A DNA stretch of 64,000 nt from Adineta ricciae (Eukaryota; Rotifera; Eurotatoria; Adinetida; Adinetidae), in NCBI GenBank assembly GCA_905250025.1, contig CAJNOJ010000144.1, positions 151,573 through 215,572 of the forward strand, read 5' to 3'. Both the position numbers and the translations under genes were made by a program. Shown here piece by piece: positions 1-64,000 of the stretch. Positions within the stretch are counted from its first letter, which is position 1. The number at the start of each line of letters is the position of its first letter. Under the pieces are notes generated by a model that did not search any database, was not told the DNA's origin, and was given only the letters and a program-made list of their open reading frames with translations.

Positions 1-1109
1 TCGAACGTCTTTTACTTCAATAATTGCGAATGTGATGTTTGAATTTTATTGGACTAATTAGTTGAATATTTGTATGCAACATTCGATTTTGACACTAATG
101 TTGATATTACACATGTTGCGTTCGTAGGACAAACTATTCGTTTGATCGATAATTGTCAAACTTTATATTGATGGAATATTCAATTCATGAGGTAATATGA
201 ATTCTGTATCTGCTTATAACAAAACGAACTATGATTTAATTTATTTAATAATTTGATAATTATTTTTGCAATTCTGGGAATGACACTTTATAATTTTCTT
301 CAAAATGAAGTATATCCTATGATACTAGTTGTCAACTTCTGTTCAACTGTATTAGTATTTCAAGGCACTTTGCTTCAGGAGTCTGTTTTTTCAATTTATG
401 CACAAATTTGAGAAAACTACTTGTGTTACTCTTTACACCAAATAAAGATAATATGAGCCTGTTGATTATGTATTTTACTTGAAAATACAATTATCAGTTA
501 ACATTTCATTTCATTTTAATCACTACACTTACGCATTCATGATTTTATAACGTATGCAAATCTCTAACTATGTATAAAAATAAAAATGAACATCTGCATT
601 GAATAGTATTTAACTCGTTATTTTTAGTTGAAGAAAAACGTTGTACATTAAAGATTTATTTTATTAAGTGCTAATAAGCTATTTAATGGCTATATTTCAA
701 ATAAATCTCTATTTTACGGGTAAAGCTAATGAAAATACTGCTGACAATACTTTATAACGCGATTGTTTGTTTGTATGTATCATTATCCAATAATGATACA
801 TGTTTTCAATTGCAACTCATCGCATGAATTTTCCTTCTTTCACATTTGATGAACTTGCAAAGGACAGAATCACTAGTGAACAAATATATATTTGATCTGC
901 ACCCATTGACTTCATCGAACAATATAAATGATATTTAAATGAATGTCTTATATCAAATGAAACTTTTCAACAATCGTACCTATCTACGATTTGTATTATT
1001 TAGTCAATATTAATTGGATTACAATATTTTATTCAAATAATCCTAATACACCAACAAATTTTAAATGTAATCGTATCGTTTTGAAAATCTTTGTTTATAT
1101 TGGAGTAAA
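1..1109. other. AT-rich stretch without recognised gene
   Basis: No open frame of note, repeat or RNA gene was recognised here. The sequence is AT-rich and reads as intergenic. The coding-like signal starts only near 1110. Confidence 0.5.
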
Positions 1110-1775
1110 CTATGGGATGGACATATAAATTGTTTTAATAATACAATTGACGAAGAATATCGATGTTATAGTGGACAATGTATTGGTAAACCATTAAAAC
1201 ATTTTCTGATTGTTTAGATAATGCAGATGAATTTATTCTTATTCGAAACAACCATCTCTAATCTATGAAGATATAGCAAATTTGAAGAAAAATTTTACAA
1301 GTTCATGTTCAAGATTATTATTACAAAAATAAATCCTTGAATAAATGATAATTGTTCGTAAATAAAATTCGTTGAATAATTCATGTAGTAAATACAATCA
1401 ATGTCTGAACAATGTTTTATATTTCATCGATTCCACTACGATTTGGTAATGTTTATTTTGCATTTGTAAAAAAAACTTATTCAATTGGAATATGTAAATT
1501 CAAGTTTTTTCCATATTATAGAAATTCTCTTTTTGATGAATGTCTTCTTTCGATGACAAGTATACCAATTAGTTGGCCTATTGATTATAGACGATGGTCA
1601 GTTCGTTTTCTAGAAGAACCGTATGATTATTTACATAAATATATTTCAAGATTTCGATTTCGGTTTTTATCACTGTAAATATTTCATCAAGATTTATCTC
1701 AATATCTGATTGTCCTTATGAAGATGATGAAAATCTTGATATTATTTTACCGGATAATGACCAAAGAAATTAAAA
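1110..1775 (+). pseudogene. Relic of an LDLa-type 7TM receptor ectodomain
   Basis: Several frames together recover pieces of the same receptor family that is intact at 33.5-37 kb. Near 1125-1240 an LDL-receptor class A module reads CYSGQCIG and, after a frame change, SDCLDNADE. Near 1285-1310 the peptide KNFTSSCSRLLLQ matches the KFTSSCLLSRDTLL segment of the other gene. The stretch from 1412 reads SIPLRFGNVYFAFVKK, matching its VPAKPIAFGHIYVVYDK. Near 1690-1730 ISISDCPYEDDE is the end of another LDLa module. Stops and frameshifts separate the pieces and no 7TM part follows, so this is a decayed, truncated copy. Seen: ordered similarity to the intact gene. Inferred: loss of function. Confidence 0.72.
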
Positions 1776-1800
1776 TAATTGCTCAAAGTCTAGCAAATAC

Positions 1801-1824
1801 ATATATATATATATATATATATAT
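1801..1824. repeat. (AT)n microsatellite
   Basis: Twelve uninterrupted AT units. A similar TA tract lies at about 49028-49046 inside an intron of the membrane-protein gene. Confidence 0.95.
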
Positions 1825-1826
1825 TG

Positions 1827-1851
1827 TTCCCTCGACTGTAAGGAGGGTCAT
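1827..1851. repeat. 25-bp CCCTC..GAGGG repeat, copy 1
   Basis: A 25-bp block beginning TTCCCTCGACTG and ending AGGAGGGTCAT recurs with one mismatch at 42329-42353. CCCTC and GAGGG can pair around a 9-nt loop. The flanks of the two copies do not match, so only this short block is shared. Confidence 0.7.
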
Positions 1852-2452
1852 GTCAAAGAGTGATTAAAATCTTTAATGAATTATTTAATAGATAGAAAAC
1901 GATACTCTTAATCGTTACAAATAACAACATATTCGATTTCATAGCTAAAATTATCATGAAAGTAATACTAGACTGTCCTCTGCAGAAAATGCGGAAATTA
2001 ATGAAAATTCATAGTGCTCGGCCGAGTCGATCTCGAGCAATTCAATAATTTAACGTCGCTCTCAATAAATGTGGCGTCATCTTGCCAGTGTAAATGTGGT
2101 ATTTTGAATACTGTATAACCTCACCCGGTTTCCATACCTACATTCATACTCTCATATGACATATTCTCAAAATGAAATTTTGTGCACTGCTACTAAAAAG
2201 AGAGGTAAAAATGAGCATTTTCACTATTTTAAAAGGTCGAGTATGTTTATCATACGCAAAGAACGATTCATGCCGTACTTAAACGTTCGAAGATTATTTT
2301 GCATCGTCATGCGCTTTATTTTTTGTCTTGTCAAGATTACATAAATTTTTCTCTTCTTTTCCTTTTCTTCTCACCGTAGTGCATGTGTATCGTGTAAAAA
2401 CGTGTTGCATTTAAAAGGATCAGTGTTGTATTCTACGTAAGATTTACAAATA
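1852..2452. other. Gene-free stretch upstream of the cyclotransferase-like gene
   Basis: About 600 bases with no supported gene. A short open frame at 2156-2344 has no recognisable content. The 5' UTR and promoter of the next gene must lie here, but no TATA box clearly stands out. Confidence 0.45.
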
Positions 2453-3478
2453 ATGGCAAACTCTTTACGTCGTTTAAATTCTTCATTAAGTGATCAGAAT
2501 TTTAAGCTATCTTTGGATATTGTTCGCTCTAAATTGATTCCACTTGATCAATCATCGATTGATGCAATCCTTACATACGACAATTCTCAACAACCTACTA
2601 TCGTTCTTCCTGACGGTCGAACATTTTTCTGGTACCTCGCTATAGGAAGTATGAATAATCCGATCTCATTGTATCTTCGAAATCTCACTCCAATTCTCTC
2701 TTATCCGGCAAGGTGTCTTAATCATCGTGTTGTTTTTCGAGGGCCTGGTGGCATGGCTGATTTAGAACCGTGTCATGAAGCAGAATTTGATGGAGTTGTC
2801 CATTTGCTTTCGGAAGAACAAATGGATCGTTTGGATAAGATGGAAATGAGCTATCAACGAATCATAGTTCCGATTATCGACTATCAAAATCAAACTCATG
2901 CTGTCTATGCATATCAAATGACATTAACCAACGTGCCAGATAATTTGCCAAGTGAACGTTATCTCGATATTATTGTGAAAGGATGTGAACATTATGGTGT
3001 TCGCTCAGAATATATCAATCGGCTACGACAGGAGCAACCAGTAGTTCCTCGAAAAGAACCTCACATGTATCAATCTATTACGGATGTACCATCTGATGTA
3101 TTTTATACACTTGATGAACTTGCAAAACATAACGGAGCTGATCCTAAATATCCATTGAGGATTTGTATTAATGGTAAAATTCTAGAACATATTGGACTAC
3201 CACCTAGTGATGATCCTGATTATGAAACACAAAAACGTTTCCACGCCATTATCCAGTCACGATTTGTGGGACGTGAAGCTGATTTTGAAATAGCCAAAGG
3301 CTTATATGAACCTTTGCACAAGTTACCATTAAGTGAAGAAGATTTATCCGATGAACATCGAGCAATGCTTGAAGATAATTGTTTATCAATGTTGTCTCGA
3401 AGTGGTCAAAGCAATATCTACTGGAAACCCGTTGGACGATTGCATCGATCGAACAACAATACAAACTCGTCCTCGTAG
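2453..3478 (+). CDS. Gamma-glutamylcyclotransferase-like protein
   Basis: Uninterrupted 341-aa frame. Residues 61-67 read YLAIGSM, the substrate-binding loop of the GGCT/AIG2 fold (family consensus YFAYGSN). About 50 residues later comes EFDGVV, whose glutamate (E111) aligns with the catalytic Glu of cyclotransferases (E-x-x-GVV). The family releases 5-oxoproline from gamma-glutamyl peptides in the cytosol. The fold occupies roughly residues 55-185. The remaining about 150 residues are a C-terminal extension without recognised domain, making the protein longer than the usual 150-190 aa cyclotransferase. The ATG at 2453 is the first in frame. A weak minus-strand frame begins beyond the stop. 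Family assignment is fairly secure; the substrate is not. Confidence 0.82.
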   Translation: MANSLRRLNSSLSDQNFKLSLDIVRSKLIPLDQSSIDAILTYDNSQQPTIVLPDGRTFFWYLAIGSMNNPISLYLRNLTPILSYPARCLNHRVVFRGPGGMADLEPCHEAEFDGVVHLLSEEQMDRLDKMEMSYQRIIVPIIDYQNQTHAVYAYQMTLTNVPDNLPSERYLDIIVKGCEHYGVRSEYINRLRQEQPVVPRKEPHMYQSITDVPSDVFYTLDELAKHNGADPKYPLRICINGKILEHIGLPPSDDPDYETQKRFHAIIQSRFVGREADFEIAKGLYEPLHKLPLSEEDLSDEHRAMLEDNCLSMLSRSGQSNIYWKPVGRLHRSNNNTNSSS

Positions 3479-3715
3479 CTCCATAAGAAAATGATTTTGT
3501 TCCTAAAATGAACCTAAATGAAAAAGCTTCAAAGCGATGTTTCTCATTTAGAGGTAATTTAAGTGCGAATCGTTTCTCTACTTCTTTTTGTTTTTTGGGA
3601 AAAACCTCTATTTCATAAAGAAGTATTTGTATGAATTTAGGTTCAGTTTTGATAAGTTTTATATAATCACTCTCATCTTCACAACATTTCAGTGATCTTG
3701 AGTTTTCTACCAATA

Positions 3716-4250
3716 TCAATGTGTTGATTTATAAACTACATCAACACAACGTGTTAAGCATTGAAATAACTCAGCGAGACTAAGTTGTCTAGTGACAGGA
3801 TCAAATGCAAAGAAGAAGAACAAAAATATGTATGCTATACATAATACACGAGTTTTATTTCTTAAAAATTCATTCTCAATTGCTTGTAATACTTTCATCA
3901 AAGTATCAAATCCAATTTCTTTCGTTCTATTGCGGCGAATCACATCAATCATAAGTGTCGCACACTCTTTCAGATGAACATTACATTTATGTAAATCAAT
4001 TTGTGTTTGTATTCGAAGATAATATCTATATAACTATATAGAATCAAAAGACGAGTTGACATTGTTTGGGATTACAAACATAAGAAGAATACTGATATGG
4101 ACCTAAATCATATCCGAAGAACAAAGCTTGAGAAGTAAGTGAATTTAAAAACTCTGATGTTACACATAATCGTTCATGTATTCTTAAAACTTCGATAACA
4201 ATACCAGTTGGTTTATTTTTTATCGATAAGAATTCATTGGATAGCATCAT
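3716..4250 (-). pseudogene. Unassigned minus-strand coding-like fragment
   Basis: Two frames, 4250-4044 and 3952-3716, can be joined through a plausible short intron (donor after SSY near 4082, acceptor CTATATAG near 4035). The joined product would be roughly 160 aa. The second part has a helical segment followed by one hydrophobic stretch (LCIAYIFLFFFFAF) that could be a membrane helix, then ends at a stop. No family was recognised. The 5' end stops right at the edge of a repeat element (4258), so the gene may be truncated by it. It could also be chance open frame in AT-rich DNA. Confidence 0.3.
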
Positions 4251-4257
4251 ATATGTA

Positions 4258-4916
4258 AAACTCGAAACTTGAATTCGAGTATTCGACTATTGAAGTATTA
4301 TACCTGAATATTTAACCCTTTCGGAACGGGTGGTACGCCATATATACCACTTGTGATAAATTGATCAAAAATCTTAAACACATAGTTTTTCATCTTCAAC
4401 GGCAGCCGATGATGAGCTAGTTGCTCAGATGGGTCAGCCTTACATATCTTATGTAACTCCAGAAGGTTCAGAAGAAAGATCGAAATTCAAAGTCGATCGA
4501 TGTGCACTAGTTTCACATTTCGTAGTTCTATTCTGAAAAAATAATCCCGTCACAAAAGGGTTAAATACTTGAACTTTTCAACTATTCGAGCATTCTTGAG
4601 GGTGTGGGTGAGGGTGCGGGGCAGGATGTTGAGGGGGTACCGTGTAAGTAGCGGTAAGTTACGTGGTATTTGAGGGAAAGCAAAGGTGAAAACATTAAAC
4701 AGAGCTATCTGGCACATTTACATGGAAAGTTGGGTTAGTGTTAAATAGAATAAAAGAAGGTTTTGTGACAGAAACCCTAATGTCCGATGGATAGGGATGC
4801 TGCATTTCGCTGTGTTCTTCGTCCATATATACGTATGTGTAGAGAAAAACGTTTCTCTGCTCGCTGTGCCTTTACTGCTTGTAATAGTTGAGTACTTGAA
4901 TTCAAGTTTCGAGTTT
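4258..4916. mobile_element. Foldback-type element with ~35-bp inverted ends
   Basis: The left end (from 4260) begins ACTCGAAACTTGAATTC and the right end (to 4914) is its reverse complement with few mismatches over about 35 bp. The interior holds a second inserted element (4312-4564) and a G-rich TTGAGGGTGTGGGTGAGGG tract near 4597-4620. Related ACTCGAATTC words next to a similar G-rich tract occur at 40771-40900 and 58741-58870. No coding capacity. A target-site duplication is not obvious. Confidence 0.55.
4312..4564. mobile_element. piggyBac-like MITE with TTAA ends
   Basis: A 253-bp insert bounded by TTAA on both sides. The left terminus TTAACCCTTTCGGAACGGG and the reverse complement of the right terminus TTAACCCTTTTGTGACGGG match at 16 of 19 positions. 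TTAA target duplication followed by CCC is the signature of piggyBac superfamily elements. No transposase frame is present, so it is non-autonomous. It sits inside the foldback element 4258-4916 and therefore is the younger insertion. Confidence 0.75.
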
Positions 4917-5347
4917 GACACTACTGGTCATTAGATAACACTTCTTTATGTTATCTTTATTTGATAAATTTTATTCTTCATGCTGCATTTATTCTATGAT
5001 AAACAAGATCATTGATGGATGAGAATATTTCCTATTTCGTAATGTTAAACATTGTGTAGTAGGACGATTGTTGTTATCAGAAGTGTGAAGGATTAAATAA
5101 GTATATTTACAAGCTGTGCTCATTTTCATTCTATTTTTATTTATTGTATTATGATTACCGCTTTCTCTCTGTATTATTAGGTACCCTATTTACGATGACG
5201 TTACGATATTATTTCGTTCTTCATGTTCTCGCGATCGTACTTTCGTCTTATACATGCCGTTTTTTGCTTTCCTTTTATACCGCTACGCATACACGTTGTA
5301 GTAAGAAAACGTTCTTTACTTTTCCACCTAGTATTCTGAGTAGCAGC
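4917..5347. other. Gene-free stretch / 5' region of the NmrA-like gene
   Basis: No gene was recognised. The frame of the downstream gene stays open upstream to 5144 with a hydrophobic N-terminal extension. This could be translated as a membrane or targeting leader, but it more likely is 5' UTR. Confidence 0.4.
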
Positions 5348-6317
5348 ATGTCATCAAACAAGGAACGCATATTTGTTGTTGGAGCAACTGGAAGTATTGG
5401 CATTGGTATTATTCGTGGTCTGATCAAAAAAGAAATTCAAACAACAGCTTACGTACGAAATGAACAAAAAGCAAAAAGTCTCTTCGAAGATGAACTAAAA
5501 ACTGGTTATCTTACGCTCATTGTTGGAACTTACGAAACAATTGATGTATTCTCAGAAGCAATTCAAAAACATACCCGTCTGTTTCTTCTTGTTACTGCTA
5601 TCGACAAACCAACATTACAAAGTAAAATCAAAGGAACATTTGGCAAGATTGCTTTTGAAGAAGGTGTTCGTCAAATTGTTAATCTTTCTTCCTTGTTCGT
5701 AACTGAAAATGGCAAAAAAGGTATTATTGCATATGCACAGATGATCGCCGAAGAAAAACTCTGGACACTTGCCGAAGAAAATCCTGAAGAACGTTCACTA
5801 GTTGTACTTCGTCCTGGAACATTTATGAGCAATCATTTGATGGGTGATGTACATCACATCAAACATTCAAACAAATTTGTTTCGTGTGGATCACCTTCAA
5901 CACCATTAGTCTGGATTGACACTGACGGTAAGTAAAGTCATCGAAGTAATAGTCAATAGTGTTTTTTTTCTGTTAATAGATATCTCCGACTGTGCTGTAG
6001 TTATTCTAACTGAGCCGGTCGAAAAACACGATCGCATTGTCTATGAAATGGGTGCTGAAGTTTTAACCAACGAGGAACGAGCAGCTATATTCAGCAAAGT
6101 GCTCGAACGACCTATCGTGTATGAACAACAATCGCTTGAGGATTTTTTCAAAATTCAATCTAAGTTTGGTTTGCCTCACGCTTTCATATATGACCGTGCA
6201 ACGTATTCTATGGGTGGTATGAGAAAAACTACTACTCCACAATTAGCTTATGTACTCGGTCGACCTTTAGGTACACTGGAAACATGGATAAAAAAGAATG
6301 CTCAAGCATTCACATAA
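5348..6317 (+). CDS. NmrA-like NAD(P)-binding protein (2 exons)
   Basis: Exons 5348-5927 and 5980-6317, with a 52-nt intron (GTAAGT donor, T-run, TTAATAG acceptor). Joining in phase gives 305 aa. The N-terminus RIFVVGATGSIGIGIIRGL is a Rossmann nucleotide-binding loop (GxTGxxG) followed by a helix. The rest fits the NmrA/atypical SDR fold (VVLRPGTFMSNHL, later EVLTNEERAAIFSKVLERPI). Such proteins are NAD(P)H-sensing regulators or NADPH-dependent reductases in the cytosol; the substrate cannot be told. ATG 5348 is chosen because it directly precedes the Rossmann strand. An in-frame ATG at 5144 would add 68 mostly hydrophobic residues. A polyadenylation signal AATAAA lies near 6371. Confidence 0.85.
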
Positions 6318-7764
6318 ATAGAGTTGACAATCGTATATTGCTTGATAATTGTTTTTTTCATTCTCATCAAAATAAATTTTGATCGATAACATGAATATCA
6401 TCGATAAAATAATGTGTTGTTAATGAATAATTATTAAAGATTGAACTTTCTATAGGTGTATTCTCTATCATTTAAAAATTCAAAGCAGATATCTCGAGTC
6501 TTAAAATTATTTTATATCTTCACATAACAATAGTCTATTCTTTCAATATGAGTATGGATAATTGGTTATTCATATAGTTAATATGAATCCTTTATACGGA
6601 TAAATGTACGAAAAACGTTTGTTTACCAATAATAGAAGCTACAGAAGTTTGCTTTGTTTCTGCCAAAAGCTATTGAAAAATTCACTCATTTCCTTTTGAA
6701 ATCGATAGTATAGTCATTTTTGAATTTCCAAGATGGTTTAAAAGAACTGGAATATTTCAAAGCCATTTAAATGAGAAATCATTGTTCGTGAAAAAAATAT
6801 CTTTGATTCAGATATAGTTTTATGAAAAAGAAGTCCATTTGAACTATATTTTACAATGTATAGATCATGTTCATTCTATCAGTTGCTCTCACAATCTCCT
6901 ATGAGTGATGAATGATTGAGAAGAGTGATCAAGTATAGATTGATCCGATTTGTTCTGTCCACTTACTTAACTGTTTTTTTTATTATGATTTTGCATTCTT
7001 TTAAGTTTATGTTTTATCAAATTTATTCACACGACTATATTTTTTATTTTTCTTCGTTGGAAACCTTGAGAAACACGGGACTTTAGAATCAAGTCTAAAT
7101 ATCTTTCATAAGTTACCTTAGTTTAATATTTCTTATTGAAAGGAGCATTTTTGATTCTCAAGGATGAATCAGAAAACAACACGATTTTGTTTCTTATTAA
7201 CATTTGTCATATCTGTTGCCGTTCGCTATCAATTGCTTCTGTAAACAATTCCAAATGAGTTTCTAATATTTTGATTTGCGTATGTCATTTGAAAAGGAAG
7301 CTTTCAGTTCGATAATCTTGAGGGTGAGGTACTTTACTAAATTATTCAATTTAGTATTTTTCATCTTTATTGAGAATTACATCCCATTTTTCTCTTGTCT
7401 TGTCTTTAATATTGTAGAAAAATGAGTTTTAATACAGATCACTGAAGAATTTCAGCATAAGTGTTTGACGAACATCATCTGATGGTTCGAATGAATATTC
7501 TCTTCGGTTAGAATAAAGGATTGGAATAAAGAATAATTATTAAATGTGGTGTGATAATAATAACGTACACCATTCAAGAAGTAATGAAAGAAATGTTTGT
7601 ACTATATGAGTAGTGACATGTGCTTCTTTTTCTTTCTTTTCATCATGACTACATACTTCAGCAATTTTGTCTAAATGTTTTTTTTTCGCAGGCACACAGG
7701 TGTTTGTTATTCGTTGTATTCATGACAGTATTCAGAAAGCACACCACGTGAGCAGAGAAAGGTA
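6318..7764. other. 1.4-kb intergenic stretch
   Basis: No coding frame or element with clear ends was recognised. One short CTTGAGGGTGAGG word lies near 7318, a member of the dispersed G-rich repeat family described elsewhere. The final part must carry the nuclear-receptor promoter. Confidence 0.45.
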
Positions 7765-9342
7765 ATGACTACTGATCAAACTAAAATTATTATTGTTACC
7801 GCAAATCAAAGCTTAATTGAACAAATTTGCTCTAACAACATCGCAAATACACAAGTTCTCGATGTGACAAATAACGAACAAAATTGTTCGGCAATCAACG
7901 GTGATAATATCATTAGCAATTTGGCTTTTCTTGCTCAACTATCTGATGGTGTTCGTATATAATTTTAATCCGACAGTCAATGAAATGGTAATTCTAGTTT
8001 TTTTTCAGAGTTCAAAGAATGAAAGGATTTATAAACGTGCACTTGATTCAACTGATCGTAGTGGAGAAAAACCAGCGAAAGTTTCGAAGAAGCCAATGAT
8101 TTGTGCTATATGTGGTGGTCGTGCTATTGGTTACAACTATAACGTATCATCGTGTTCGTCATGCAAAGCCTTTTTCCGTCGCCATGTTAATCAAAGTTTG
8201 GTTAGTTTGCTGTTTTTTCAATTTACCATCGCTAAGAATCTGTTGATAGGACGAAATGCAATGTTTATTAGGTCAGAATCAATGTTCATTATCTCACGAA
8301 ACACGACGACGAAAATGTCAAAAATGTCGACTGCATCGTTGTTTTGAAGCGGGAATGAAGAAAGAGTTTATGTTTAGTGAAGAAGAGAAGGAACGACGGA
8401 GAAAACATTGTGAAGAGAAAAGAAATGCATCACTGATCTCCAATGTCGAATCTGTTCCAGAAGTATTGTTGTGAAACAAACAATGAGAATGTGAAACTAT
8501 ATTATTTATTTTATTCTTCTTAGATCAGTTTGAATGGAAATGAACAATTCGTTGAGACCGAAAACGATATTAATTGGAATGGAATAGAAGATATTTCGTG
8601 GGAAATCTTATCCATCGAAGATTGGCTTATTGTTGAAAGTGTCCGCCGTTCATTCTTAACAACTTTTGAAACCGAAGATATTCCATCGCTTAACTTTGAT
8701 GTAGCAGATACTAGTTCTGCTCTTATGGAACTATCTCAATTCTCCCATTCAATCACTCTACGTTTCATTAGTTTCATTCGCGAAATTAACGAATTTCACA
8801 ATCTTCATATTGATGATCGTTTCAGTTTGGTTAAATATAACATTCATCTATTGTCTATGATATGGAAATGTTTTTATTACAAACCAATTGACACTCGTTG
8901 TTCGAATGAACACTTTATCAAACTTCGACGATTTTTCGCGTTATGCGGTGTGTCAGAAGATATTCAACGTACCTTGAATAATTTAGTACTATCACTTGTC
9001 GAATTAACTAAACAAGATTCAGCAACATTATCTCTTCTAACGATGATACTAATATTTTCACATGGTATCTCTATGAATGACGATGAATCACCATTAAAAG
9101 ATTCAGCAGCAGTTTACCGAGCACAACTTCACTATACAGATTTATTTGAGAAGCATTTAAATAGCAAATACGACGAGCTACAGGTTATTCAACAGCTTAC
9201 CCTATTGCTAACCTTGATCTTACGAATGCAGTCAATATGTAAACAATTACGAGAGCTTTATCAGGCTCAATATCTATCCTATAACCTTGTCGACAAAGTG
9301 ATACCATTGTTGCAGACTACTCTAGACATCTCTTCAACATAA
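7765..9342 (+). CDS. Nuclear hormone receptor (4 exons)
   Basis: Exons 7765-7950, 8009-8200, 8250-8462 and 8524-9342; all introns (58, 49 and 61 nt) are phase 0, and the product is 469 aa. The DNA-binding domain starts at residue 94: first zinc finger CAIC..CSSC, then the P-box region CSSCKAFFRR. The second finger is CLLGQNQC..CQKC, followed by RLHRCFEAGM. Cys spacing in finger 2 is x6 and x10, against the canonical x5 and x9. After a charged hinge (EEEKERRRKHCEEKR) a divergent ligand-binding domain fills the C-terminal ~240 residues. The protein would act as a ligand-regulated transcription factor in the nucleus. The subfamily cannot be assigned by eye. The intron inside the DBD is supported by restoration of the finger when it is removed. 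The start codon is the first of exon 1; the N-terminal 90 residues have no recognised motif. Confidence 0.9.
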
Positions 9343-10329
9343 TACATTCATTCGGTAAACTAAAAACGGAAATTTTACCTTGATAAAGAGTGAGAATTGG
9401 ATGTGAAGCTTCATCTGGACTCACATGATCAGAATGCTTTCTTTTCGTAGATTATATCATTATATAATATAAAGATAAGATCCGTCTTTTTTGTACAACA
9501 TCCAAAAAAGAAAAATATCATTTGATACCTTCTGTAAAAACTTGCGTTATACATGATCATATTTTCACCATAAACAGATTGGAAAAAGATGGATAGATGA
9601 CAGTTTTATAACCTTTAGAAAAAATAAAGAAAAAATCTATCTTGAGGGTGAGGTTGTGAATTGCAAAGATATGCACGTCAACATCGATACTCATGCTCAC
9701 ATCTAATACAATCCGATGTTGATGGATAGAGTAAAAATATTCACATTTTCACCTTCAAGATGGATTAGAAACCATTTTATCCAGATTACTATTGAAGCAT
9801 ATCTAAGACTACACTCTTACATCTTTCATCGTACAAGTGATCGCCTTCATTTGTTTTTTGTTGTAATTACACAGTTTTTTTACATTTAATTTCGTTGTCA
9901 CTCTTTTTAAGATTAAAAAAATTGCTAAGAAAATGTATATCTGATATTTCGCGCCAATATTTCGAAGGTGTGGGTGGGAAGATGACACTTACACTTTCAA
10001 AATTAAAGGATAAGTGCTATTTCCTCCGTTATTTCTTTATTCTTTATTCCCCGAAAATCTTGAGAGTATCGATGCCTATTTATGATCTCATTCTCTATAA
10101 AGCACTGCGAATTGTGTATTACAGAGAGATTTCTTCTTGAAAAATTTTTGTCCTTTTCTTATCTTAGCATCCATTTGTAAAGAAAAAAAGAAAATTTTCG
10201 CTTACACAGAAACAAACCGTTAGAAATGAAGAAAAAAATGCCAACAGGTTAAGTGTTTTTATTCTCTGAAATACAAGAGTTATTTATTTGCAGCGTTTCG
10301 TAAAATAAATCTCTATCTTTAAAAACAAG
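9343..10329. other. Intergenic stretch with G-rich repeat words
   Basis: No gene supported. CTTGAGGGTGAGG occurs at 9641 and GGTGTGGGTGGG at about 9967. An open frame at 9895-10140 has no recognisable content and overlaps the second repeat word. Confidence 0.45.
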
Positions 10330-13041
10330 ATGAAATCTATAATAGCCAATAGTTCCATCGATGATGACACAAGTAAGATACATCTCAATTCTCTTGTAGT
10401 AGAACCTTCGACAATACAGCTAAAGGACACTCGCACAATACATATGGACATAAATTTCCTGATCTGGTTGAACTTGCATTATGACGAATCAAGCGACGAC
10501 TATCAAAACTCGATTGTCTCTCTTCGGCATGCTAATAAAACCGTCAAGATATTTAAAAATGCCGATCAATGTATTGATTTTCTCACAGACATGAAAACTG
10601 AGAAAGTATTTCTGATTGTACCAAATTCTATCAATGAAATCTTAGTACCACTTATTCACGAAGTGTCTCAACTCAATTCGATATATATCTTGTGCACTAA
10701 TCCACAGTATACACAATCGATCAAATCTTGGTCAAAAGTACGGGGTATTTTCACAAAAATTGATACAATTTGTCAGTTAGTTAAACAAGATGTAAATCGC
10801 ATCGATCATGACTCCATTTCCTTCAGTTTTATATCATCAAATGATGTAGCAAATCAAAATTTAAATGAACTGGATGTGTCTTTTATGTACACACAAATAT
10901 TGAAAGAAATTCTCCTTGAAATTGAATATAATGATCAATCTTTTAGAGAACTGATCGACTACCTTCGTGAATTGTTTGATGAAAATGATCCAGAAATGCA
11001 ACTTATTGCTAAGTTTGAAAAAGATTATTACTCTCAAACACCCATTTGGTGGTACACATACCCATGTTTCATTTACTCTATATTGAATCAAGCACTACGC
11101 ACCCACGAAACGCATACAATTATCAAGATGGGCATTTTTATTCGAGATCTCCATCGACAAATTGAGCAACTTCATTTGGATCAATCAGCTGATGAACAGA
11201 TGCAATCATTCATTGTTTATCGAAGTCAAGGTTTATCGAAATCTGATTTTGATAAAATGATGAAAACAAAAGGTGGACTTATGTCGTTTAATAGTTTTTT
11301 GTCAACAAGTAAAGAACGAGATGTTGCTCTCGTTATGGCTGACAGTAATGGACTTAATGAACATTCAATTGGAATCCTTTTTGAAATAACTGTTCATCGA
11401 TCAATTTCATCATCTCCTTTTGCCAGTCTTGATAATATCAGTTACTTTAATCAGCTAGAACAGGAAATTCTCTTTTCAATGCATACTGTTTTTCGTATCG
11501 TTGAAATCGAACAAATGGATGATACAAATCATATCTGGCAAGTGAAATTAACATTAACTGATGACACTGATCAGCTGCTTACTTGTCTTACCGAATATAT
11601 GCGATACGAAACTCGAGGATCGACAGGAAGAGATCGATTGGGACACTTATTACTTAAATTAGACGAGTATGACGCAGCTGAAGCCGTGTATCGAGTTTTA
11701 CTAGATCAACCGTTGGATGATGGAGAGAGAGCACATTTCTATTTTATGTTAGGACACATAAAAAATGATCAAAAAAATCCTAAAGAGGCGCTTTCTCTGT
11801 GTGAAAAGTCTCTGGAAATATATGAGCAAATTCGCTCTCCAAATCATCTTGATATTGCCAGCTGCTATCACCTCATTGGACGCTGCTACAAACTTATGCA
11901 CGATTACAAAAATGCGATTTTATTTTTGGAAAAAGCTCATGAAATTGCCAAAATAAAATTTCCTCCATATGATCATGGTTTACTCAACTCCTTTATATCC
12001 ATGGGTTCTCTGTATGAAAGCATGAATAATGAGACTAAAGCACTTTGGTTTTACGAGGAAGCACTTAAAATTGGGAAAAATAATTTTCCTCCTAACCATC
12101 CTTCGATTGCTGTTATTTATAACAATATCGCTCATGTATACTCAAAGCTACACGAGAACTCGAAAGCAATTTTGTTTACTCAAAAAGCTTTCGAAATTAA
12201 ACAGAAAAGTCTTCTTTCTAATGATTCATCCTTTTCCAAGCTATACGGTCGACTTGGTACAATATATCAGGAAACTGGTCATTACTCGAAAGCACTTTAT
12301 TTTTACGATCAAGAACGCCAACAAGAACAAAAAACTCCACGTGTAAATCACTATCATTTATATGCTATTAATTTCTGCATTGGAACAGTATATTATCAAA
12401 TGTGTGAATACTCGAAAGCAATTTCAACTTACGAAATAGCTATAGAACACTACAAAAAATTGAATCAATCGGATGATGAAGACTTAGCTAATATCTTTAT
12501 GGCAATTGGCACTACATATAATGATATGGGCGAACACGCGAGCGCAATAATATTTTATGAAAAAGTCCTTAAAATACAACAGCAATACCTTCCACCAAAC
12601 CATTCAAAGTTAGGTAATATGTATAATAAGATTGGTTTGATATATTGCCACAAAGAAAAGTATACCACGGCACTTTCATATCTTGAAAAATTTCTTGATA
12701 TACAACAGCAAACATATCCTTTGAATCATTCAGAATTATCTGCTGCTTATAACAATATTAGTGGAATATACTGTAAAATGGGAGACTTTTCTAAAGCACT
12801 TTTTTTTATTGAGAAAGCGTTAGAAACTAGTGAATATTACTCTTCTTCTAATGATGAAAATTTTCCTATTCTCTACAATACTCTTGGCTCCATCTATTCC
12901 AATATGTATGATTATCCGAAAGCACTTTCATATTATGAACTTGCTCTTGATATTGCAAAAAATATATTACCATTAGATCATCATCATGTTCAACTGCTTC
13001 AAAAAAATATTAAATTATTGAAAAAGAAAATGTTATTATAA
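10330..13041 (+). CDS. Mono-ADP-ribosyltransferase fused to TPR repeats
   Basis: Single-exon 903-aa protein. Residues about 180-420 form an arginine-type ADP-ribosyltransferase: YRSQ with the NAD-binding Arg at 298, the SFNSFLSTS strand (Ser-Thr-Ser at 325-327) and the E-x-E pair E377-Q-E379. Together these are the complete R-S-ExE triad, so activity is plausible. From about residue 440 to the end run roughly ten tetratricopeptide repeats of the kinesin-light-chain style (HPSIAVIYNNIAHVYSKL-type units of 42 residues, often starting YSKALxFYEKALEI). Reaction by family: transfer of ADP-ribose from NAD to arginine on a protein selected by the TPR scaffold. The N-terminal 180 residues are unassigned. 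No signal peptide, so probably cytosolic. AATAAA lies near 13110. Confidence 0.9.
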   Translation: MKSIIANSSIDDDTSKIHLNSLVVEPSTIQLKDTRTIHMDINFLIWLNLHYDESSDDYQNSIVSLRHANKTVKIFKNADQCIDFLTDMKTEKVFLIVPNSINEILVPLIHEVSQLNSIYILCTNPQYTQSIKSWSKVRGIFTKIDTICQLVKQDVNRIDHDSISFSFISSNDVANQNLNELDVSFMYTQILKEILLEIEYNDQSFRELIDYLRELFDENDPEMQLIAKFEKDYYSQTPIWWYTYPCFIYSILNQALRTHETHTIIKMGIFIRDLHRQIEQLHLDQSADEQMQSFIVYRSQGLSKSDFDKMMKTKGGLMSFNSFLSTSKERDVALVMADSNGLNEHSIGILFEITVHRSISSSPFASLDNISYFNQLEQEILFSMHTVFRIVEIEQMDDTNHIWQVKLTLTDDTDQLLTCLTEYMRYETRGSTGRDRLGHLLLKLDEYDAAEAVYRVLLDQPLDDGERAHFYFMLGHIKNDQKNPKEALSLCEKSLEIYEQIRSPNHLDIASCYHLIGRCYKLMHDYKNAILFLEKAHEIAKIKFPPYDHGLLNSFISMGSLYESMNNETKALWFYEEALKIGKNNFPPNHPSIAVIYNNIAHVYSKLHENSKAILFTQKAFEIKQKSLLSNDSSFSKLYGRLGTIYQETGHYSKALYFYDQERQQEQKTPRVNHYHLYAINFCIGTVYYQMCEYSKAISTYEIAIEHYKKLNQSDDEDLANIFMAIGTTYNDMGEHASAIIFYEKVLKIQQQYLPPNHSKLGNMYNKIGLIYCHKEKYTTALSYLEKFLDIQQQTYPLNHSELSAAYNNISGIYCKMGDFSKALFFIEKALETSEYYSSSNDENFPILYNTLGSIYSNMYDYPKALSYYELALDIAKNILPLDHHHVQLLQKNIKLLKKKMLL

Positions 13042-13323
13042 ATCATTTATATCAACCATCCGACTATAGTTATATAAAACCGTTCTAACTTCTTTGTTTT
13101 ATCTAAATTAATAAAGCTTTTTTATTATTTATTGTTTTAATGAAACTTTCACTCATTCCAAAGAACGAGTGGTCCTGTTGAGATACATTTCTAGTGAAAT
13201 TTTCAGTTCAACAAACTAGACTACTTCGATGTTTCATCTATAAATTATGAGTTTTATTTGTGATCAGTATAATTCTGTCTGAAAATGAGTTGCGGATTCC
13301 CAAATGGTGCGAGTAAGAATGTA
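13042..13323. other. 3' flank of the ART-TPR gene
   Basis: Short AT-rich 3' region with a polyadenylation signal near 13110; nothing else recognised. Confidence 0.45.
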
Positions 13324-13843
13324 CAGGGTGGTCTATAATTAACGCAGCCACACCATACAAATTGTATATCACTGTTACGACTCGAGGAAAGGAGCTCATT
13401 TTTTACCAATGATAGAAACATGTGTAAAGCATATAATCATAAGGACATGTTTTCACAAATTCTCTATTCAGTGATTCCAATGACTTTAAGAAAAATATTT
13501 TGCCTTTTCATATATAAAAAAAAAGTAATGTAATATAGAGAAAAAACGCATGGCCATACCTATATTCTTCTTTCATATCTTTCGACTTCTATTTATAAAT
13601 CATTTCTTCTTTACTGTTACACGACTATTGTACGTTTCTGTTTCACATTTTCTATTGTATAAAAATTTTTTTTTTCTTGAAGTCAATAGACTTACTTAAC
13701 AGAGGATCTTCTGAGGCTTGTCTTTATGATTTTAAAACTTACACATACCTTTATCATTGGTAAAAAAATCAGCTCCTTTCCTCAAGTCGTAATGGAGATA
13801 TTCAATCTACATGGTTTGATTGCGTCAATTATGGATCATTCTG
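13324..13843. mobile_element. Foldback MITE with long inverted arms and TA target site
   Basis: The left end CAGGGTGGTCTATAATTAACGC and the reverse complement of the right end CAGAATGATCCATAATTGACGC align, and similarity continues inwards for about 170 bp per arm. The blocks GAGGAAAGGAGCT..TTTTTACCAATGATA (13382-13414) and its complement (13752-13788) are the best conserved. The element is 520 bp and flanked by TA on both sides (13322-13323 and 13844-13845), as for Tc1/mariner-type targets. No transposase frame. The arms have diverged, so the insertion is not very recent. Confidence 0.78.
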
Positions 13844-13845
13844 TA

Positions 13846-14483
13846 ATTTTATGGATTGTTAAGATGAGAATAATACATAGATAAACAGAACGAAAAATAT
13901 GGCGTTGAGCTAATGTTCGAAATGATGATACTGTATATAAATTGATAAATATTAGCAAGATTAAAGAAAAATTTTTATGTGTATTAATTCTGAATTATGT
14001 CCATTTATACGACAATGTTATTGGATATATTAACAAACATCAATTATCACAAAAATAAAAGAATATATCTGATAATAACAACAAAGATCCGATACCTACT
14101 CAGTGTTTCTCTTCAAGTTGAAGGTAAGACAATGAGACTCATTTTCATCCTTTGGTATGAAATAAATTCTTCAAAGATTGTAATTGCCTTCTGTTTCGTC
14201 ATAATATATATCTGATCTTTGATATGAATTAAAAAAGATACTTTTTTTGCATGGAAATTGTTATATTGATAGCTTAAACACTATCATCGACCTGAAATGT
14301 ATAAAAATAGGTACAAGATATGTATCTGCGAAGGTAAGAGTGTGATTTCATCATAACATATTGGAATCGAGTGGAACAGGATGTTTTCTCGTTACAAACT
14401 TTATTGATGTGATAATAATATAAAAATAGGAAAAAAAAGACTAAAAACTTATTGGAAAAATTTTGTTAAGAAGTGTTCTTGAC
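13846..14483. other. Gene-free stretch downstream of galactocerebrosidase
   Basis: AT-rich, no supported gene. On the minus strand AATAAA at about 14400-14405 is the likely polyadenylation signal of the galactocerebrosidase gene. Confidence 0.45.
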
Positions 14484-16469
14484 TCAAATGGGTGATTGTA
14501 AACAAAAATTGTCAAACTGTACGTAGTCCCAAGATGATCCAATCGCACCCCATCCAGAATAGCTAGATGCAGTCAGCTCACATCGACCAACTGGATTACC
14601 ATTAACATATCCTACTGAATAATCTTGTAAAACAACAAGTGTCAATTTATACCAAGTGCCAGCTACAATGGAAACAATTCCAGAAGTAACTGGATTTGTA
14701 AGCTGTGTACTATTAGTTATTTGCCAAGATCCATTATTAGTTGTATTGACACTGAATACAATGCCAGAGCTTCCATTACCACAACCTCCTTCTGATACTC
14801 CTAAAGCAACGAATGCAATTCCATTTTTCTCAATCAAAACATCCACGCTGATATTCAAAGGTTGTTTCCAAGTATAATTACCAATAATAGAATATGGATA
14901 GTCTGCGTCGTCGCACCAGCTAATAGGTCTTTCAGGCACCATTTGTCTCATAGTTTTACCACGGGTACTTGCTGTATCTATGATTTCCCATGAACCTGTC
15001 TGGTCAGAAAAATATGGTGCTTCACTGTATACTTGATGGTCGTCAAAATTATCCGCATATGGCAAGGGAAATGGTTGGGACGGTGGAGCGTCGTAAGCAC
15101 CTTTTGTACCATTAATTGTTGAAACAGTATAAAGTACACCAACTGATAATTGAAGTGTAAATGTTCCATTATCCAAAGTAATGATTCCTTTGTAGGTGAA
15201 GGCTTGATCTACATCTAATATGTTGAGATCCGTGAAGAAAACATATAGTTGAGTAATATGACCAAAAGAAGTGTCGAGTTGAAAAGTTGCTGTTTGATTA
15301 GTTGTACTATAGTATACCGTACTGGAATGTGCACATTGTGAACTATTACGATCCATTGTTTCAACAATGATAGTCAATTGTTCACCAGTTGGATCGGTTA
15401 AAGATACATAACTACCACCATTATCAAGCAATCCAACACCTGATCCATGTTTTAAAAACGACCATCCCACTTTTGTAAACTGTCCCCAATGTGCTGATAC
15501 CCATAGAAGTCGTCCAATTCGATAGTGTCCTGACCATGGTTCATTAGCACGTAGTATTCCAACACCACTGTATGGTAATCCATCATAGAATGAGGCAATC
15601 AAATCCCAGGCAATAGTTGCAGTTAAGTTCGCACGAACATAATTCTGATTCAATGATCTTGCCCAACATAGAGAACCGGTATCATAATCAAGTGACATAT
15701 CTTCACTTGACCACTGAACCTTGTTGAGAGCAGCACATTCTTCTGCTATAGCCGAACCAACATAATGTGCACCAATAACATCAACAGCAGCTGCCCATTC
15801 AGGATCTTTGACTAAAGTTGTACAAACATCCCATTTTGAATCATGACCAACGACCTTCGTTTTAAGTCCCGCTGCAGTAATTGCTGCCTTGAGTGCCAAT
15901 GTATATCCTTTGTCCCATGCACATTCATTCCAAATTCCTATGTAATCAATATCGAGATTATAATATTTCTTAGCACCTAATAGCCAATTCATAGTATATC
16001 TTAGAGTACTATTGGTCCAAGGTAATTTCTTTCCTTCACCAACCCAACCGGGAAATCCCCAACTAAGCCCATAAAGAGTAATATTGGGATTTCTTCGTTT
16101 TGCTTCCACCATGGTATTCCATTCATAACCTCGCTGATAGTTTTCATCATCAGCTGTATGCATGTGAGAAGGTTCTGTTCCATCAGTTGATTGCACGTCA
16201 CCACCAATCTCAACTTTAAGTATATGTAACGAAGCACCAAAACCTGGTAAAAATAGGTAATCCATTATTTGATTATACCATTTGCTTTTATAATCTGCAA
16301 GTAAACGTGTAACACAACCACCACCACTCAAGCCACCAATACCGTCGAAGCGTCTACCTAATCCCGTTGCTTTGCTCACTGTATATGTGAAAGATGCATC
16401 CGAAATTGAAAAAACTATTGTCAATACACTAACCACAAATACAGTTTTGACCAGTATCATTATCGTCAT
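14484..16469 (-). CDS. GALC: Galactocerebrosidase-like glycosidase (GH59)
   Basis: Intronless 661-aa frame, close to the ~685 aa of animal GALC. An N-terminal hydrophobic signal peptide (about residues 1-26) suits secretion or lysosomal delivery. RRFDGIGGLSGGG opens the TIM barrel. The acid/base glutamate is E182 in IGIWNECAWDKGY and the nucleophile is E256 in VQWSSEDMSLDYD; both match the family motifs. The C-terminal ~190 residues form a lectin-like beta-sandwich (APYFSDQTGSWEI to the end). Many N-x-S/T sites fit a glycoprotein. The family removes galactose from galactosylceramide in lysosomes. Substrate identity in this organism is inferred. Minus-strand AATAAA lies about 80 nt after the stop. 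Confidence 0.93.
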   Translation of the reverse strand: MTIMILVKTVFVVSVLTIVFSISDASFTYTVSKATGLGRRFDGIGGLSGGGCVTRLLADYKSKWYNQIMDYLFLPGFGASLHILKVEIGGDVQSTDGTEPSHMHTADDENYQRGYEWNTMVEAKRRNPNITLYGLSWGFPGWVGEGKKLPWTNSTLRYTMNWLLGAKKYYNLDIDYIGIWNECAWDKGYTLALKAAITAAGLKTKVVGHDSKWDVCTTLVKDPEWAAAVDVIGAHYVGSAIAEECAALNKVQWSSEDMSLDYDTGSLCWARSLNQNYVRANLTATIAWDLIASFYDGLPYSGVGILRANEPWSGHYRIGRLLWVSAHWGQFTKVGWSFLKHGSGVGLLDNGGSYVSLTDPTGEQLTIIVETMDRNSSQCAHSSTVYYSTTNQTATFQLDTSFGHITQLYVFFTDLNILDVDQAFTYKGIITLDNGTFTLQLSVGVLYTVSTINGTKGAYDAPPSQPFPLPYADNFDDHQVYSEAPYFSDQTGSWEIIDTASTRGKTMRQMVPERPISWCDDADYPYSIIGNYTWKQPLNISVDVLIEKNGIAFVALGVSEGGCGNGSSGIVFSVNTTNNGSWQITNSTQLTNPVTSGIVSIVAGTWYKLTLVVLQDYSVGYVNGNPVGRCELTASSYSGWGAIGSSWDYVQFDNFCLQSPI

Positions 16470-18073
16470 TAATTTCTGCGAAAATGTTCACTAAAATATA
16501 CATAAAAACTTATTAACTTTAAATGGTTTCCTTTTTAACTTGCAGTAAAATCTCGTAATTACATCTCTACTTTTCTATCATTCTTCTACATCAAGTCCTA
16601 CTTGCAAAACTTTTGTTACTTCTTACCTGTAATATCAAATGTGAATACTTTATATAATGAATGAATTGTTTAAATAGATAACACGAAAAATATGAGTTGA
16701 AGGACAATATTGAGATAAATGTTGCATTATTGATAAAAAGGCTAAGTACAACACACAAAGTGTTGTGGGTACCTTTCTCCACACTTCAAAAACGAAATGT
16801 AAAAATATAATAATGATAAACTATTATCGTAATTTAATTTTAGTCACATACAGTTTGTGACTTTGATTCAAATTGTACAGAAATAAATTTATGTTGTGCA
16901 ATTTTTCTTTTCTCCTCATTTTTGTCGATTTATTAAATATAATCGATAATTATATTGATCTTATATGATGAAAAGTTCAAAAGAAAAAATGTTCATATTC
17001 TCATGATTCCTATCACGTCTTCTTTTTTATTTTAATAACAATGCAATCAATCAACATTTTTTAAAACAATTCAAACTAAAGTTCAATGGAAAACAAAAGC
17101 TATCAGATAGACAAAGAATTATCGATTTTGTTGTCGATATCGATCGTTTTGATGAAGTTGATAATGATAATGTATTTGAAAATCAATTCTGTTGAGAGTA
17201 ATAAACACTGTCATTGATAAACTGAATTTAGAAAAAAAAAGATTATTTTCTGCGTTTTATCTTTATCTCGAAACAAATGTATCTTTCCTTTCCATATAAA
17301 TCTATTTAAAATAAATCTTCTCTATTAACATAATAACTAACACATGTTATATTCTACTTTAACTGTGTTTTTATTTGTCTTGAGCAGATTGAACGAATTC
17401 CAATTAAGACTGTGTAAACGAATAAAATTTTCAAATTTGATCTTACTATGTAACTATATCCTTTATATAAAGAGATATTATCGACTACAACTAAAAGATT
17501 TACTGATTTTACTTTTGTATAAATAAGAATAAACCAAATGAGTGCAGATATGACAATCTTGGAGTAGAACTTCTTTAGGATTCGAAACCATTTCAGTAGT
17601 TTGTTTTATACTTCTTCTGGATAGAAAATAATTTCTTATGATAATCTGAATCACACAAAATGACAATGATTTTGAAGGAATTATTTTCCAAAGATATACG
17701 GGTACTATCATTGACTAATAATTAAACTTTTCTTTACAGTATCGTTAACAGTATTCTATTGGAAAAAAAATGCAAATTCTCTCGACTGAAAAATCAGTCG
17801 TTTTATTTCCTGTTCTTCTCATTATAATATCTGAAGGTTTTTGTTTTTTTCAATTAACTTATTTCAACAGATATATCTTCAGACAACTATTCAAAGTAAA
17901 AGAAAATACTTATTTCTATTTTTGAATAATTGTCTGTATATAATTCGCAAAAAAAGATGCAACTCAATTATTTTATAAACAATTGTAAGAGTCACACAAT
18001 TTTATAAGAAAATTTCATCATTTTTTAGATCCAAAACTTTTCCAATTGATATTCTTATTTTGAATTATTTGTT
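16470..18073. other. 1.6-kb stretch with one faint coding-like relic
   Basis: No gene supported. Near 17040-17191 a frame reads FKLKFNGKQKLSDRQRIIDF followed by an acidic run and a stop at TTCTGTTGA. It has amino-acid composition like a real exon but no recognised family. The rest is AT-rich and featureless. Confidence 0.35.
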
Positions 18074-18759
18074 ATGAGTACAAACTATCCCGTTTCACTT
18101 TCGCTAGCTCGATCAAAATTCGCTCTTTATATTTCCATTCCCATTCATCTTCTTGCTCTTATTAGTGAATTATCAAGTGTAATTATTTTTCTCAGTTTAC
18201 AAACATTTCGATCAACTTCCTGTGCATTTTATTTAATGTTTATGGCATTATTTAATTCAATTCGATTCATTTTTAGTTCGCCATTTCTTACAATATCAAT
18301 GGCATTTCCAATCAATTTTACTTCGGTTCTTTTATTTTATTGTTAATTGAGAAATTATATTGTTGCAACATGTAATTTTTCTGCGTTAACATGTTTATGT
18401 TTAGCTACTATTGATCAATATTTTGCAACAAATTCTCGTCATCGATGGCAACAATGGTCAAATATTCGAATTGCTCATCGTGCCGTGATAATTATAACAA
18501 TAATTTGGATGATTCATGCAATATCTTTTTTCCTCTATTTTAATCGATTTTCCCTGTCAATCCAGCGCTTTGTATTTCATCTAATTCAATTTTATACGAA
18601 TATAATGTTTATGTATATTATTTAACCTATGGAAATTTTTTTCCATTAATTGCAATTAAATTTGGTATATTAGCTTTTCGAAATGCACGAAGTTTAACTA
18701 CTCGAACCAATCCACTTATTCGACGTGAATTATATAAACAATTAACTAAAATGGTTCTT
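18074..18759 (+). pseudogene. Rhodopsin-like receptor, 5' portion, broken
   Basis: Clear homologue of the two intact receptors at 20.0-21.0 and 24.0-25.0 kb, but on the other strand. TM1-TM2 read well (SLARSKFALYISIPIHLLALISE). Then the codon for Gln in FYCQ has become TAA (at 18344). After TM3-TM4 (LCLATIDQYFAT, RIAHRAVIIITIIW) a frameshift near 18560-18600 moves TM5 (YNVYVYYLTYGNFFPLIAI) to another frame. The homology ends abruptly at KMVL, at 18759, where a repeat begins; TM6-TM7 are absent. Inference: dead gene truncated by the insertion or a rearrangement. Confidence 0.88.
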
Positions 18760-19032
18760 CCCAGGTCAACAAATCTTATGCTGGATCCGACCATCCGACA
18801 AAATCCGATCGGATTCCTGGAAACGGAATTGCATTGGAATCCGACTAGAAAAATCCTGTCGGTTGTTGCAAATTTTATGAGCGATCTTTTTAGCTATGTT
18901 CTAAGATGACCCTTATAAAATGCAGGAAATCCATGTTTCGGATCCGACATGGGATCCGATCGGATCCGAGACTGTCGGAATCCAATGCGATTCCGTCACC
19001 CGCATTTCATCGGATCCGTCGAATTCCTGTAG
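18760..19032. repeat. GGATCCGATCGGATTCC-rich repeat, copy 1
   Basis: Starts CCCAGGTCAAC exactly where the receptor homology stops. It contains many GGATCCGA, CGATCGGATTCC and GGAATCC words in both orientations, much richer in GC than its surroundings. About 120 bp (18838-18960) match 25461-25580 closely, including TTTTATGAGC and TCTTTTTAGCTAT. The copy ends at an N (19033), probably a scaffold join. Confidence 0.7.
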
Positions 19033-19033
19033 N
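19033..19033. other. Ambiguous base (N), possible scaffold join
   Basis: Single N directly after the GC-rich repeat. The other four Ns are at 23702, 35952, 37090 and 51974. Three of these interrupt one receptor gene with loss of frame, so in this sequence a single N may stand for a gap rather than one unknown base. Confidence 0.6.
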
Positions 19034-19744
19034 ATATGAGTCACCAATTGTAGATAATGTTCTACTTCATCGATATGTGTTGGAATTTTTCTTTAATATT
19101 ATTTCATTAATGAGAAAAGTTAATTTTAATTATTCCTAGTCAAATACAAGGATTCATCCCATTGCCCCACTTTACTCTAGATACAAGTTGTGAATAAATG
19201 TCAAATGAATAAGAATGGTCTTATAAAATTTTTCAGACAATTTCTAAGAACAATATAATGTTTGATGTAGAATATTTAGAAAAAATCAAAGTCTCTTGAA
19301 GATTCATATTATTACTAAAAATTTGTCGTCATTTATAGATAAGGTTTCCTTTTTTATTTTTCGACGAAAAATCTTTAGTATTTTCTTATCATATAACGAC
19401 AATATATTTCTTCTTCTTCTTGGAAATTAATTGGTTTCAAAATATGTTAACATAAAACTTTCCAGTTCTCACTGAAATAATTTCATAAGGTAACTTTGAC
19501 AAGAAATTGCATTAGTCACTTCATACTCGCTTAGAATGATTTGATATACACCATGGAACATGTGGACTTTTTTCTCGTTTTTCATGAACATGAAAAATGT
19601 GAAAAGTTAGAAAGTGTTAGTCATCGTAATTTATTCATAAGATTTAAATATGATGACTATGAATCGATTATGTTTTGATCGCTATGAAGTTGTAAGCAAA
19701 TGTTTAAGAACTCTGCTCGAATATGTTGACGGATGTGAGTATAA
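19034..19744. other. Gene-free stretch
   Basis: AT-rich sequence between the N and the start of the duplicated receptor block; no gene recognised. Confidence 0.4.
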
Positions 19745-21487
19745 ACGAGTTTTATCAAACAAATTTACATTTGCAGTTACTTACGAAAGAATGATTTACC
19801 TAGTTCATTCTATGTGGATAATGAGGTAAAAAATTGTCATGATTAATTACCTTCGTTTTTCTTCTTTCCGTTTTTCAGCGATATAAAGAGTATAGTATCA
19901 ATAGGTCAAAACGATTATTCAATGTTAGGAAGGACAAGAATAGACTTAGATAAAAAGACTTCACTTAATGCATTTTCGAAACAATATCAAACTTTTTTTT
20001 ATAATCATCATCCTGTTGTTGCTGGATTCTCCGTATTAACTGGAATAATTCGATTTTCTCGTCCACATTTACTGATAAACAGGTCATACAAAACATATTT
20101 TGCTTGTCGACGAAATCTTTTTGAAACACAAACATAGGTATAAAATGAATTCTAAAGAAAAAAATGAGTTGAATTTTATGAGAAACTAAATAGTTAAATC
20201 TTACTCCATTGCTTAGAAAACTCAATGTTAACGCAATTGCATTAGCTAAACTTAATTTAGCAAGAAAAATTGGTTCCTTATTTGTATTTAATGATGATAT
20301 TGAATTGACTATTGAAAATGGTGTATAAGTACAAACATAAACACATATTTCGACAAGAACCATTGTAGTCAGTTGTTTATCTAATTCTTGTCGAATAATT
20401 GGATTTGTTCGCGTTAATAAAGTTCGAGCATTTCGATAAGCTAACAAACCAAATACTACAGCTATTAATGGAAAAAGATTTCCATATGTTATAAAATATA
20501 AATAAACATTATATTGAAGAAATATAAAATTTGATGCAATACAGATCGATGGATTTATTGGTGATAATTGATTGAAATTGATAAGAAAAAGTATTGCATG
20601 ACAACACCAAATTAATGTGATTGTTATTATCACACGATGTGCAATGCGAATATTGGAATATCGATGCCATTGCGGACGAGTACATGTAGCAAAATATTGA
20701 TCAATGACTGATAAACATAAGCATGTTAAAGCTGATAGATTACATGTGGACACAAGAAAAGTTCTCATTTGACAATATAAAAATGAAATCGATGTAAAAT
20801 TCACTGAGAATGCCATAGAGACAGCAATAAAGGATGTACTAAATATCATTCGAATGAGATTAAATAATGCCATAAACATTAAATAAAATGAACAAGAATT
20901 TTGACGAAAAGTTTTCAAACTTAGAAAAATTGAAACACTTAATAATTCACTAAGAATACAAATAATACAAATTGGAATTGAAACATAAAGAGCAAATTTT
21001 GATCGCGTAGAAGTAAGAAAAGCGATGTAATCTATATCCATAGTGAAGATCTCGCAAAGACAAGAAGAACAACGATCTTTTTTTGCTTTATTTCCAAGTT
21101 CAATGGCGTTAATCCTTTTTTGTGTTTGAAGATGCACGAAGGGTAAAGATATTATATTTTATCTTTGTAATTAGTAGAAAATAATTTGAATGCTATAAAT
21201 AAAGTTTATTCGTTTGTTATCTATTACACGGAAAGACATTCTTTTTTCTCAGTGCCAAAAGCAAATAACAGATTTATACAAGTGAATTAGAAATCTTTAA
21301 TTAATAGAAAACGGAAGAAATGGCTTTTATTTCAAACTGAATGAAGATAATTTGTGCGTATTAATGAATTATCAGTATTACGTGATGAAAATCAGAATAA
21401 GATCTTTTGTCACAGGAGGAAACACAAGAATAGGTTGCTTCCATTTTCAAAACTCTGATAGAAGAGTCAATCGAATAAAGAAGCAAA
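19745..21487. repeat. 1.7-kb segmental duplication, copy A (with receptor A)
   Basis: Collinear with 23710-25462 in the same orientation, including the receptor gene, its intron and both flanks. The match begins near ATTTACATTT.CAGTTA and ends in CGAATAAAGAA.CAAA. Copy B is followed at once by the GC-rich repeat and copy A by unrelated sequence, so the right break of the duplication coincides with that repeat. Confidence 0.85.
20008..21041 (-). CDS. Rhodopsin-like 7TM receptor A (2 exons)
   Basis: Exons 21041-20205 and 20151-20008, with a 53-nt intron (GTAAGA donor, TTCTTTAG acceptor). The product is 326 aa. Splicing restores TM7 and helix 8 (SNG|NSFYTYVCVSKRFRRQ), which the unspliced frame lacks. 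Seven hydrophobic segments are visible. TM3 ends in IDQYFAT, where family-A receptors carry DRY. TM7 carries NSFYTY in place of NPxxY. The Cys in FLYCQ before TM3 and one after TM4 can form the usual disulfide. A plasma-membrane G-protein-coupled receptor with unknown ligand is inferred. ATG 21041 (MDIDYIAFL) is chosen by analogy with copy B; the frame stays open further upstream. Confidence 0.85.
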
Positions 21488-21721
21488 GTTGTTCGCATAC
21501 AGTAGAAAACCAGTTGTTGAAACACGATTTGTGTAATTGGAAACAAAAAGAATATATTTTTGAGTATGATGGGTGAGTTTTATAGAGAAGCTGATTCAAA
21601 GCTTCATACAACGGCGCTTTCAACAGTGCGAGCTGATAGATAAGAAAATAATGCATAGCGATCATACGAGATGTTTCGACAGATACTTCCAGAGACGGGG
21701 TTTCAAATTCGATTAAACGTA
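21488..21721. other. Gap between receptor A block and MITE
   Basis: Nothing recognised. The short open frames on both strands here have no family content. Confidence 0.4.
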
Positions 21722-22473
21722 CTTAGGACATACCAAGAGTAGTGGCAGTGACACTTTTTACTACATGTTGGTCTTCTAAAAGTTGCTTTTCTATACAGTC
21801 TGATAGAGAAAAAGAAGCTCTATCTTTCAATGTTATTTGATTATACTTCAGATAACATCATGATATTAAAGTATCTATAAGGCTTATTCTGGTCGGCTAT
21901 ATGCTGGTTATATTAATATCGATAAGTATTTTTTGAATAACTTTTGATGGAAACTAGATAGAGAGCCACGGTTTTTCCTATATTAGAAAGATTAAGCGAG
22001 GACACACCGAACCGTAGGTTACAGCTTTTCCTAATTCGATTTCTTGAGGACTAGATTCAGTTTTCTGACTAGTGAAGACGCAGCTCTTTTATAAAAAATA
22101 CAGAAACAACACTGTGTTTTCTTCATCAGTTTTACTGGAAAATCATAGTATGTGCTCGATTAAAAAGTATATTATAGATCTGTAACTTTCATATTTCGTG
22201 GATCTCCGATTAATGATCTAAATTTTATCGTGCTTAGCAATTGAAAACTCATTGTCTACTATTTACTAGACATGGCCGTCTGCAAACCATGAATCGTAAA
22301 TTTCGCAAAAAAAAACTCAGAAAAGCTCAAAATATATAATTCAATGCGCCTTTATTTTAACGCTCCAATATTGAAAACCGCAGATCTCTATCAGACTGTA
22401 TAGAAAAGCAACTTTTAGAAGACCACCATGTAGTATAAAAATGCCACTGCCACTACTTTTGGTATGCCCTAAG
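21722..22473. mobile_element. 752-bp MITE with ~85-bp terminal inverted repeats
   Basis: The left end CTTAGGACATACCAAGAGTA and the reverse complement of the right end CTTAGGGCATACCAAAAGTA continue as a near-perfect inverted repeat for about 85 bp, through AGTTGCTTTTCTATACAGTC. TA lies immediately outside both ends (21720-21721, 22474-22475). No transposase frame was seen in the interior. Arm similarity is high, so the insertion is relatively young. Confidence 0.82.
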
Positions 22474-22766
22474 TATATACAAATCGGAGATGATCTGAGA
22501 AAAAAAATAGAAAAAGAAGAAAACAAAGAAGAAATACAATCGCAGAGATCATCATGAGAACGGACATGATAGCCAAACGAAAACTAAAAACGACAGGAAA
22601 GAAAGAGTAAAACAAACACATATGTATATGTATAGAAACGGAAGAAAACAACTATGTAGAAGGTAGCGTTATCGAATGTCGCAATTGTCTATGGTTGTGA
22701 AAGATGGAATTCCGAAATCGGTTGGAATCGATTCCGGATGCGGAACTGGTTCCCAAATGTTCAACA
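22474..22766. repeat. Short stretch containing a third GGAATTCC/CGATTCCGG repeat fragment
   Basis: Between the MITE and the receptor fragment. At about 22707-22747 it reads GGAATTCCGAAATCGG and TCGATTCCGGATGCGG, the same kind of words as the GC-rich repeats at 18760 and 25461. Similarity is only at the word level and I could not align it fully. Confidence 0.4.
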
Positions 22767-23193
22767 TTGAGGAATAGGATGTATTCTCCGTCAAAGTCAG
22801 CGTCGTGTTTTACAAATGACAACAACAATATCAAACCTTCACTCATCAACTGTTAATGAATCTCAAAATCAATCGAGAAAAGCCGATCGCAGTTTACTTC
22901 GAATGACTCTAGTTCAAGTTTGTCTTCTTCGAAGTTTGACTGTTCCTCAAGCAACTCAAAGATTATATACAGTTTTTGCTGATTCATCTTATGCCCAATT
23001 ACAAGCAACAATCGATATGTTTATTTATAATATTGGTCTTTTATTAACCTATTTAGCAAGTGCAATTCAATTTTTATATTTTTACATTAACTGGAGGAAG
23101 CCTTTTAGACAAGCTTTATTTGATCGAATTAAATCGATTTTCAATATTATAGAAACTTATGTCGCAAATGATTCAACAGATTTCTTGATGTGA
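22767..23193 (+). pseudogene. Rhodopsin-like receptor, 3' portion only (TM6-TM7)
   Basis: The open frame starts at about 22767 with the end of TM5/loop 3 (GIGCILRQSQRRVLQM), then TM6 (RSLLRMTLVQVCLLRSLTVP) and TM7 (LLLTYLASAIQFLYFY), and ends with a helix-8 segment (FRQALFDRI). It belongs to a different receptor subfamily from A and B. TM1-TM5 are missing; an in-frame stop and the repeat fragment lie directly upstream. Seen: the intact C-terminal third. Inferred: a truncated, dead gene. An ATG at 22816 could start a 125-aa product, but without TM1-5 it would not be a receptor. Confidence 0.75.
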
Positions 23194-23709
23194 ATCGTCG
23201 AAAGCTTGACTATTGAAACTATTCATCCAGTTTAAAAAGACGAAAGCTTTCCAAATATGCTTGTCTAATCCAATTCAATCCAATTTCAATAAAGTTTTCC
23301 GAGTGTGATGTATCGCATTAGAACAATTACATTTTGACAAGTGTAATTCGTGTGAATCACATTCTCCGTTTACACCTTGATAAACATTAAAATATATGAT
23401 TAAGCACGGGCAAATGCATAACTAAAAAACAACTCTCTTGCTGATTAAAAGAACTTTCTATTGCATGGAGAGATTTCATAAACGGTCAGAATTTGTTGAT
23501 GATTCATAGTAAAACAATATCGCAAAATGTTTTAATCCTGTTCTTACGATCAATGTTCACTCTGATTAAGTTTCACTTATCTTTGCTTGTACATTTAGTT
23601 TTTCGGTACATCCAACTTAACCTTGAGAAGAAAAATCCAACGAAATCCTTTAATCACCGAATAAATATAGAATAATACCAAATTATTCATATGAATTTGC
23701 TNTAAATGA
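23194..23709. other. Gene-free stretch with N at 23702
   Basis: No gene recognised. The N lies just before the start of duplication copy B. Confidence 0.4.
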
Positions 23710-25462
23710 GTATTATCAAAGAAATTTACATTTTCAGTTAATTACGACAGAATGATTTACCTAGTTAATTCTATGTGGATAATGAAGTAAAAAGTTGTCA
23801 TGTTTAATTACCTTCTTTTTTTCTTCTTTCCGTTTTTCAGCGATATAAAGAATATAATATCAATAAGTCAAAACGATTATTCAATGTTAGGAAGGAGAAA
23901 ATTAGACTTAGATAAAAAGACTTCACTTAATGCATTTTTGAAACAATATCAAAAGTTTTTTTTTATAATCATCATTCTGTTGCTGCTGGATTCTCCGTAT
24001 TAACTGGAATAATTTGGTTTTCTCGTCCACATTTATTGATAAACAGGTCATATAAAACATATTTTGCTTGTCGACGAAATCGTTTTGAAACACACACATA
24101 AGTATAAAATGAATTCTAAAGAAAAGATGAGTTGAATTTTATGAGAAAATAAATAATTAAATCTTACTCCATTGCTTAGAAAACTCAATGTTAATGCAAT
24201 TGCATTAGCTAAACTTAATTTAGCAAGGAAAACTGGTTCCTTATTTGTATTTAATGATGATATTGAATTGACTATTGAAAATGGTGTATAAGTACAAACA
24301 TAAACACATATTTCTACCAGAACCATTGTTGTCAGTTGTTTATCTAATTCTTGTCGAATAATTGGATTTGTTCGTACTAGTAAAGTTCGAGCATTTCGAT
24401 AAGCTAATAAACCAAATATTACAGCTATTAATGGAAAAAGATTTCCATATGTTATAAAATATAAATAAACATTATATTGAAGAAATATAAAATTTGATGA
24501 AATACAGATCGATGGATTTATTGGTGATAATTGATTGAAATTAATAAGAAAAAGTATTGCATGACAACACCAAATTAATGTGATTGTTATTATCACACGA
24601 TGTGCAATTCGAATATTGGAATATCTATGCCATTGCGGACGAGTACATGTAGCAAAATACTGATCAATGACTGATAAACATAAGCATGTTACAGCTGATA
24701 AATTACATGTAGACACAAGAAAAGTTCTTATTTGACAATATAAAAATGAAATCGATGTAAAATTCATTGAAAATGCCATAGAGACAGCAATAAATGATGT
24801 ACTAAATATCATTCGAATAAGATTAAATAATGCCATAAACATTAAATAAAATGAACAAGAATTTTGACGAAAAGTTTTTAAACTTAGAAAAATTGAAACA
24901 CTTAATAATTCGCTAAGAATACAAATAATACAAATTGGAATTGAAACATAAAGAGCAAATTTTGATCGCGTAGAAGTAAGAAAAGCGATGTAATCCATAT
25001 CCATAGTCAAGATCTCGTAAAGATAAGAAGAACAACGATCTTTTTTTGCTTTATTTCTAATTTCAATGGCGTTAATCCTTTTTTTTGTGTTTGAAGATGC
25101 ACGAAGGGTAACGATATTATGTTTTATCTTTGTAATTAGTAGAGAATAATTTATAGAATAAATTGAATGCTATAAATTAAGTCTATTCGTTTGTTACCTA
25201 TTACACGGAAAGACATTCTTTTTCTCAGTGCAAAAAGCAAATAACAGATTTATAGAAGTGAATTAGAAATCTTTAATTAATAAAAAGCGGAAGAAATGGC
25301 TTTTATTTCAAACTAAATGAAGATAATTTGTGCGTATTAATGAATTATCAGTATTACGCGATGAAAATCAGAATAAGATCTTTTGTCACAGGAGGAAATA
25401 CACGAATTATTTGCTTCCATTTTCAAAACTCTGATAGAAGAGTGAATCGAATAAAGAAACAA
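23710..25462. repeat. 1.7-kb segmental duplication, copy B (with receptor B)
   Basis: Direct repeat of 19745-21487. The homology begins close to the N at 23702 and ends where the GC-rich repeat starts at 25461. Confidence 0.85.
23972..25004 (-). CDS. Rhodopsin-like 7TM receptor B (2 exons)
   Basis: Exons 25004-24168 and 24115-23972 (837 and 144 nt, the same exon lengths as receptor A), with a 52-nt intron. The product is 326 aa. By eye it differs from receptor A at about a dozen residues, nearly all conservative (for example SVNF/SMNF, LTRT/LVRT, ENR/ENQ). All seven helices, IDQYFAT and NSFYTY are kept. That both copies stay open with mainly conservative changes suggests both are functional. 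The start ATG is MDMDYIAFL; a TTG two codons upstream is not a likely start. Ligand unknown. Confidence 0.85.
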
Positions 25463-25593
25463 ATCCGACCAGAAAAATTCGGTCGGTTATTGGAAATTTT
25501 ATGAGCAATCTTTTTAGCTATATTCTATGATAACCCTTAGAGAATCCGGAAAATTCATGTTTCGGATTCGAGTACGGGATTGATCAACCTGGG
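25461..25593. repeat. GGATCCGATCGGATTCC-type repeat, copy 2
   Basis: Matches 18838-18960 over about 120 bp and ends ACCTGGG at 25587-25593, the complement of the CCCAGGT that starts copy 1 (18760). That pair may be the terminal inverted repeat of the element. The left end is cut by the duplication boundary. Confidence 0.65.
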
Positions 25594-25646
25594 TTGTCCA
25601 GTAGCTAATGATAATCAATGTTTGCATTTTGCAATTAGGCGACATA

Positions 25647-26614
25647 TTGGGTTGGTAAGAAAGTTTTTGCGTTTTTTCTCAGATTTTCATTTTATTTCTT
25701 TTCTTTATCAACAAGCACTAGTTCTCATTTATGTATGCACCATCTATTTCTATAAGTTGACACCAACGATTTGGAAGACAAAAGACCCCCCGCTCATAGA
25801 AGTCCGGGAACTTCCATTGGAAAAAGTTGTGAGAGCGAATTTTAGGTCATTCTTGTCGTCGAACTTTTTCTTGCTCAAGCAGTTTGACAGACAGCGAAAC
25901 AAATGGTAGCCAGTGGAAGCCAAGTCCGGCGAATAAAGTGGATGGAGTATGGTAATCCAACCGAGCTGCAATAATTTTTCACGAGTCAACTTTGTCACAT
26001 ATGGTCTTGCATTGTCGTGGAGGAAATAAATAAATTCGATCTCGTTTTCCTTTGAGTTTTGGACAACACAATCCAGTTGTTAACAATAGAGATCATCTGT
26101 GACTGTGTAACCATTAGGAAAAAGTTCCCAATGGATGATTCCTCGCATGTCCCACCATGCACTCAACATCACTTTTTTGGAAAGCGTGTCCACCCGTGAC
26201 TGAAGCTGATACGGCGATAATTCGTGTGGAATCCATACCCCATATTTCCAGCTCTTGCCAAGATCAGCCAAATGTTTTTCGAGGGTGATATGGGAGCACC
26301 CGAACAGCGCTGTTAAAGCACGTGCCGTCAGTCGCGGATCTTATTGGATCAGCTGCTTGAAAAGATCAATATCGACTTCGATAGGGCTTTCACACCTGGA
26401 CTGATCATCAAGTTCGTAATTCCCATTACAAAATCGATCAAACCAATGTTGTGCCGTGCGGATGGACAGGACACCAGGGCCCACCGTACTGCATATATTA
26501 TTCACTGCTTCAGTTGCTTTGTGTCTCAATCGAAATATTTTCGTTCGAACGTCATTCACCCTCCCTATATATATCCTTCGTATCAACGCTTCGATGACTT
26601 TCTTACCAACCCAA
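25647..26614 (-). mobile_element. Mariner-type transposon, inactive, internally deleted
   Basis: The terminal inverted repeats are perfect for 18 bp (TTGGGTTGGTAAGAAAGT), and TA lies outside each end (25645-25646, 26615-26616). The element is 968 bp, shorter than the roughly 1.3 kb of full-length mariners. It encodes a damaged transposase on the minus strand, described separately. Confidence 0.93.
25757..26590 (-). pseudogene. Mariner transposase, dead
   Basis: Reading from 26590 down, the N-terminal helix-turn-helix region (TVGPGVLSIRTAQHWFDRF) is followed by a TAA inside LIQ*DPRLTARAL. The segment that should hold the first catalytic Asp (TGDEKW) is missing: WIPHELSPYQLQSR runs straight into KKVMLSAWWDMRGIIHWELF, a loss of about 60 codons. 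The second Asp is present in FLHDNARPYVTK. The third is replaced by Gly (PDLASTGYHLF, family SDYHLF). Another stop follows DDLYC. With one catalytic Asp deleted and one substituted it cannot encode an active enzyme. Confidence 0.92.
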
Positions 26615-26822
26615 TAGATGTGGTACAATGTTGGCTCTTCCGAAAAATCATATGTCATCCCCCAAACTACAGGGATTTCGACGGCATGAAAATAGACTCC
26701 TTGTTTGCATGATACAATAGATATAAGCTCAGCTTCCGCCACTATAATATCAAGTGATATGGCAGATTTTTAAAAAAATTATAAGGCGTCGCCATACCAC
26801 CAATCGAATTCTGGCTACGCCT

Positions 26823-27640
26823 CTAGACGTGTAGGGCAGAGTAGCTTACACATATTATCGAAGCAATCAATTGTAATCGAATGAAATTTACTGATATATT
26901 AAAAGAAGAAGAGGAAAAACGTGATTCCGTCCAATAGACAATATTATTAAGGTAATGAGCATATGTACGGACGTATTGCATTTTTTGCGAGATATTCAAT
27001 GATTGAATAAGACCATCTGCTCCCGCTAATGACTTTGACAACATTTGCTTGAACACTTGATCGGGCACTCTTAAGTACTTGAGCTTATAGTCGGATATGG
27101 ACTGACTAATATTTGTTTGCTCTTCGATATTATACATGGTTGTGACACGCTGTCGTTTCTTTGGAGTATTGGAAATTGACATTTCACTTACAGATGCGAA
27201 CATACCTCGTGATTGTTTGCCTTGTTTATGTTTCGAAGTCTTCGATATTTGAATGCTATCTGTTTCAGGTGTTTTCTGTTGTAATAAATGGAAAAAAGGA
27301 AAAAGAATCGCCTATTCGAAATGTTTCACAATAAACTTTACTTACTACATCATGTTCAGACATAAATAGTAGTAGACTGTTCATGGTTTTCACTTTGAGT
27401 AGCATTAGTATACGTGTCGAGCAACTTTTCAATTTCTTCTTTGTTGAGCCCTTGCTTCTTAAGTCTTGCTACAAATCGTTGACGTTTACGATTACCTCGA
27501 CATTCTTTCGTTTGCCGTTTTTGGTCGCTCTTGTTTTTCGCTTTGTGGAACCGGTTGTAAAATCGATGCTGAAAATGTTTGTTGTTGAGCAGTACCTGCT
27601 GATAGTGGAATTAATGAAGAAAACGACGTAGATCTAATAT
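26823..27640 (-). pseudogene. Unassigned broken gene, probably a multicopy bdelloid family
   Basis: Two coding-like pieces lie in a row on the minus strand. Near 27520-27365 a frame reads CRGNRKRQRFVARLKKQGL then NKEEIEKLLDTY and ends at a stop after TTIYV. In another frame a small ATG exon (MSEHDV) ends at a GTAAGT donor near 27347, and an acceptor (TTACAACAG) lies near 27276. The frame continues to KTPETDSIQISKTSKHK and then, from 27203, MSISNTPKKRQRVTTMYNIE, KYLRVPDQVFKQMLSKSL and VRTYAHYLNNIVYW. It stops at 26823 in sequence that no longer resembles the preceding part. Basic and helical, no recognised enzyme motif. It may be a truncated gene or mobile-element cargo. Confidence 0.45.
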
Positions 27641-28444
27641 GTTGAACAAACAATATTCTTATTGATCTTTATTCGTGAAGGCATCTAAGTTCTTATATGT
27701 GAATTATAAATATCATAGGTCATTTCGTCCTTTGTGAAGGGATATATTAGGTAGTTATACATTTTTCGATCACGGATCACCCAAAATTTAAGCAAATCTG
27801 GACTAGCTACAATCAGGTGCCTCGTCTTCTTGTTGTCTCTATCGTCATCATCGTAATAATCGTGGTCAACAACGAACCAACGGATACCACTTCATTTACG
27901 AAACAAGTTAGTCCAAATGCGTGTCATTGCAATCAAAGAGTTTTTCCTTCTTCTATATCTACTATTTCTCTCAGGGATTCATACATAGAGAGAAATGATA
28001 CAATAATATATGAATAGTCTCATGGGGCTTCTGAATAATATAACAGTGTACTCAAAAAGGCTGCTCGGTGAAGGAGAAACAAGATTCAAACAGTAAGTTT
28101 TATATGCGAAATCTCTTCCTATTATATTAATAGCTTTTGAATCTTAGTCAATCGGTTGAATAAACAAATCAGATCATAATTTCTGAGTTTTTCATGTTCG
28201 TACTTATTTTAGCTTGGTGAATCTTAGCGATTTCCATGGAAGGAGCACTTTTCGATATGTAATATTTATTACCCAGGCGCAACATCATTTGTTGTTTCGA
28301 GCTCTATGACAATCTTAATTACCTGATGGTGGTGATGACACTCGTACTACGAGGGCACTATTGAAGATGTGACAATCTGATAACTTGGATGTACTATGTC
28401 ACAAAAATTAAGTTCAAATAATATTTGTTCGATGAACAAGCTGT
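27641..28444. other. Gene-free stretch
   Basis: About 800 bases with no supported gene. A short open frame at 27817 (hydrophobic start then nothing recognisable) is probably chance. Confidence 0.4.
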
Positions 28445-29870
28445 TATCTAAAAGAGATTGGTAGTAATAGAAGGCAAAAGGAAGTAATTTAAGTCACTGA
28501 TGTGTAATTTTTTGATAGATTTATTTAAATATTTGCATAATTCATCATCATTGAACCGACTTATTAAATCAAAATCAAACAATTTAGTTGTCAACGATAT
28601 CAAATGTGTTGTTGATTTGAATATTTCTTTGAATGTATCGAGTGTTACAAACTGTAAATTATTGAGAATCAAATGTTTGATATTTGATAAATTCACTATC
28701 ATTTGAAGATATTTTACATGTGAATCCGTCATATCCATATCTGTATCAGATTCTTGATGTAACGGGTGTTAGCAATAAGCATTCAGCATTTGAGAAATAA
28801 TATTGATATCCTTTCGTTAGTATTTGAGGGTCAAGCGTGAAATATTTTACATTATCCAGTGTATTTAGGTAATTTCTTGATTCATTGTTATATCTATGCC
28901 CACATAACGACATTTTGAATTTTTCAAATGAATATAGTATAGCATAAATTTACACAATATAATCGGTGTACCAATGATGTTCTTTACACCAAAAATTCTT
29001 TTGAAATTCTTTAAAATTTTTCTCATCAATATCACTTTGTAAAAAATTATCGAAAAAAAATTGAATTTGAAATTTTCTGATGAGGTAACAAAGAGGTCAT
29101 GAAGTGTTGCCATACATCAGCAATGATAATGTTTGACTCACTATAAATACGTATTATTAAATTTTCTAATTTTGGTGTTTGTTTTAACAATAGGAAAAGA
29201 TAATCAACACTATTTTGAAAACCATTGATATATAATGTTTTCAAGTTATGTGCAAAATTAGTAATATCTCTGATATCATTCATTGTTATTTTTGCATCAC
29301 AGGCAAATTCTATTTTCAGATACTTTAATTTCGATGCGTTGTCTATGAGAGAAAATAAAGCATACAAGTTACAACGGTAAATTGATAAATGAATAATTGA
29401 TGAAAATTCTTTATTAAAAACTGATCTTAGAAATGATTGTTCAGGTATGGTTAATGTTTGTACTTGTGGCATAGTTGAGATTAAAGATAATATATCATCT
29501 GATGGTATATAATAAGCAATCATATGAAAAGAAGATAACTCGGATAGTAATGATAATATTGAGCGAATTATTTTCCAATTATTTTCTGTTACATCTTTTA
29601 AAGTTATGGTACGAAGATTTGGAAATTGGAAAAGCGACAATTTTGAAAGAAATAAATGAATTGGATAATACGTAATGAATAAATTTGATTTCGAAGTATT
29701 TCATTAGTCAATAAGTTCTCACAAAATTGTTCACATTGAAATTTAGTATAAAAAGTTTCAGAATTCAAACTAAATGGAATACTTCGAATAAGAGAACTGA
29801 ATCGATGGTTTAATTGATCAAATATCGAAAACATTGAAATATGGTTTCATTTGGTAAAAACTCGAATTTT
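28445..29870 (-). pseudogene. F-box / leucine-rich-repeat protein, decayed
   Basis: Minus strand. The region starts near 29865 with an F-box remnant (FLPNETIFQ), shifts frame to MFSIFDQLNHRFSSLIRSIP and shifts again after NEILRNQIYSLR. It continues with a long LRR-like frame at 29640-29047 (FPNLRTITLKDVTENNWKII; ..LKTLYINGF; PKLENLIIRIYSE). After more stops the C-terminal piece at 28738-28448 is still readable (NIKHLILNNLQFVTLDTF). The order of pieces matches one ancestral gene. F-box proteins recruit substrates to SCF ubiquitin ligases. At least three frame changes argue for a dead gene. Confidence 0.7.
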
Positions 29871-30191
29871 ATTTGTACCATTACTATGATGGTAATGTAT
29901 AGATTGTGAAACAACATGGTTTTTTTGTCTCTCTATATAAAAAAATATATATTAAATGAGTCATGATGTATTTTTTTTGTTCCTTTCCAAGTGATACTTA
30001 TTGGTGAGAGAAAAATCTTTGAGATAAAGTAAGAGATATCGGTGGACACAATTTCCAACTATTATAGTTACCATATAAAAATATCTGTTTTGTTTGACAT
30101 TATCTTATTTCCGTTATCATCAAACACTTCTACAGTTGTTTATTCTGTTTGTTTTCATTGCATCTATTTATTTACTTGACATTTACTGAAG
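29871..30191. other. Upstream region of the ubiquitin-like gene
   Basis: AT-rich, no gene seen; it must contain the promoter of the + strand ubiquitin-like gene. Confidence 0.4.
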
Positions 30192-30479
30192 ATGAAAATC
30201 TATGTAAAAACACTGACGGGTATGATTATGACTTACGAAGTAGAACGTACAGATACGGCTCTGTCGTTGAAAGAAAAGATCGCCGATAAGGTTGGCTTTC
30301 CACATCTTCAGATACACCTTATCAATGCTGGTAGACAAGTTTTTGAAGAAAAAACGATTGAAGATCATAATATTCAAGATGAAGCATTGATTCATATGAC
30401 ACTTGCAAATAGATCAACAATGATCATGAACTTCTGTCAAACTTTTTTCTATTTCGATTATTTTAATGTTAATATATAA
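30192..30479 (+). CDS. Divergent ubiquitin-like protein lacking Gly-Gly
   Basis: 95 aa, single exon. Residues 1-74 align with ubiquitin without any gap: MKIYVKTLTG start, the Ile44 patch residue kept (LINAG), Lys6, Lys27, Lys29 and Lys33 kept. Lys11 is Met, Lys48 is Arg, Lys63 is Asp and Arg72 is Ala. The C-terminal Gly75-Gly76 needed for conjugation is replaced by Ser-Thr, followed by a hydrophobic 19-residue tail (MIMNFCQTFFYFDYFNVNI). It can therefore not be activated as a standard modifier unless processed differently. It may act as a binding module or be a decaying ubiquitin copy. The intact frame favours a real gene. Confidence 0.78.
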   Translation: MKIYVKTLTGMIMTYEVERTDTALSLKEKIADKVGFPHLQIHLINAGRQVFEEKTIEDHNIQDEALIHMTLANRSTMIMNFCQTFFYFDYFNVNI

Positions 30480-30638
30480 AATCGCTCTAATCGTCTACAA
30501 CTCTATGTATTTTTTTATTGAAATCAAAATCAAGAATATCATACGAATTTGTTCAAATTCATCTTCAAGATAAATTTCTAAAGTAACTATCTTCTATTTA
30601 GAAGACTTCGGAGTGTGCTAATAATTTTTATTAGAAAT

Positions 30639-30950
30639 TTAATTCAGTTTAATATCGAGTCCACATGTATTACAGCAAGGTGGTTTTCCACAACACGTGA
30701 GACACATTGGAGGTCGGGTGACACGGCTGACCGGAGTGGAAACAGTTGATGTGACTACGGTTGATTCCGTAGTTAGATTAATTAAGTCAGTTAGATTGAA
30801 GTTAAAACCACATTTTGGTAAACCACAGCAGTTACAACAGGGCGGTGGACCACAGCAAGTTGCACACCGTTTTTCACGATTAAGTTCGCTGGAATGAATA
30901 CAGCCGAGGACAAATATTAAGAGAAAAGCAGCTAAAAGATAACTAGGCAT
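30639..30950 (-). CDS. Small Cys-rich secreted protein
   Basis: 103 aa from ATG 30950. A signal peptide (MPSYLLAAFLLIFVLGCIHS) is followed by a dibasic NREKR site. Then come two related Cys-rich blocks, CATCCGPPPCCNCCGLPKC and CLTCCGKPPCCNTCGLDI, separated by a Thr/Ser/Val-rich linker with N-glycosylation sites (NLTDLINLT). No family was recognised. It could be an extracellular structural peptide or a processed peptide with internal disulfides. The frame extends 15 codons upstream to 30995, but the signal peptide fits the second Met. AATAAA on the minus strand lies just after the stop. The gene converges with the ubiquitin-like gene, 159 nt apart. Confidence 0.72.
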   Translation of the reverse strand: MPSYLLAAFLLIFVLGCIHSSELNREKRCATCCGPPPCCNCCGLPKCGFNFNLTDLINLTTESTVVTSTVSTPVSRVTRPPMCLTCCGKPPCCNTCGLDIKLN

Positions 30951-30998
30951 ATTGAATAAAACACGAAAAATGTGCAAATAGTCAAATATTTGCACTGA

Positions 30999-31006
30999 TT
31001 TTTATA
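30999..31006 (-). promoter_or_regulatory. Candidate TATA box of the Cys-rich gene
   Basis: Minus-strand TATAAAAA about 50 nt before the chosen ATG, a distance that allows a short 5' UTR. It supports the start at 30950 rather than 30995, because a TSS about 30 nt downstream would exclude the upstream ATG. Confidence 0.4.
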
Positions 31007-33488
31007 GTCATGATAATATTAAAGACATCTGTATCAGTTCACATACAATTTAGCATTGCTATTAGTAGGCGTAAATAATTACGTACTTTGTAACTTTAGT
31101 TTTCTCTTGAAAATTTTGAAGTTAATGTCAATGCAGATGCATATATTTATTAGAAGAATCCATCAAACGTTTTCTTCCACGTTATCTTATTTTAGTTAGC
31201 AACGAGCAGATAGAACCTACGGGCGTAAATCAATCGTTGATACAAAAAAATTGCTGACAAGACTGATTTTCCTGCTAATAGAATGCATCTTGTTCTTCAT
31301 TCATATTCAGTGTAAGACATTGGCGGCGCACCGTGTAGGCGAAGGGAGGCAATAAAAAGTTATTGTCTCACCTATCTACTACATCGTTTGATAATTCTTA
31401 TTGTCTTCTCTTATATACACATTTTTTGATAGTTTTTTATTAAAAAAACATATAGCCATTGTGGGACTTACCTTCTTTCCTACAAATTATGTTGATAGAT
31501 GCCACACCAGCACTATAATGAACAGCAATTAATCTCTTTAATAATTGACGTTTTATTATGAGAACATATGGTTATAAAAGCAAAAAGCGATTTGTACTGA
31601 TAGCTTACTCGAGATTTTATTTCATTTTTTCGAAAGGACAATTTTGCTATGTGATTACCAATGATCAGAAGGGAACGTGGAGGAAGAAAAAGAAGAGTAA
31701 TAGACTTTTCTCAAAATAGGAACGTTTTGACAGAAAAGTTTTTAAAAATTATTGTAGTTCTTCGAAAACTGATTTTAAAATTTTCAAGAATTCATCAGGT
31801 TTTCATAGAAACTTGCGAAGATTTGCGCCAACATTTTTAGAAGATAAGTAAATTAATACGGCAACGTCGAAATCTCTATGTATCTTTGTGGGTGGAAATG
31901 GAAGGGGTAAATGATGTCACTGAATTCTCTATCAACAAAGGTACCTCTGTCTCGAAAATTGACTGCCTCCCCTAAAATGTTGGTCTTGCACCGACCATGT
32001 TTCTTTGAGCTTTACCTTTTGAGAATAAGTTCTCTCGTAAACAATATTTTTTCTTGCTGTAGACTTCATCTAGAGAACCTATAAAACTGCAGCTCTTGAA
32101 AGTTTAAAAAGAGCCTTATGTTACGGTATAGTGAAGAAAAAACGTATGAATTAAAAACTTGACCGCAAAATCTAATGATTTACTGAAAATAGTTTCCAAA
32201 TAGCTCAAAAAAGAAATGAATCGAATTCAGTAGATGTTCATGAGTCAAAAAGTCTATCATAGTAATACTTTCAATCGAAATCTGTTAGAAAATATATAAG
32301 CAAATATTAGATCCATGAAAAAAGAACTGGGTCTACATTTCCAGATATATCGCAAAACTCTTCCTAAAAGTAAATGAAGCGGATAATTAGTTGATGATAT
32401 TCTTGTTTAGTTTTTCACGGTGCATCTTTCTACGGTAATCCGACTAATTTTCTTTCAGTAGTTAAGGAATAACAGACGAAATAATTCTGAAAAACTGGGT
32501 CTACAGTTAGTATGTAATTAGAGCTTTTTTATTTTCTGGCCTACTTAAAAAATGTTCGCCATAATTATCTGTACATACTTTTGTAGCATTTTTTATGCTC
32601 TATCTTTTAGTGGTTTTGATTTTTTTCAAAAATATGCTCCTTAATCCTCCAGCGTCATTTTAGACTGGGTCTACACTTTGTCTGTAAATATGTTTTCGTC
32701 AAATAAAACAAAAATAAACAAAGCAAAAACAAAAGTGAGTCACATACACAGATAGAGAATTTAATTCTGCACAAAACTTGCTGTTCATTTATTTCATTTT
32801 TCTTCCTTCATTCCTTCAAAAATTTCGTTTTCTGTTGATGACTTATAGAAAAAGTGCCTTTTTTCCGCTTGTGTCTCTTATATCTCAGCCGGACAATGAG
32901 CTATGACGCTAAAAGTTTTTGTGGTAGTGAGACATACACAAATGAATGCCAGAAAAAAAGACCTGTGATTGCAATACAGAAACTGGAATTACAGGGGGAA
33001 AAGGTTGAAAAAATGCAATTGTACGATAAAGTGTTTTAGCGGTGAAAAATATCGTAACGGTCTGGAACTTGTGCGAATAAGCTGGGTTCAATCACTAGGA
33101 TTCTATCGGAACCGCTGATCGGATTCGGGCGTATTTCATTGAAATATAGATTAGTAGCATTTCGAAAGAAAGAAAAGGAAAAAACATAGAGAACAATGTG
33201 AGAGAATACTTTTACTGCAAAAGAAACAAAAAAATAGCTTCACTAGAAAAGCTATGCGATCTTTTCCTCTTCCACCATACAATAGCGAAGATGAGGAGTA
33301 TGATCTATGTGAAGCATCAAAGTCCGGAGGGTAGGTTTCAGTAGATATGGGATGTTGGTACAGACCCAAAGCATACAAAAAGAATTGTTTTAAGGAATTA
33401 CAGTCTTTATTTTTTGCACGAAAATTATCCTGTCGAATATATACGTTGTTAACAGTCAAGTGGTTAAAAAGACTATGATTGTTTATCG
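31007..33488. other. 2.5-kb stretch without recognised gene
   Basis: No supported gene on either strand. The word CTGGGTCTACA occurs three times at near-regular spacing (about 32332, 32498 and 32667), possibly the trace of an old tandem repeat. Open frames at 32854 and 33151 have no family content. Confidence 0.4.
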
Positions 33489-36400
33489 TTAATTTTGACC
33501 ACATAATCGTCTCTGAATATTGTTTTTATATCGGTCACATATCTTCTTGAAATGTTGCTTATAAGTTGTAGATGGCAGAACAAATACTATAAATGTTAAC
33601 ATAGATGGTATGAAAGAGATAAAATATCCGATTAAAAATAGCCATGGTTCACTGATAGATTTCATGCAACCAAAAACAAAAGAAAAAATTAATCGTGGTA
33701 TAGCTAATATAACTAAAACGATTGATGTAATAATCAAATGACGATGTTGTAGAAATTCTTTTTTCAATTGTTCATAAAAGCCTTCTTTTGTATTAACAGA
33801 TTTTTTCTGACGGGCTATCAGGATCATAATGATCGAAGCAGACATAAAATTAATAAAAAATGGCACTAAAAAATGAAATAAATTCATAATTGTATTAAAT
33901 TTTTGCACCGAAGATGGATAAAGAACGGTACACCAGATTCGTTTCTTCGTTTCGTCGTCATCGTCATCATCATCAATCACCCGACGATAAATCGGATCAT
34001 GAATAGTTGTAATTATATTCAAGAAAATCACAAACATCGTAAGATATTTTGCTATTTGTTTACTTTTCTTTTGATTAAATGATGTTCCATTAATTGTCAT
34101 TATTGCTCGTTCAACTGCTACACAAGCATTTAACCATTGATTGATATTCAAAGAGATTTGCACGAAAAAATCCATTGTAATACATTGAAATTTTAAAAAA
34201 ATTCGATTTCTATTTCTTATTTGTGTAAGAAAAAGTATCCAAAACTTTAATGTGAACAAAATTGCTGTCAATATCGTCGAAATCGATGAACTTTTCAAAT
34301 AAATTCCGCAACCAATTTGATGTATTTCTTTTGTATTAAATGTCAGTAAAGATAAAATACCATTGATTAATCCAATAATCATCATAATCATCGTTAATAT
34401 TAAACTAAATTGAACAATAAATGGTTGAGAACTTATATTTAAACTTGGTTGAATATGATAACCCAAAATAGCATCAAGTGAAAGACCAAATCCACGTGAA
34501 TTAAACTGACATCGTGTTCCATAAAAACATCTTGGACAAACACAGATTGATGTTTGTGGACATGTGGTACTATCTTGTAGACACTCTGCTTCATTTTCAC
34601 AATTACTTTGACCAGAACAATCAAATTTTTTTGATGAATTAAATTCGAAACAATTTGCAAGACGTTCTTTTCCATAATTTTGACATAAACAAAAGTGATT
34701 CTCATCGTAGAAACAAGAGTATTGATGTGAAGAAATTTGACATGGTATATGATAATATTTAATACGACGAATTAAATGATAATGAGCGATTGTTTCATTT
34801 AATAATTCATTTATATGTGGACAACGATCTGTTGTTCGAAGAATTCGGTGATTAATTGTTGATTTTTCGTAGATTTTTTGTGCGAGAAGTAGATAGTAAT
34901 CATGAAAAACTTTAAGAAAAATCAAATGAAACGGACGTGACCAATGGATTGTAATATTATTTTGATAGAGAGGTATTGCTTTAAAAGTGTTACCATACTC
35001 CGGTGGACGATTATCAAATATTTGCAAAAAATGAATAAGAATTTTGTCTGGTAAACGTATTTTTTTATCGAATGTGATAATAATTCTGTTATCTGAGATT
35101 TCACATCGGTCTCCAGTAAAACCTATGGGACAAATACATTTGATTGTTTTCTTCGACATTACATGTGGATCAGTTGATATACATTGACCACCATTTTGAC
35201 ATGTATTATTCTGTTCACTACGGCACATCGTAGTAGAAAAATGACACTTTGAGCCCCATCTATTGTGTGGACAAATACATAATGATTGATTATTTGGCAA
35301 GATACCAATACACAATGAATCAGATGAACATGTGCAATGATATGAAATCGTACAATAACGACCAGACCATCCACGATCACAAAGACAAAAGCTGTTACCA
35401 TTAGATGAATCAGTGTATTTAATACATCGTCCATGAACGCATCGAAGAATTGAACAAGTTTCTATATCATCATATGTACGCGGAATATTAAGTTGTACTG
35501 CTACACGATGTACAGGTAGAAAAGAAAATTTCAATGGTATCATAAAACTACCTCGATATGTATGTGAAATCTTTTCATAAAGATCGATATGTATAAAATA
35601 GGTTTTATTTGGATCTTTTGGTCGCGATAAATATAACAAATACACATTGAATTTCGTTTTACAATCTCGTACGTATAAATAACTAAATTGTTGATGTGAA
35701 TGAATTAATCGTTCTTGACTATCTTCCATAAGTAAAACATTGACAAGAAACGTTGTACGTCGTGAATCGGAATACGTATGAAATTTTAATGTAAGACTAA
35801 CACGTTGATTTTGATATTGACATTTATTTCCATAGAAACTAGGCGGACAAAGACAAGTTTTAGTTGTTATATTATGTTGATGATCTAACCAAACGGTTAA
35901 AGATAGACCACGATGACAATGTTGGGAATTAAAATGAATATGTCGAGAAATNAATGATGGGCTTTTTTTAATGGTAAACACATAAATCGATTTGTCTGCG
36001 GTGAAACACATATGTGATGATGTGATGGACAATTCAATAATGCTGATACATTACAGTCGACTTCATCTGCTCCATTCAAACAATTCCAAAAACCATCACA
36101 ACGTGTATATGAATTATTACATGGCCAATATTCACATTCTGTTTCGTCTGTGTCATTACGTCCATCGATAAGAATGGGTAATAGTTCTGTGAAACCATCA
36201 CATATAGTAGGAAATGAAATATGATGCCTCACTGATAGCATATTTGTACTATATATTGAATTAGAATTATTGATTATACTACATTTTTCATCATCCCCAT
36301 AATCACAGTCCGTTCTATTATCACATAATCGATGTTTTGCAATGCATTTAGATGAGTTCCAACATTGATAGAAATCTTGTTCGTTACAAATTGTTGGATC

Positions 36401-37089
36401 TTTGTATAATATTGTATTGCATTGACTTAGTTGCCTGATAATTGGTAAAATAAAAGCATTTAACCAACTATCTCGACCAGGGCCTGATGAAGAATAGTTC
36501 AAAGGAAAATCTTCTGGTCGGCGACATGTTTTACCGTTGTATGAAAATAATGATTTGTTCGAGAGGAATCCGTTGCACAACCGATCATCATAACAAATAT
36601 AGTGTGGTGATATGATACCACGTTGCTGCTTAATAGTTTGCTCTTTATCGTAAACAACATAGATATGACCAAAGGCAATCGGTTTCGCTGGTACATGTAT
36701 CATACTCGGACATGTCATATTGATTATGTCTTCACATGGTATTTCAGAACAAAGGGCACGACATGTTGGATTCCATGGATCTGGTAAGCGTAAGAGGCAG
36801 AATAATGCGTCCCAACAATCGTCTGATAAATTATTTGGTTTAGTGGAAAATAATGTTTGTCTTAGTAAAGTATCACGTGATAGTAAACATGAACTGGTAA
36901 ATTTCATTTCTAAAGGAGGATTTCGCGGGCAAATAATATCTTCATTGGCAAATATAGGTTCAGTTATGAATTGATGAGAAGGTCGTAAATCTTCTTTTTC
37001 ATCTGATTGATCGAGACATTCAAAATGAGGATTAATATTATCATGCAAAAATAACTTATCAATACATTGACCATTATCACATCGAAATT
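33489..37089 (-). CDS. LDLa/EGF-type 7TM receptor, C-terminal portion (partial)
   Basis: Minus strand, with an N at 35952 where the reading frame changes, so sequence is missing there. The part 37089-35953 holds LDL-receptor A modules (FRCDNGQCIDK..CLDQSDE; CIAKHRLCDNRTDCDYGDDE; TRCDGFWNCLNGADEVDC). The part 35951-33489 holds EGF-like modules (CLCPPSFYGNKC, CLCDRGWSGRYC, CICPHNRWGSKC, CICPIGFTGDRC, CVCPRCFYGTRC). These lead into seven membrane segments, from IVQFSLILTMIMMIIGLING to FLIGYFISFIPSMLTFIVFV. An Asp run (seven D from GAT/GAC codons) sits in a loop near 33965. This is a chimeric surface receptor with a large adhesive ectodomain, ligand unknown. The missing N-terminus is at 51975-52832. 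Confidence 0.85.
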
Positions 37090-37090
37090 N

Positions 37091-37187
37091 ATAAATTTTC
37101 ACAATAAACCCTAAACCAGATCAAAAACACAGAAAAAATATATAAAAAATCATTTTTTAACGTGGCGCACGAACTTTTTCCTCAACC
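37091..37187. other. Junction sequence after N
   Basis: About 100 bases between the N at 37090 and the start of the large duplication. They do not continue the receptor and have no counterpart at the left edge of copy 2. Confidence 0.4.
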
Positions 37188-38028
37188 TAATATGATAGAA
37201 TGAATTGCCTACATAGCTAAAAGCGAAGAACCGATTTAACCTTATAGATCAAAGTTTCGTATGCATTTTTTCCGTTCTCTTGTAGAATATGTGACTGTCG
37301 TAGAAGATACCTATTGTTTAGTAATAGGAAATACTATTTCATTTACTGAGACCTAATCAAATGTTTTTACCATGTGTATACTCTCAGACAAATCGTCTCA
37401 ATATTATCACAGGATCGGTAAGAAATAATTGTTCGAAGAAACCTTTGATTAATAACTTCGTTTGTTTTCTTTTTTCTGTGTACTATTATTTTGAATCGGC
37501 TTTATGCTTATAGAAACTGATTAGACAGGGGACCGTGGCTACGTATTACGATAATTAGCTTCAAAAGTCTTTTCAGTGCAAAATTCAACTCAAATCTGAA
37601 GGTCTATACTACAAGATAAAAGTTTTCAATGCATACTATCGTTCATTTGAGAACTTTTTAGAAGCGGGTGCGTTGCTTGATGTGTTCATACTTAAAATAG
37701 AATATTTATCACACACGAAATGTGCTTAATTATCTACAAGAATAAAACTATCCTGACTGCATTATTCTCTATTTTTCAATTAACAAAATCCTTTGATTCT
37801 CTAAATTTATACTAAAAATCTTCGAGTAGGATAATTTTTGTTAGAAATCAAACGACAAGCGTCTACACAGAAAAGATATCAAGAGAAAAAGAAACAACGC
37901 CGACATTATCGTTAGTAGTGTGTGCCTTAAAACCGTTGAGAAACTACATATACAATTTCCATACTAATAATTATTATTAAATCCGTCGTTCATTTATTTA
38001 GGTTTTAAGAAAATAAATAGTTTCTACA

Positions 38029-39046
38029 ATGACATTGAGTATTATCCTCTCAACAATTCAAACGCAAATCAGTCGCTATTTTATTTCAACAGCTTTAGCG
38101 TTTGGTATAATTGGATCTTTACTAAATATCTTACTCTTCTCCCATAAACGATATCGAAATAACTCATGTTGCATTTGTAAAGATAGTATATTGCCTACAG
38201 TTCAGTATTCATAACTTCTTTTTTATCATAGATTTTATAACGGCATCATTTGGAATGCTTGTTGCAATGTGTTTTGGACTGGTGCCTAGTATCTATTCAG
38301 TAGATCATCCCAATCCGGCAAATACAATAAATGCAGTTTGTCAATTGCGCAACTATTTTGGTCAATGTGGTACGATGACATATCGATGGTCACTAATTAT
38401 GGCTTGCCTTGATCGATATGCTTCATCATCATACAGTGTTCGTTTGCGAGCATTTGCTAAATCACATATTGCTGTTCGTGTTTCATTAATTATTGCAAGT
38501 ATATGGATCATAGTGCCTATACATAATTTCATATATCTTAATATCGTTGATGGTCAATGTATATGGCTACCAGCCGGCTCTGCAATTTACAACAGCATGA
38601 TGGTTGTTGTAGCAGGTGGACTATTTCCAATATCAACCATGATTACATGCGGAATACTTATTCGGAATAATCTCAAACACAAACGTGAAATTCGTCGAAG
38701 TAAAGTTCAATCAATGAAGGAAAATGCAAGAGATCGACAAACTTTGATCATGCTAGTTATTCAAATTATTTTTTATATGATATTAACATTACCGTGTGTA
38801 TTAAATGTAATCTATAGCGCTTTTACATTCTATGTCGCAAATAAGACCAATGATAGAATAGCTATCGATTCATTTCTTGAGTTTATGAGTGAAACCCTTG
38901 CATATACATATTCAACATCATCATTCTATTTGTATACATTATCATCACCTTCATTTCGTGAGCATTTCATCAAGATTATATATTCCATTTTCAAACGCCT
39001 TAATCAATACCATACTCATTTACATCGTGTAGCACCATCAATTTAA
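38029..39046 (+). CDS. Rhodopsin-like 7TM receptor, copy 1 (2 exons)
   Basis: Exons 38029-38176 and 38232-39046, with a 55-nt intron; 320 aa. TM1 IISTALAFGIIG-type segment (RYFISTALAFGIIGSLLNIL), then the intron in the loop after NNSCCI. TM3 ends MACLDRYASSS with an intact DRY. TM5-TM6 are joined by a basic loop (KREIRRSKVQSMKENARDRQ), and TM7 (STSSFYLYTLSSPSFREHF) leads into helix 8. This is the style of the FMRFamide/peptide-receptor-like receptors that are abundant in rotifers; ligand unknown. AATAAA lies about 25 nt after the stop. It forms a pair with 56778-57796. Confidence 0.88.
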
Positions 39047-40048
39047 GAACTTAAAAGATTGACTATTGAAATAAACTTTTAATGGATTTTATATGTGAAA
39101 TGTAACAAATAAGATTACTTAAATAAATCAAACATATTATAGACGAGAAATGTATCTCGTTTATTAAGAAATATTTTCTTTTAGTTAAAATTTTTTGATA
39201 GAAAAATATCTCATTAGTTACACCTGAGCTATTTTTAGTATTTCAAGTGATTATCCAATTAAGAGATTGACAGGCGACGATTTGAAAGAAGTACTTTTTT
39301 TTGTACTTCATCGCGTGTCTCAAACCATGATAGTAGATGAGATGATTGGGAAAACGATTCAAATTTTTGTAGCATACACTTAGTTGCATACATGCAATTA
39401 TTTCCCATCTATTTATCATTCGTCTTACTTGAAATTCAAAAACAACAACAATAAAAATACATCAGCGATGCCTCGAGAAAAACTATGGTAATTTTTGGTA
39501 TAATAAGTACTGTTATCTTCTTTTCATCTCGATTATCAATGATTCGTAATGAATATAATTCTCAATACATCGTCGGATTTGTCACTGATCAGATCAGCTC
39601 GAATCACTCTGGCGCTTTTATTTGAAATTCTTGCGATATGTATTGAACTATGGAGTGATAAATATTCGATTTTATTCGGCTAATATAAAAATAAAGATAT
39701 ATATAGGTTCCAAATATGAATATTAGCACTAATTAAGTGGAAATACATACAGCCGCTCTTTATATTCTTTCTGCTATATAGTAGATTTTTTTCTGTGAAA
39801 AAGAAGAATCTCTTGATTGTTTGAGAAGATATACGCAAGTTAAAAAGGCCGATTTTTTGTTTATTGTAACTATTACTGCCTTTTGCTGCTCGTGTAGTGC
39901 GCCAGTGTAAGAATGTATTAGCCAAACGTTATATGAAATTCTTATTGTGCATTTAGATTGTCTATGATTTCATGTCTTTGACTGTAGTTTATAGTTCGAA
40001 AAGAATCTAATTGCTGGCGAGTTAAAATAACTCATTTCCCTGCAATTA
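39047..40048. other. Gene-free stretch downstream of receptor copy 1
   Basis: 3' flank conserved with 57797-58590 of copy 2 up to about 39755. Beyond that the sequence is present only in copy 1. No gene recognised. Confidence 0.45.
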
Positions 40049-40234
40049 TTACTGTTGATCAATTGGCTTCATTACTGCAGTTTGGTCCGTCCCGTAGCGC
40101 AATTCCAAAGCATCAAAAGTTCTAACCAGAGTATGCATGGATAAATGATTTTGACAGCGAAAATGATGCAAATGGATTTTCACGCCAAAGATCAAAACTA
40201 ACCATTTCCAATTATTTAATAACGTGCACTCCAA
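40049..40234 (-). pseudogene. Possible pogo/Tigger-type transposase fragment
   Basis: The 61-codon minus-strand frame ends SMHTLVRTFDALELRYG then TDQTAVMKPIDQ. The order of an LELRY strand and a T.AV..P.DQ block resembles the region around the second catalytic Asp of pogo/Tigger transposases (ELRFLPPNTT..QPMDQ). The Asp itself (family DNCSAH) is not readable here. It lies in the part that copy 2 lacks. Weak call based on one motif. Confidence 0.3.
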
Positions 40235-40338
40235 TGGAACCGACAGAAAATGTTATTAATTATCGACATCAATAGAATGGAAATGACAGAGAACGAGAAC
40301 GTGAGTTTATTTTTAATAGTTTTTAAAAGAGAGACAAA

Positions 40339-40765
40339 ATGCTTATTCGATTTTTTGTAGCATCACCTATATTCAAGATTCAAAAACGAGAACTAATCCC
40401 ATGTACGAATGTAGACTATGTTCTCATGCAAATAAAGGAAAGTTTTTATTTCAGCAATGATCAATGTAAATTTCGTCATACAAAATGTCAGACTACCATT
40501 ATTGTCCACGATATAACTGTTTGCTTGCCCATTCAGACCCAAAGTGTGTCTTAGTAAAGATCGACGCTACAATTATGATTGTGTATATGATCATCCAGAA
40601 GGATGGACGGTTCGTACTAAAGGAATACAATGTATGAAATATGAATGTGATGTAAATCATCCACCCGGAGTTATGAAAAAAAAAATGTAATAAATGGAAA
40701 CCAGTGCAAAAACAATAAGAATAATGTGTGCAAATTTCGTCATCTGAAGATAAATGTTGAAATGT
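40339..40765 (+). pseudogene. CCCH zinc-finger protein relic, copy 1
   Basis: Readable pieces in changing frames: NDQCKFRHTKC, then after a shift DRRYNYDCVYDHPEGWTVR, GIQCMKYECDVNHPPG and later NNVCKFRHL. The C-x4-C-x3-H spacings fit tandem Nab2-like CCCH RNA-binding fingers. Stops occur after SVS and after KKKM. The same relic is even shorter in copy 2 (58610-58740). A dead gene; the fingers would have bound poly(A)-rich RNA. Confidence 0.55.
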
Positions 40766-40924
40766 GTTCACCTTGAGGGTGAAGGGGTGGGTGATGATGG
40801 AAGTTGAATAGTTTAAAACTCAAGTACTCGAATTCTAAATTGACAGATTCAGAATTTCAACGAAAGTTTTAATACTCGAATCGAGTTAACGATTCCTACA
40901 CTACTCTCAACAAAGAAATTAATA

Positions 40925-41520
40925 CGAAGATTTGGTGCAAGAAAAAATGGCTCGAAATGAAAATGGAAGAAAATCGTTAAAATTGATTTTTCAGGAATAT
41001 TTACAGTTGTACACTTTCATAATAGCAAAAATGATGTAACTTATGCTAGTTTAAGAGAAAAATCGATATTGAAATATCCAGATGGCGTAATGATTTGCAA
41101 TGCGATTTGCACGGAGGGTTTGATACCTCACGATGGCCTTTTCCATATTTCTGAATGGTTACAAGACCAACGCCCAAACGGTAAACATAAAAGAATGCAT
41201 ATAACTGGCGAACTATATGCTATATTTTATGTGTAGAAGCCGTTTCAGCACTTAATTAAGTCGTACATTTGGATGCGGCCATTTTGCAAGATGATCAAGA
41301 CTCAAAACATAGAACACAAGTAGCTATGGATGTTGCTTGTGATCTTTTTGAGGATAGGATTCACCTAAATGATGGAGATGTCCAATTTGCGGAATTACGA
41401 AAGAGCATCTTGATGGTGTGGATGCGGCGATGCTGAATACTTGCACCCACTCATTCACAATCACACTCACCCTCGAGTCGGTCCTTACCTGTTTCATCTC
41501 TTTGCAAGCTTCATAAAGAT
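40925..41520 (+). pseudogene. DDE-type transposase relic, copy 1
   Basis: Pieces in several frames: KYPDGVMI, CTEGLIPHDGLFHISEWLQ, QRPNGKHKRMHITGELYA, then HLDAAILQDDQDSKHRTQVA and AMDVACDLFEDRI. ILQDDQDSKHRT has the shape of the second catalytic Asp block of Tc1/mariner-like transposases (LQDnDPKHTS). The copy in duplication 2 (59030-59650) keeps FVGVWPVGNICGI, the region of the third acidic residue. Stops and frameshifts in both copies show it died before or soon after the duplication. The superfamily is inferred from motif order only. Confidence 0.55.
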
Positions 41521-41887
41521 TGACAGCACTTTTCAGGCTTTAATCAAATTTTTATGCAGAATCTCCTGTAATTACTTTTTTTACTGGATTCTATTGAAAG
41601 TACATTTGCCACGTGAGCATTGCGTTGATTAATTTTATGTATATAATATTCTGAAGTCTATCTCATGCATGTACTACTGTTGTGTGCTTTGCATACATAA
41701 AGGAAACAAAAAACAATAGCTTTCATAGATTATTAAAGCTTTCCGTAAAAAAAATCTTTTTTCGATCATAGAAAAAAGTGTGGGCAAAGTATATACAAAC
41801 AATAATGTAATTATGCATGAGCAAAATCATCAGCAACGAGTCAGAAGAATTGACAGGTGTTTCTCTCTAAAGAACGACGGTGTATAT
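41521..41887. other. Gene-free stretch
   Basis: Conserved between both duplication copies but without gene content; it ends at a conserved hairpin. Confidence 0.4.
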
Positions 41888-41938
41888 CTTGCTTCATTTC
41901 ATACCTTATGGTTACTATAAGATATGAAATGAGGCAAG
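41888..41938. repeat. Hairpin-forming inverted repeat, copy 1
   Basis: 22-nt arms around a 7-nt loop; one G-U and one C-A mismatch. The counterpart at 60025-60075 keeps the pairing although the arms have changed at several sites. Confidence 0.7.
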
Positions 41939-42328
41939 CAGTGACTGGATACTTTGTACTTGTCCTCGTCCAATCATTAAATATGGTACACAGTTCCTAT
42001 GTGGGTATTTAAATTTCTTTTCTTCATGAAAATTAGCTACAGACTAGAGCTTTTTTTCTATGCTAGAAACAAGGGCGTGATTGGTATCATGTGGGAGCAA
42101 TGAGTCTAATTACGGCAAGACGACTTTGGTGGTTTTCAATCTGCCTTACCTATGGTGCACACTTGCGATTTATCTGATAGTGCTGCACAGCTGAGCATCA
42201 CCAACGGAACAGCTTTTAGATCGAGCAGCCCATCGCGAAGATGATCTGTACAAATATATATCCTTTAATTATTTTAGATTAATCATTGACGACCTTGAAG
42301 GCTCTAACGGGCACAGTGTATGAGGTAA

Positions 42329-42353
42329 TTCCCTCGACTGAAAGGAGGGTCAT
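42329..42353. repeat. 25-bp CCCTC..GAGGG repeat, copy 2
   Basis: Matches 1827-1851 with one mismatch (CTGAAAGG versus CTGTAAGG). Confidence 0.7.
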
Positions 42354-43307
42354 ACGAAAAAAATAGTTGGTATGTTTGTCTGTTTGTGTCAGGATCAGAG
42401 GTCAAAGGTCAGAAAAACATTTTTTTCGAAAATGCTCACAACTTCATGAAACATCGTTTAGGAGGAATCCTGAGGCTCTCGAGGTTGGCTGGATGACGGG
42501 TGAAGGGGCAGGGACGTGACAGAAATGAAGAAAACATTTCAACCGCGCCTGAGAGGAGGGCTATATAAAAGAGTTGCTTACAAAAAAGTAAAAACACACT
42601 CGATTGACTGTCGCATACTACAGGCCAGTAATCCAAAAATACATTCATTCACAAGATAATACTGGAGAGCAATCTTAAATGCTGAGCTTCGATATATTGA
42701 GAGTTTTTGTAGGCCTTTAAGCCTTTTAATTAAGGAGATAACCTCAAATGTTCGGACGAGAATAATCTTATCCATGAGATGCTGATGGAATGCTAATTAA
42801 TTTTTGATACTTTTTAGTAGCACACGGATAATTATATGATAGATAGGGACAACTTTGGAGCGGCGAGTTGTGAGTGACGACCCTGTGGGGCGCCGACGAA
42901 CAACGAGCTGCGCCTGGTAATCTAGTCAGTTACCAAAGTATCAACAATCCGACACGTTCGAATGCGAAATATATACAGAGTCTCATTTGGTCTTGGCGAA
43001 ATTATCTTTCTTTTAGAAAAAGGAGGGCATGTTCAAAGGTGCAATTCCATAATAGTCATTTATAGCGAACTTCTGCTTCCTGTGAAGAGTAATTGTCAGT
43101 CAGGAATATAGAATAATTAAAAGCAACACAAGTAGTCCTTTAACTCTTTTGACGGCTGTGAGGCGAATGAAGATCAGTCTCTGGGAACCCTTTCAAAGGT
43201 TATACTTCTGTCTTTCTTTTTTGCATAAAACGCACATAAGACTATTTTATTTTCAGTCAATGGTTCAGCCGAGGGCATAGCGAGTCTGCCTTGACGAACG
43301 TTACCAG
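42329..43307. mobile_element. About 980-bp insertion present only in duplication copy 1
   Basis: In copy 2 the sequence GTATGAGGTAAGATTAGAGAA is continuous. In copy 1 it is split at GAGGTAA, and the right side resumes at ATTAGAGAATACG near 43307. The insert begins with the 25-bp CCCTC..GAGGG repeat and contains a canonical-looking CTATATAAAAG at about 42560-42570. No coding frame or terminal inverted repeat was recognised. It could be a non-autonomous element or solo LTR, or copy 2 could have suffered a deletion. Confidence 0.45.
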
Positions 43308-43450
43308 TATTAGAGAATACGAGAAGCCAGTATGAAAATGGAAAGAAGAAAAGTTTCCTAACGACATGATATGAGATTGATTAGGATATTTGTATTCTTA
43401 CAACTATGGAAAAGTGACAAGACAAACAGATAAATACAAGGAAGGAAAAG

Positions 43451-43514
43451 CGAGACTTCAGAGCTGAAATACTTCATCTTACTTCAAATACTGCATGAAG
43501 TAGATGAAGTCTCG
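43451..43514. repeat. Second conserved hairpin, copy 1
   Basis: CGAGACTTCA plus TACTTCAT on the left pair with ATGAAGTAGATGAAGTCTCG on the right, with a small asymmetric bulge. Present almost unchanged at 60772-60834. Confidence 0.6.
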
Positions 43515-44143
43515 TTTTTCCCCCTTGCATAAACATCAATCCAAGAGCAGTGACAATAATTTATATAAAAATAGCTACGATGCACCAGAATCAATGTAAT
43601 TCATGACTTTAAAAGGCCCAGATAGTCATAAGATAGGGAAGAATAACAACCGTATCGACAAAGTAATCAGAGCTCAATGCTATCATAGGAGAAAAATGAT
43701 GAGAGAGAAGAAAGAAAAAAGGATTGCACATCGCACATTACCATAAAAATGTTTCTGGGAATTCACACAAGGTCTCAATGTCGGCTGGGTGAAAGTTCAG
43801 AATTGAATCGTTGTCCGGGATATCTGCATACAATGAAGAACATCTTTCGATTACCGAAACGTACTCCACGTAGCGCTTCATTTGTAGGATTCCCATGATA
43901 CTGCTCTTACCCGTTAACCAAATGTTTCTTAAAGCATTAAGATTACTCTTTTCCAGTGCTAGTCTTCCGTTCATCTCGAGGGCAACTGTGGGATGAGTAA
44001 TCAGTATAGTTATTATTAATACTTTCACCCACACCCTAAAAAATTACTCTTCCTTCGCTTTTGTCACAATGTAAACGGCGGCTTCTAACGGGTTCGACAA
44101 AGAGATATCGTATATGCCTTTTCAGATATTCATTCTTTGAAAT
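43515..44143. other. Upstream region of the membrane-protein gene
   Basis: Conserved with 60835-61344 except for a ~140-bp piece missing in copy 2. A minus-strand frame (44034-43738) starts with a signal-like segment but is destroyed in copy 2, so it is not called. The C-rich CACCCACACCC at about 44025 belongs to the dispersed G-rich repeat family. Confidence 0.4.
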
Positions 44144-47100
44144 ATGATCGAAATGATTCATATATTAGTAATTGCTTGGCAATGTTTTATTGCCATCGAG
44201 AGCATTCACTTCAATGGCGGTACGATTCGGTGGGAACCTGTTGATCCCCAAGCCAATTCAAGCCTGGTTGCGATTAATATCATACAATCATATTCTTGGA
44301 GCTATCCGACGATACAATGTGCAAACGATGTGCCAATTTCCACCAGTGGCCGAAGTGGTACGAACGCCAATCTAACATGCGTTGTCGACTGTTCAAGCGA
44401 TGGTGGCTATTCAGCGAACCCAGTGAATATTTTAACTGATTGTGTTTCGACTATTCCGTCGCTAAGCATGATGACTAGTAAACGATCAGTCAATACAACA
44501 CTCAAAGCCGATGCACACTTCTACATATCGTATCGAGGAAGTGCTTGGCGGACTATAGGAAGTCCACCACAAAGTGATCTTTACTGGTCAATTGTGTGTT
44601 TCATTGACCTTCGACGACGATCAGATGGTATCATAAACACCCCACCCGAAGCGAACGTCATTTCACCACAATATGCCATCGTGAACAGGACCACTCAAAT
44701 ACAAATACCCGTGTCAGATGTCAATGCAGGTGATGATTTACGGTGTCGATGGTCAGTGTATGTGCCTGGTGTTCGAAGACGGAGACAGTCAAATGCAAAC
44801 CAAAATCTATATGACCGATCGGCGCACCAGATGTATAGAAAAATAGACGCAGACGGAGAAATTCCTCATATTAGAAAAAAAAGAACATGTGGTGGTGGTT
44901 ATACATGCTATGGTCCGACGTGTGATTATAGTTGCTGTTGTTCCAGTGCATCTTGTTCATCAGCACCTAGCTGTATGGGTCAGAACTGTAACTCACCTTC
45001 TGGTTGTCCGATTATAACAACAACTACGACAAAATCAACAACAACTATGAGAACATCAACAACAATAACAACAACTGAAAGTATGACTACCGTGGAAACC
45101 GCAGGAACGTTACCAATCACTAGCTCATATCCAATACGCCAGCCCATTGACGAATGTGGCGGTATTTGCTATCCGAATACGGTACCCGTTGGTACGACTT
45201 TGTCAAACTGCACACTAACATTTACAGGACTTATACCAAACACTTGGTATGCTGTCTCAATTCAAGTAAGCGAAGCTGAAATGTATAAAGAGAAGGAGAA
45301 AGAGTTCGGGGAACGACTAATTCTAATATAATATATCATGTGCCCTGCAAAACTATACATGACCTAAAATATCAATAGGTATTTCAATTTTCGACGAGTC
45401 CGTAGAATATAGGGGATTCTCTCTCTTCACCACTAAGACTTTCGTTAGTTATTGGCTAAAGTTAGTGACATCATTAAAATATACTCACATATGTGCAGTA
45501 AGTGTATGTTTAAATATGAGTGTATCAAATTTTGAAACATAACGTGTTGGAGTAAATAGGAAACAATGTTAGAATAAGCAACAAAAATTAATGTAAGAAC
45601 CGCTGGAATAAGATAACTAAAGAATATAATTCGAATATTTTAATCAGAACCTGTTATTGAACTTGATGGTGATGATGAACTAGATTTTGAAATGTTATTT
45701 GTGTTTTTCTTTTCTTCTGCGGCCAACTGGTTCGTCGACTAGATATGCAAATGATATTACTATATCAATCAATGAGCTTCTATCTGACTGTAAAAAATTT
45801 AATAGTTTCTCGGCTTGTTTAGCTTTACATGCTGCTCCATGAGTTACGACAGGCATTACATAATGTCATGATGATGATATAGACGAATATTATCTGAGTA
45901 TAATTGTTGGTAATCTATTTACTCGATACCAGATTTACGGCCATATAAATGAAAGGTCGATAAAATTTCGCCGATGGCGAAAATCCGACTTATGTAAATC
46001 TTATTGAAGAACCTCCCACCAGTCGAATATACAGCTTCTTCGTTGTAGACCATGCTCAAACGTTGTAAAATTATAAATCTTAATTCCCAATGAAATCTTC
46101 ATGAAGAGTCCATAATAGAAAAGACGTAAAGAAATTTTTTAACTATGATATTTTATATGACAGATGTCCATTGCGCTTGAGAATATGCCGCGCCGCCATC
46201 GAAATATTTTACGATCAACTATCATTTTAGAAGAAAATATAGAAATTGATATAAAAACTATTTCAAAAGCTTAGAACGAGACATAAAGATATTTTGAGGT
46301 TAAGACACTGTTGTAGATCATAGAATAAATCAGTTTAATATTGAACTGATTCATGAGAGAGGCAATTTGTATTAAATCAAACGTTGCATTGTCTCTTGGT
46401 TGGGACATCTGGTCGTAAAGGAGTAAAGAAAAATAGACTGCTGCTGCCGCGACGCACCATGACGGTCAGCGAAAATAAAGTATCGATACCGCCACCGGCG
46501 CGATGGAATCTCTATTTCATACCAATTTATTGATTTTCTGAAAATACATTGGTGTTGAAATCTGCACAACTTGTATTCTAGCAAGTTGTTCAACAAAACG
46601 ACCATTTTCAGCCTTTTGTATGAATTTTTTAGACGAGAGCACTATAAAAATCTTAACTACCAAAGAAATTGTATTCGTGAATATTATTTGATCTGTGTAT
46701 TATCACACATGTTGGCCAGGCTTTCAGAGTAGGTAAGGAACGGCAGTTCTGAAGTATTATGTGTCGAGTTCCAAAATCCGAACACGTATTAGCCAATTAG
46801 AATAGCTAGGAATTTTTTGGAAATTATGCAAGCCACGCAGAGCAGTTATTCTGAATTGATGATTACCAGAGAGTTTACGTTTCTCTGTAGTGCCATTCAT
46901 TTTAAGGATCTCCCTCTTGCAGAAACTGACTTTTTCAAAAGAATGAAAATTGAGTTTTTTACATAGAAAGATGCGCCGGAGCTTCCTGTTTCCGAGTATA
47001 TGTAGTTTTTTTGTAAAGCGATTAAGTTTTCACAGATTTATCGGGAAAATTTCAGCACAACCGTAATCGACTTTTTTACAATTCTGAATAAACTGTCTTA

Positions 47101-50100
47101 CTATATGAATCTGTATTGAATAGAATGACTTTGTATTTAACACTAAGCACTTACCAGCACTCAAGATCACGGTTATATATTTATTTTATCATCAATATTG
47201 AATATTTAAAGTTTAAGTGTATTGTATAAGTATCTATTTGGAAAAGCGAAGTTTCTTGAAAACCAAATTTTTAACCTATACTGAAATATTCCACTAATCT
47301 AATGTTGATCGATTTGTATCAGAAATAAGATAATTGATAATGTGTTGCAGCTGAAAGAGCATAAGTAGCGTTTCAGTCATGGTTACCGAACACTTTCAAT
47401 TTTTTTAATTTAATAAAAAAAATGCGATGAACCTTAATATCCAGAAAATACAGTTGTGTATAAATATGTACAATCTTGAAAGTGTGGGCGTGGCATGTGA
47501 GAAAATGAATTAACTTCTTGCTGATTCGATTACGAAATGAATGCGTGTGTATTGATTTAAAAATTAGATTAATCTCATCACATATTGTAATAAACACCTA
47601 GGTGATACGAATAAAAGCATTTTACAGATTGCCAAATTTTTTTCCCTTCCAGAACAATTTGTCCTTTTTCCATATTCTCATTCTATGATTATTGCGTTGA
47701 ATGCGTTTGAAAATGTAATAAAAAGTACGGCACAATACTAAAATATATAATCTAGAAGTTTTCGCACCAAACACTATAAAATGCACATATAACATTCCTT
47801 TGCAGGTTGAAGATTTTATAAACTCTACCAGTATGACTCCTATGAGCTCAGTTCCAGTTCAACTTCTGATTTATGTCATGCCGACACCAAACTGTTCCAT
47901 AGCACCGAGTATTGTGCCACTGGATGGCTGCCTCGAAGTAACAGCAAGCGTTATGAAAAGTTTCAATATATCTATAATCAATAGATGTAACCCTTTCATC
48001 TCGAATGTCAGTAGTGTTGTTGTATCGAAAGGAGTTACTGGGATGCAAGTTAGCAATATAACGCAATCATCAACAAATGTATCCATGTTCTATACTACAT
48101 TTACTTGGACACCGCAAACAAATCAACTTGGTCAGCAACAATTGTGCATAATAGCTGTCACTGAGTAAAGTTGCTTTTGTCTCATCTAATGATGATTGCA
48201 TCGTACATTTTTCATCATTTTAGTGAGATGGTACAATCTGCGGAGTATTGTGTTATATTCACTGTAATAGCTTCATATTCTCCATGTGTGACAACAACGA
48301 CTAGTACAACGACATCCTCAACCAGTAGCACTACAACCACTTCGACAAGCTCGAGCACCACATCAACTTCAACCACAACAACTACGACTAGTACAACGTC
48401 AACATCAACTTCCACAACAAGTACAACAACGACTACAGTCACTACGACGTAAGTTTAATTATAATTGAAATTGAAAACATGGATACGGCTCAAATTTCTT
48501 TCGTGTCAATGTTCTGCTTCACTGTTCTCGATGAAGAGAAATACTGATTCATCATCATTTCTACATACAAATGAAACACAGCTCATAATTTTAACAAAAA
48601 AGCTCTTATCTGAGGTAGATTATCATTCACATTTAGGCTACACAACTATGAATAAGTATCGAAAGATTGAGGGTGAGGGTGTAGGTGAGGATGAAAATGT
48701 CAATAATAGGTATGCTGACTACGCAGTCTACACCCAAACCTCGTTGTTCTTGAACTCTTTCATGAATTCACCACAAACCACATGCAGCCGAAAAGATAAT
48801 CTTTTGACTTTGGATATATTTTTCAGAACAACGACAACAACAACGGCAACACCAACGCGTCTAGGTATAGTATCCAGAATTGCTTGTTTGAACTTTCGGC
48901 TGATCTGACGTTGTTGCTGCGATATTCGCAGCAATCATTCTAAGATTTTACGAATTTTCGAGTATTTCTAGAGCTTAAGTAATGAATTATTATACTAACC
49001 TTGACTTTAGATGACCACAAAAACAGTATATATATATATATATATGTGGATAGAACAAAATACGTTTTTGTATGAAAAGGAAAATCAAATTTTCCAAAAG
49101 ATAGAAATTTATTAGCGTGATCGGAAGGATATTTAATTACGTACAGACAGTTATCATTGTTGTCACTTTAAACTAGTTCGGCAACAAGCGAATGAATATT
49201 CAATGAAATAGAACGAATACTACAGTACTTACGATTGTCAAACTTCCATCAATGCACTGTCATCACAAGATGAGTAATACTGAGATTGTATTTCTTAAAG
49301 CTTAGTTTTACTTTTTAATCATATATATAAGATATTCTCCGTCTTGTAAATTAAATGAAATTGATCTACTTTTTTAATGCGTATCTTAGCAACCATAGTA
49401 ATGTAGAAACTGAGGAAAAATAAACAAAAATAGTAGGAAAAAAGTAGTGTAATGAACGATGAGTCTAGTTTGTATTAAATGTTGAAATATTCTCCTGCAG
49501 AGTTCTAGAAACAATAATTACGTATAGTAGTGAACATTTCATGAAACGAAGCAGGTCTCGAAACGCCGCCGATCTGTCTAATTTTCAATATCAAAATTGA
49601 AAAGACAGAAAGATTGATACGAAAATCTTTGGTGCTAACGATGGACAACTGACAAGATCTGCTAGATTACACATTAGCATTTCTTTCGCATTAGCTGTAA
49701 TAAAGTCAATTTTTGATCGAAATAGGCGTAATGATTCGTATTTTGACGTCTTTGAATAGCTGGAAAAAAGTTTATTTTATGATTTGAATACAGTATGAAA
49801 TTATGAGCCGATATTCAAAGAATAAGTTTATCGTTGCAATGTGTATTTTTGAATAGGAAGCAAGATCAAATGGCCGCTTATATTAGGATTATCATTGTTG
49901 TCTCTACTGTTAGCTTGTTGTTGTTTCGGCTGTCTTACCTATTGGCTGTTGCGGTAAGTTTTTGTCTTTCACTTGTGTAGTAGAATCTGCCGACTTATCA
50001 TATCATTTTCACCTTGCGGGGAACAGTGGAATCTATTGCATTTTGATTAGTTCCTTAAAACACGATTCTTGTATGAATTTTTTCCGACAAGTTTTGCCAA

Positions 50101-51185
50101 AATTTCGTTGAACATTTTCTAAAACTGATTTAATCTCATTCGGGGAAAACTATGTTAGAATTTCAATTGCATCGAGCTAATATAAACTCCGTATAGTTTG
50201 AAGACAGCGTTGGCAAAACGAAACAAAAACTAACAGTCCCACTAATCGGGCCATTCGGCTAAAGTTTACTATATAAGTCCCATGAAAAATGGACACTTAG
50301 GTAGCACTGATACCAACCAAACCAATAAACAATCACCTAACTATGAAATCTCTGAGTTTCATCAAGTTCTAAAATAGAAGAGGCTTGTTTCAATTCACGT
50401 AGTCGTTAATCAAGGAGAATTGATTTTGAAATAGGAAATCTGCAAGGCATCGTCACCAACAACAGAAAGAGAAACGTATTGATCATGATCTACCGTCTGT
50501 GGAACGCGTTGGGCAAAAAACACGTTATCGTGAATTGAATAAAAAAATTCGACTTACAACACCTAATGTCAACGATCATGCGTACGATTCAATCGACCTC
50601 ATTAAGAACAGAGACAGTTACTTATCCATGACTAAAAGTCAAACAAGTGCAGAGATCAATGACATTCGTGTACAGGACGCTGAAACCCCTTTTGAAATTA
50701 GAAATGCAACGATTCAATCGCCAAATCATGTACAAGAAAATAATAGTGCATCAGTGAATCATCGTCCTGGAGTTGAAGTTTGTCGTGTGAGCCGAATGTC
50801 CAAGTTGTATGAGAGCAATGAAAGTCTAAGCAACACACAAAGATTAACTACTAACAAGCCAACAAGAACTGCATCAACATCACCGCGGAAGGCTAGTGGA
50901 ACTACTGTTATTAAACTTCTACGAAACAAGAACGTCAGGGCTGTTAGTACCGATGCAAATTCGAATAAACTCGACGAGCAACGATATTGCGATGAAGCAC
51001 TTTCAATTTCGACAAATAAAACAAATCAAATCTTGATCAAAAGTAGTAAATCAACAGCAGTAAAAACTGTCGATTCATCTCTGAAGGCCCAATCGCGACC
51101 GACCAGTCTTCGTGAAATTAGAGTTGTCAAAGTTCCAAAATCAATAATCACGAGCCCCGTTGTCATTGACTTGCTGAAAGAGTAA
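44144..51185 (+). CDS. Single-pass membrane protein with Thr/Ser-rich stalk, copy 1 (6 exons)
   Basis: Exons 44144-45265, 47806-48164, 48224-48448, 48827-48864, 49857-49953 and 50435-51185; all five junctions have GT..AG and keep frame, giving 863 aa. Exon 1 encodes a signal peptide, a conserved ectodomain (FNGGTIRWEPVDPQ; ISPQYAIVNRTTQIQIPVSD), two furin-like basic sites (GVRRRRQ, IRKKRT), a Cys-rich segment and a Thr run, then ECGGICYP. Exon 2 is a beta-rich module (SSVPVQLLIYVMPTPNC..FTWTPQTNQLG). Exons 3-4 are an almost pure Thr/Ser stalk, probably O-glycosylated. Exon 5 encodes the membrane helix (PLILGLSLLSLLLACCCFGC) at about 587-611. Exon 6 is a basic, Ser-rich cytoplasmic tail. Function unknown; surface receptor or adhesion role inferred. 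AATAAA lies near 51357. Confidence 0.8.
45266..47805 (+). other. Intron 1 (2.5 kb) with coding-like relics
   Basis: Unusually long for this window, where most introns are 48-61 nt. It includes a conserved piece reading VIELDGDDELDFEMLF near 45655-45700, then HELRQALHN and LFTRYQIYGHINERSIKFRRW. A short ATG frame MPRRHRNILRSTIILEENIE lies near 46184. The same pieces with substitutions are in copy 2. They look like the remains of an inserted gene or transposon that predates the duplication. Confidence 0.45.
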
Positions 51186-51304
51186 AATTTAACGTCAACA
51201 CAATCATGTTAAATATTATGTAATGAACAATTCTTTAGCATCCGAACTTCCAAAACTCAGCTTCTTCAAACATTTTCAGTCTTTTATCAAAGAACTGTAT
51301 GATC
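51186..51304. other. 3' flank of the membrane-protein gene
   Basis: Short gene-free stretch; nothing recognised apart from AT-rich 3' UTR-like sequence. Confidence 0.4.
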
Positions 51305-51356
51305 GGGTGGGTGATGGTGTTAGGTAGATTTAATACCAACACCATCACCCACACCC
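51305..51356. repeat. G-rich / C-rich hairpin 1
   Basis: GGGTGGGTGATGGTGTTAGGTA followed 7 nt later by its near-perfect complement ending CACCC; about 22-bp arms. A member of the dispersed G-rich family in inverted form. Confidence 0.75.
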
Positions 51357-51478
51357 AATAAATAAAGTAGCATTTGACAAACTATTAGAAAAATTATTTA
51401 AATCATTTCGAAGATCTATTGATAAAATTGTTTGTACTAATATTTTTGTCGCTTGAGTTTTACAAGTACCACTGAATA

Positions 51479-51539
51479 CTTGAGGGTGAGGGTGGGTATA
51501 AGAACGACGAGACATATTATACTCACACCTACACTCAAG
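51479..51539. repeat. G-rich / C-rich hairpin 2
   Basis: CTTGAGGGTGAGGGTGGGTA on the left and TACTCACACCTACACTCAAG on the right; 23-bp arms with a 15-nt loop and a few mismatches. Confidence 0.75.
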
Positions 51540-51705
51540 ATATGATATTTTTTATCATAGTTGGATATCATGTTAAATAGCTCATTATGTGTTCTTATGT
51601 GATGAGCGTACGATACTTTTTTTCCTTCCTCTAACTCTCACTGATTGTTCATATAGCCAGTGTTTCTTTCACTTCTGCTCATTCCCATGTGAAATTTTTT
51701 TGAGT

Positions 51706-51893
51706 GTAAACGCGTTTAAAACGCGTTTGGGATGCGTTTCAAACGCAAGGCACAAACGCATCCAGACGCGTCTTTCAGATGCGTTCAACCGCGTCTCTCT
51801 CTCAAAACGCGTCCACACACGTCCGAAGAGACGATGAAACATCTGACGGCATAAACGCGTTTGTTTTTCAAAACGCGTCCAGACGCGTTCGAA
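51706..51893. repeat. ACGCGT-rich palindromic cluster
   Basis: At least seven ACGCGT or CGCGT cores in about 190 bp, arranged as AAACGCGTTT and ACGCGTCCAGACGCGT in both orientations. Strongly GC-rich and CpG-rich against an AT-rich background. It lies 80 bp before the N at 51974. Confidence 0.75.
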
Positions 51894-51974
51894 GAGATGG
51901 CTTTTTCCAAAAAAGCATTCTATTCCTACAGCTTTGACCTGCGTCACCATCATTCTCTCCTGATGTTCATCTCN

Positions 51975-52832
51975 CATTTCTAAAGGAGGATTTCGCGGGC
52001 AAATAATATCTTCATTGGCAAATGTAGGTTCAGTTATGAATTGATGAGAAGGTCGTAAATCTTCTTTTTCATCTGATTGATCGAGACATTCAAAATGAGG
52101 ATTAATATTATCATGCAAAAATAACTTATCAATACATTGACCATTATCACATCGAAATTCATTATCATTACATTTATTTATTTCTAATTGCCAACAAGAT
52201 TCTTCATCAGTACCATTTTCACAATCAATAATTCCATCACATATTTCAGTCCAATCAAGACAAGCTGCTGTTGAAAAACGATTACATTGCAAATGAGTAT
52301 AACATGTCAATGAAGATGGTTCATATGGCTGTTGATAATAATCATGTATAATCTCATTTAATGTTAGATAAGTATCATTATAAAGATCAAATGAATATTG
52401 ACAATATGGACCGAATCTAGGTAATGTACAATTATAAAAATATTGTTCTTCCGTGGAAAATGATGTTTGATTTGTAGTTAAACGTTGTTTCGTATATGAA
52501 TAATAACGTTCAATTACATCGAATGGTGCTGACCAAAGATATAATTGTTCACTAGTAATATTTAATTGATAAAGGTCAGCAAAAGTAAATTTTCGATCAA
52601 TATTATTTTCTTTTAGATTCCATTTTGATGAATATTCGTTCATACAAAAAGAAATTATTTGATAAGGGTCAATTTCTAGTTCATTCCAAGTAGCAACATG
52701 AAGACAATGGTGTTGTAAAGCAGAAACATTTCCGTACTCATTGATCGAATCAGTTAAATCAAGATTAATTTGTGGAAATGTAATTGTAAATGGAACAAAA
52801 ATGAAGCAAAGGATGCCAACTAGAAGTAGCAT
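51975..52832 (-). CDS. LDLa/EGF-type 7TM receptor, N-terminal portion (partial)
   Basis: Minus strand from ATG 52832 (MLLLVGILCFIFVPFTITFP, a signal peptide) to the N at 51974. The ectodomain contains YFYNCTLPRFGPYCQYSF, an LDLa module (CNRFSTAACLDWTEICDGII..CENGTDEESCW) and the module NEFRCDNGQCIDK..CLDQSDE, and ends PRNPPLEM at the N. The last ~190 nt (51975-52164) are the same, with one mismatch, as 36900-37089, the start of the C-terminal portion. Together the two parts would form one receptor; they are separated by about 15 kb. The frame is open upstream to 53006, but the signal peptide fits the ATG at 52832. Confidence 0.82.
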
Positions 52833-53459
52833 ATCATAAAATATTTTAGAAATGTGGAGACTAAATGCACAAAAGAGGCACACCAATGATGAGGACAAAA
52901 AACTTTTTCTAATTGCATATGCTAACTGATTAAATAAGCATCTGTCCATTAATTTGATCGTAATTATATTTCCAACGCATAATTTGATCGTAACTAAAAA
53001 ATGCATAAAAAATGATTGTGTATGATTGTCAGTTAGTCGGCCATCGTGATCTCAACGATAACTTTTTTGATGATAGATCAATAGAATAATTAGCAAGAAA
53101 ACTATCTATGAAAGAAATGAGTGCACAATTAAGAGTGACGAAAATAAACTATCGGTATCATGTAGTCATCATTATAATGCATAAGTGAAACTATGATATT
53201 TTCGTTACTGTTTTGGTTGCGTCTGCAATTGATAAGGAAACATCGCTACGTATGGATTCGAATCCTCAACACAGAAATCATTTGTATTCTGTTCTTTGAT
53301 GATAATTATTTTCTTCTTTATTTCTTTTAGATAACACAAAGAGAAATATTTATGTTTTATATAGATTCTAGTTATCAGATAAAATAAATCTTCTACACAC
53401 ATATTGCTTCATTTTCATATAGTTTACAAAATATTTTTTAACAACTGTGAGGTTCTCGT
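52833..53459. other. Upstream region of the receptor N-terminal portion
   Basis: AT-rich; must include the promoter of the minus-strand receptor. No other gene recognised. Confidence 0.4.
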
Positions 53460-53700
53460 TACACTCTAAAAAAAGGAGCTTTACCGAACCAAAAGGTTTC
53501 ATATACTTCGACTGAACTATTTAAGTTCCGTAGCGTCGAGAAGGTTTGGCAATTGGTAGCAGAAACCATCCACAGGTTTTTCATGCGGTATGCGAAACCA
53601 TTCGTAGTTCTGTAACATGTCTACAGAACCATCAGCGGTTTAGGAGTGTGACGATATGTTTCATCAATTTTCGAGAAGTTTATGACATTTTAAACTAAAC
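53460..53700. repeat. Degenerate ~32-bp tandem repeat
   Basis: Successive units of the form GGTTT..GGTA.C/G.GAAACCAT (for example AGGTTTTTCATGCGGTATGC followed by GAAACCATTCGT). Each unit carries GGTTT and AAACC as a small inverted pair. Weaker units seem to continue to about 53990. Confidence 0.5.
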
Positions 53701-55963
53701 TAGACTTGGTTTCGTGTGGAATAGTCATACATGGAATAGTCGAAACCAATAACAAGTTTGCAAATTCTTCAAAGCTCAGCACATTCAATACAAAACCCTG
53801 CTGCGTTTCGTATGTCTATCAAAGGTTCAGTACAACTTCTGCGGAAATATCAACAGCTTCGTACAGTAGTCGCAAGTTCGGTAGGATTTATTCAAAACTA
53901 TCAAGGAATTCGGAGAACGGCTAACTGTTCAGCAGAGTTCATGCCAAAGTATCATTGGGTTTGTATATTAGTCAGAGGTTTGAAAAAATATACGCTAGAC
54001 TATGATGAGCTCTGTATACTTTTGATTAATTCAGTATAACTTTTGGAAGAAAATTGTCTACTCCGTCGAATGAGTGATGAGTATTTGTACCAAACTATCC
54101 CTAGTTTCGTTTAGCGGCTCTAGGTCTCCCATAATTTACTCGTATATACAAATACATTTTTGTACTGATCAGTACTTAGATATAAGTTCCAAAATCAATC
54201 AATGACCTCCAGTATTGTCACAGAAAGTGCATGATGTTTTGCAAGGCAGCAGTGTGTAATCTTGGAATGCGTGATATACTCTGTAGTTGTTAAGCTTATG
54301 ATAAGATGAAAAAGATCAAATGAGTTTTACTATGCTATGAATTATTGTAACATTAAAGAAAGCTGCGAAGACGAAAAAGAGAAAGATGCATTGAAAGGTT
54401 TTATGAATATCGATATAATAATTCGCGAGAACAGTTTAGTTGTTTTTTTTTACGAGTTTCTTGAGCCGTTGGATATTAAGGTTATCATGGCTTGATCTTA
54501 CACGCATTTGTAGCAATATGGTGGCTAAAGTGTTGAAGAAGTAATGAGGACAAATCAGTGAAAGTATGGATTTGTTTTGAGATGTTGGTACTTACGACTA
54601 CAAGATGAGGTTTGTCAATCGCGTGCTGTTGGGTAGTATTTTGATTGACCGTGAATCCTGGGAGAGTATTTCTGGTCGCTCCGTCTGTTGGCTGACGAAT
54701 TAGGAACGACAGGTAAAGTGTGTCTTGTTCTTCTTCTTTTGGCCGCTCTACAATCATAAATGATGACTATTACCAAAAGAGTTCACGAAAGGAAAGAACT
54801 GAGCAAGTTAGATGCGTCTATTCACTTCTGGATTGAGTTGACTTTGACGTATACTGTACTGGTTGACGGAGCTTTCAACAGTGAACAAGAGAATACACGA
54901 CGATGGTTGTTATCGAGAATAAAATCAGAGTAATCAGTAGAGTGACAGGTGGTGAATTGAAGTCGAGTGATTTAGCAACTGGGAGCTGATCTGTTCGTTA
55001 GGGATAGTCAGAAAACACATTGAATGCTTTTTCTTTTCGATCTGTTTCGAGCTCTGTATTGACTGCCATATTCCAAACTAGATTATTTAATCGAGCACAT
55101 ACTAGGTATTTGTGGCAACGTCGCCATTGTGGCTGTTATGTCAGAGTTCACCCAGTTGATCGCATGAAATATATTGGTGCCCAAACCAGCAATCTTGCAC
55201 ATTTTTTTCTGTAGAACTGGCACGGATTCGTTCGTGTAAGTCGATTATTTGGACGAGGAAGTACTGATTGAAGCCATTCACTGTTTTCTACTTTGGAATG
55301 ACCTGCAACGTAGGGTAATGTATAGCGTAGTATCATTGGATTATGATATACTCGAGTATACAGCTCAACCTTTCGATTCTCAATATAAACATTCAAATAA
55401 TGAATGTTGGATTGTTTTTGTAACGACTCTAAACATGTTTGATGTTACATAGAAGATTTATTCAATCTGAAAAAAATGTGATCGTTGTGTCTAAAAGATA
55501 GCGATGATTATACCGAGTAACAGATATAGCGAACAAGAATACCAATTACTTTCTGTAGAGTTCTTGTTTATGTTCCAATTGACTCAGTATTGGCTTTTGC
55601 CCATCATATAGATAAATATTCGCCGAAGTGTCATTTAATGACATTGTTTGAAAACAACCTCTTCTGATGATGTAGATTTTACTTTCATACAAAAAAAGAT
55701 TATGATAAAGAAATAATTGTAAAAGATTTTCGATTCTGTTAATTGAGACTTTGTTGACTTTATTGTATGCTGATTTATCTCGTATGAAAGCAATGACAGT
55801 AGCAATCATTGCACAATGTACATCCAACGAATAAAAATTACGTAGTATTATAACAACCATGAGAGGGAAAAATAAAGAATTGATGAACTTATAGTCTGTC
55901 AGTTCGATGATATAATTGCATAACAGCAGACAGTGCAAAATGTGTTCCAAATGAAAACTGATT
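53701..55963. other. 2.3-kb stretch without supported gene
   Basis: Several open frames (54485-54757 minus, 55148-55396 minus, 55546-55950 minus) show no recognised family, signal or splice context. The 134-codon one next to the duplication border is the longest. Composition here is less AT-biased around 54480-55300 than elsewhere, which may reflect old coding or mobile sequence. Confidence 0.35.
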
Positions 55964-56777
55964 GATTATGAAAGAATGACTTGCCTACATAGCTAAAACC
56001 GAAGAACCGATTTAACCTTATAGACCAAAGTTTAGTATGCACTTTTTCCGTTCTCTTGTAGAATATATAACTGTCGTAGAAGATACTATTTCATTCACTG
56101 AGATCCAATCAGATGTTTTTATCATGTGTATACTCTCAGACATATCGTCTCAATATCGCAGAATTGGTAAGAAAGAATTGTTCGAAGAAACCTTTGATTA
56201 ATAACTTCTTTTGTTTTCTGTTGTCTGTGTACCATTATTTTGAGTCGATTTTATGCTTAGAGAAAATTGATTAGATAGGAGATCGTGGCTACGTATCACG
56301 GTAATTAGCTTTGAAAGTCTTTTCAGTGCGAAATTCAACTCAAATCTAAAGGTCTATACTACAAGATAAAAAAATTCCAATGTATACTATCGTTCATTTG
56401 AGAACTTTTGAGAAGCGAGTACGTTGCCTGATGTGTTCATACTTAAAATAGAATATTTATCACACACGAAATGTGCTTAATTATCCACAAGAATAAAACT
56501 ATCCTGACTGCATTATTCTCTATTTTTCAATTAACAAAACCCTTTGATTATCTAAATTTATACTAAAAATCTTCGACTAGGATAATTTTTGTTAGAAATT
56601 GAATGACAAGCGTCTACACAGAAGAGATATCAAGGGAAAAAAACACCGCCGACATTATCGTTAGTAGTGTGCGCCTCAAAACTTTTGAGAAACTACACAT
56701 ACACTTTCCATACTAACAATTATTATTAAATGCGTCGTTCATTTATTTAGGTTTTAAGGAGATAAATAGTTTCTACA

Positions 56778-57796
56778 ATGACATTGAGTATTATCCTCTC
56801 AACAATTCAAACGCAAATCAGTCGTTATTTTATTTCAACAGCTTTAGCATTTGGTATAATTGGATCTTTACTAAATATCTTACTCTTCTCCCATAAACGA
56901 TATCGAAATAACTCATGTTGTATTTGTAAAGACAGTATACTGCCTATAGTTCAGTATTCATAACTTCTTTTTATATCATAGATTTTATAACAGCATCAAT
57001 TGGAATGCTTGTTGCAATGTGCTTCGGACTGGTGCCTAGTATCTATTCAGTAGATCATCCCAATCCGGCAAATACAATAAATGCAATTTGTCAATTGCGC
57101 AACTATTTTGGTCAATGTGGTACGATGACATATCGATGGTCACTAATTATGGCTTGCCTTGATCGATATGCTTCATCATCATACAGTGTTCGTTTGCGAG
57201 CATTTGCTAAATCACATATTGCTGTTCGTGTTTCATTAACCATTGCAAGTATATGGATCATAGTGCCTATACATAATTTCATATATCTTAATATCATTGA
57301 TGGTCAATGTATATGGTTTCCAGCCGGCTCTGCGATCTACAACAGCATGATGATTGTTGTAGCAGGTGGACTAGTTCCAATAACAACCATGATTACATGT
57401 GGAATACTTATTCGAAATAATCTCAAACACAAACGTGAAATTCGTCGAAGTAAAGTTCAATCAATGAAGGAGAATGCAAGAGATCGACAAACTTTGATCA
57501 TGCTAGTTATACAAATCATTTGTTATATGATATTAACATTACCGTGTGTATTAAATGTTATCTATAGTGCTTTTACATTCTATGTTGCAAATAAGACCAA
57601 TGATAGAATAGCTATCGATTCATTTCTTGAGTTTATGAGTGAAGCCCTTGCATATACATATTCAACATCATCATTCTATTTGTATACATTATCATCACCT
57701 TCATTTCGTGAGCATTTCATCAAGATTACATATTCCATTTTCAAACGTCTTAATCAATACCATACTCGTTTTCATCGTATAGCACCATCAATTTAA
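56778..57796 (+). CDS. Rhodopsin-like 7TM receptor, copy 2 (2 exons)
   Basis: Exons 56778-56925 and 56982-57796 (148 and 815 nt, identical in length to copy 1), with a 56-nt intron; 320 aa. By eye, 13 substitutions fall in the second-exon product and none in the first. The DRY motif, basic loop 3 and TM7 are unchanged. The polyadenylation signal used by copy 1 is altered (AAATGAAC), and an AATAAA about 30 nt further may replace it. Both copies look functional. Confidence 0.88.
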
Positions 57797-58609
57797 GAAC
57801 ATAAAAGATTGATTATTGAAATGAACTTTTAATAAATTTTAGATGAGAAATGTAACAAATAAGATTACTTAAATAAATCAAACATATTATATACGAGAAG
57901 TGTATCTTATTCATTAAGAAATATTTTCTTTTCAGTTAAAATTTTTTGATAGAAAAATACCTCATTAGTTACACATGAGCTATTTTTAGTATTTCAAGTG
58001 ATTATCCAATTAAGAGATTGGCATGCGACGACTTGAAAAAATACTTTTTTTGTACTTTATTGCATGTCTCAAACCGTGATGGTATATGAGATGATTTGGG
58101 GGAAAGATTAAAATTTTTGTAGGACACACTTAGTTGCATATTTGCAATTATTTCCCATCTATTTATCATTCATCTTACTTGAAATTAAAAAACAACAACA
58201 ATAAAAGTACATCAATGATGTTTCGAGAAAAACTATGATGATTTTTGGTATAATAAGTGTTGTTATCTTCTTTTCATTTCGATTATCAATGATTCGTAAT
58301 GAATATAATTCTAACTACATCGCCGCATTTATTACTGATCAGATTAGTTCGAATCACTCTGGCGCTTTTATTTGAAATTCTTCCGATATGTATTGAATTA
58401 TGAAGTGATAAATAGTTAGACGAAAATATATTAATTTCAAAAATATTTCGTGTTGGGTTAAAATAAACCACTGTAACATGTTCGATATTCGATTTTATTC
58501 GGCTAATATAAAAATAAATATATATATATAGGTTGCAAATGTGAATATTAGCATTAATTAAACAGAAATACATACAGCCACTCTCGTACTCACAAAAGGA
58601 CGGCTAGCA
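57797..58609. other. Gene-free flank of receptor copy 2
   Basis: Matches 39047-39755 of copy 1. No gene recognised. Confidence 0.45.
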
Positions 58610-58740
58610 CTTTTGTCGGCACATATATGATCATCCAGAGGGATTATAAAAAGAATGTCATAATGGAAATCAGTACAAAAACAATAAGAATAATAATTGC
58701 AAATATTGTCATCTGCAGACAAAGGTTGAAATGTGTTCAT
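58610..58740 (+). pseudogene. CCCH zinc-finger relic, copy 2
   Basis: Only the last part of the relic seen at 40339-40765 remains (YDHPEGL then stop, and NNCKYCHLQTKVEMCS in another frame). The upstream ~820 bp are missing. Confidence 0.45.
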
Positions 58741-59029
58741 CTTGAGGGTGAAGGAGTGGGCGATGATGGAAGTTGAATAGTTTAAAACTCGATTACTCGA
58801 ATTCTAAACTGAAATATTCAGAATTCGAACGAAAGTTTTAATACTAGAATCGAGTTAACGATTTCTACACTACTAAAGTACATAAATCTATGAATAGCCT
58901 CATCAGCAGATGGATACATTCTTATGACTTCAGAAACAAACATATCTAATTCAAACTGAAAAAAGCACAAAAGTTAACAATATTCAACAAAGAACAACAT
59001 GTTGCCTGTACGAAGAAATTAATACGAAG

Positions 59030-59650
59030 ATTTGGTGCAAGAAAAAATGGCTCGAAACGAGAATGGAACAAAATCCTTAAGATCGATTTTTCAGGAATAT
59101 TTACAATTGTCGCTTTCATAATAGCAAAAGTGATGTAACTTATACTAATTTAAGAGAAACAACGGTATTAATATATCCAGATAGCGTAATGCTTTGGGAT
59201 GCAATTTGTACGAGGGTTTGATACATCACAATGGCCTTTTCCATATTTCTGAATGGTTACGAGATCAACGTCCAAACGGTAAACATAAAAGAATGCATAT
59301 GACTGGCGAATTGTATGCTAGATTTTTATGTGTAGAAGCCATTCTGGCACTTAATTAAGTCGTACATTTGGATGAAGTCATTTTGCAAGATGATCAAGAC
59401 TCAAAACATAGAACGCAAGTAGCTATGGATGTTGCTTGTGATCTTTTTGAAGGAATGATTTACCCAAATGATAGAGATGTCCAATTTGTGGGTGTCTGGC
59501 CTGTTGGAAACATTTGCGGAATTACGAATGAGCAAACAAGAGCATCTTGATGGAGTGGATGCAGTGATACTGAATACTTGCACGCGCACATTCACAATCG
59601 CACTCAGCCTCGAACCGATGCTTACCTGTTTCATCTCTTTGCAAGCTTCA
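59030..59650 (+). pseudogene. DDE-type transposase relic, copy 2
   Basis: Counterpart of 40925-41520. The frame from 59368 reads MDEVILQDDQDSKHRTQVA, then AMDVACDLFEGMIYPNDRDV and FVGVWPVGNICGITNEQT before a stop. The upstream part (CTRGLIHHNGLFHISEWL, QRPNGKHKRMHMTGELYA) is in other frames. It preserves the second acidic block and its neighbourhood but is interrupted; inactive. Confidence 0.55.
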
Positions 59651-60024
59651 TAAAGATTGACAGCACTCCTTAGGCTTTAATCAAATTTTTATGCAGAATT
59701 TCCTGTAATTACTTTTTTTACTGGGTTCTATTGAAAATAAATTTGTGACGTGAGCATCGCGTTGATTAATTTTATTCATATAATATTCTGCAGTCTATCT
59801 CATGCATGTACTACTTTTGTGTGCTTTGCATACATAGAAGAAACAAAAAACAATAACTTTCATACATTATTAAACCACTCCGTAAAAAAATCTTCTTTCG
59901 ATTATAGAAAAATAGTGTAAGAAAAGTCTATACAAAGAATAATGTAATCATACATGAGCAAAATCATCAGCAACGAGCAAGAAGAAGTGACCAGTTTTTC
60001 TCTCTAAATCCCGAATGTATGTAT
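59651..60024. other. Gene-free stretch
   Basis: Matches 41521-41887 of copy 1; nothing recognised. Confidence 0.4.
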
Positions 60025-60075
60025 CTTGCTTCATTTCATATCTTATGTTAAGCATGAGATATGAAGTGAAGCAAG
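60025..60075. repeat. Hairpin-forming inverted repeat, copy 2
   Basis: 23-nt arms, 5-nt loop, all positions paired if two G-U pairs are allowed. Counterpart of 41888-41938. Confidence 0.7.
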
Positions 60076-60771
60076 CAATAACTGGATATTTTATACTTGT
60101 AGTCGTCCAATCACTAATTATCGTACACGATTCCTGTGTGAGTATTTTAATTTCTTCTCTTCATGAAAACTAGCTACAAACTAGACCTTTCGTTTAGTTT
60201 TCTTTAGGACGGAGAAAGAAAATAGAGAAACGACCTACAGATCATAAAACGTTTTCTGTTTGCAAGAAAACCACTAATTCTCTTTGAAAACTATAATAAC
60301 AGCCTTTTTCTATGCCAGAAATAAGAGTGTGATTGGTATCGTTTGGGAGCAATGAGTCTAATTACGACAAGACGCCGTTGATGTTTTTCAATCGGCCTTA
60401 CCTATGGTGCACACGTGCAATTTATCTGATAGTGCTGTACATGTACCCAATAGCTTTTGTCATGAAAAATGGACAGATAGTGCTGCACAGCTGAGCACCA
60501 CAAACGGAACAGTTTTTAGATCGAGCAGTTCATCGCGAAGATGATCAGTACAAATATATGTTCTTTAATTTTTTTAGACTAATCATTGACGTCCTTGAAG
60601 GCCCTAACGGGTACAATGTATGAGGTAAGATTAGAGAATACGAGAAGCAAATATGAAAATAGAAATGAAAAAAGTTTCATAATGACATCACATGAGATTG
60701 ATTAGGGTATTTGTATTTTTACAACTAAGGAAAAGTGGCAAGACAAACAGATAAACATAAGGAAGGAAAAG
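60076..60771. other. Gene-free stretch between hairpins
   Basis: Matches copy 1 without the 980-bp insertion and with two small extra pieces. No gene recognised. Confidence 0.4.
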
Positions 60772-60834
60772 CGAGACTTCAGAATTGAATACTTCATCTT
60801 ACTTCAAATACTGCATGAAGTAGATGAAGTCTCG
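60772..60834. repeat. Second conserved hairpin, copy 2
   Basis: Counterpart of 43451-43514, with identical outer stem and right arm. Confidence 0.6.
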
Positions 60835-61344
60835 TTTTTCCCCCTTACATAAACATCAATCCAAGGGCAGTGACGATATTTTATATAAAAATAGCTACGA
60901 TGCACCAAAATCAATGTAATTCATGACTTTAAAAGGCCCAGATAGTCATAAGATAGGGAAGAATAACAACCATATCGACAAAGTAATCAGAGCTCAATGC
61001 TATCATAGGAGAAAAATGATGAGAGAGAAGAAAGAAAAAATGATTGCACATCGCACATTACCATAAAAGTGTTTCTGGGAATTCACATGATACCGCTCTT
61101 GTCCCTTAACCAAATGTTTCTTAAAGCATTAAGATTACTCTTTTACGGTGCTAATTTTCCGTTCATCTCGAGAGCAATTGTGGGATGAGTAATCAGTATT
61201 GTTATTATTAATACCTTCACCCACACCCACACCCTCAAAAAACTTATTCTTGCTTCGCTTTTTTTCGCAATGTAAACGACGACTTTTAACAAGTTCGACA
61301 AAGAAATATCATATATGCTTTTTCAGATGTTCCTTCTTTGAAAT
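60835..61344. other. Upstream region of membrane-protein copy 2
   Basis: Matches 43515-44143 less a ~140-bp deletion. It carries the C-rich word CACCCACACCCACACCC at about 61210. Confidence 0.45.
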
Positions 61345-62487
61345 ATGATCGAAATGATTCATATATTAGTAATTGCTTGGCAATGTTTTTTTGTCATCGA
61401 GAGCATTCACTTCAATGGCGGTACGATTCGGTGGGAACCTGTTGATCCCCAAACCAATTCAAGCCTGGTTGCAATTAATATCATACAATCATATTCTTGG
61501 AGCTATCCGACGATACGATGTGCAAACGATGTACCAATTTCCACCAGTGGTCGAAGTGGTACGAACAGCAATCTAACATGCGTTGTTGACTGTTCAAGCG
61601 ATGGCGGCTATTCAGCGAACCCAGTGAATATTTTAACTGATTGCGTTTCGACTAATCCGTCGCTAGGCATGATGACTAGTAAACGATCAGTCAATACAAC
61701 ACTCATAGCCGATGCACACTTCTACATATCGTATCGAGGAAGTGCTTGGCAGACTATAGGAAGTCCGCCACAAAGGGATCTTTACTGGTCAATTGTATGT
61801 TTCATTGACCTTCGACGACGATCAGATGGTATCATAAACACCCCACCCGAAGCGAACGTCATTTCACCACAATATGCCATCGTGAACAGGACCACTCAAA
61901 TTCAAATACCCGTGTCAGACGTCAATACAGGTGATGATTTACGGTGTCGATGGTCAGTGTATGTGCCTGGAGTTCGAAGACGGAGACAATCAAATGCAGA
62001 CGAAAATCTATATGACCGATCGGCTCATCAAATGTATAGAAAAATAGACGGAGACGGAGAAATTCCTCATATTAGAAAAAAAAGAACATGTGGTGGTGGT
62101 TATACATGCTCTGGTTCCATGTGTAATTATCAATGCTGTTGCTCCAGTGCATCTTGTCCCTCAGCACCTAGCTGTACGGGTCAGAACTGTAACTCACCTT
62201 CTGGTTGTCCGATTGTAACAACAACTACGACAGAATCAACAACAACTACGAGAACATCAACAACAACTACGAGAACATCAACAACAATAACAACAACCGA
62301 AAGTATGACTACCGTTGAAACCGCAGGAACGTTACCAGTCACTAGCTCGTATCCAATACGCCAGGCCATTGACGAATGTGGCGGTATTTGCTATCCGAAT
62401 ACGGTACCCGTTGGTACTACTTTGTCAAACTGCACACTAACATTTACAGGACTTATACCAAACACTTGGTATGCTGTTTCAATTCAA
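61345..62487 (+). CDS. Membrane protein with Thr-rich stalk, copy 2, exon 1 (partial)
   Basis: Exon 1 of the paralogue of the 44144-51185 gene: 381 codons, ending at the same AATTCAA|GTAAGC donor. The signal peptide, the FNGGTIRWEPVDPQ opening, both basic sites (RRRRQ, RKKRT) and the Cys-rich segment are kept. The Thr run is seven codons longer than in copy 1, through repetition of a TTTRTST unit. From 62488 to the window end is intron 1; exons 2-6 lie outside. Function unknown, as for copy 1. Confidence 0.8.
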
Positions 62488-64000
62488 GTAAGCGAAGCTG
62501 AAATGTATAAAGAGAAGGAGAAAGAAGTCGGGAACGCCTAATTCTAATATATCATGTGTCCTGCAAAACTATATATGAACTAAAATATCAATAGATATTT
62601 CAATTTTCGATGAGTCTGTAGAATATACAGGATTCTCTCTCTTCACCAATAAGACTTTCGTTAGTTATTGACTAAAGTTGAGTGACATCATTAAAATATA
62701 CTCACATATGTGCAGTAAGTTTATGTTTAAATATGACTGCATCAAATTTTGAAACACAACATGTTGGAGTAAATAAGAAACAATCCTAGAATAAGCAACA
62801 AAAATTAATGTAAGAAACGCTGGAATAAGATAAGTAAAGAATATAATTCGAATGTTTTAATCAGAATCTGTTATTGAACTTGACGGCGATGATGTATTAG
62901 ATTTTGAAATGTTATTTGTACTTTTCTTTTCTTCTGCGGCCAACTGATTCATCGACTAGATATGTAAATGATATTACTATATCAATCAATGATCTTCTAT
63001 CTGACTGTAAAAATTGAATAGTTTCTCGGCTTGTTTAGTTTTACATGCTGCTCCATGAGTTACGACAGGCATTACATAAAGTCATGACGATGATATAGAC
63101 GAATATTATCTGAGTATAATAGATAGTAATCTATTTACTCGATACCAGATTTACTGTCATATAAATGAAAGGTCGATAAAGTTTCGCCAATGGCGAATAT
63201 CCGACTTGTGTAAATCTTATTGAAGAAGCTCCTACCACTCAAATATACAGCTTCTTCGTTGTAGACCATGCTCAAACGCTGTAAAATTATAAATCTTAAT
63301 TCCCAATGAAATCTTCATGAAGAGTCCATAACAGAAAAGACGTAAAGAAATTTTTCTAACTATGATATTTTATATGACAGATGTCCATTGCGCTTGAGAA
63401 TATGCCGCGCCGCGATCGAAATCTTTTACGATCAACTATCATTTTAGAAGAAAATATAGAAATTGATATAAAAACTGTTTCAAAAGCTTAGAACGAGACA
63501 TAAATATATTTTGAGGTTAAGACACTCTTGTAGATCATAGAACAAATCAGTTAAATATTGAACTGATTCATGAGAGCAGCAATTTGTGTTAAATCAAACG
63601 TTGCATTGTCTCTTGGTTGGGACATCTGGTCGTTAAGGAATAAAGAAAAATAGACTGCTGCTGCCGCGACGCACCATAATGATCAGAGAAAATAAAGTAT
63701 CAATACCACCACCGGCGCGATGGAATCTCTATTTCATACCGATTTATTGATTTTCTGAAAATACATTGGAGTCGAAATCTGCACGACTTGTATTCTAAGA
63801 AGTTCTTCAATAAAACGACCATTTTCAGCCTTTTGTATGAATTTTTTAGACGAGAGCACTATAAAAATCTTAACTACCAAAGGAATTGTGTTCGTGAATA
63901 CTATTTGATCTGTGCAGTATCACACGCGTTAGTTAGGTTTTCAGAGTAGGTAGGGAACGACAGTTCTGAAATATTATGTGTCAAGTCCCAAAATCCGAAC
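62488..64000 (+). other. Intron 1 of membrane-protein copy 2 (incomplete)
   Basis: Matches intron 1 of copy 1, including the VIELDGDDVLDFEMLF relic and the MPRRDRNLLRSTIILEENIE frame. Confidence 0.55.

Follow-up and report, generated by a model that had tools for sequence, protein, structure and literature searches.

Diverged haplotypes that are assembled apart can be counted as a duplication, as described for haplotypic ("heterotype") false duplications (Ko et al., 2022; PMC9516828). In bdelloid rotifers, assemblies were described in which a single scaffold carries homologous copies and the breaks fall at its Ns, and scaffolding errors were named as a likely cause of at least some of the breaks in collinearity (Nowell et al., 2018; PMC5916493); for Adineta ricciae, two linked homologous blocks were reported there, both of them tandem. 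Such linkage of homologues in bdelloids was once taken as evidence for an ameiotic genome structure, and was later questioned as a possible effect of scaffolding (PMC5916493, PMC7953838). The locus analyzed here, in a stretch of 64,000 nucleotides of A. ricciae DNA (hereafter the window), appears to share these features: two haplotypes seem to have been assembled apart and to read as a duplication, homologous copies stand on one scaffold, and the breaks fall at Ns. Unlike in the cases of Ko et al. (2022; PMC9516828), the second haplotype would also interrupt a gene, with an unmerged overlap at both joins. The cases of Nowell et al. (2018; PMC5916493) concern another assembly and larger blocks, of at least five genes, whereas the present case offers a base-level trace with a transposon at the break.

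Judging from the sequence, we consider it very likely that the split of a receptor gene in this window is an assembly error, in which a 14.9-kb contig of the other haplotype was placed, at single-N joins, inside an intronless gene. The biology of the locus is ordinary, and its value lies in the caution that it suggests regarding linked homologous copies.

A receptor gene in three pieces and its unbroken allele

The receptor is read on the minus strand of the window as three open pieces, namely an N-terminal part with LDLa (51975-52832), a middle part, also with LDLa, on a contig of 1137 bp (35953-37089), and a C-terminal part with EGF and 7TM domains (33489-35951), which forms the right end of a contig (23703-35951) assigned to haplotype 1. 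The N- and C-terminal parts indeed lie on one strand, in the right order and about 15 kb apart, as the initial annotation had described. Pfam recognized LDLa in the first two pieces (32.9 and 27.3 bits, for a cut-off of 24.1) and EGF together with 7tm_1 in the third. The only non-ACGT letters of the window are five single Ns, at 19033, 23702, 35952, 37090 and 51974. A block shared by the N-terminal and middle parts had been given as 190 bp with one substitution; the single mismatch stands, and the length is corrected to exactly 185 bp (36905-37089 and 51975-52159, both on the minus strand). Its copies do abut single Ns, the first ending at N 37090, the left join of the block that separates the pieces, and the second beginning after N 51974, its right join. 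When the window and 40 kb downstream were examined as one piece of 104 kb, which holds eight single Ns, and these Ns were placed at random, two edges of the 185-bp block lay within 2 bp of an N in 0 of 200,000 trials, against two observed, in a test that was designed after the data had been seen.

A search of the genome with the break region brought out a second allele of the receptor on contig C436, at 94%. There, 22548-27269 forms a single open frame from stop to stop, and the receptor has 1565 amino acids counted from the first listed start, a GTG; an in-frame ATG at residue 18 matches the start in the window at 52832. The window pieces correspond to residues 29-302, 243-619 and 747-1565 of this allele. 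Residues 243-302, an overlap of 60 residues, are thus the 185-bp block read twice, and it is here that the 14.9-kb block is located. Residues 620-746, missing in the window, account for about 370 bases of C436, or about 127 codons, that are lacking at N 35952. The frame change noticed at this N is real, the frames on its two sides being out of register, because these bases of the C436 allele are absent there; a second copy of the missing stretch was not found in the genome search. The receptor and its upstream region (51975-55963) have two allele-like places, one on the scaffold of the window (C144) and one on C436, and upstream of the gene the divergence from C436 is 9-13%, reaching 22% in one piece of 136 bp.

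The two copies of the 185-bp block agree with each other at 184 of 185 positions, and with C436 at 175/185 and 174/185. Each copy thus differs from C436 at 10 or 11 positions, against a single difference between the copies, which suggests that the two come from the same haplotype. At the sole mismatch, one copy carries the C436 base; either part of that contig might stem from the other haplotype, or a contig might be in error. The initial proposal that the contigs of a single gene were wrongly scaffolded is supported by these observations, in that the C436 allele is intact without the 14.9 kb, and the contig ends beside Ns 37090 and 51974 carry the unmerged 185-bp overlap of true neighbors, apparently from one haplotype, in line with mis-scaffolding.

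In the C436 allele, Pfam matches to 7tm_1 (41.8 bits) and EGF (26.1 bits) are both above cut-off, and LDLa (22.9 bits) falls just under its cut-off of 24.1; a search of PDB sequences with this allele gave two weak matches, a chemokine receptor and the VLDL receptor, in agreement with Pfam. With 7tm_1, EGF and LDLa together in one open frame, the protein is a 7TM receptor of the rhodopsin family (class A), and the gene is an ordinary intronless LDLa/EGF/7TM gene, with an unbroken allele present in the same assembly. Relaxin-type receptors and the snail receptor GRL101 likewise combine a class A 7TM domain with LDLa modules outside it, and have leucine-rich repeats between LDLa and 7TM. The rotifer receptor has the LDLa modules in common with them, and differs from them by the presence of EGF. 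A relaxin-type (RXFP/GRL101) identity was considered and rejected, no leucine-rich repeat family being among the Pfam matches of the C436 allele at E up to 0.01. Among the papers listed, nothing specific on rotifer receptors of the LDLa/EGF/7TM type was found.

The 14.9-kb block and its partner copy

The block itself (37091-51973, plus strand) very probably represents a misplaced contig of 14,883 bp. Its left end is one end of a mariner-type transposon (37091-37190, plus strand) and its right end is a dispersed repeat (51482-51973, plus strand). The sequence between them, 37191-51481, is allelic to 55967-69345 (positions above 64000 are scaffold positions, numbered from the start of the window), the two being collinear direct copies with 12,479 aligned bases at 91.7%. 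The partner copy, assigned to haplotype 1, starts 4 kb further along the same scaffold, past the break, occupies 55967-64000 on the plus strand of the window, and runs on past its end. This duplication was absent from the initial annotation. When the core of the block (44000-48200) was searched in the 130.46 Mb genome, with a tool that scores the best candidates only, it had two full-length places among the matches listed, both on the scaffold of the window; the remaining matches listed covered no more than 563 bases each, at 66-80%.

Two open frames of the block are 96.1% and 93.7% identical to their counterparts at the nucleotide level; one of the two is a 7tm_1 gene, with alleles at 38126-39043 in the block and 56930-57793 in the partner that are 96% identical in nucleotides. 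Aligned noncoding pieces go down to 87%. Divergence between homologues of A. ricciae was reported with a coding median of 4.6% (PMC5916493) and, elsewhere, as 5.5% (PMC7953838). The pieces compared here diverge by 4 to 13%, and by 22% in one short piece; part of this range exceeds the 4.6% reported for coding sequence, a point against the preferred reading. At 91.7% overall, the block and its partner are copies at allelic divergence and the only full-length places for the core among the matches listed, in line with a haplotypic false duplication. The noncoding pieces at 87%, below the level implied by the published coding median (PMC5916493), would also suit a misplaced contig that stems from a recent paralogue or homoeologue, and not from the other haplotype. 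We consider such an origin highly unlikely: the core of the block has two full-length places among the matches listed, the others being short and at 66-80%, the open frames show a similarity close to that of the receptor alleles, and opposite mariner ends put the block at an allelic site (see below).

The present order of the scaffold, which carries both copies of the region of the block, could be taken at face value, as a real segmental duplication in which one chromosome received a 14.9-kb copy of the neighboring sequence within the receptor gene, flanked by a 185-bp target duplication, so that this allele was broken. A real duplication inserted into the gene was the biological alternative raised in the initial annotation. 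It found no positive support and is, in our view, extremely unlikely. At either junction an N stands directly at the edge of the block, so that there is no base-level junction, and the block ends in repeats that are unrelated to each other, half of a mariner on one side and a dispersed repeat on the other. Moreover, no third copy was found among the matches listed, although three would be expected after a duplication on one chromosome of a diploid, of which a collapsed allele could hide one, and the N-linked pattern is seen again elsewhere on the scaffold. Nor do we see more than a very slight chance that the order is real in the sense of an asexual bdelloid with homologous segments linked in tandem, one receptor homologue having been broken by such a rearrangement. 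Transposition of the 14.9 kb as one mobile unit with a 185-bp target duplication was likewise considered, and was rejected in view of the unrelated repeats at its ends and the Ns at its boundaries.

The mariner at the proposed break in the second haplotype

The preferred reading, a contig of the other haplotype placed inside the gene, is in line with what is found at the end of C436. This contig runs parallel to the window as far as 55963, passes into 294 bp of a mariner-type element and reaches an N at its position 18988. The first 99-100 bp of the block belong to the opposite end of an element of this family, after which the block runs parallel to the window from 55967 on; opposite mariner ends are thus found at one allelic site. 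A full-length mariner on contig C493 has both ends, 1,231 bp apart, and a frame of 353 amino acids that matches Transposase_1 and HTH_48 of Pfam. The mariner ends are inverted relative to each other; at this locus, as in C493, a TA lies next to the outer end on either side. With its inverted ends, its TA flanks and the transposase of the full-length C493 copy, the element is of the Tc1/mariner type; the 72-aa mariner fragment on C436 had no Pfam match of its own. On the simplest reading of these sequences, a mariner would have inserted once, in haplotype 2 alone, and its two sides would now stand in different scaffolds. Most likely, then, the block continues C436 past a mariner present in one haplotype only, and the two would have been part of one molecule. 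The earlier suggestion that 37091-51973 belongs elsewhere is accordingly given a probable location: the block is allelic to sequence 4 kb past the break, and its place would be in the other haplotype, upstream of the receptor and past the mariner.

From a mechanistic point of view, the region would be present as two haplotypes, each assembled separately. Haplotype 1 would consist of 23703-35951, a gap of about 370 bp, 35953-37089 and then 51975-71371, which overlaps the preceding contig by 185 bp. Haplotype 2 would consist of C436 with the unbroken receptor, the mariner, present in this haplotype only, and then the block 37091-51973. The assembly of haplotype 2 may have halted within the repeated mariner, and the block would have been left as a free contig with a repeat at either end. 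The haplotype-1 copy enters a dispersed repeat shortly past 69345, and the dispersed repeats there and at 51482-51973 would account for the contig stopping at this point. Presumably, a scaffolding program then placed the free contig next to its allelic partner, in between two contigs of haplotype 1 that were due for merging, and wrote one N per join; mate-pair or reference-guided ordering of unphased contigs could have placed the block in this way. No program is named as the cause, because the literature gave no usable statement on the single-N convention of scaffolders.

To the left of the gene, 23703-33303 of the window and 27510-36210 of C436 show no similarity over 8-10 kb, the window side being repeat-rich, and no second full-length copy of 25500-33400 was among the matches listed. 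The haplotypes may truly differ in structure here, or a further mis-join may be present; the dissimilarity has no bearing on the break at 37090-51974.

The case shows a likely base-level path by which a transposon present in one haplotype breaks the contig of that haplotype, and the orphan contig is then joined next to its allele through a single N. In this assembly, any single N should be regarded as a join that awaits verification before one counts gene copies, tandem duplications or broken genes.

Single Ns elsewhere in the assembly

In the 104 kb of scaffold, four direct duplications longer than 1 kb and of at least 90% were found, and all of them involve single-N joins. Besides the block and its partner, these are 19742-21487/23703-25463 (94%, with an edge at N 23702), 73465-77110/77262-80877 (90-92%, with an edge at the single N 77111) and 81507-90772/91161-98083 (reported as two chains, 91.5% and 90.6%, which we merged by judgement, with an edge at N 91160). 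The edge is exactly at an N in three of the four, and the fourth (37191-51481/55967-69345) has edges 101 and 493 bp from Ns. With the eight Ns placed at random in the 104 kb, three duplications with an edge at an N arose in 0 of 200,000 trials and both edges of the block lay within 500 bp of Ns in 990 of 200,000, this randomization having been designed after the pattern had been seen. The first of these, at N 23702, had likewise been absent from the initial annotation; 19742-21487 and 23703-25463 are two direct copies of a 7TM receptor gene, probably an allele pair placed side by side.

In the loci examined, the flanks of 21 distinct single Ns were compared, in a sample that omits one locus made of N throughout (L013) and 11 loci that repeat stretches of joined scaffold. 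A suffix-prefix overlap was found at two, another similarity at two and none at 17; Ns 37090 and 51974 count among the 17 because their overlap spans the interposed contig. Control positions gave some similarity in 16 of 200 cases and a suffix-prefix match in 1 of 200. These counts show that overlap or duplication directly across a single N is not the rule, and Ns as such are not generally points of duplication. Contig C233 has one mariner copy (about 2364-3989) in which two overlaps, of 221 bp (99.5%) and 175 bp (100%), are left unmerged at two single Ns; this copy spans 1,626 bp vs. 1,231 in C493, and the excess matches the two overlaps.

On C436, the 1.76 kb at 17228-18987, ending at N 18988, is a 95% direct copy of 27504-29265, and a 7TM-like open frame near this N is cut by it, which makes the join doubtful. 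With regard to the window as a whole, no Rfam family matched at gathering thresholds, and GC content is 31-34.5%. An open frame of 667 amino acids on its minus strand (14487-16487) carries all three Pfam domains of galactocerebrosidase (glycosyl hydrolase 59).
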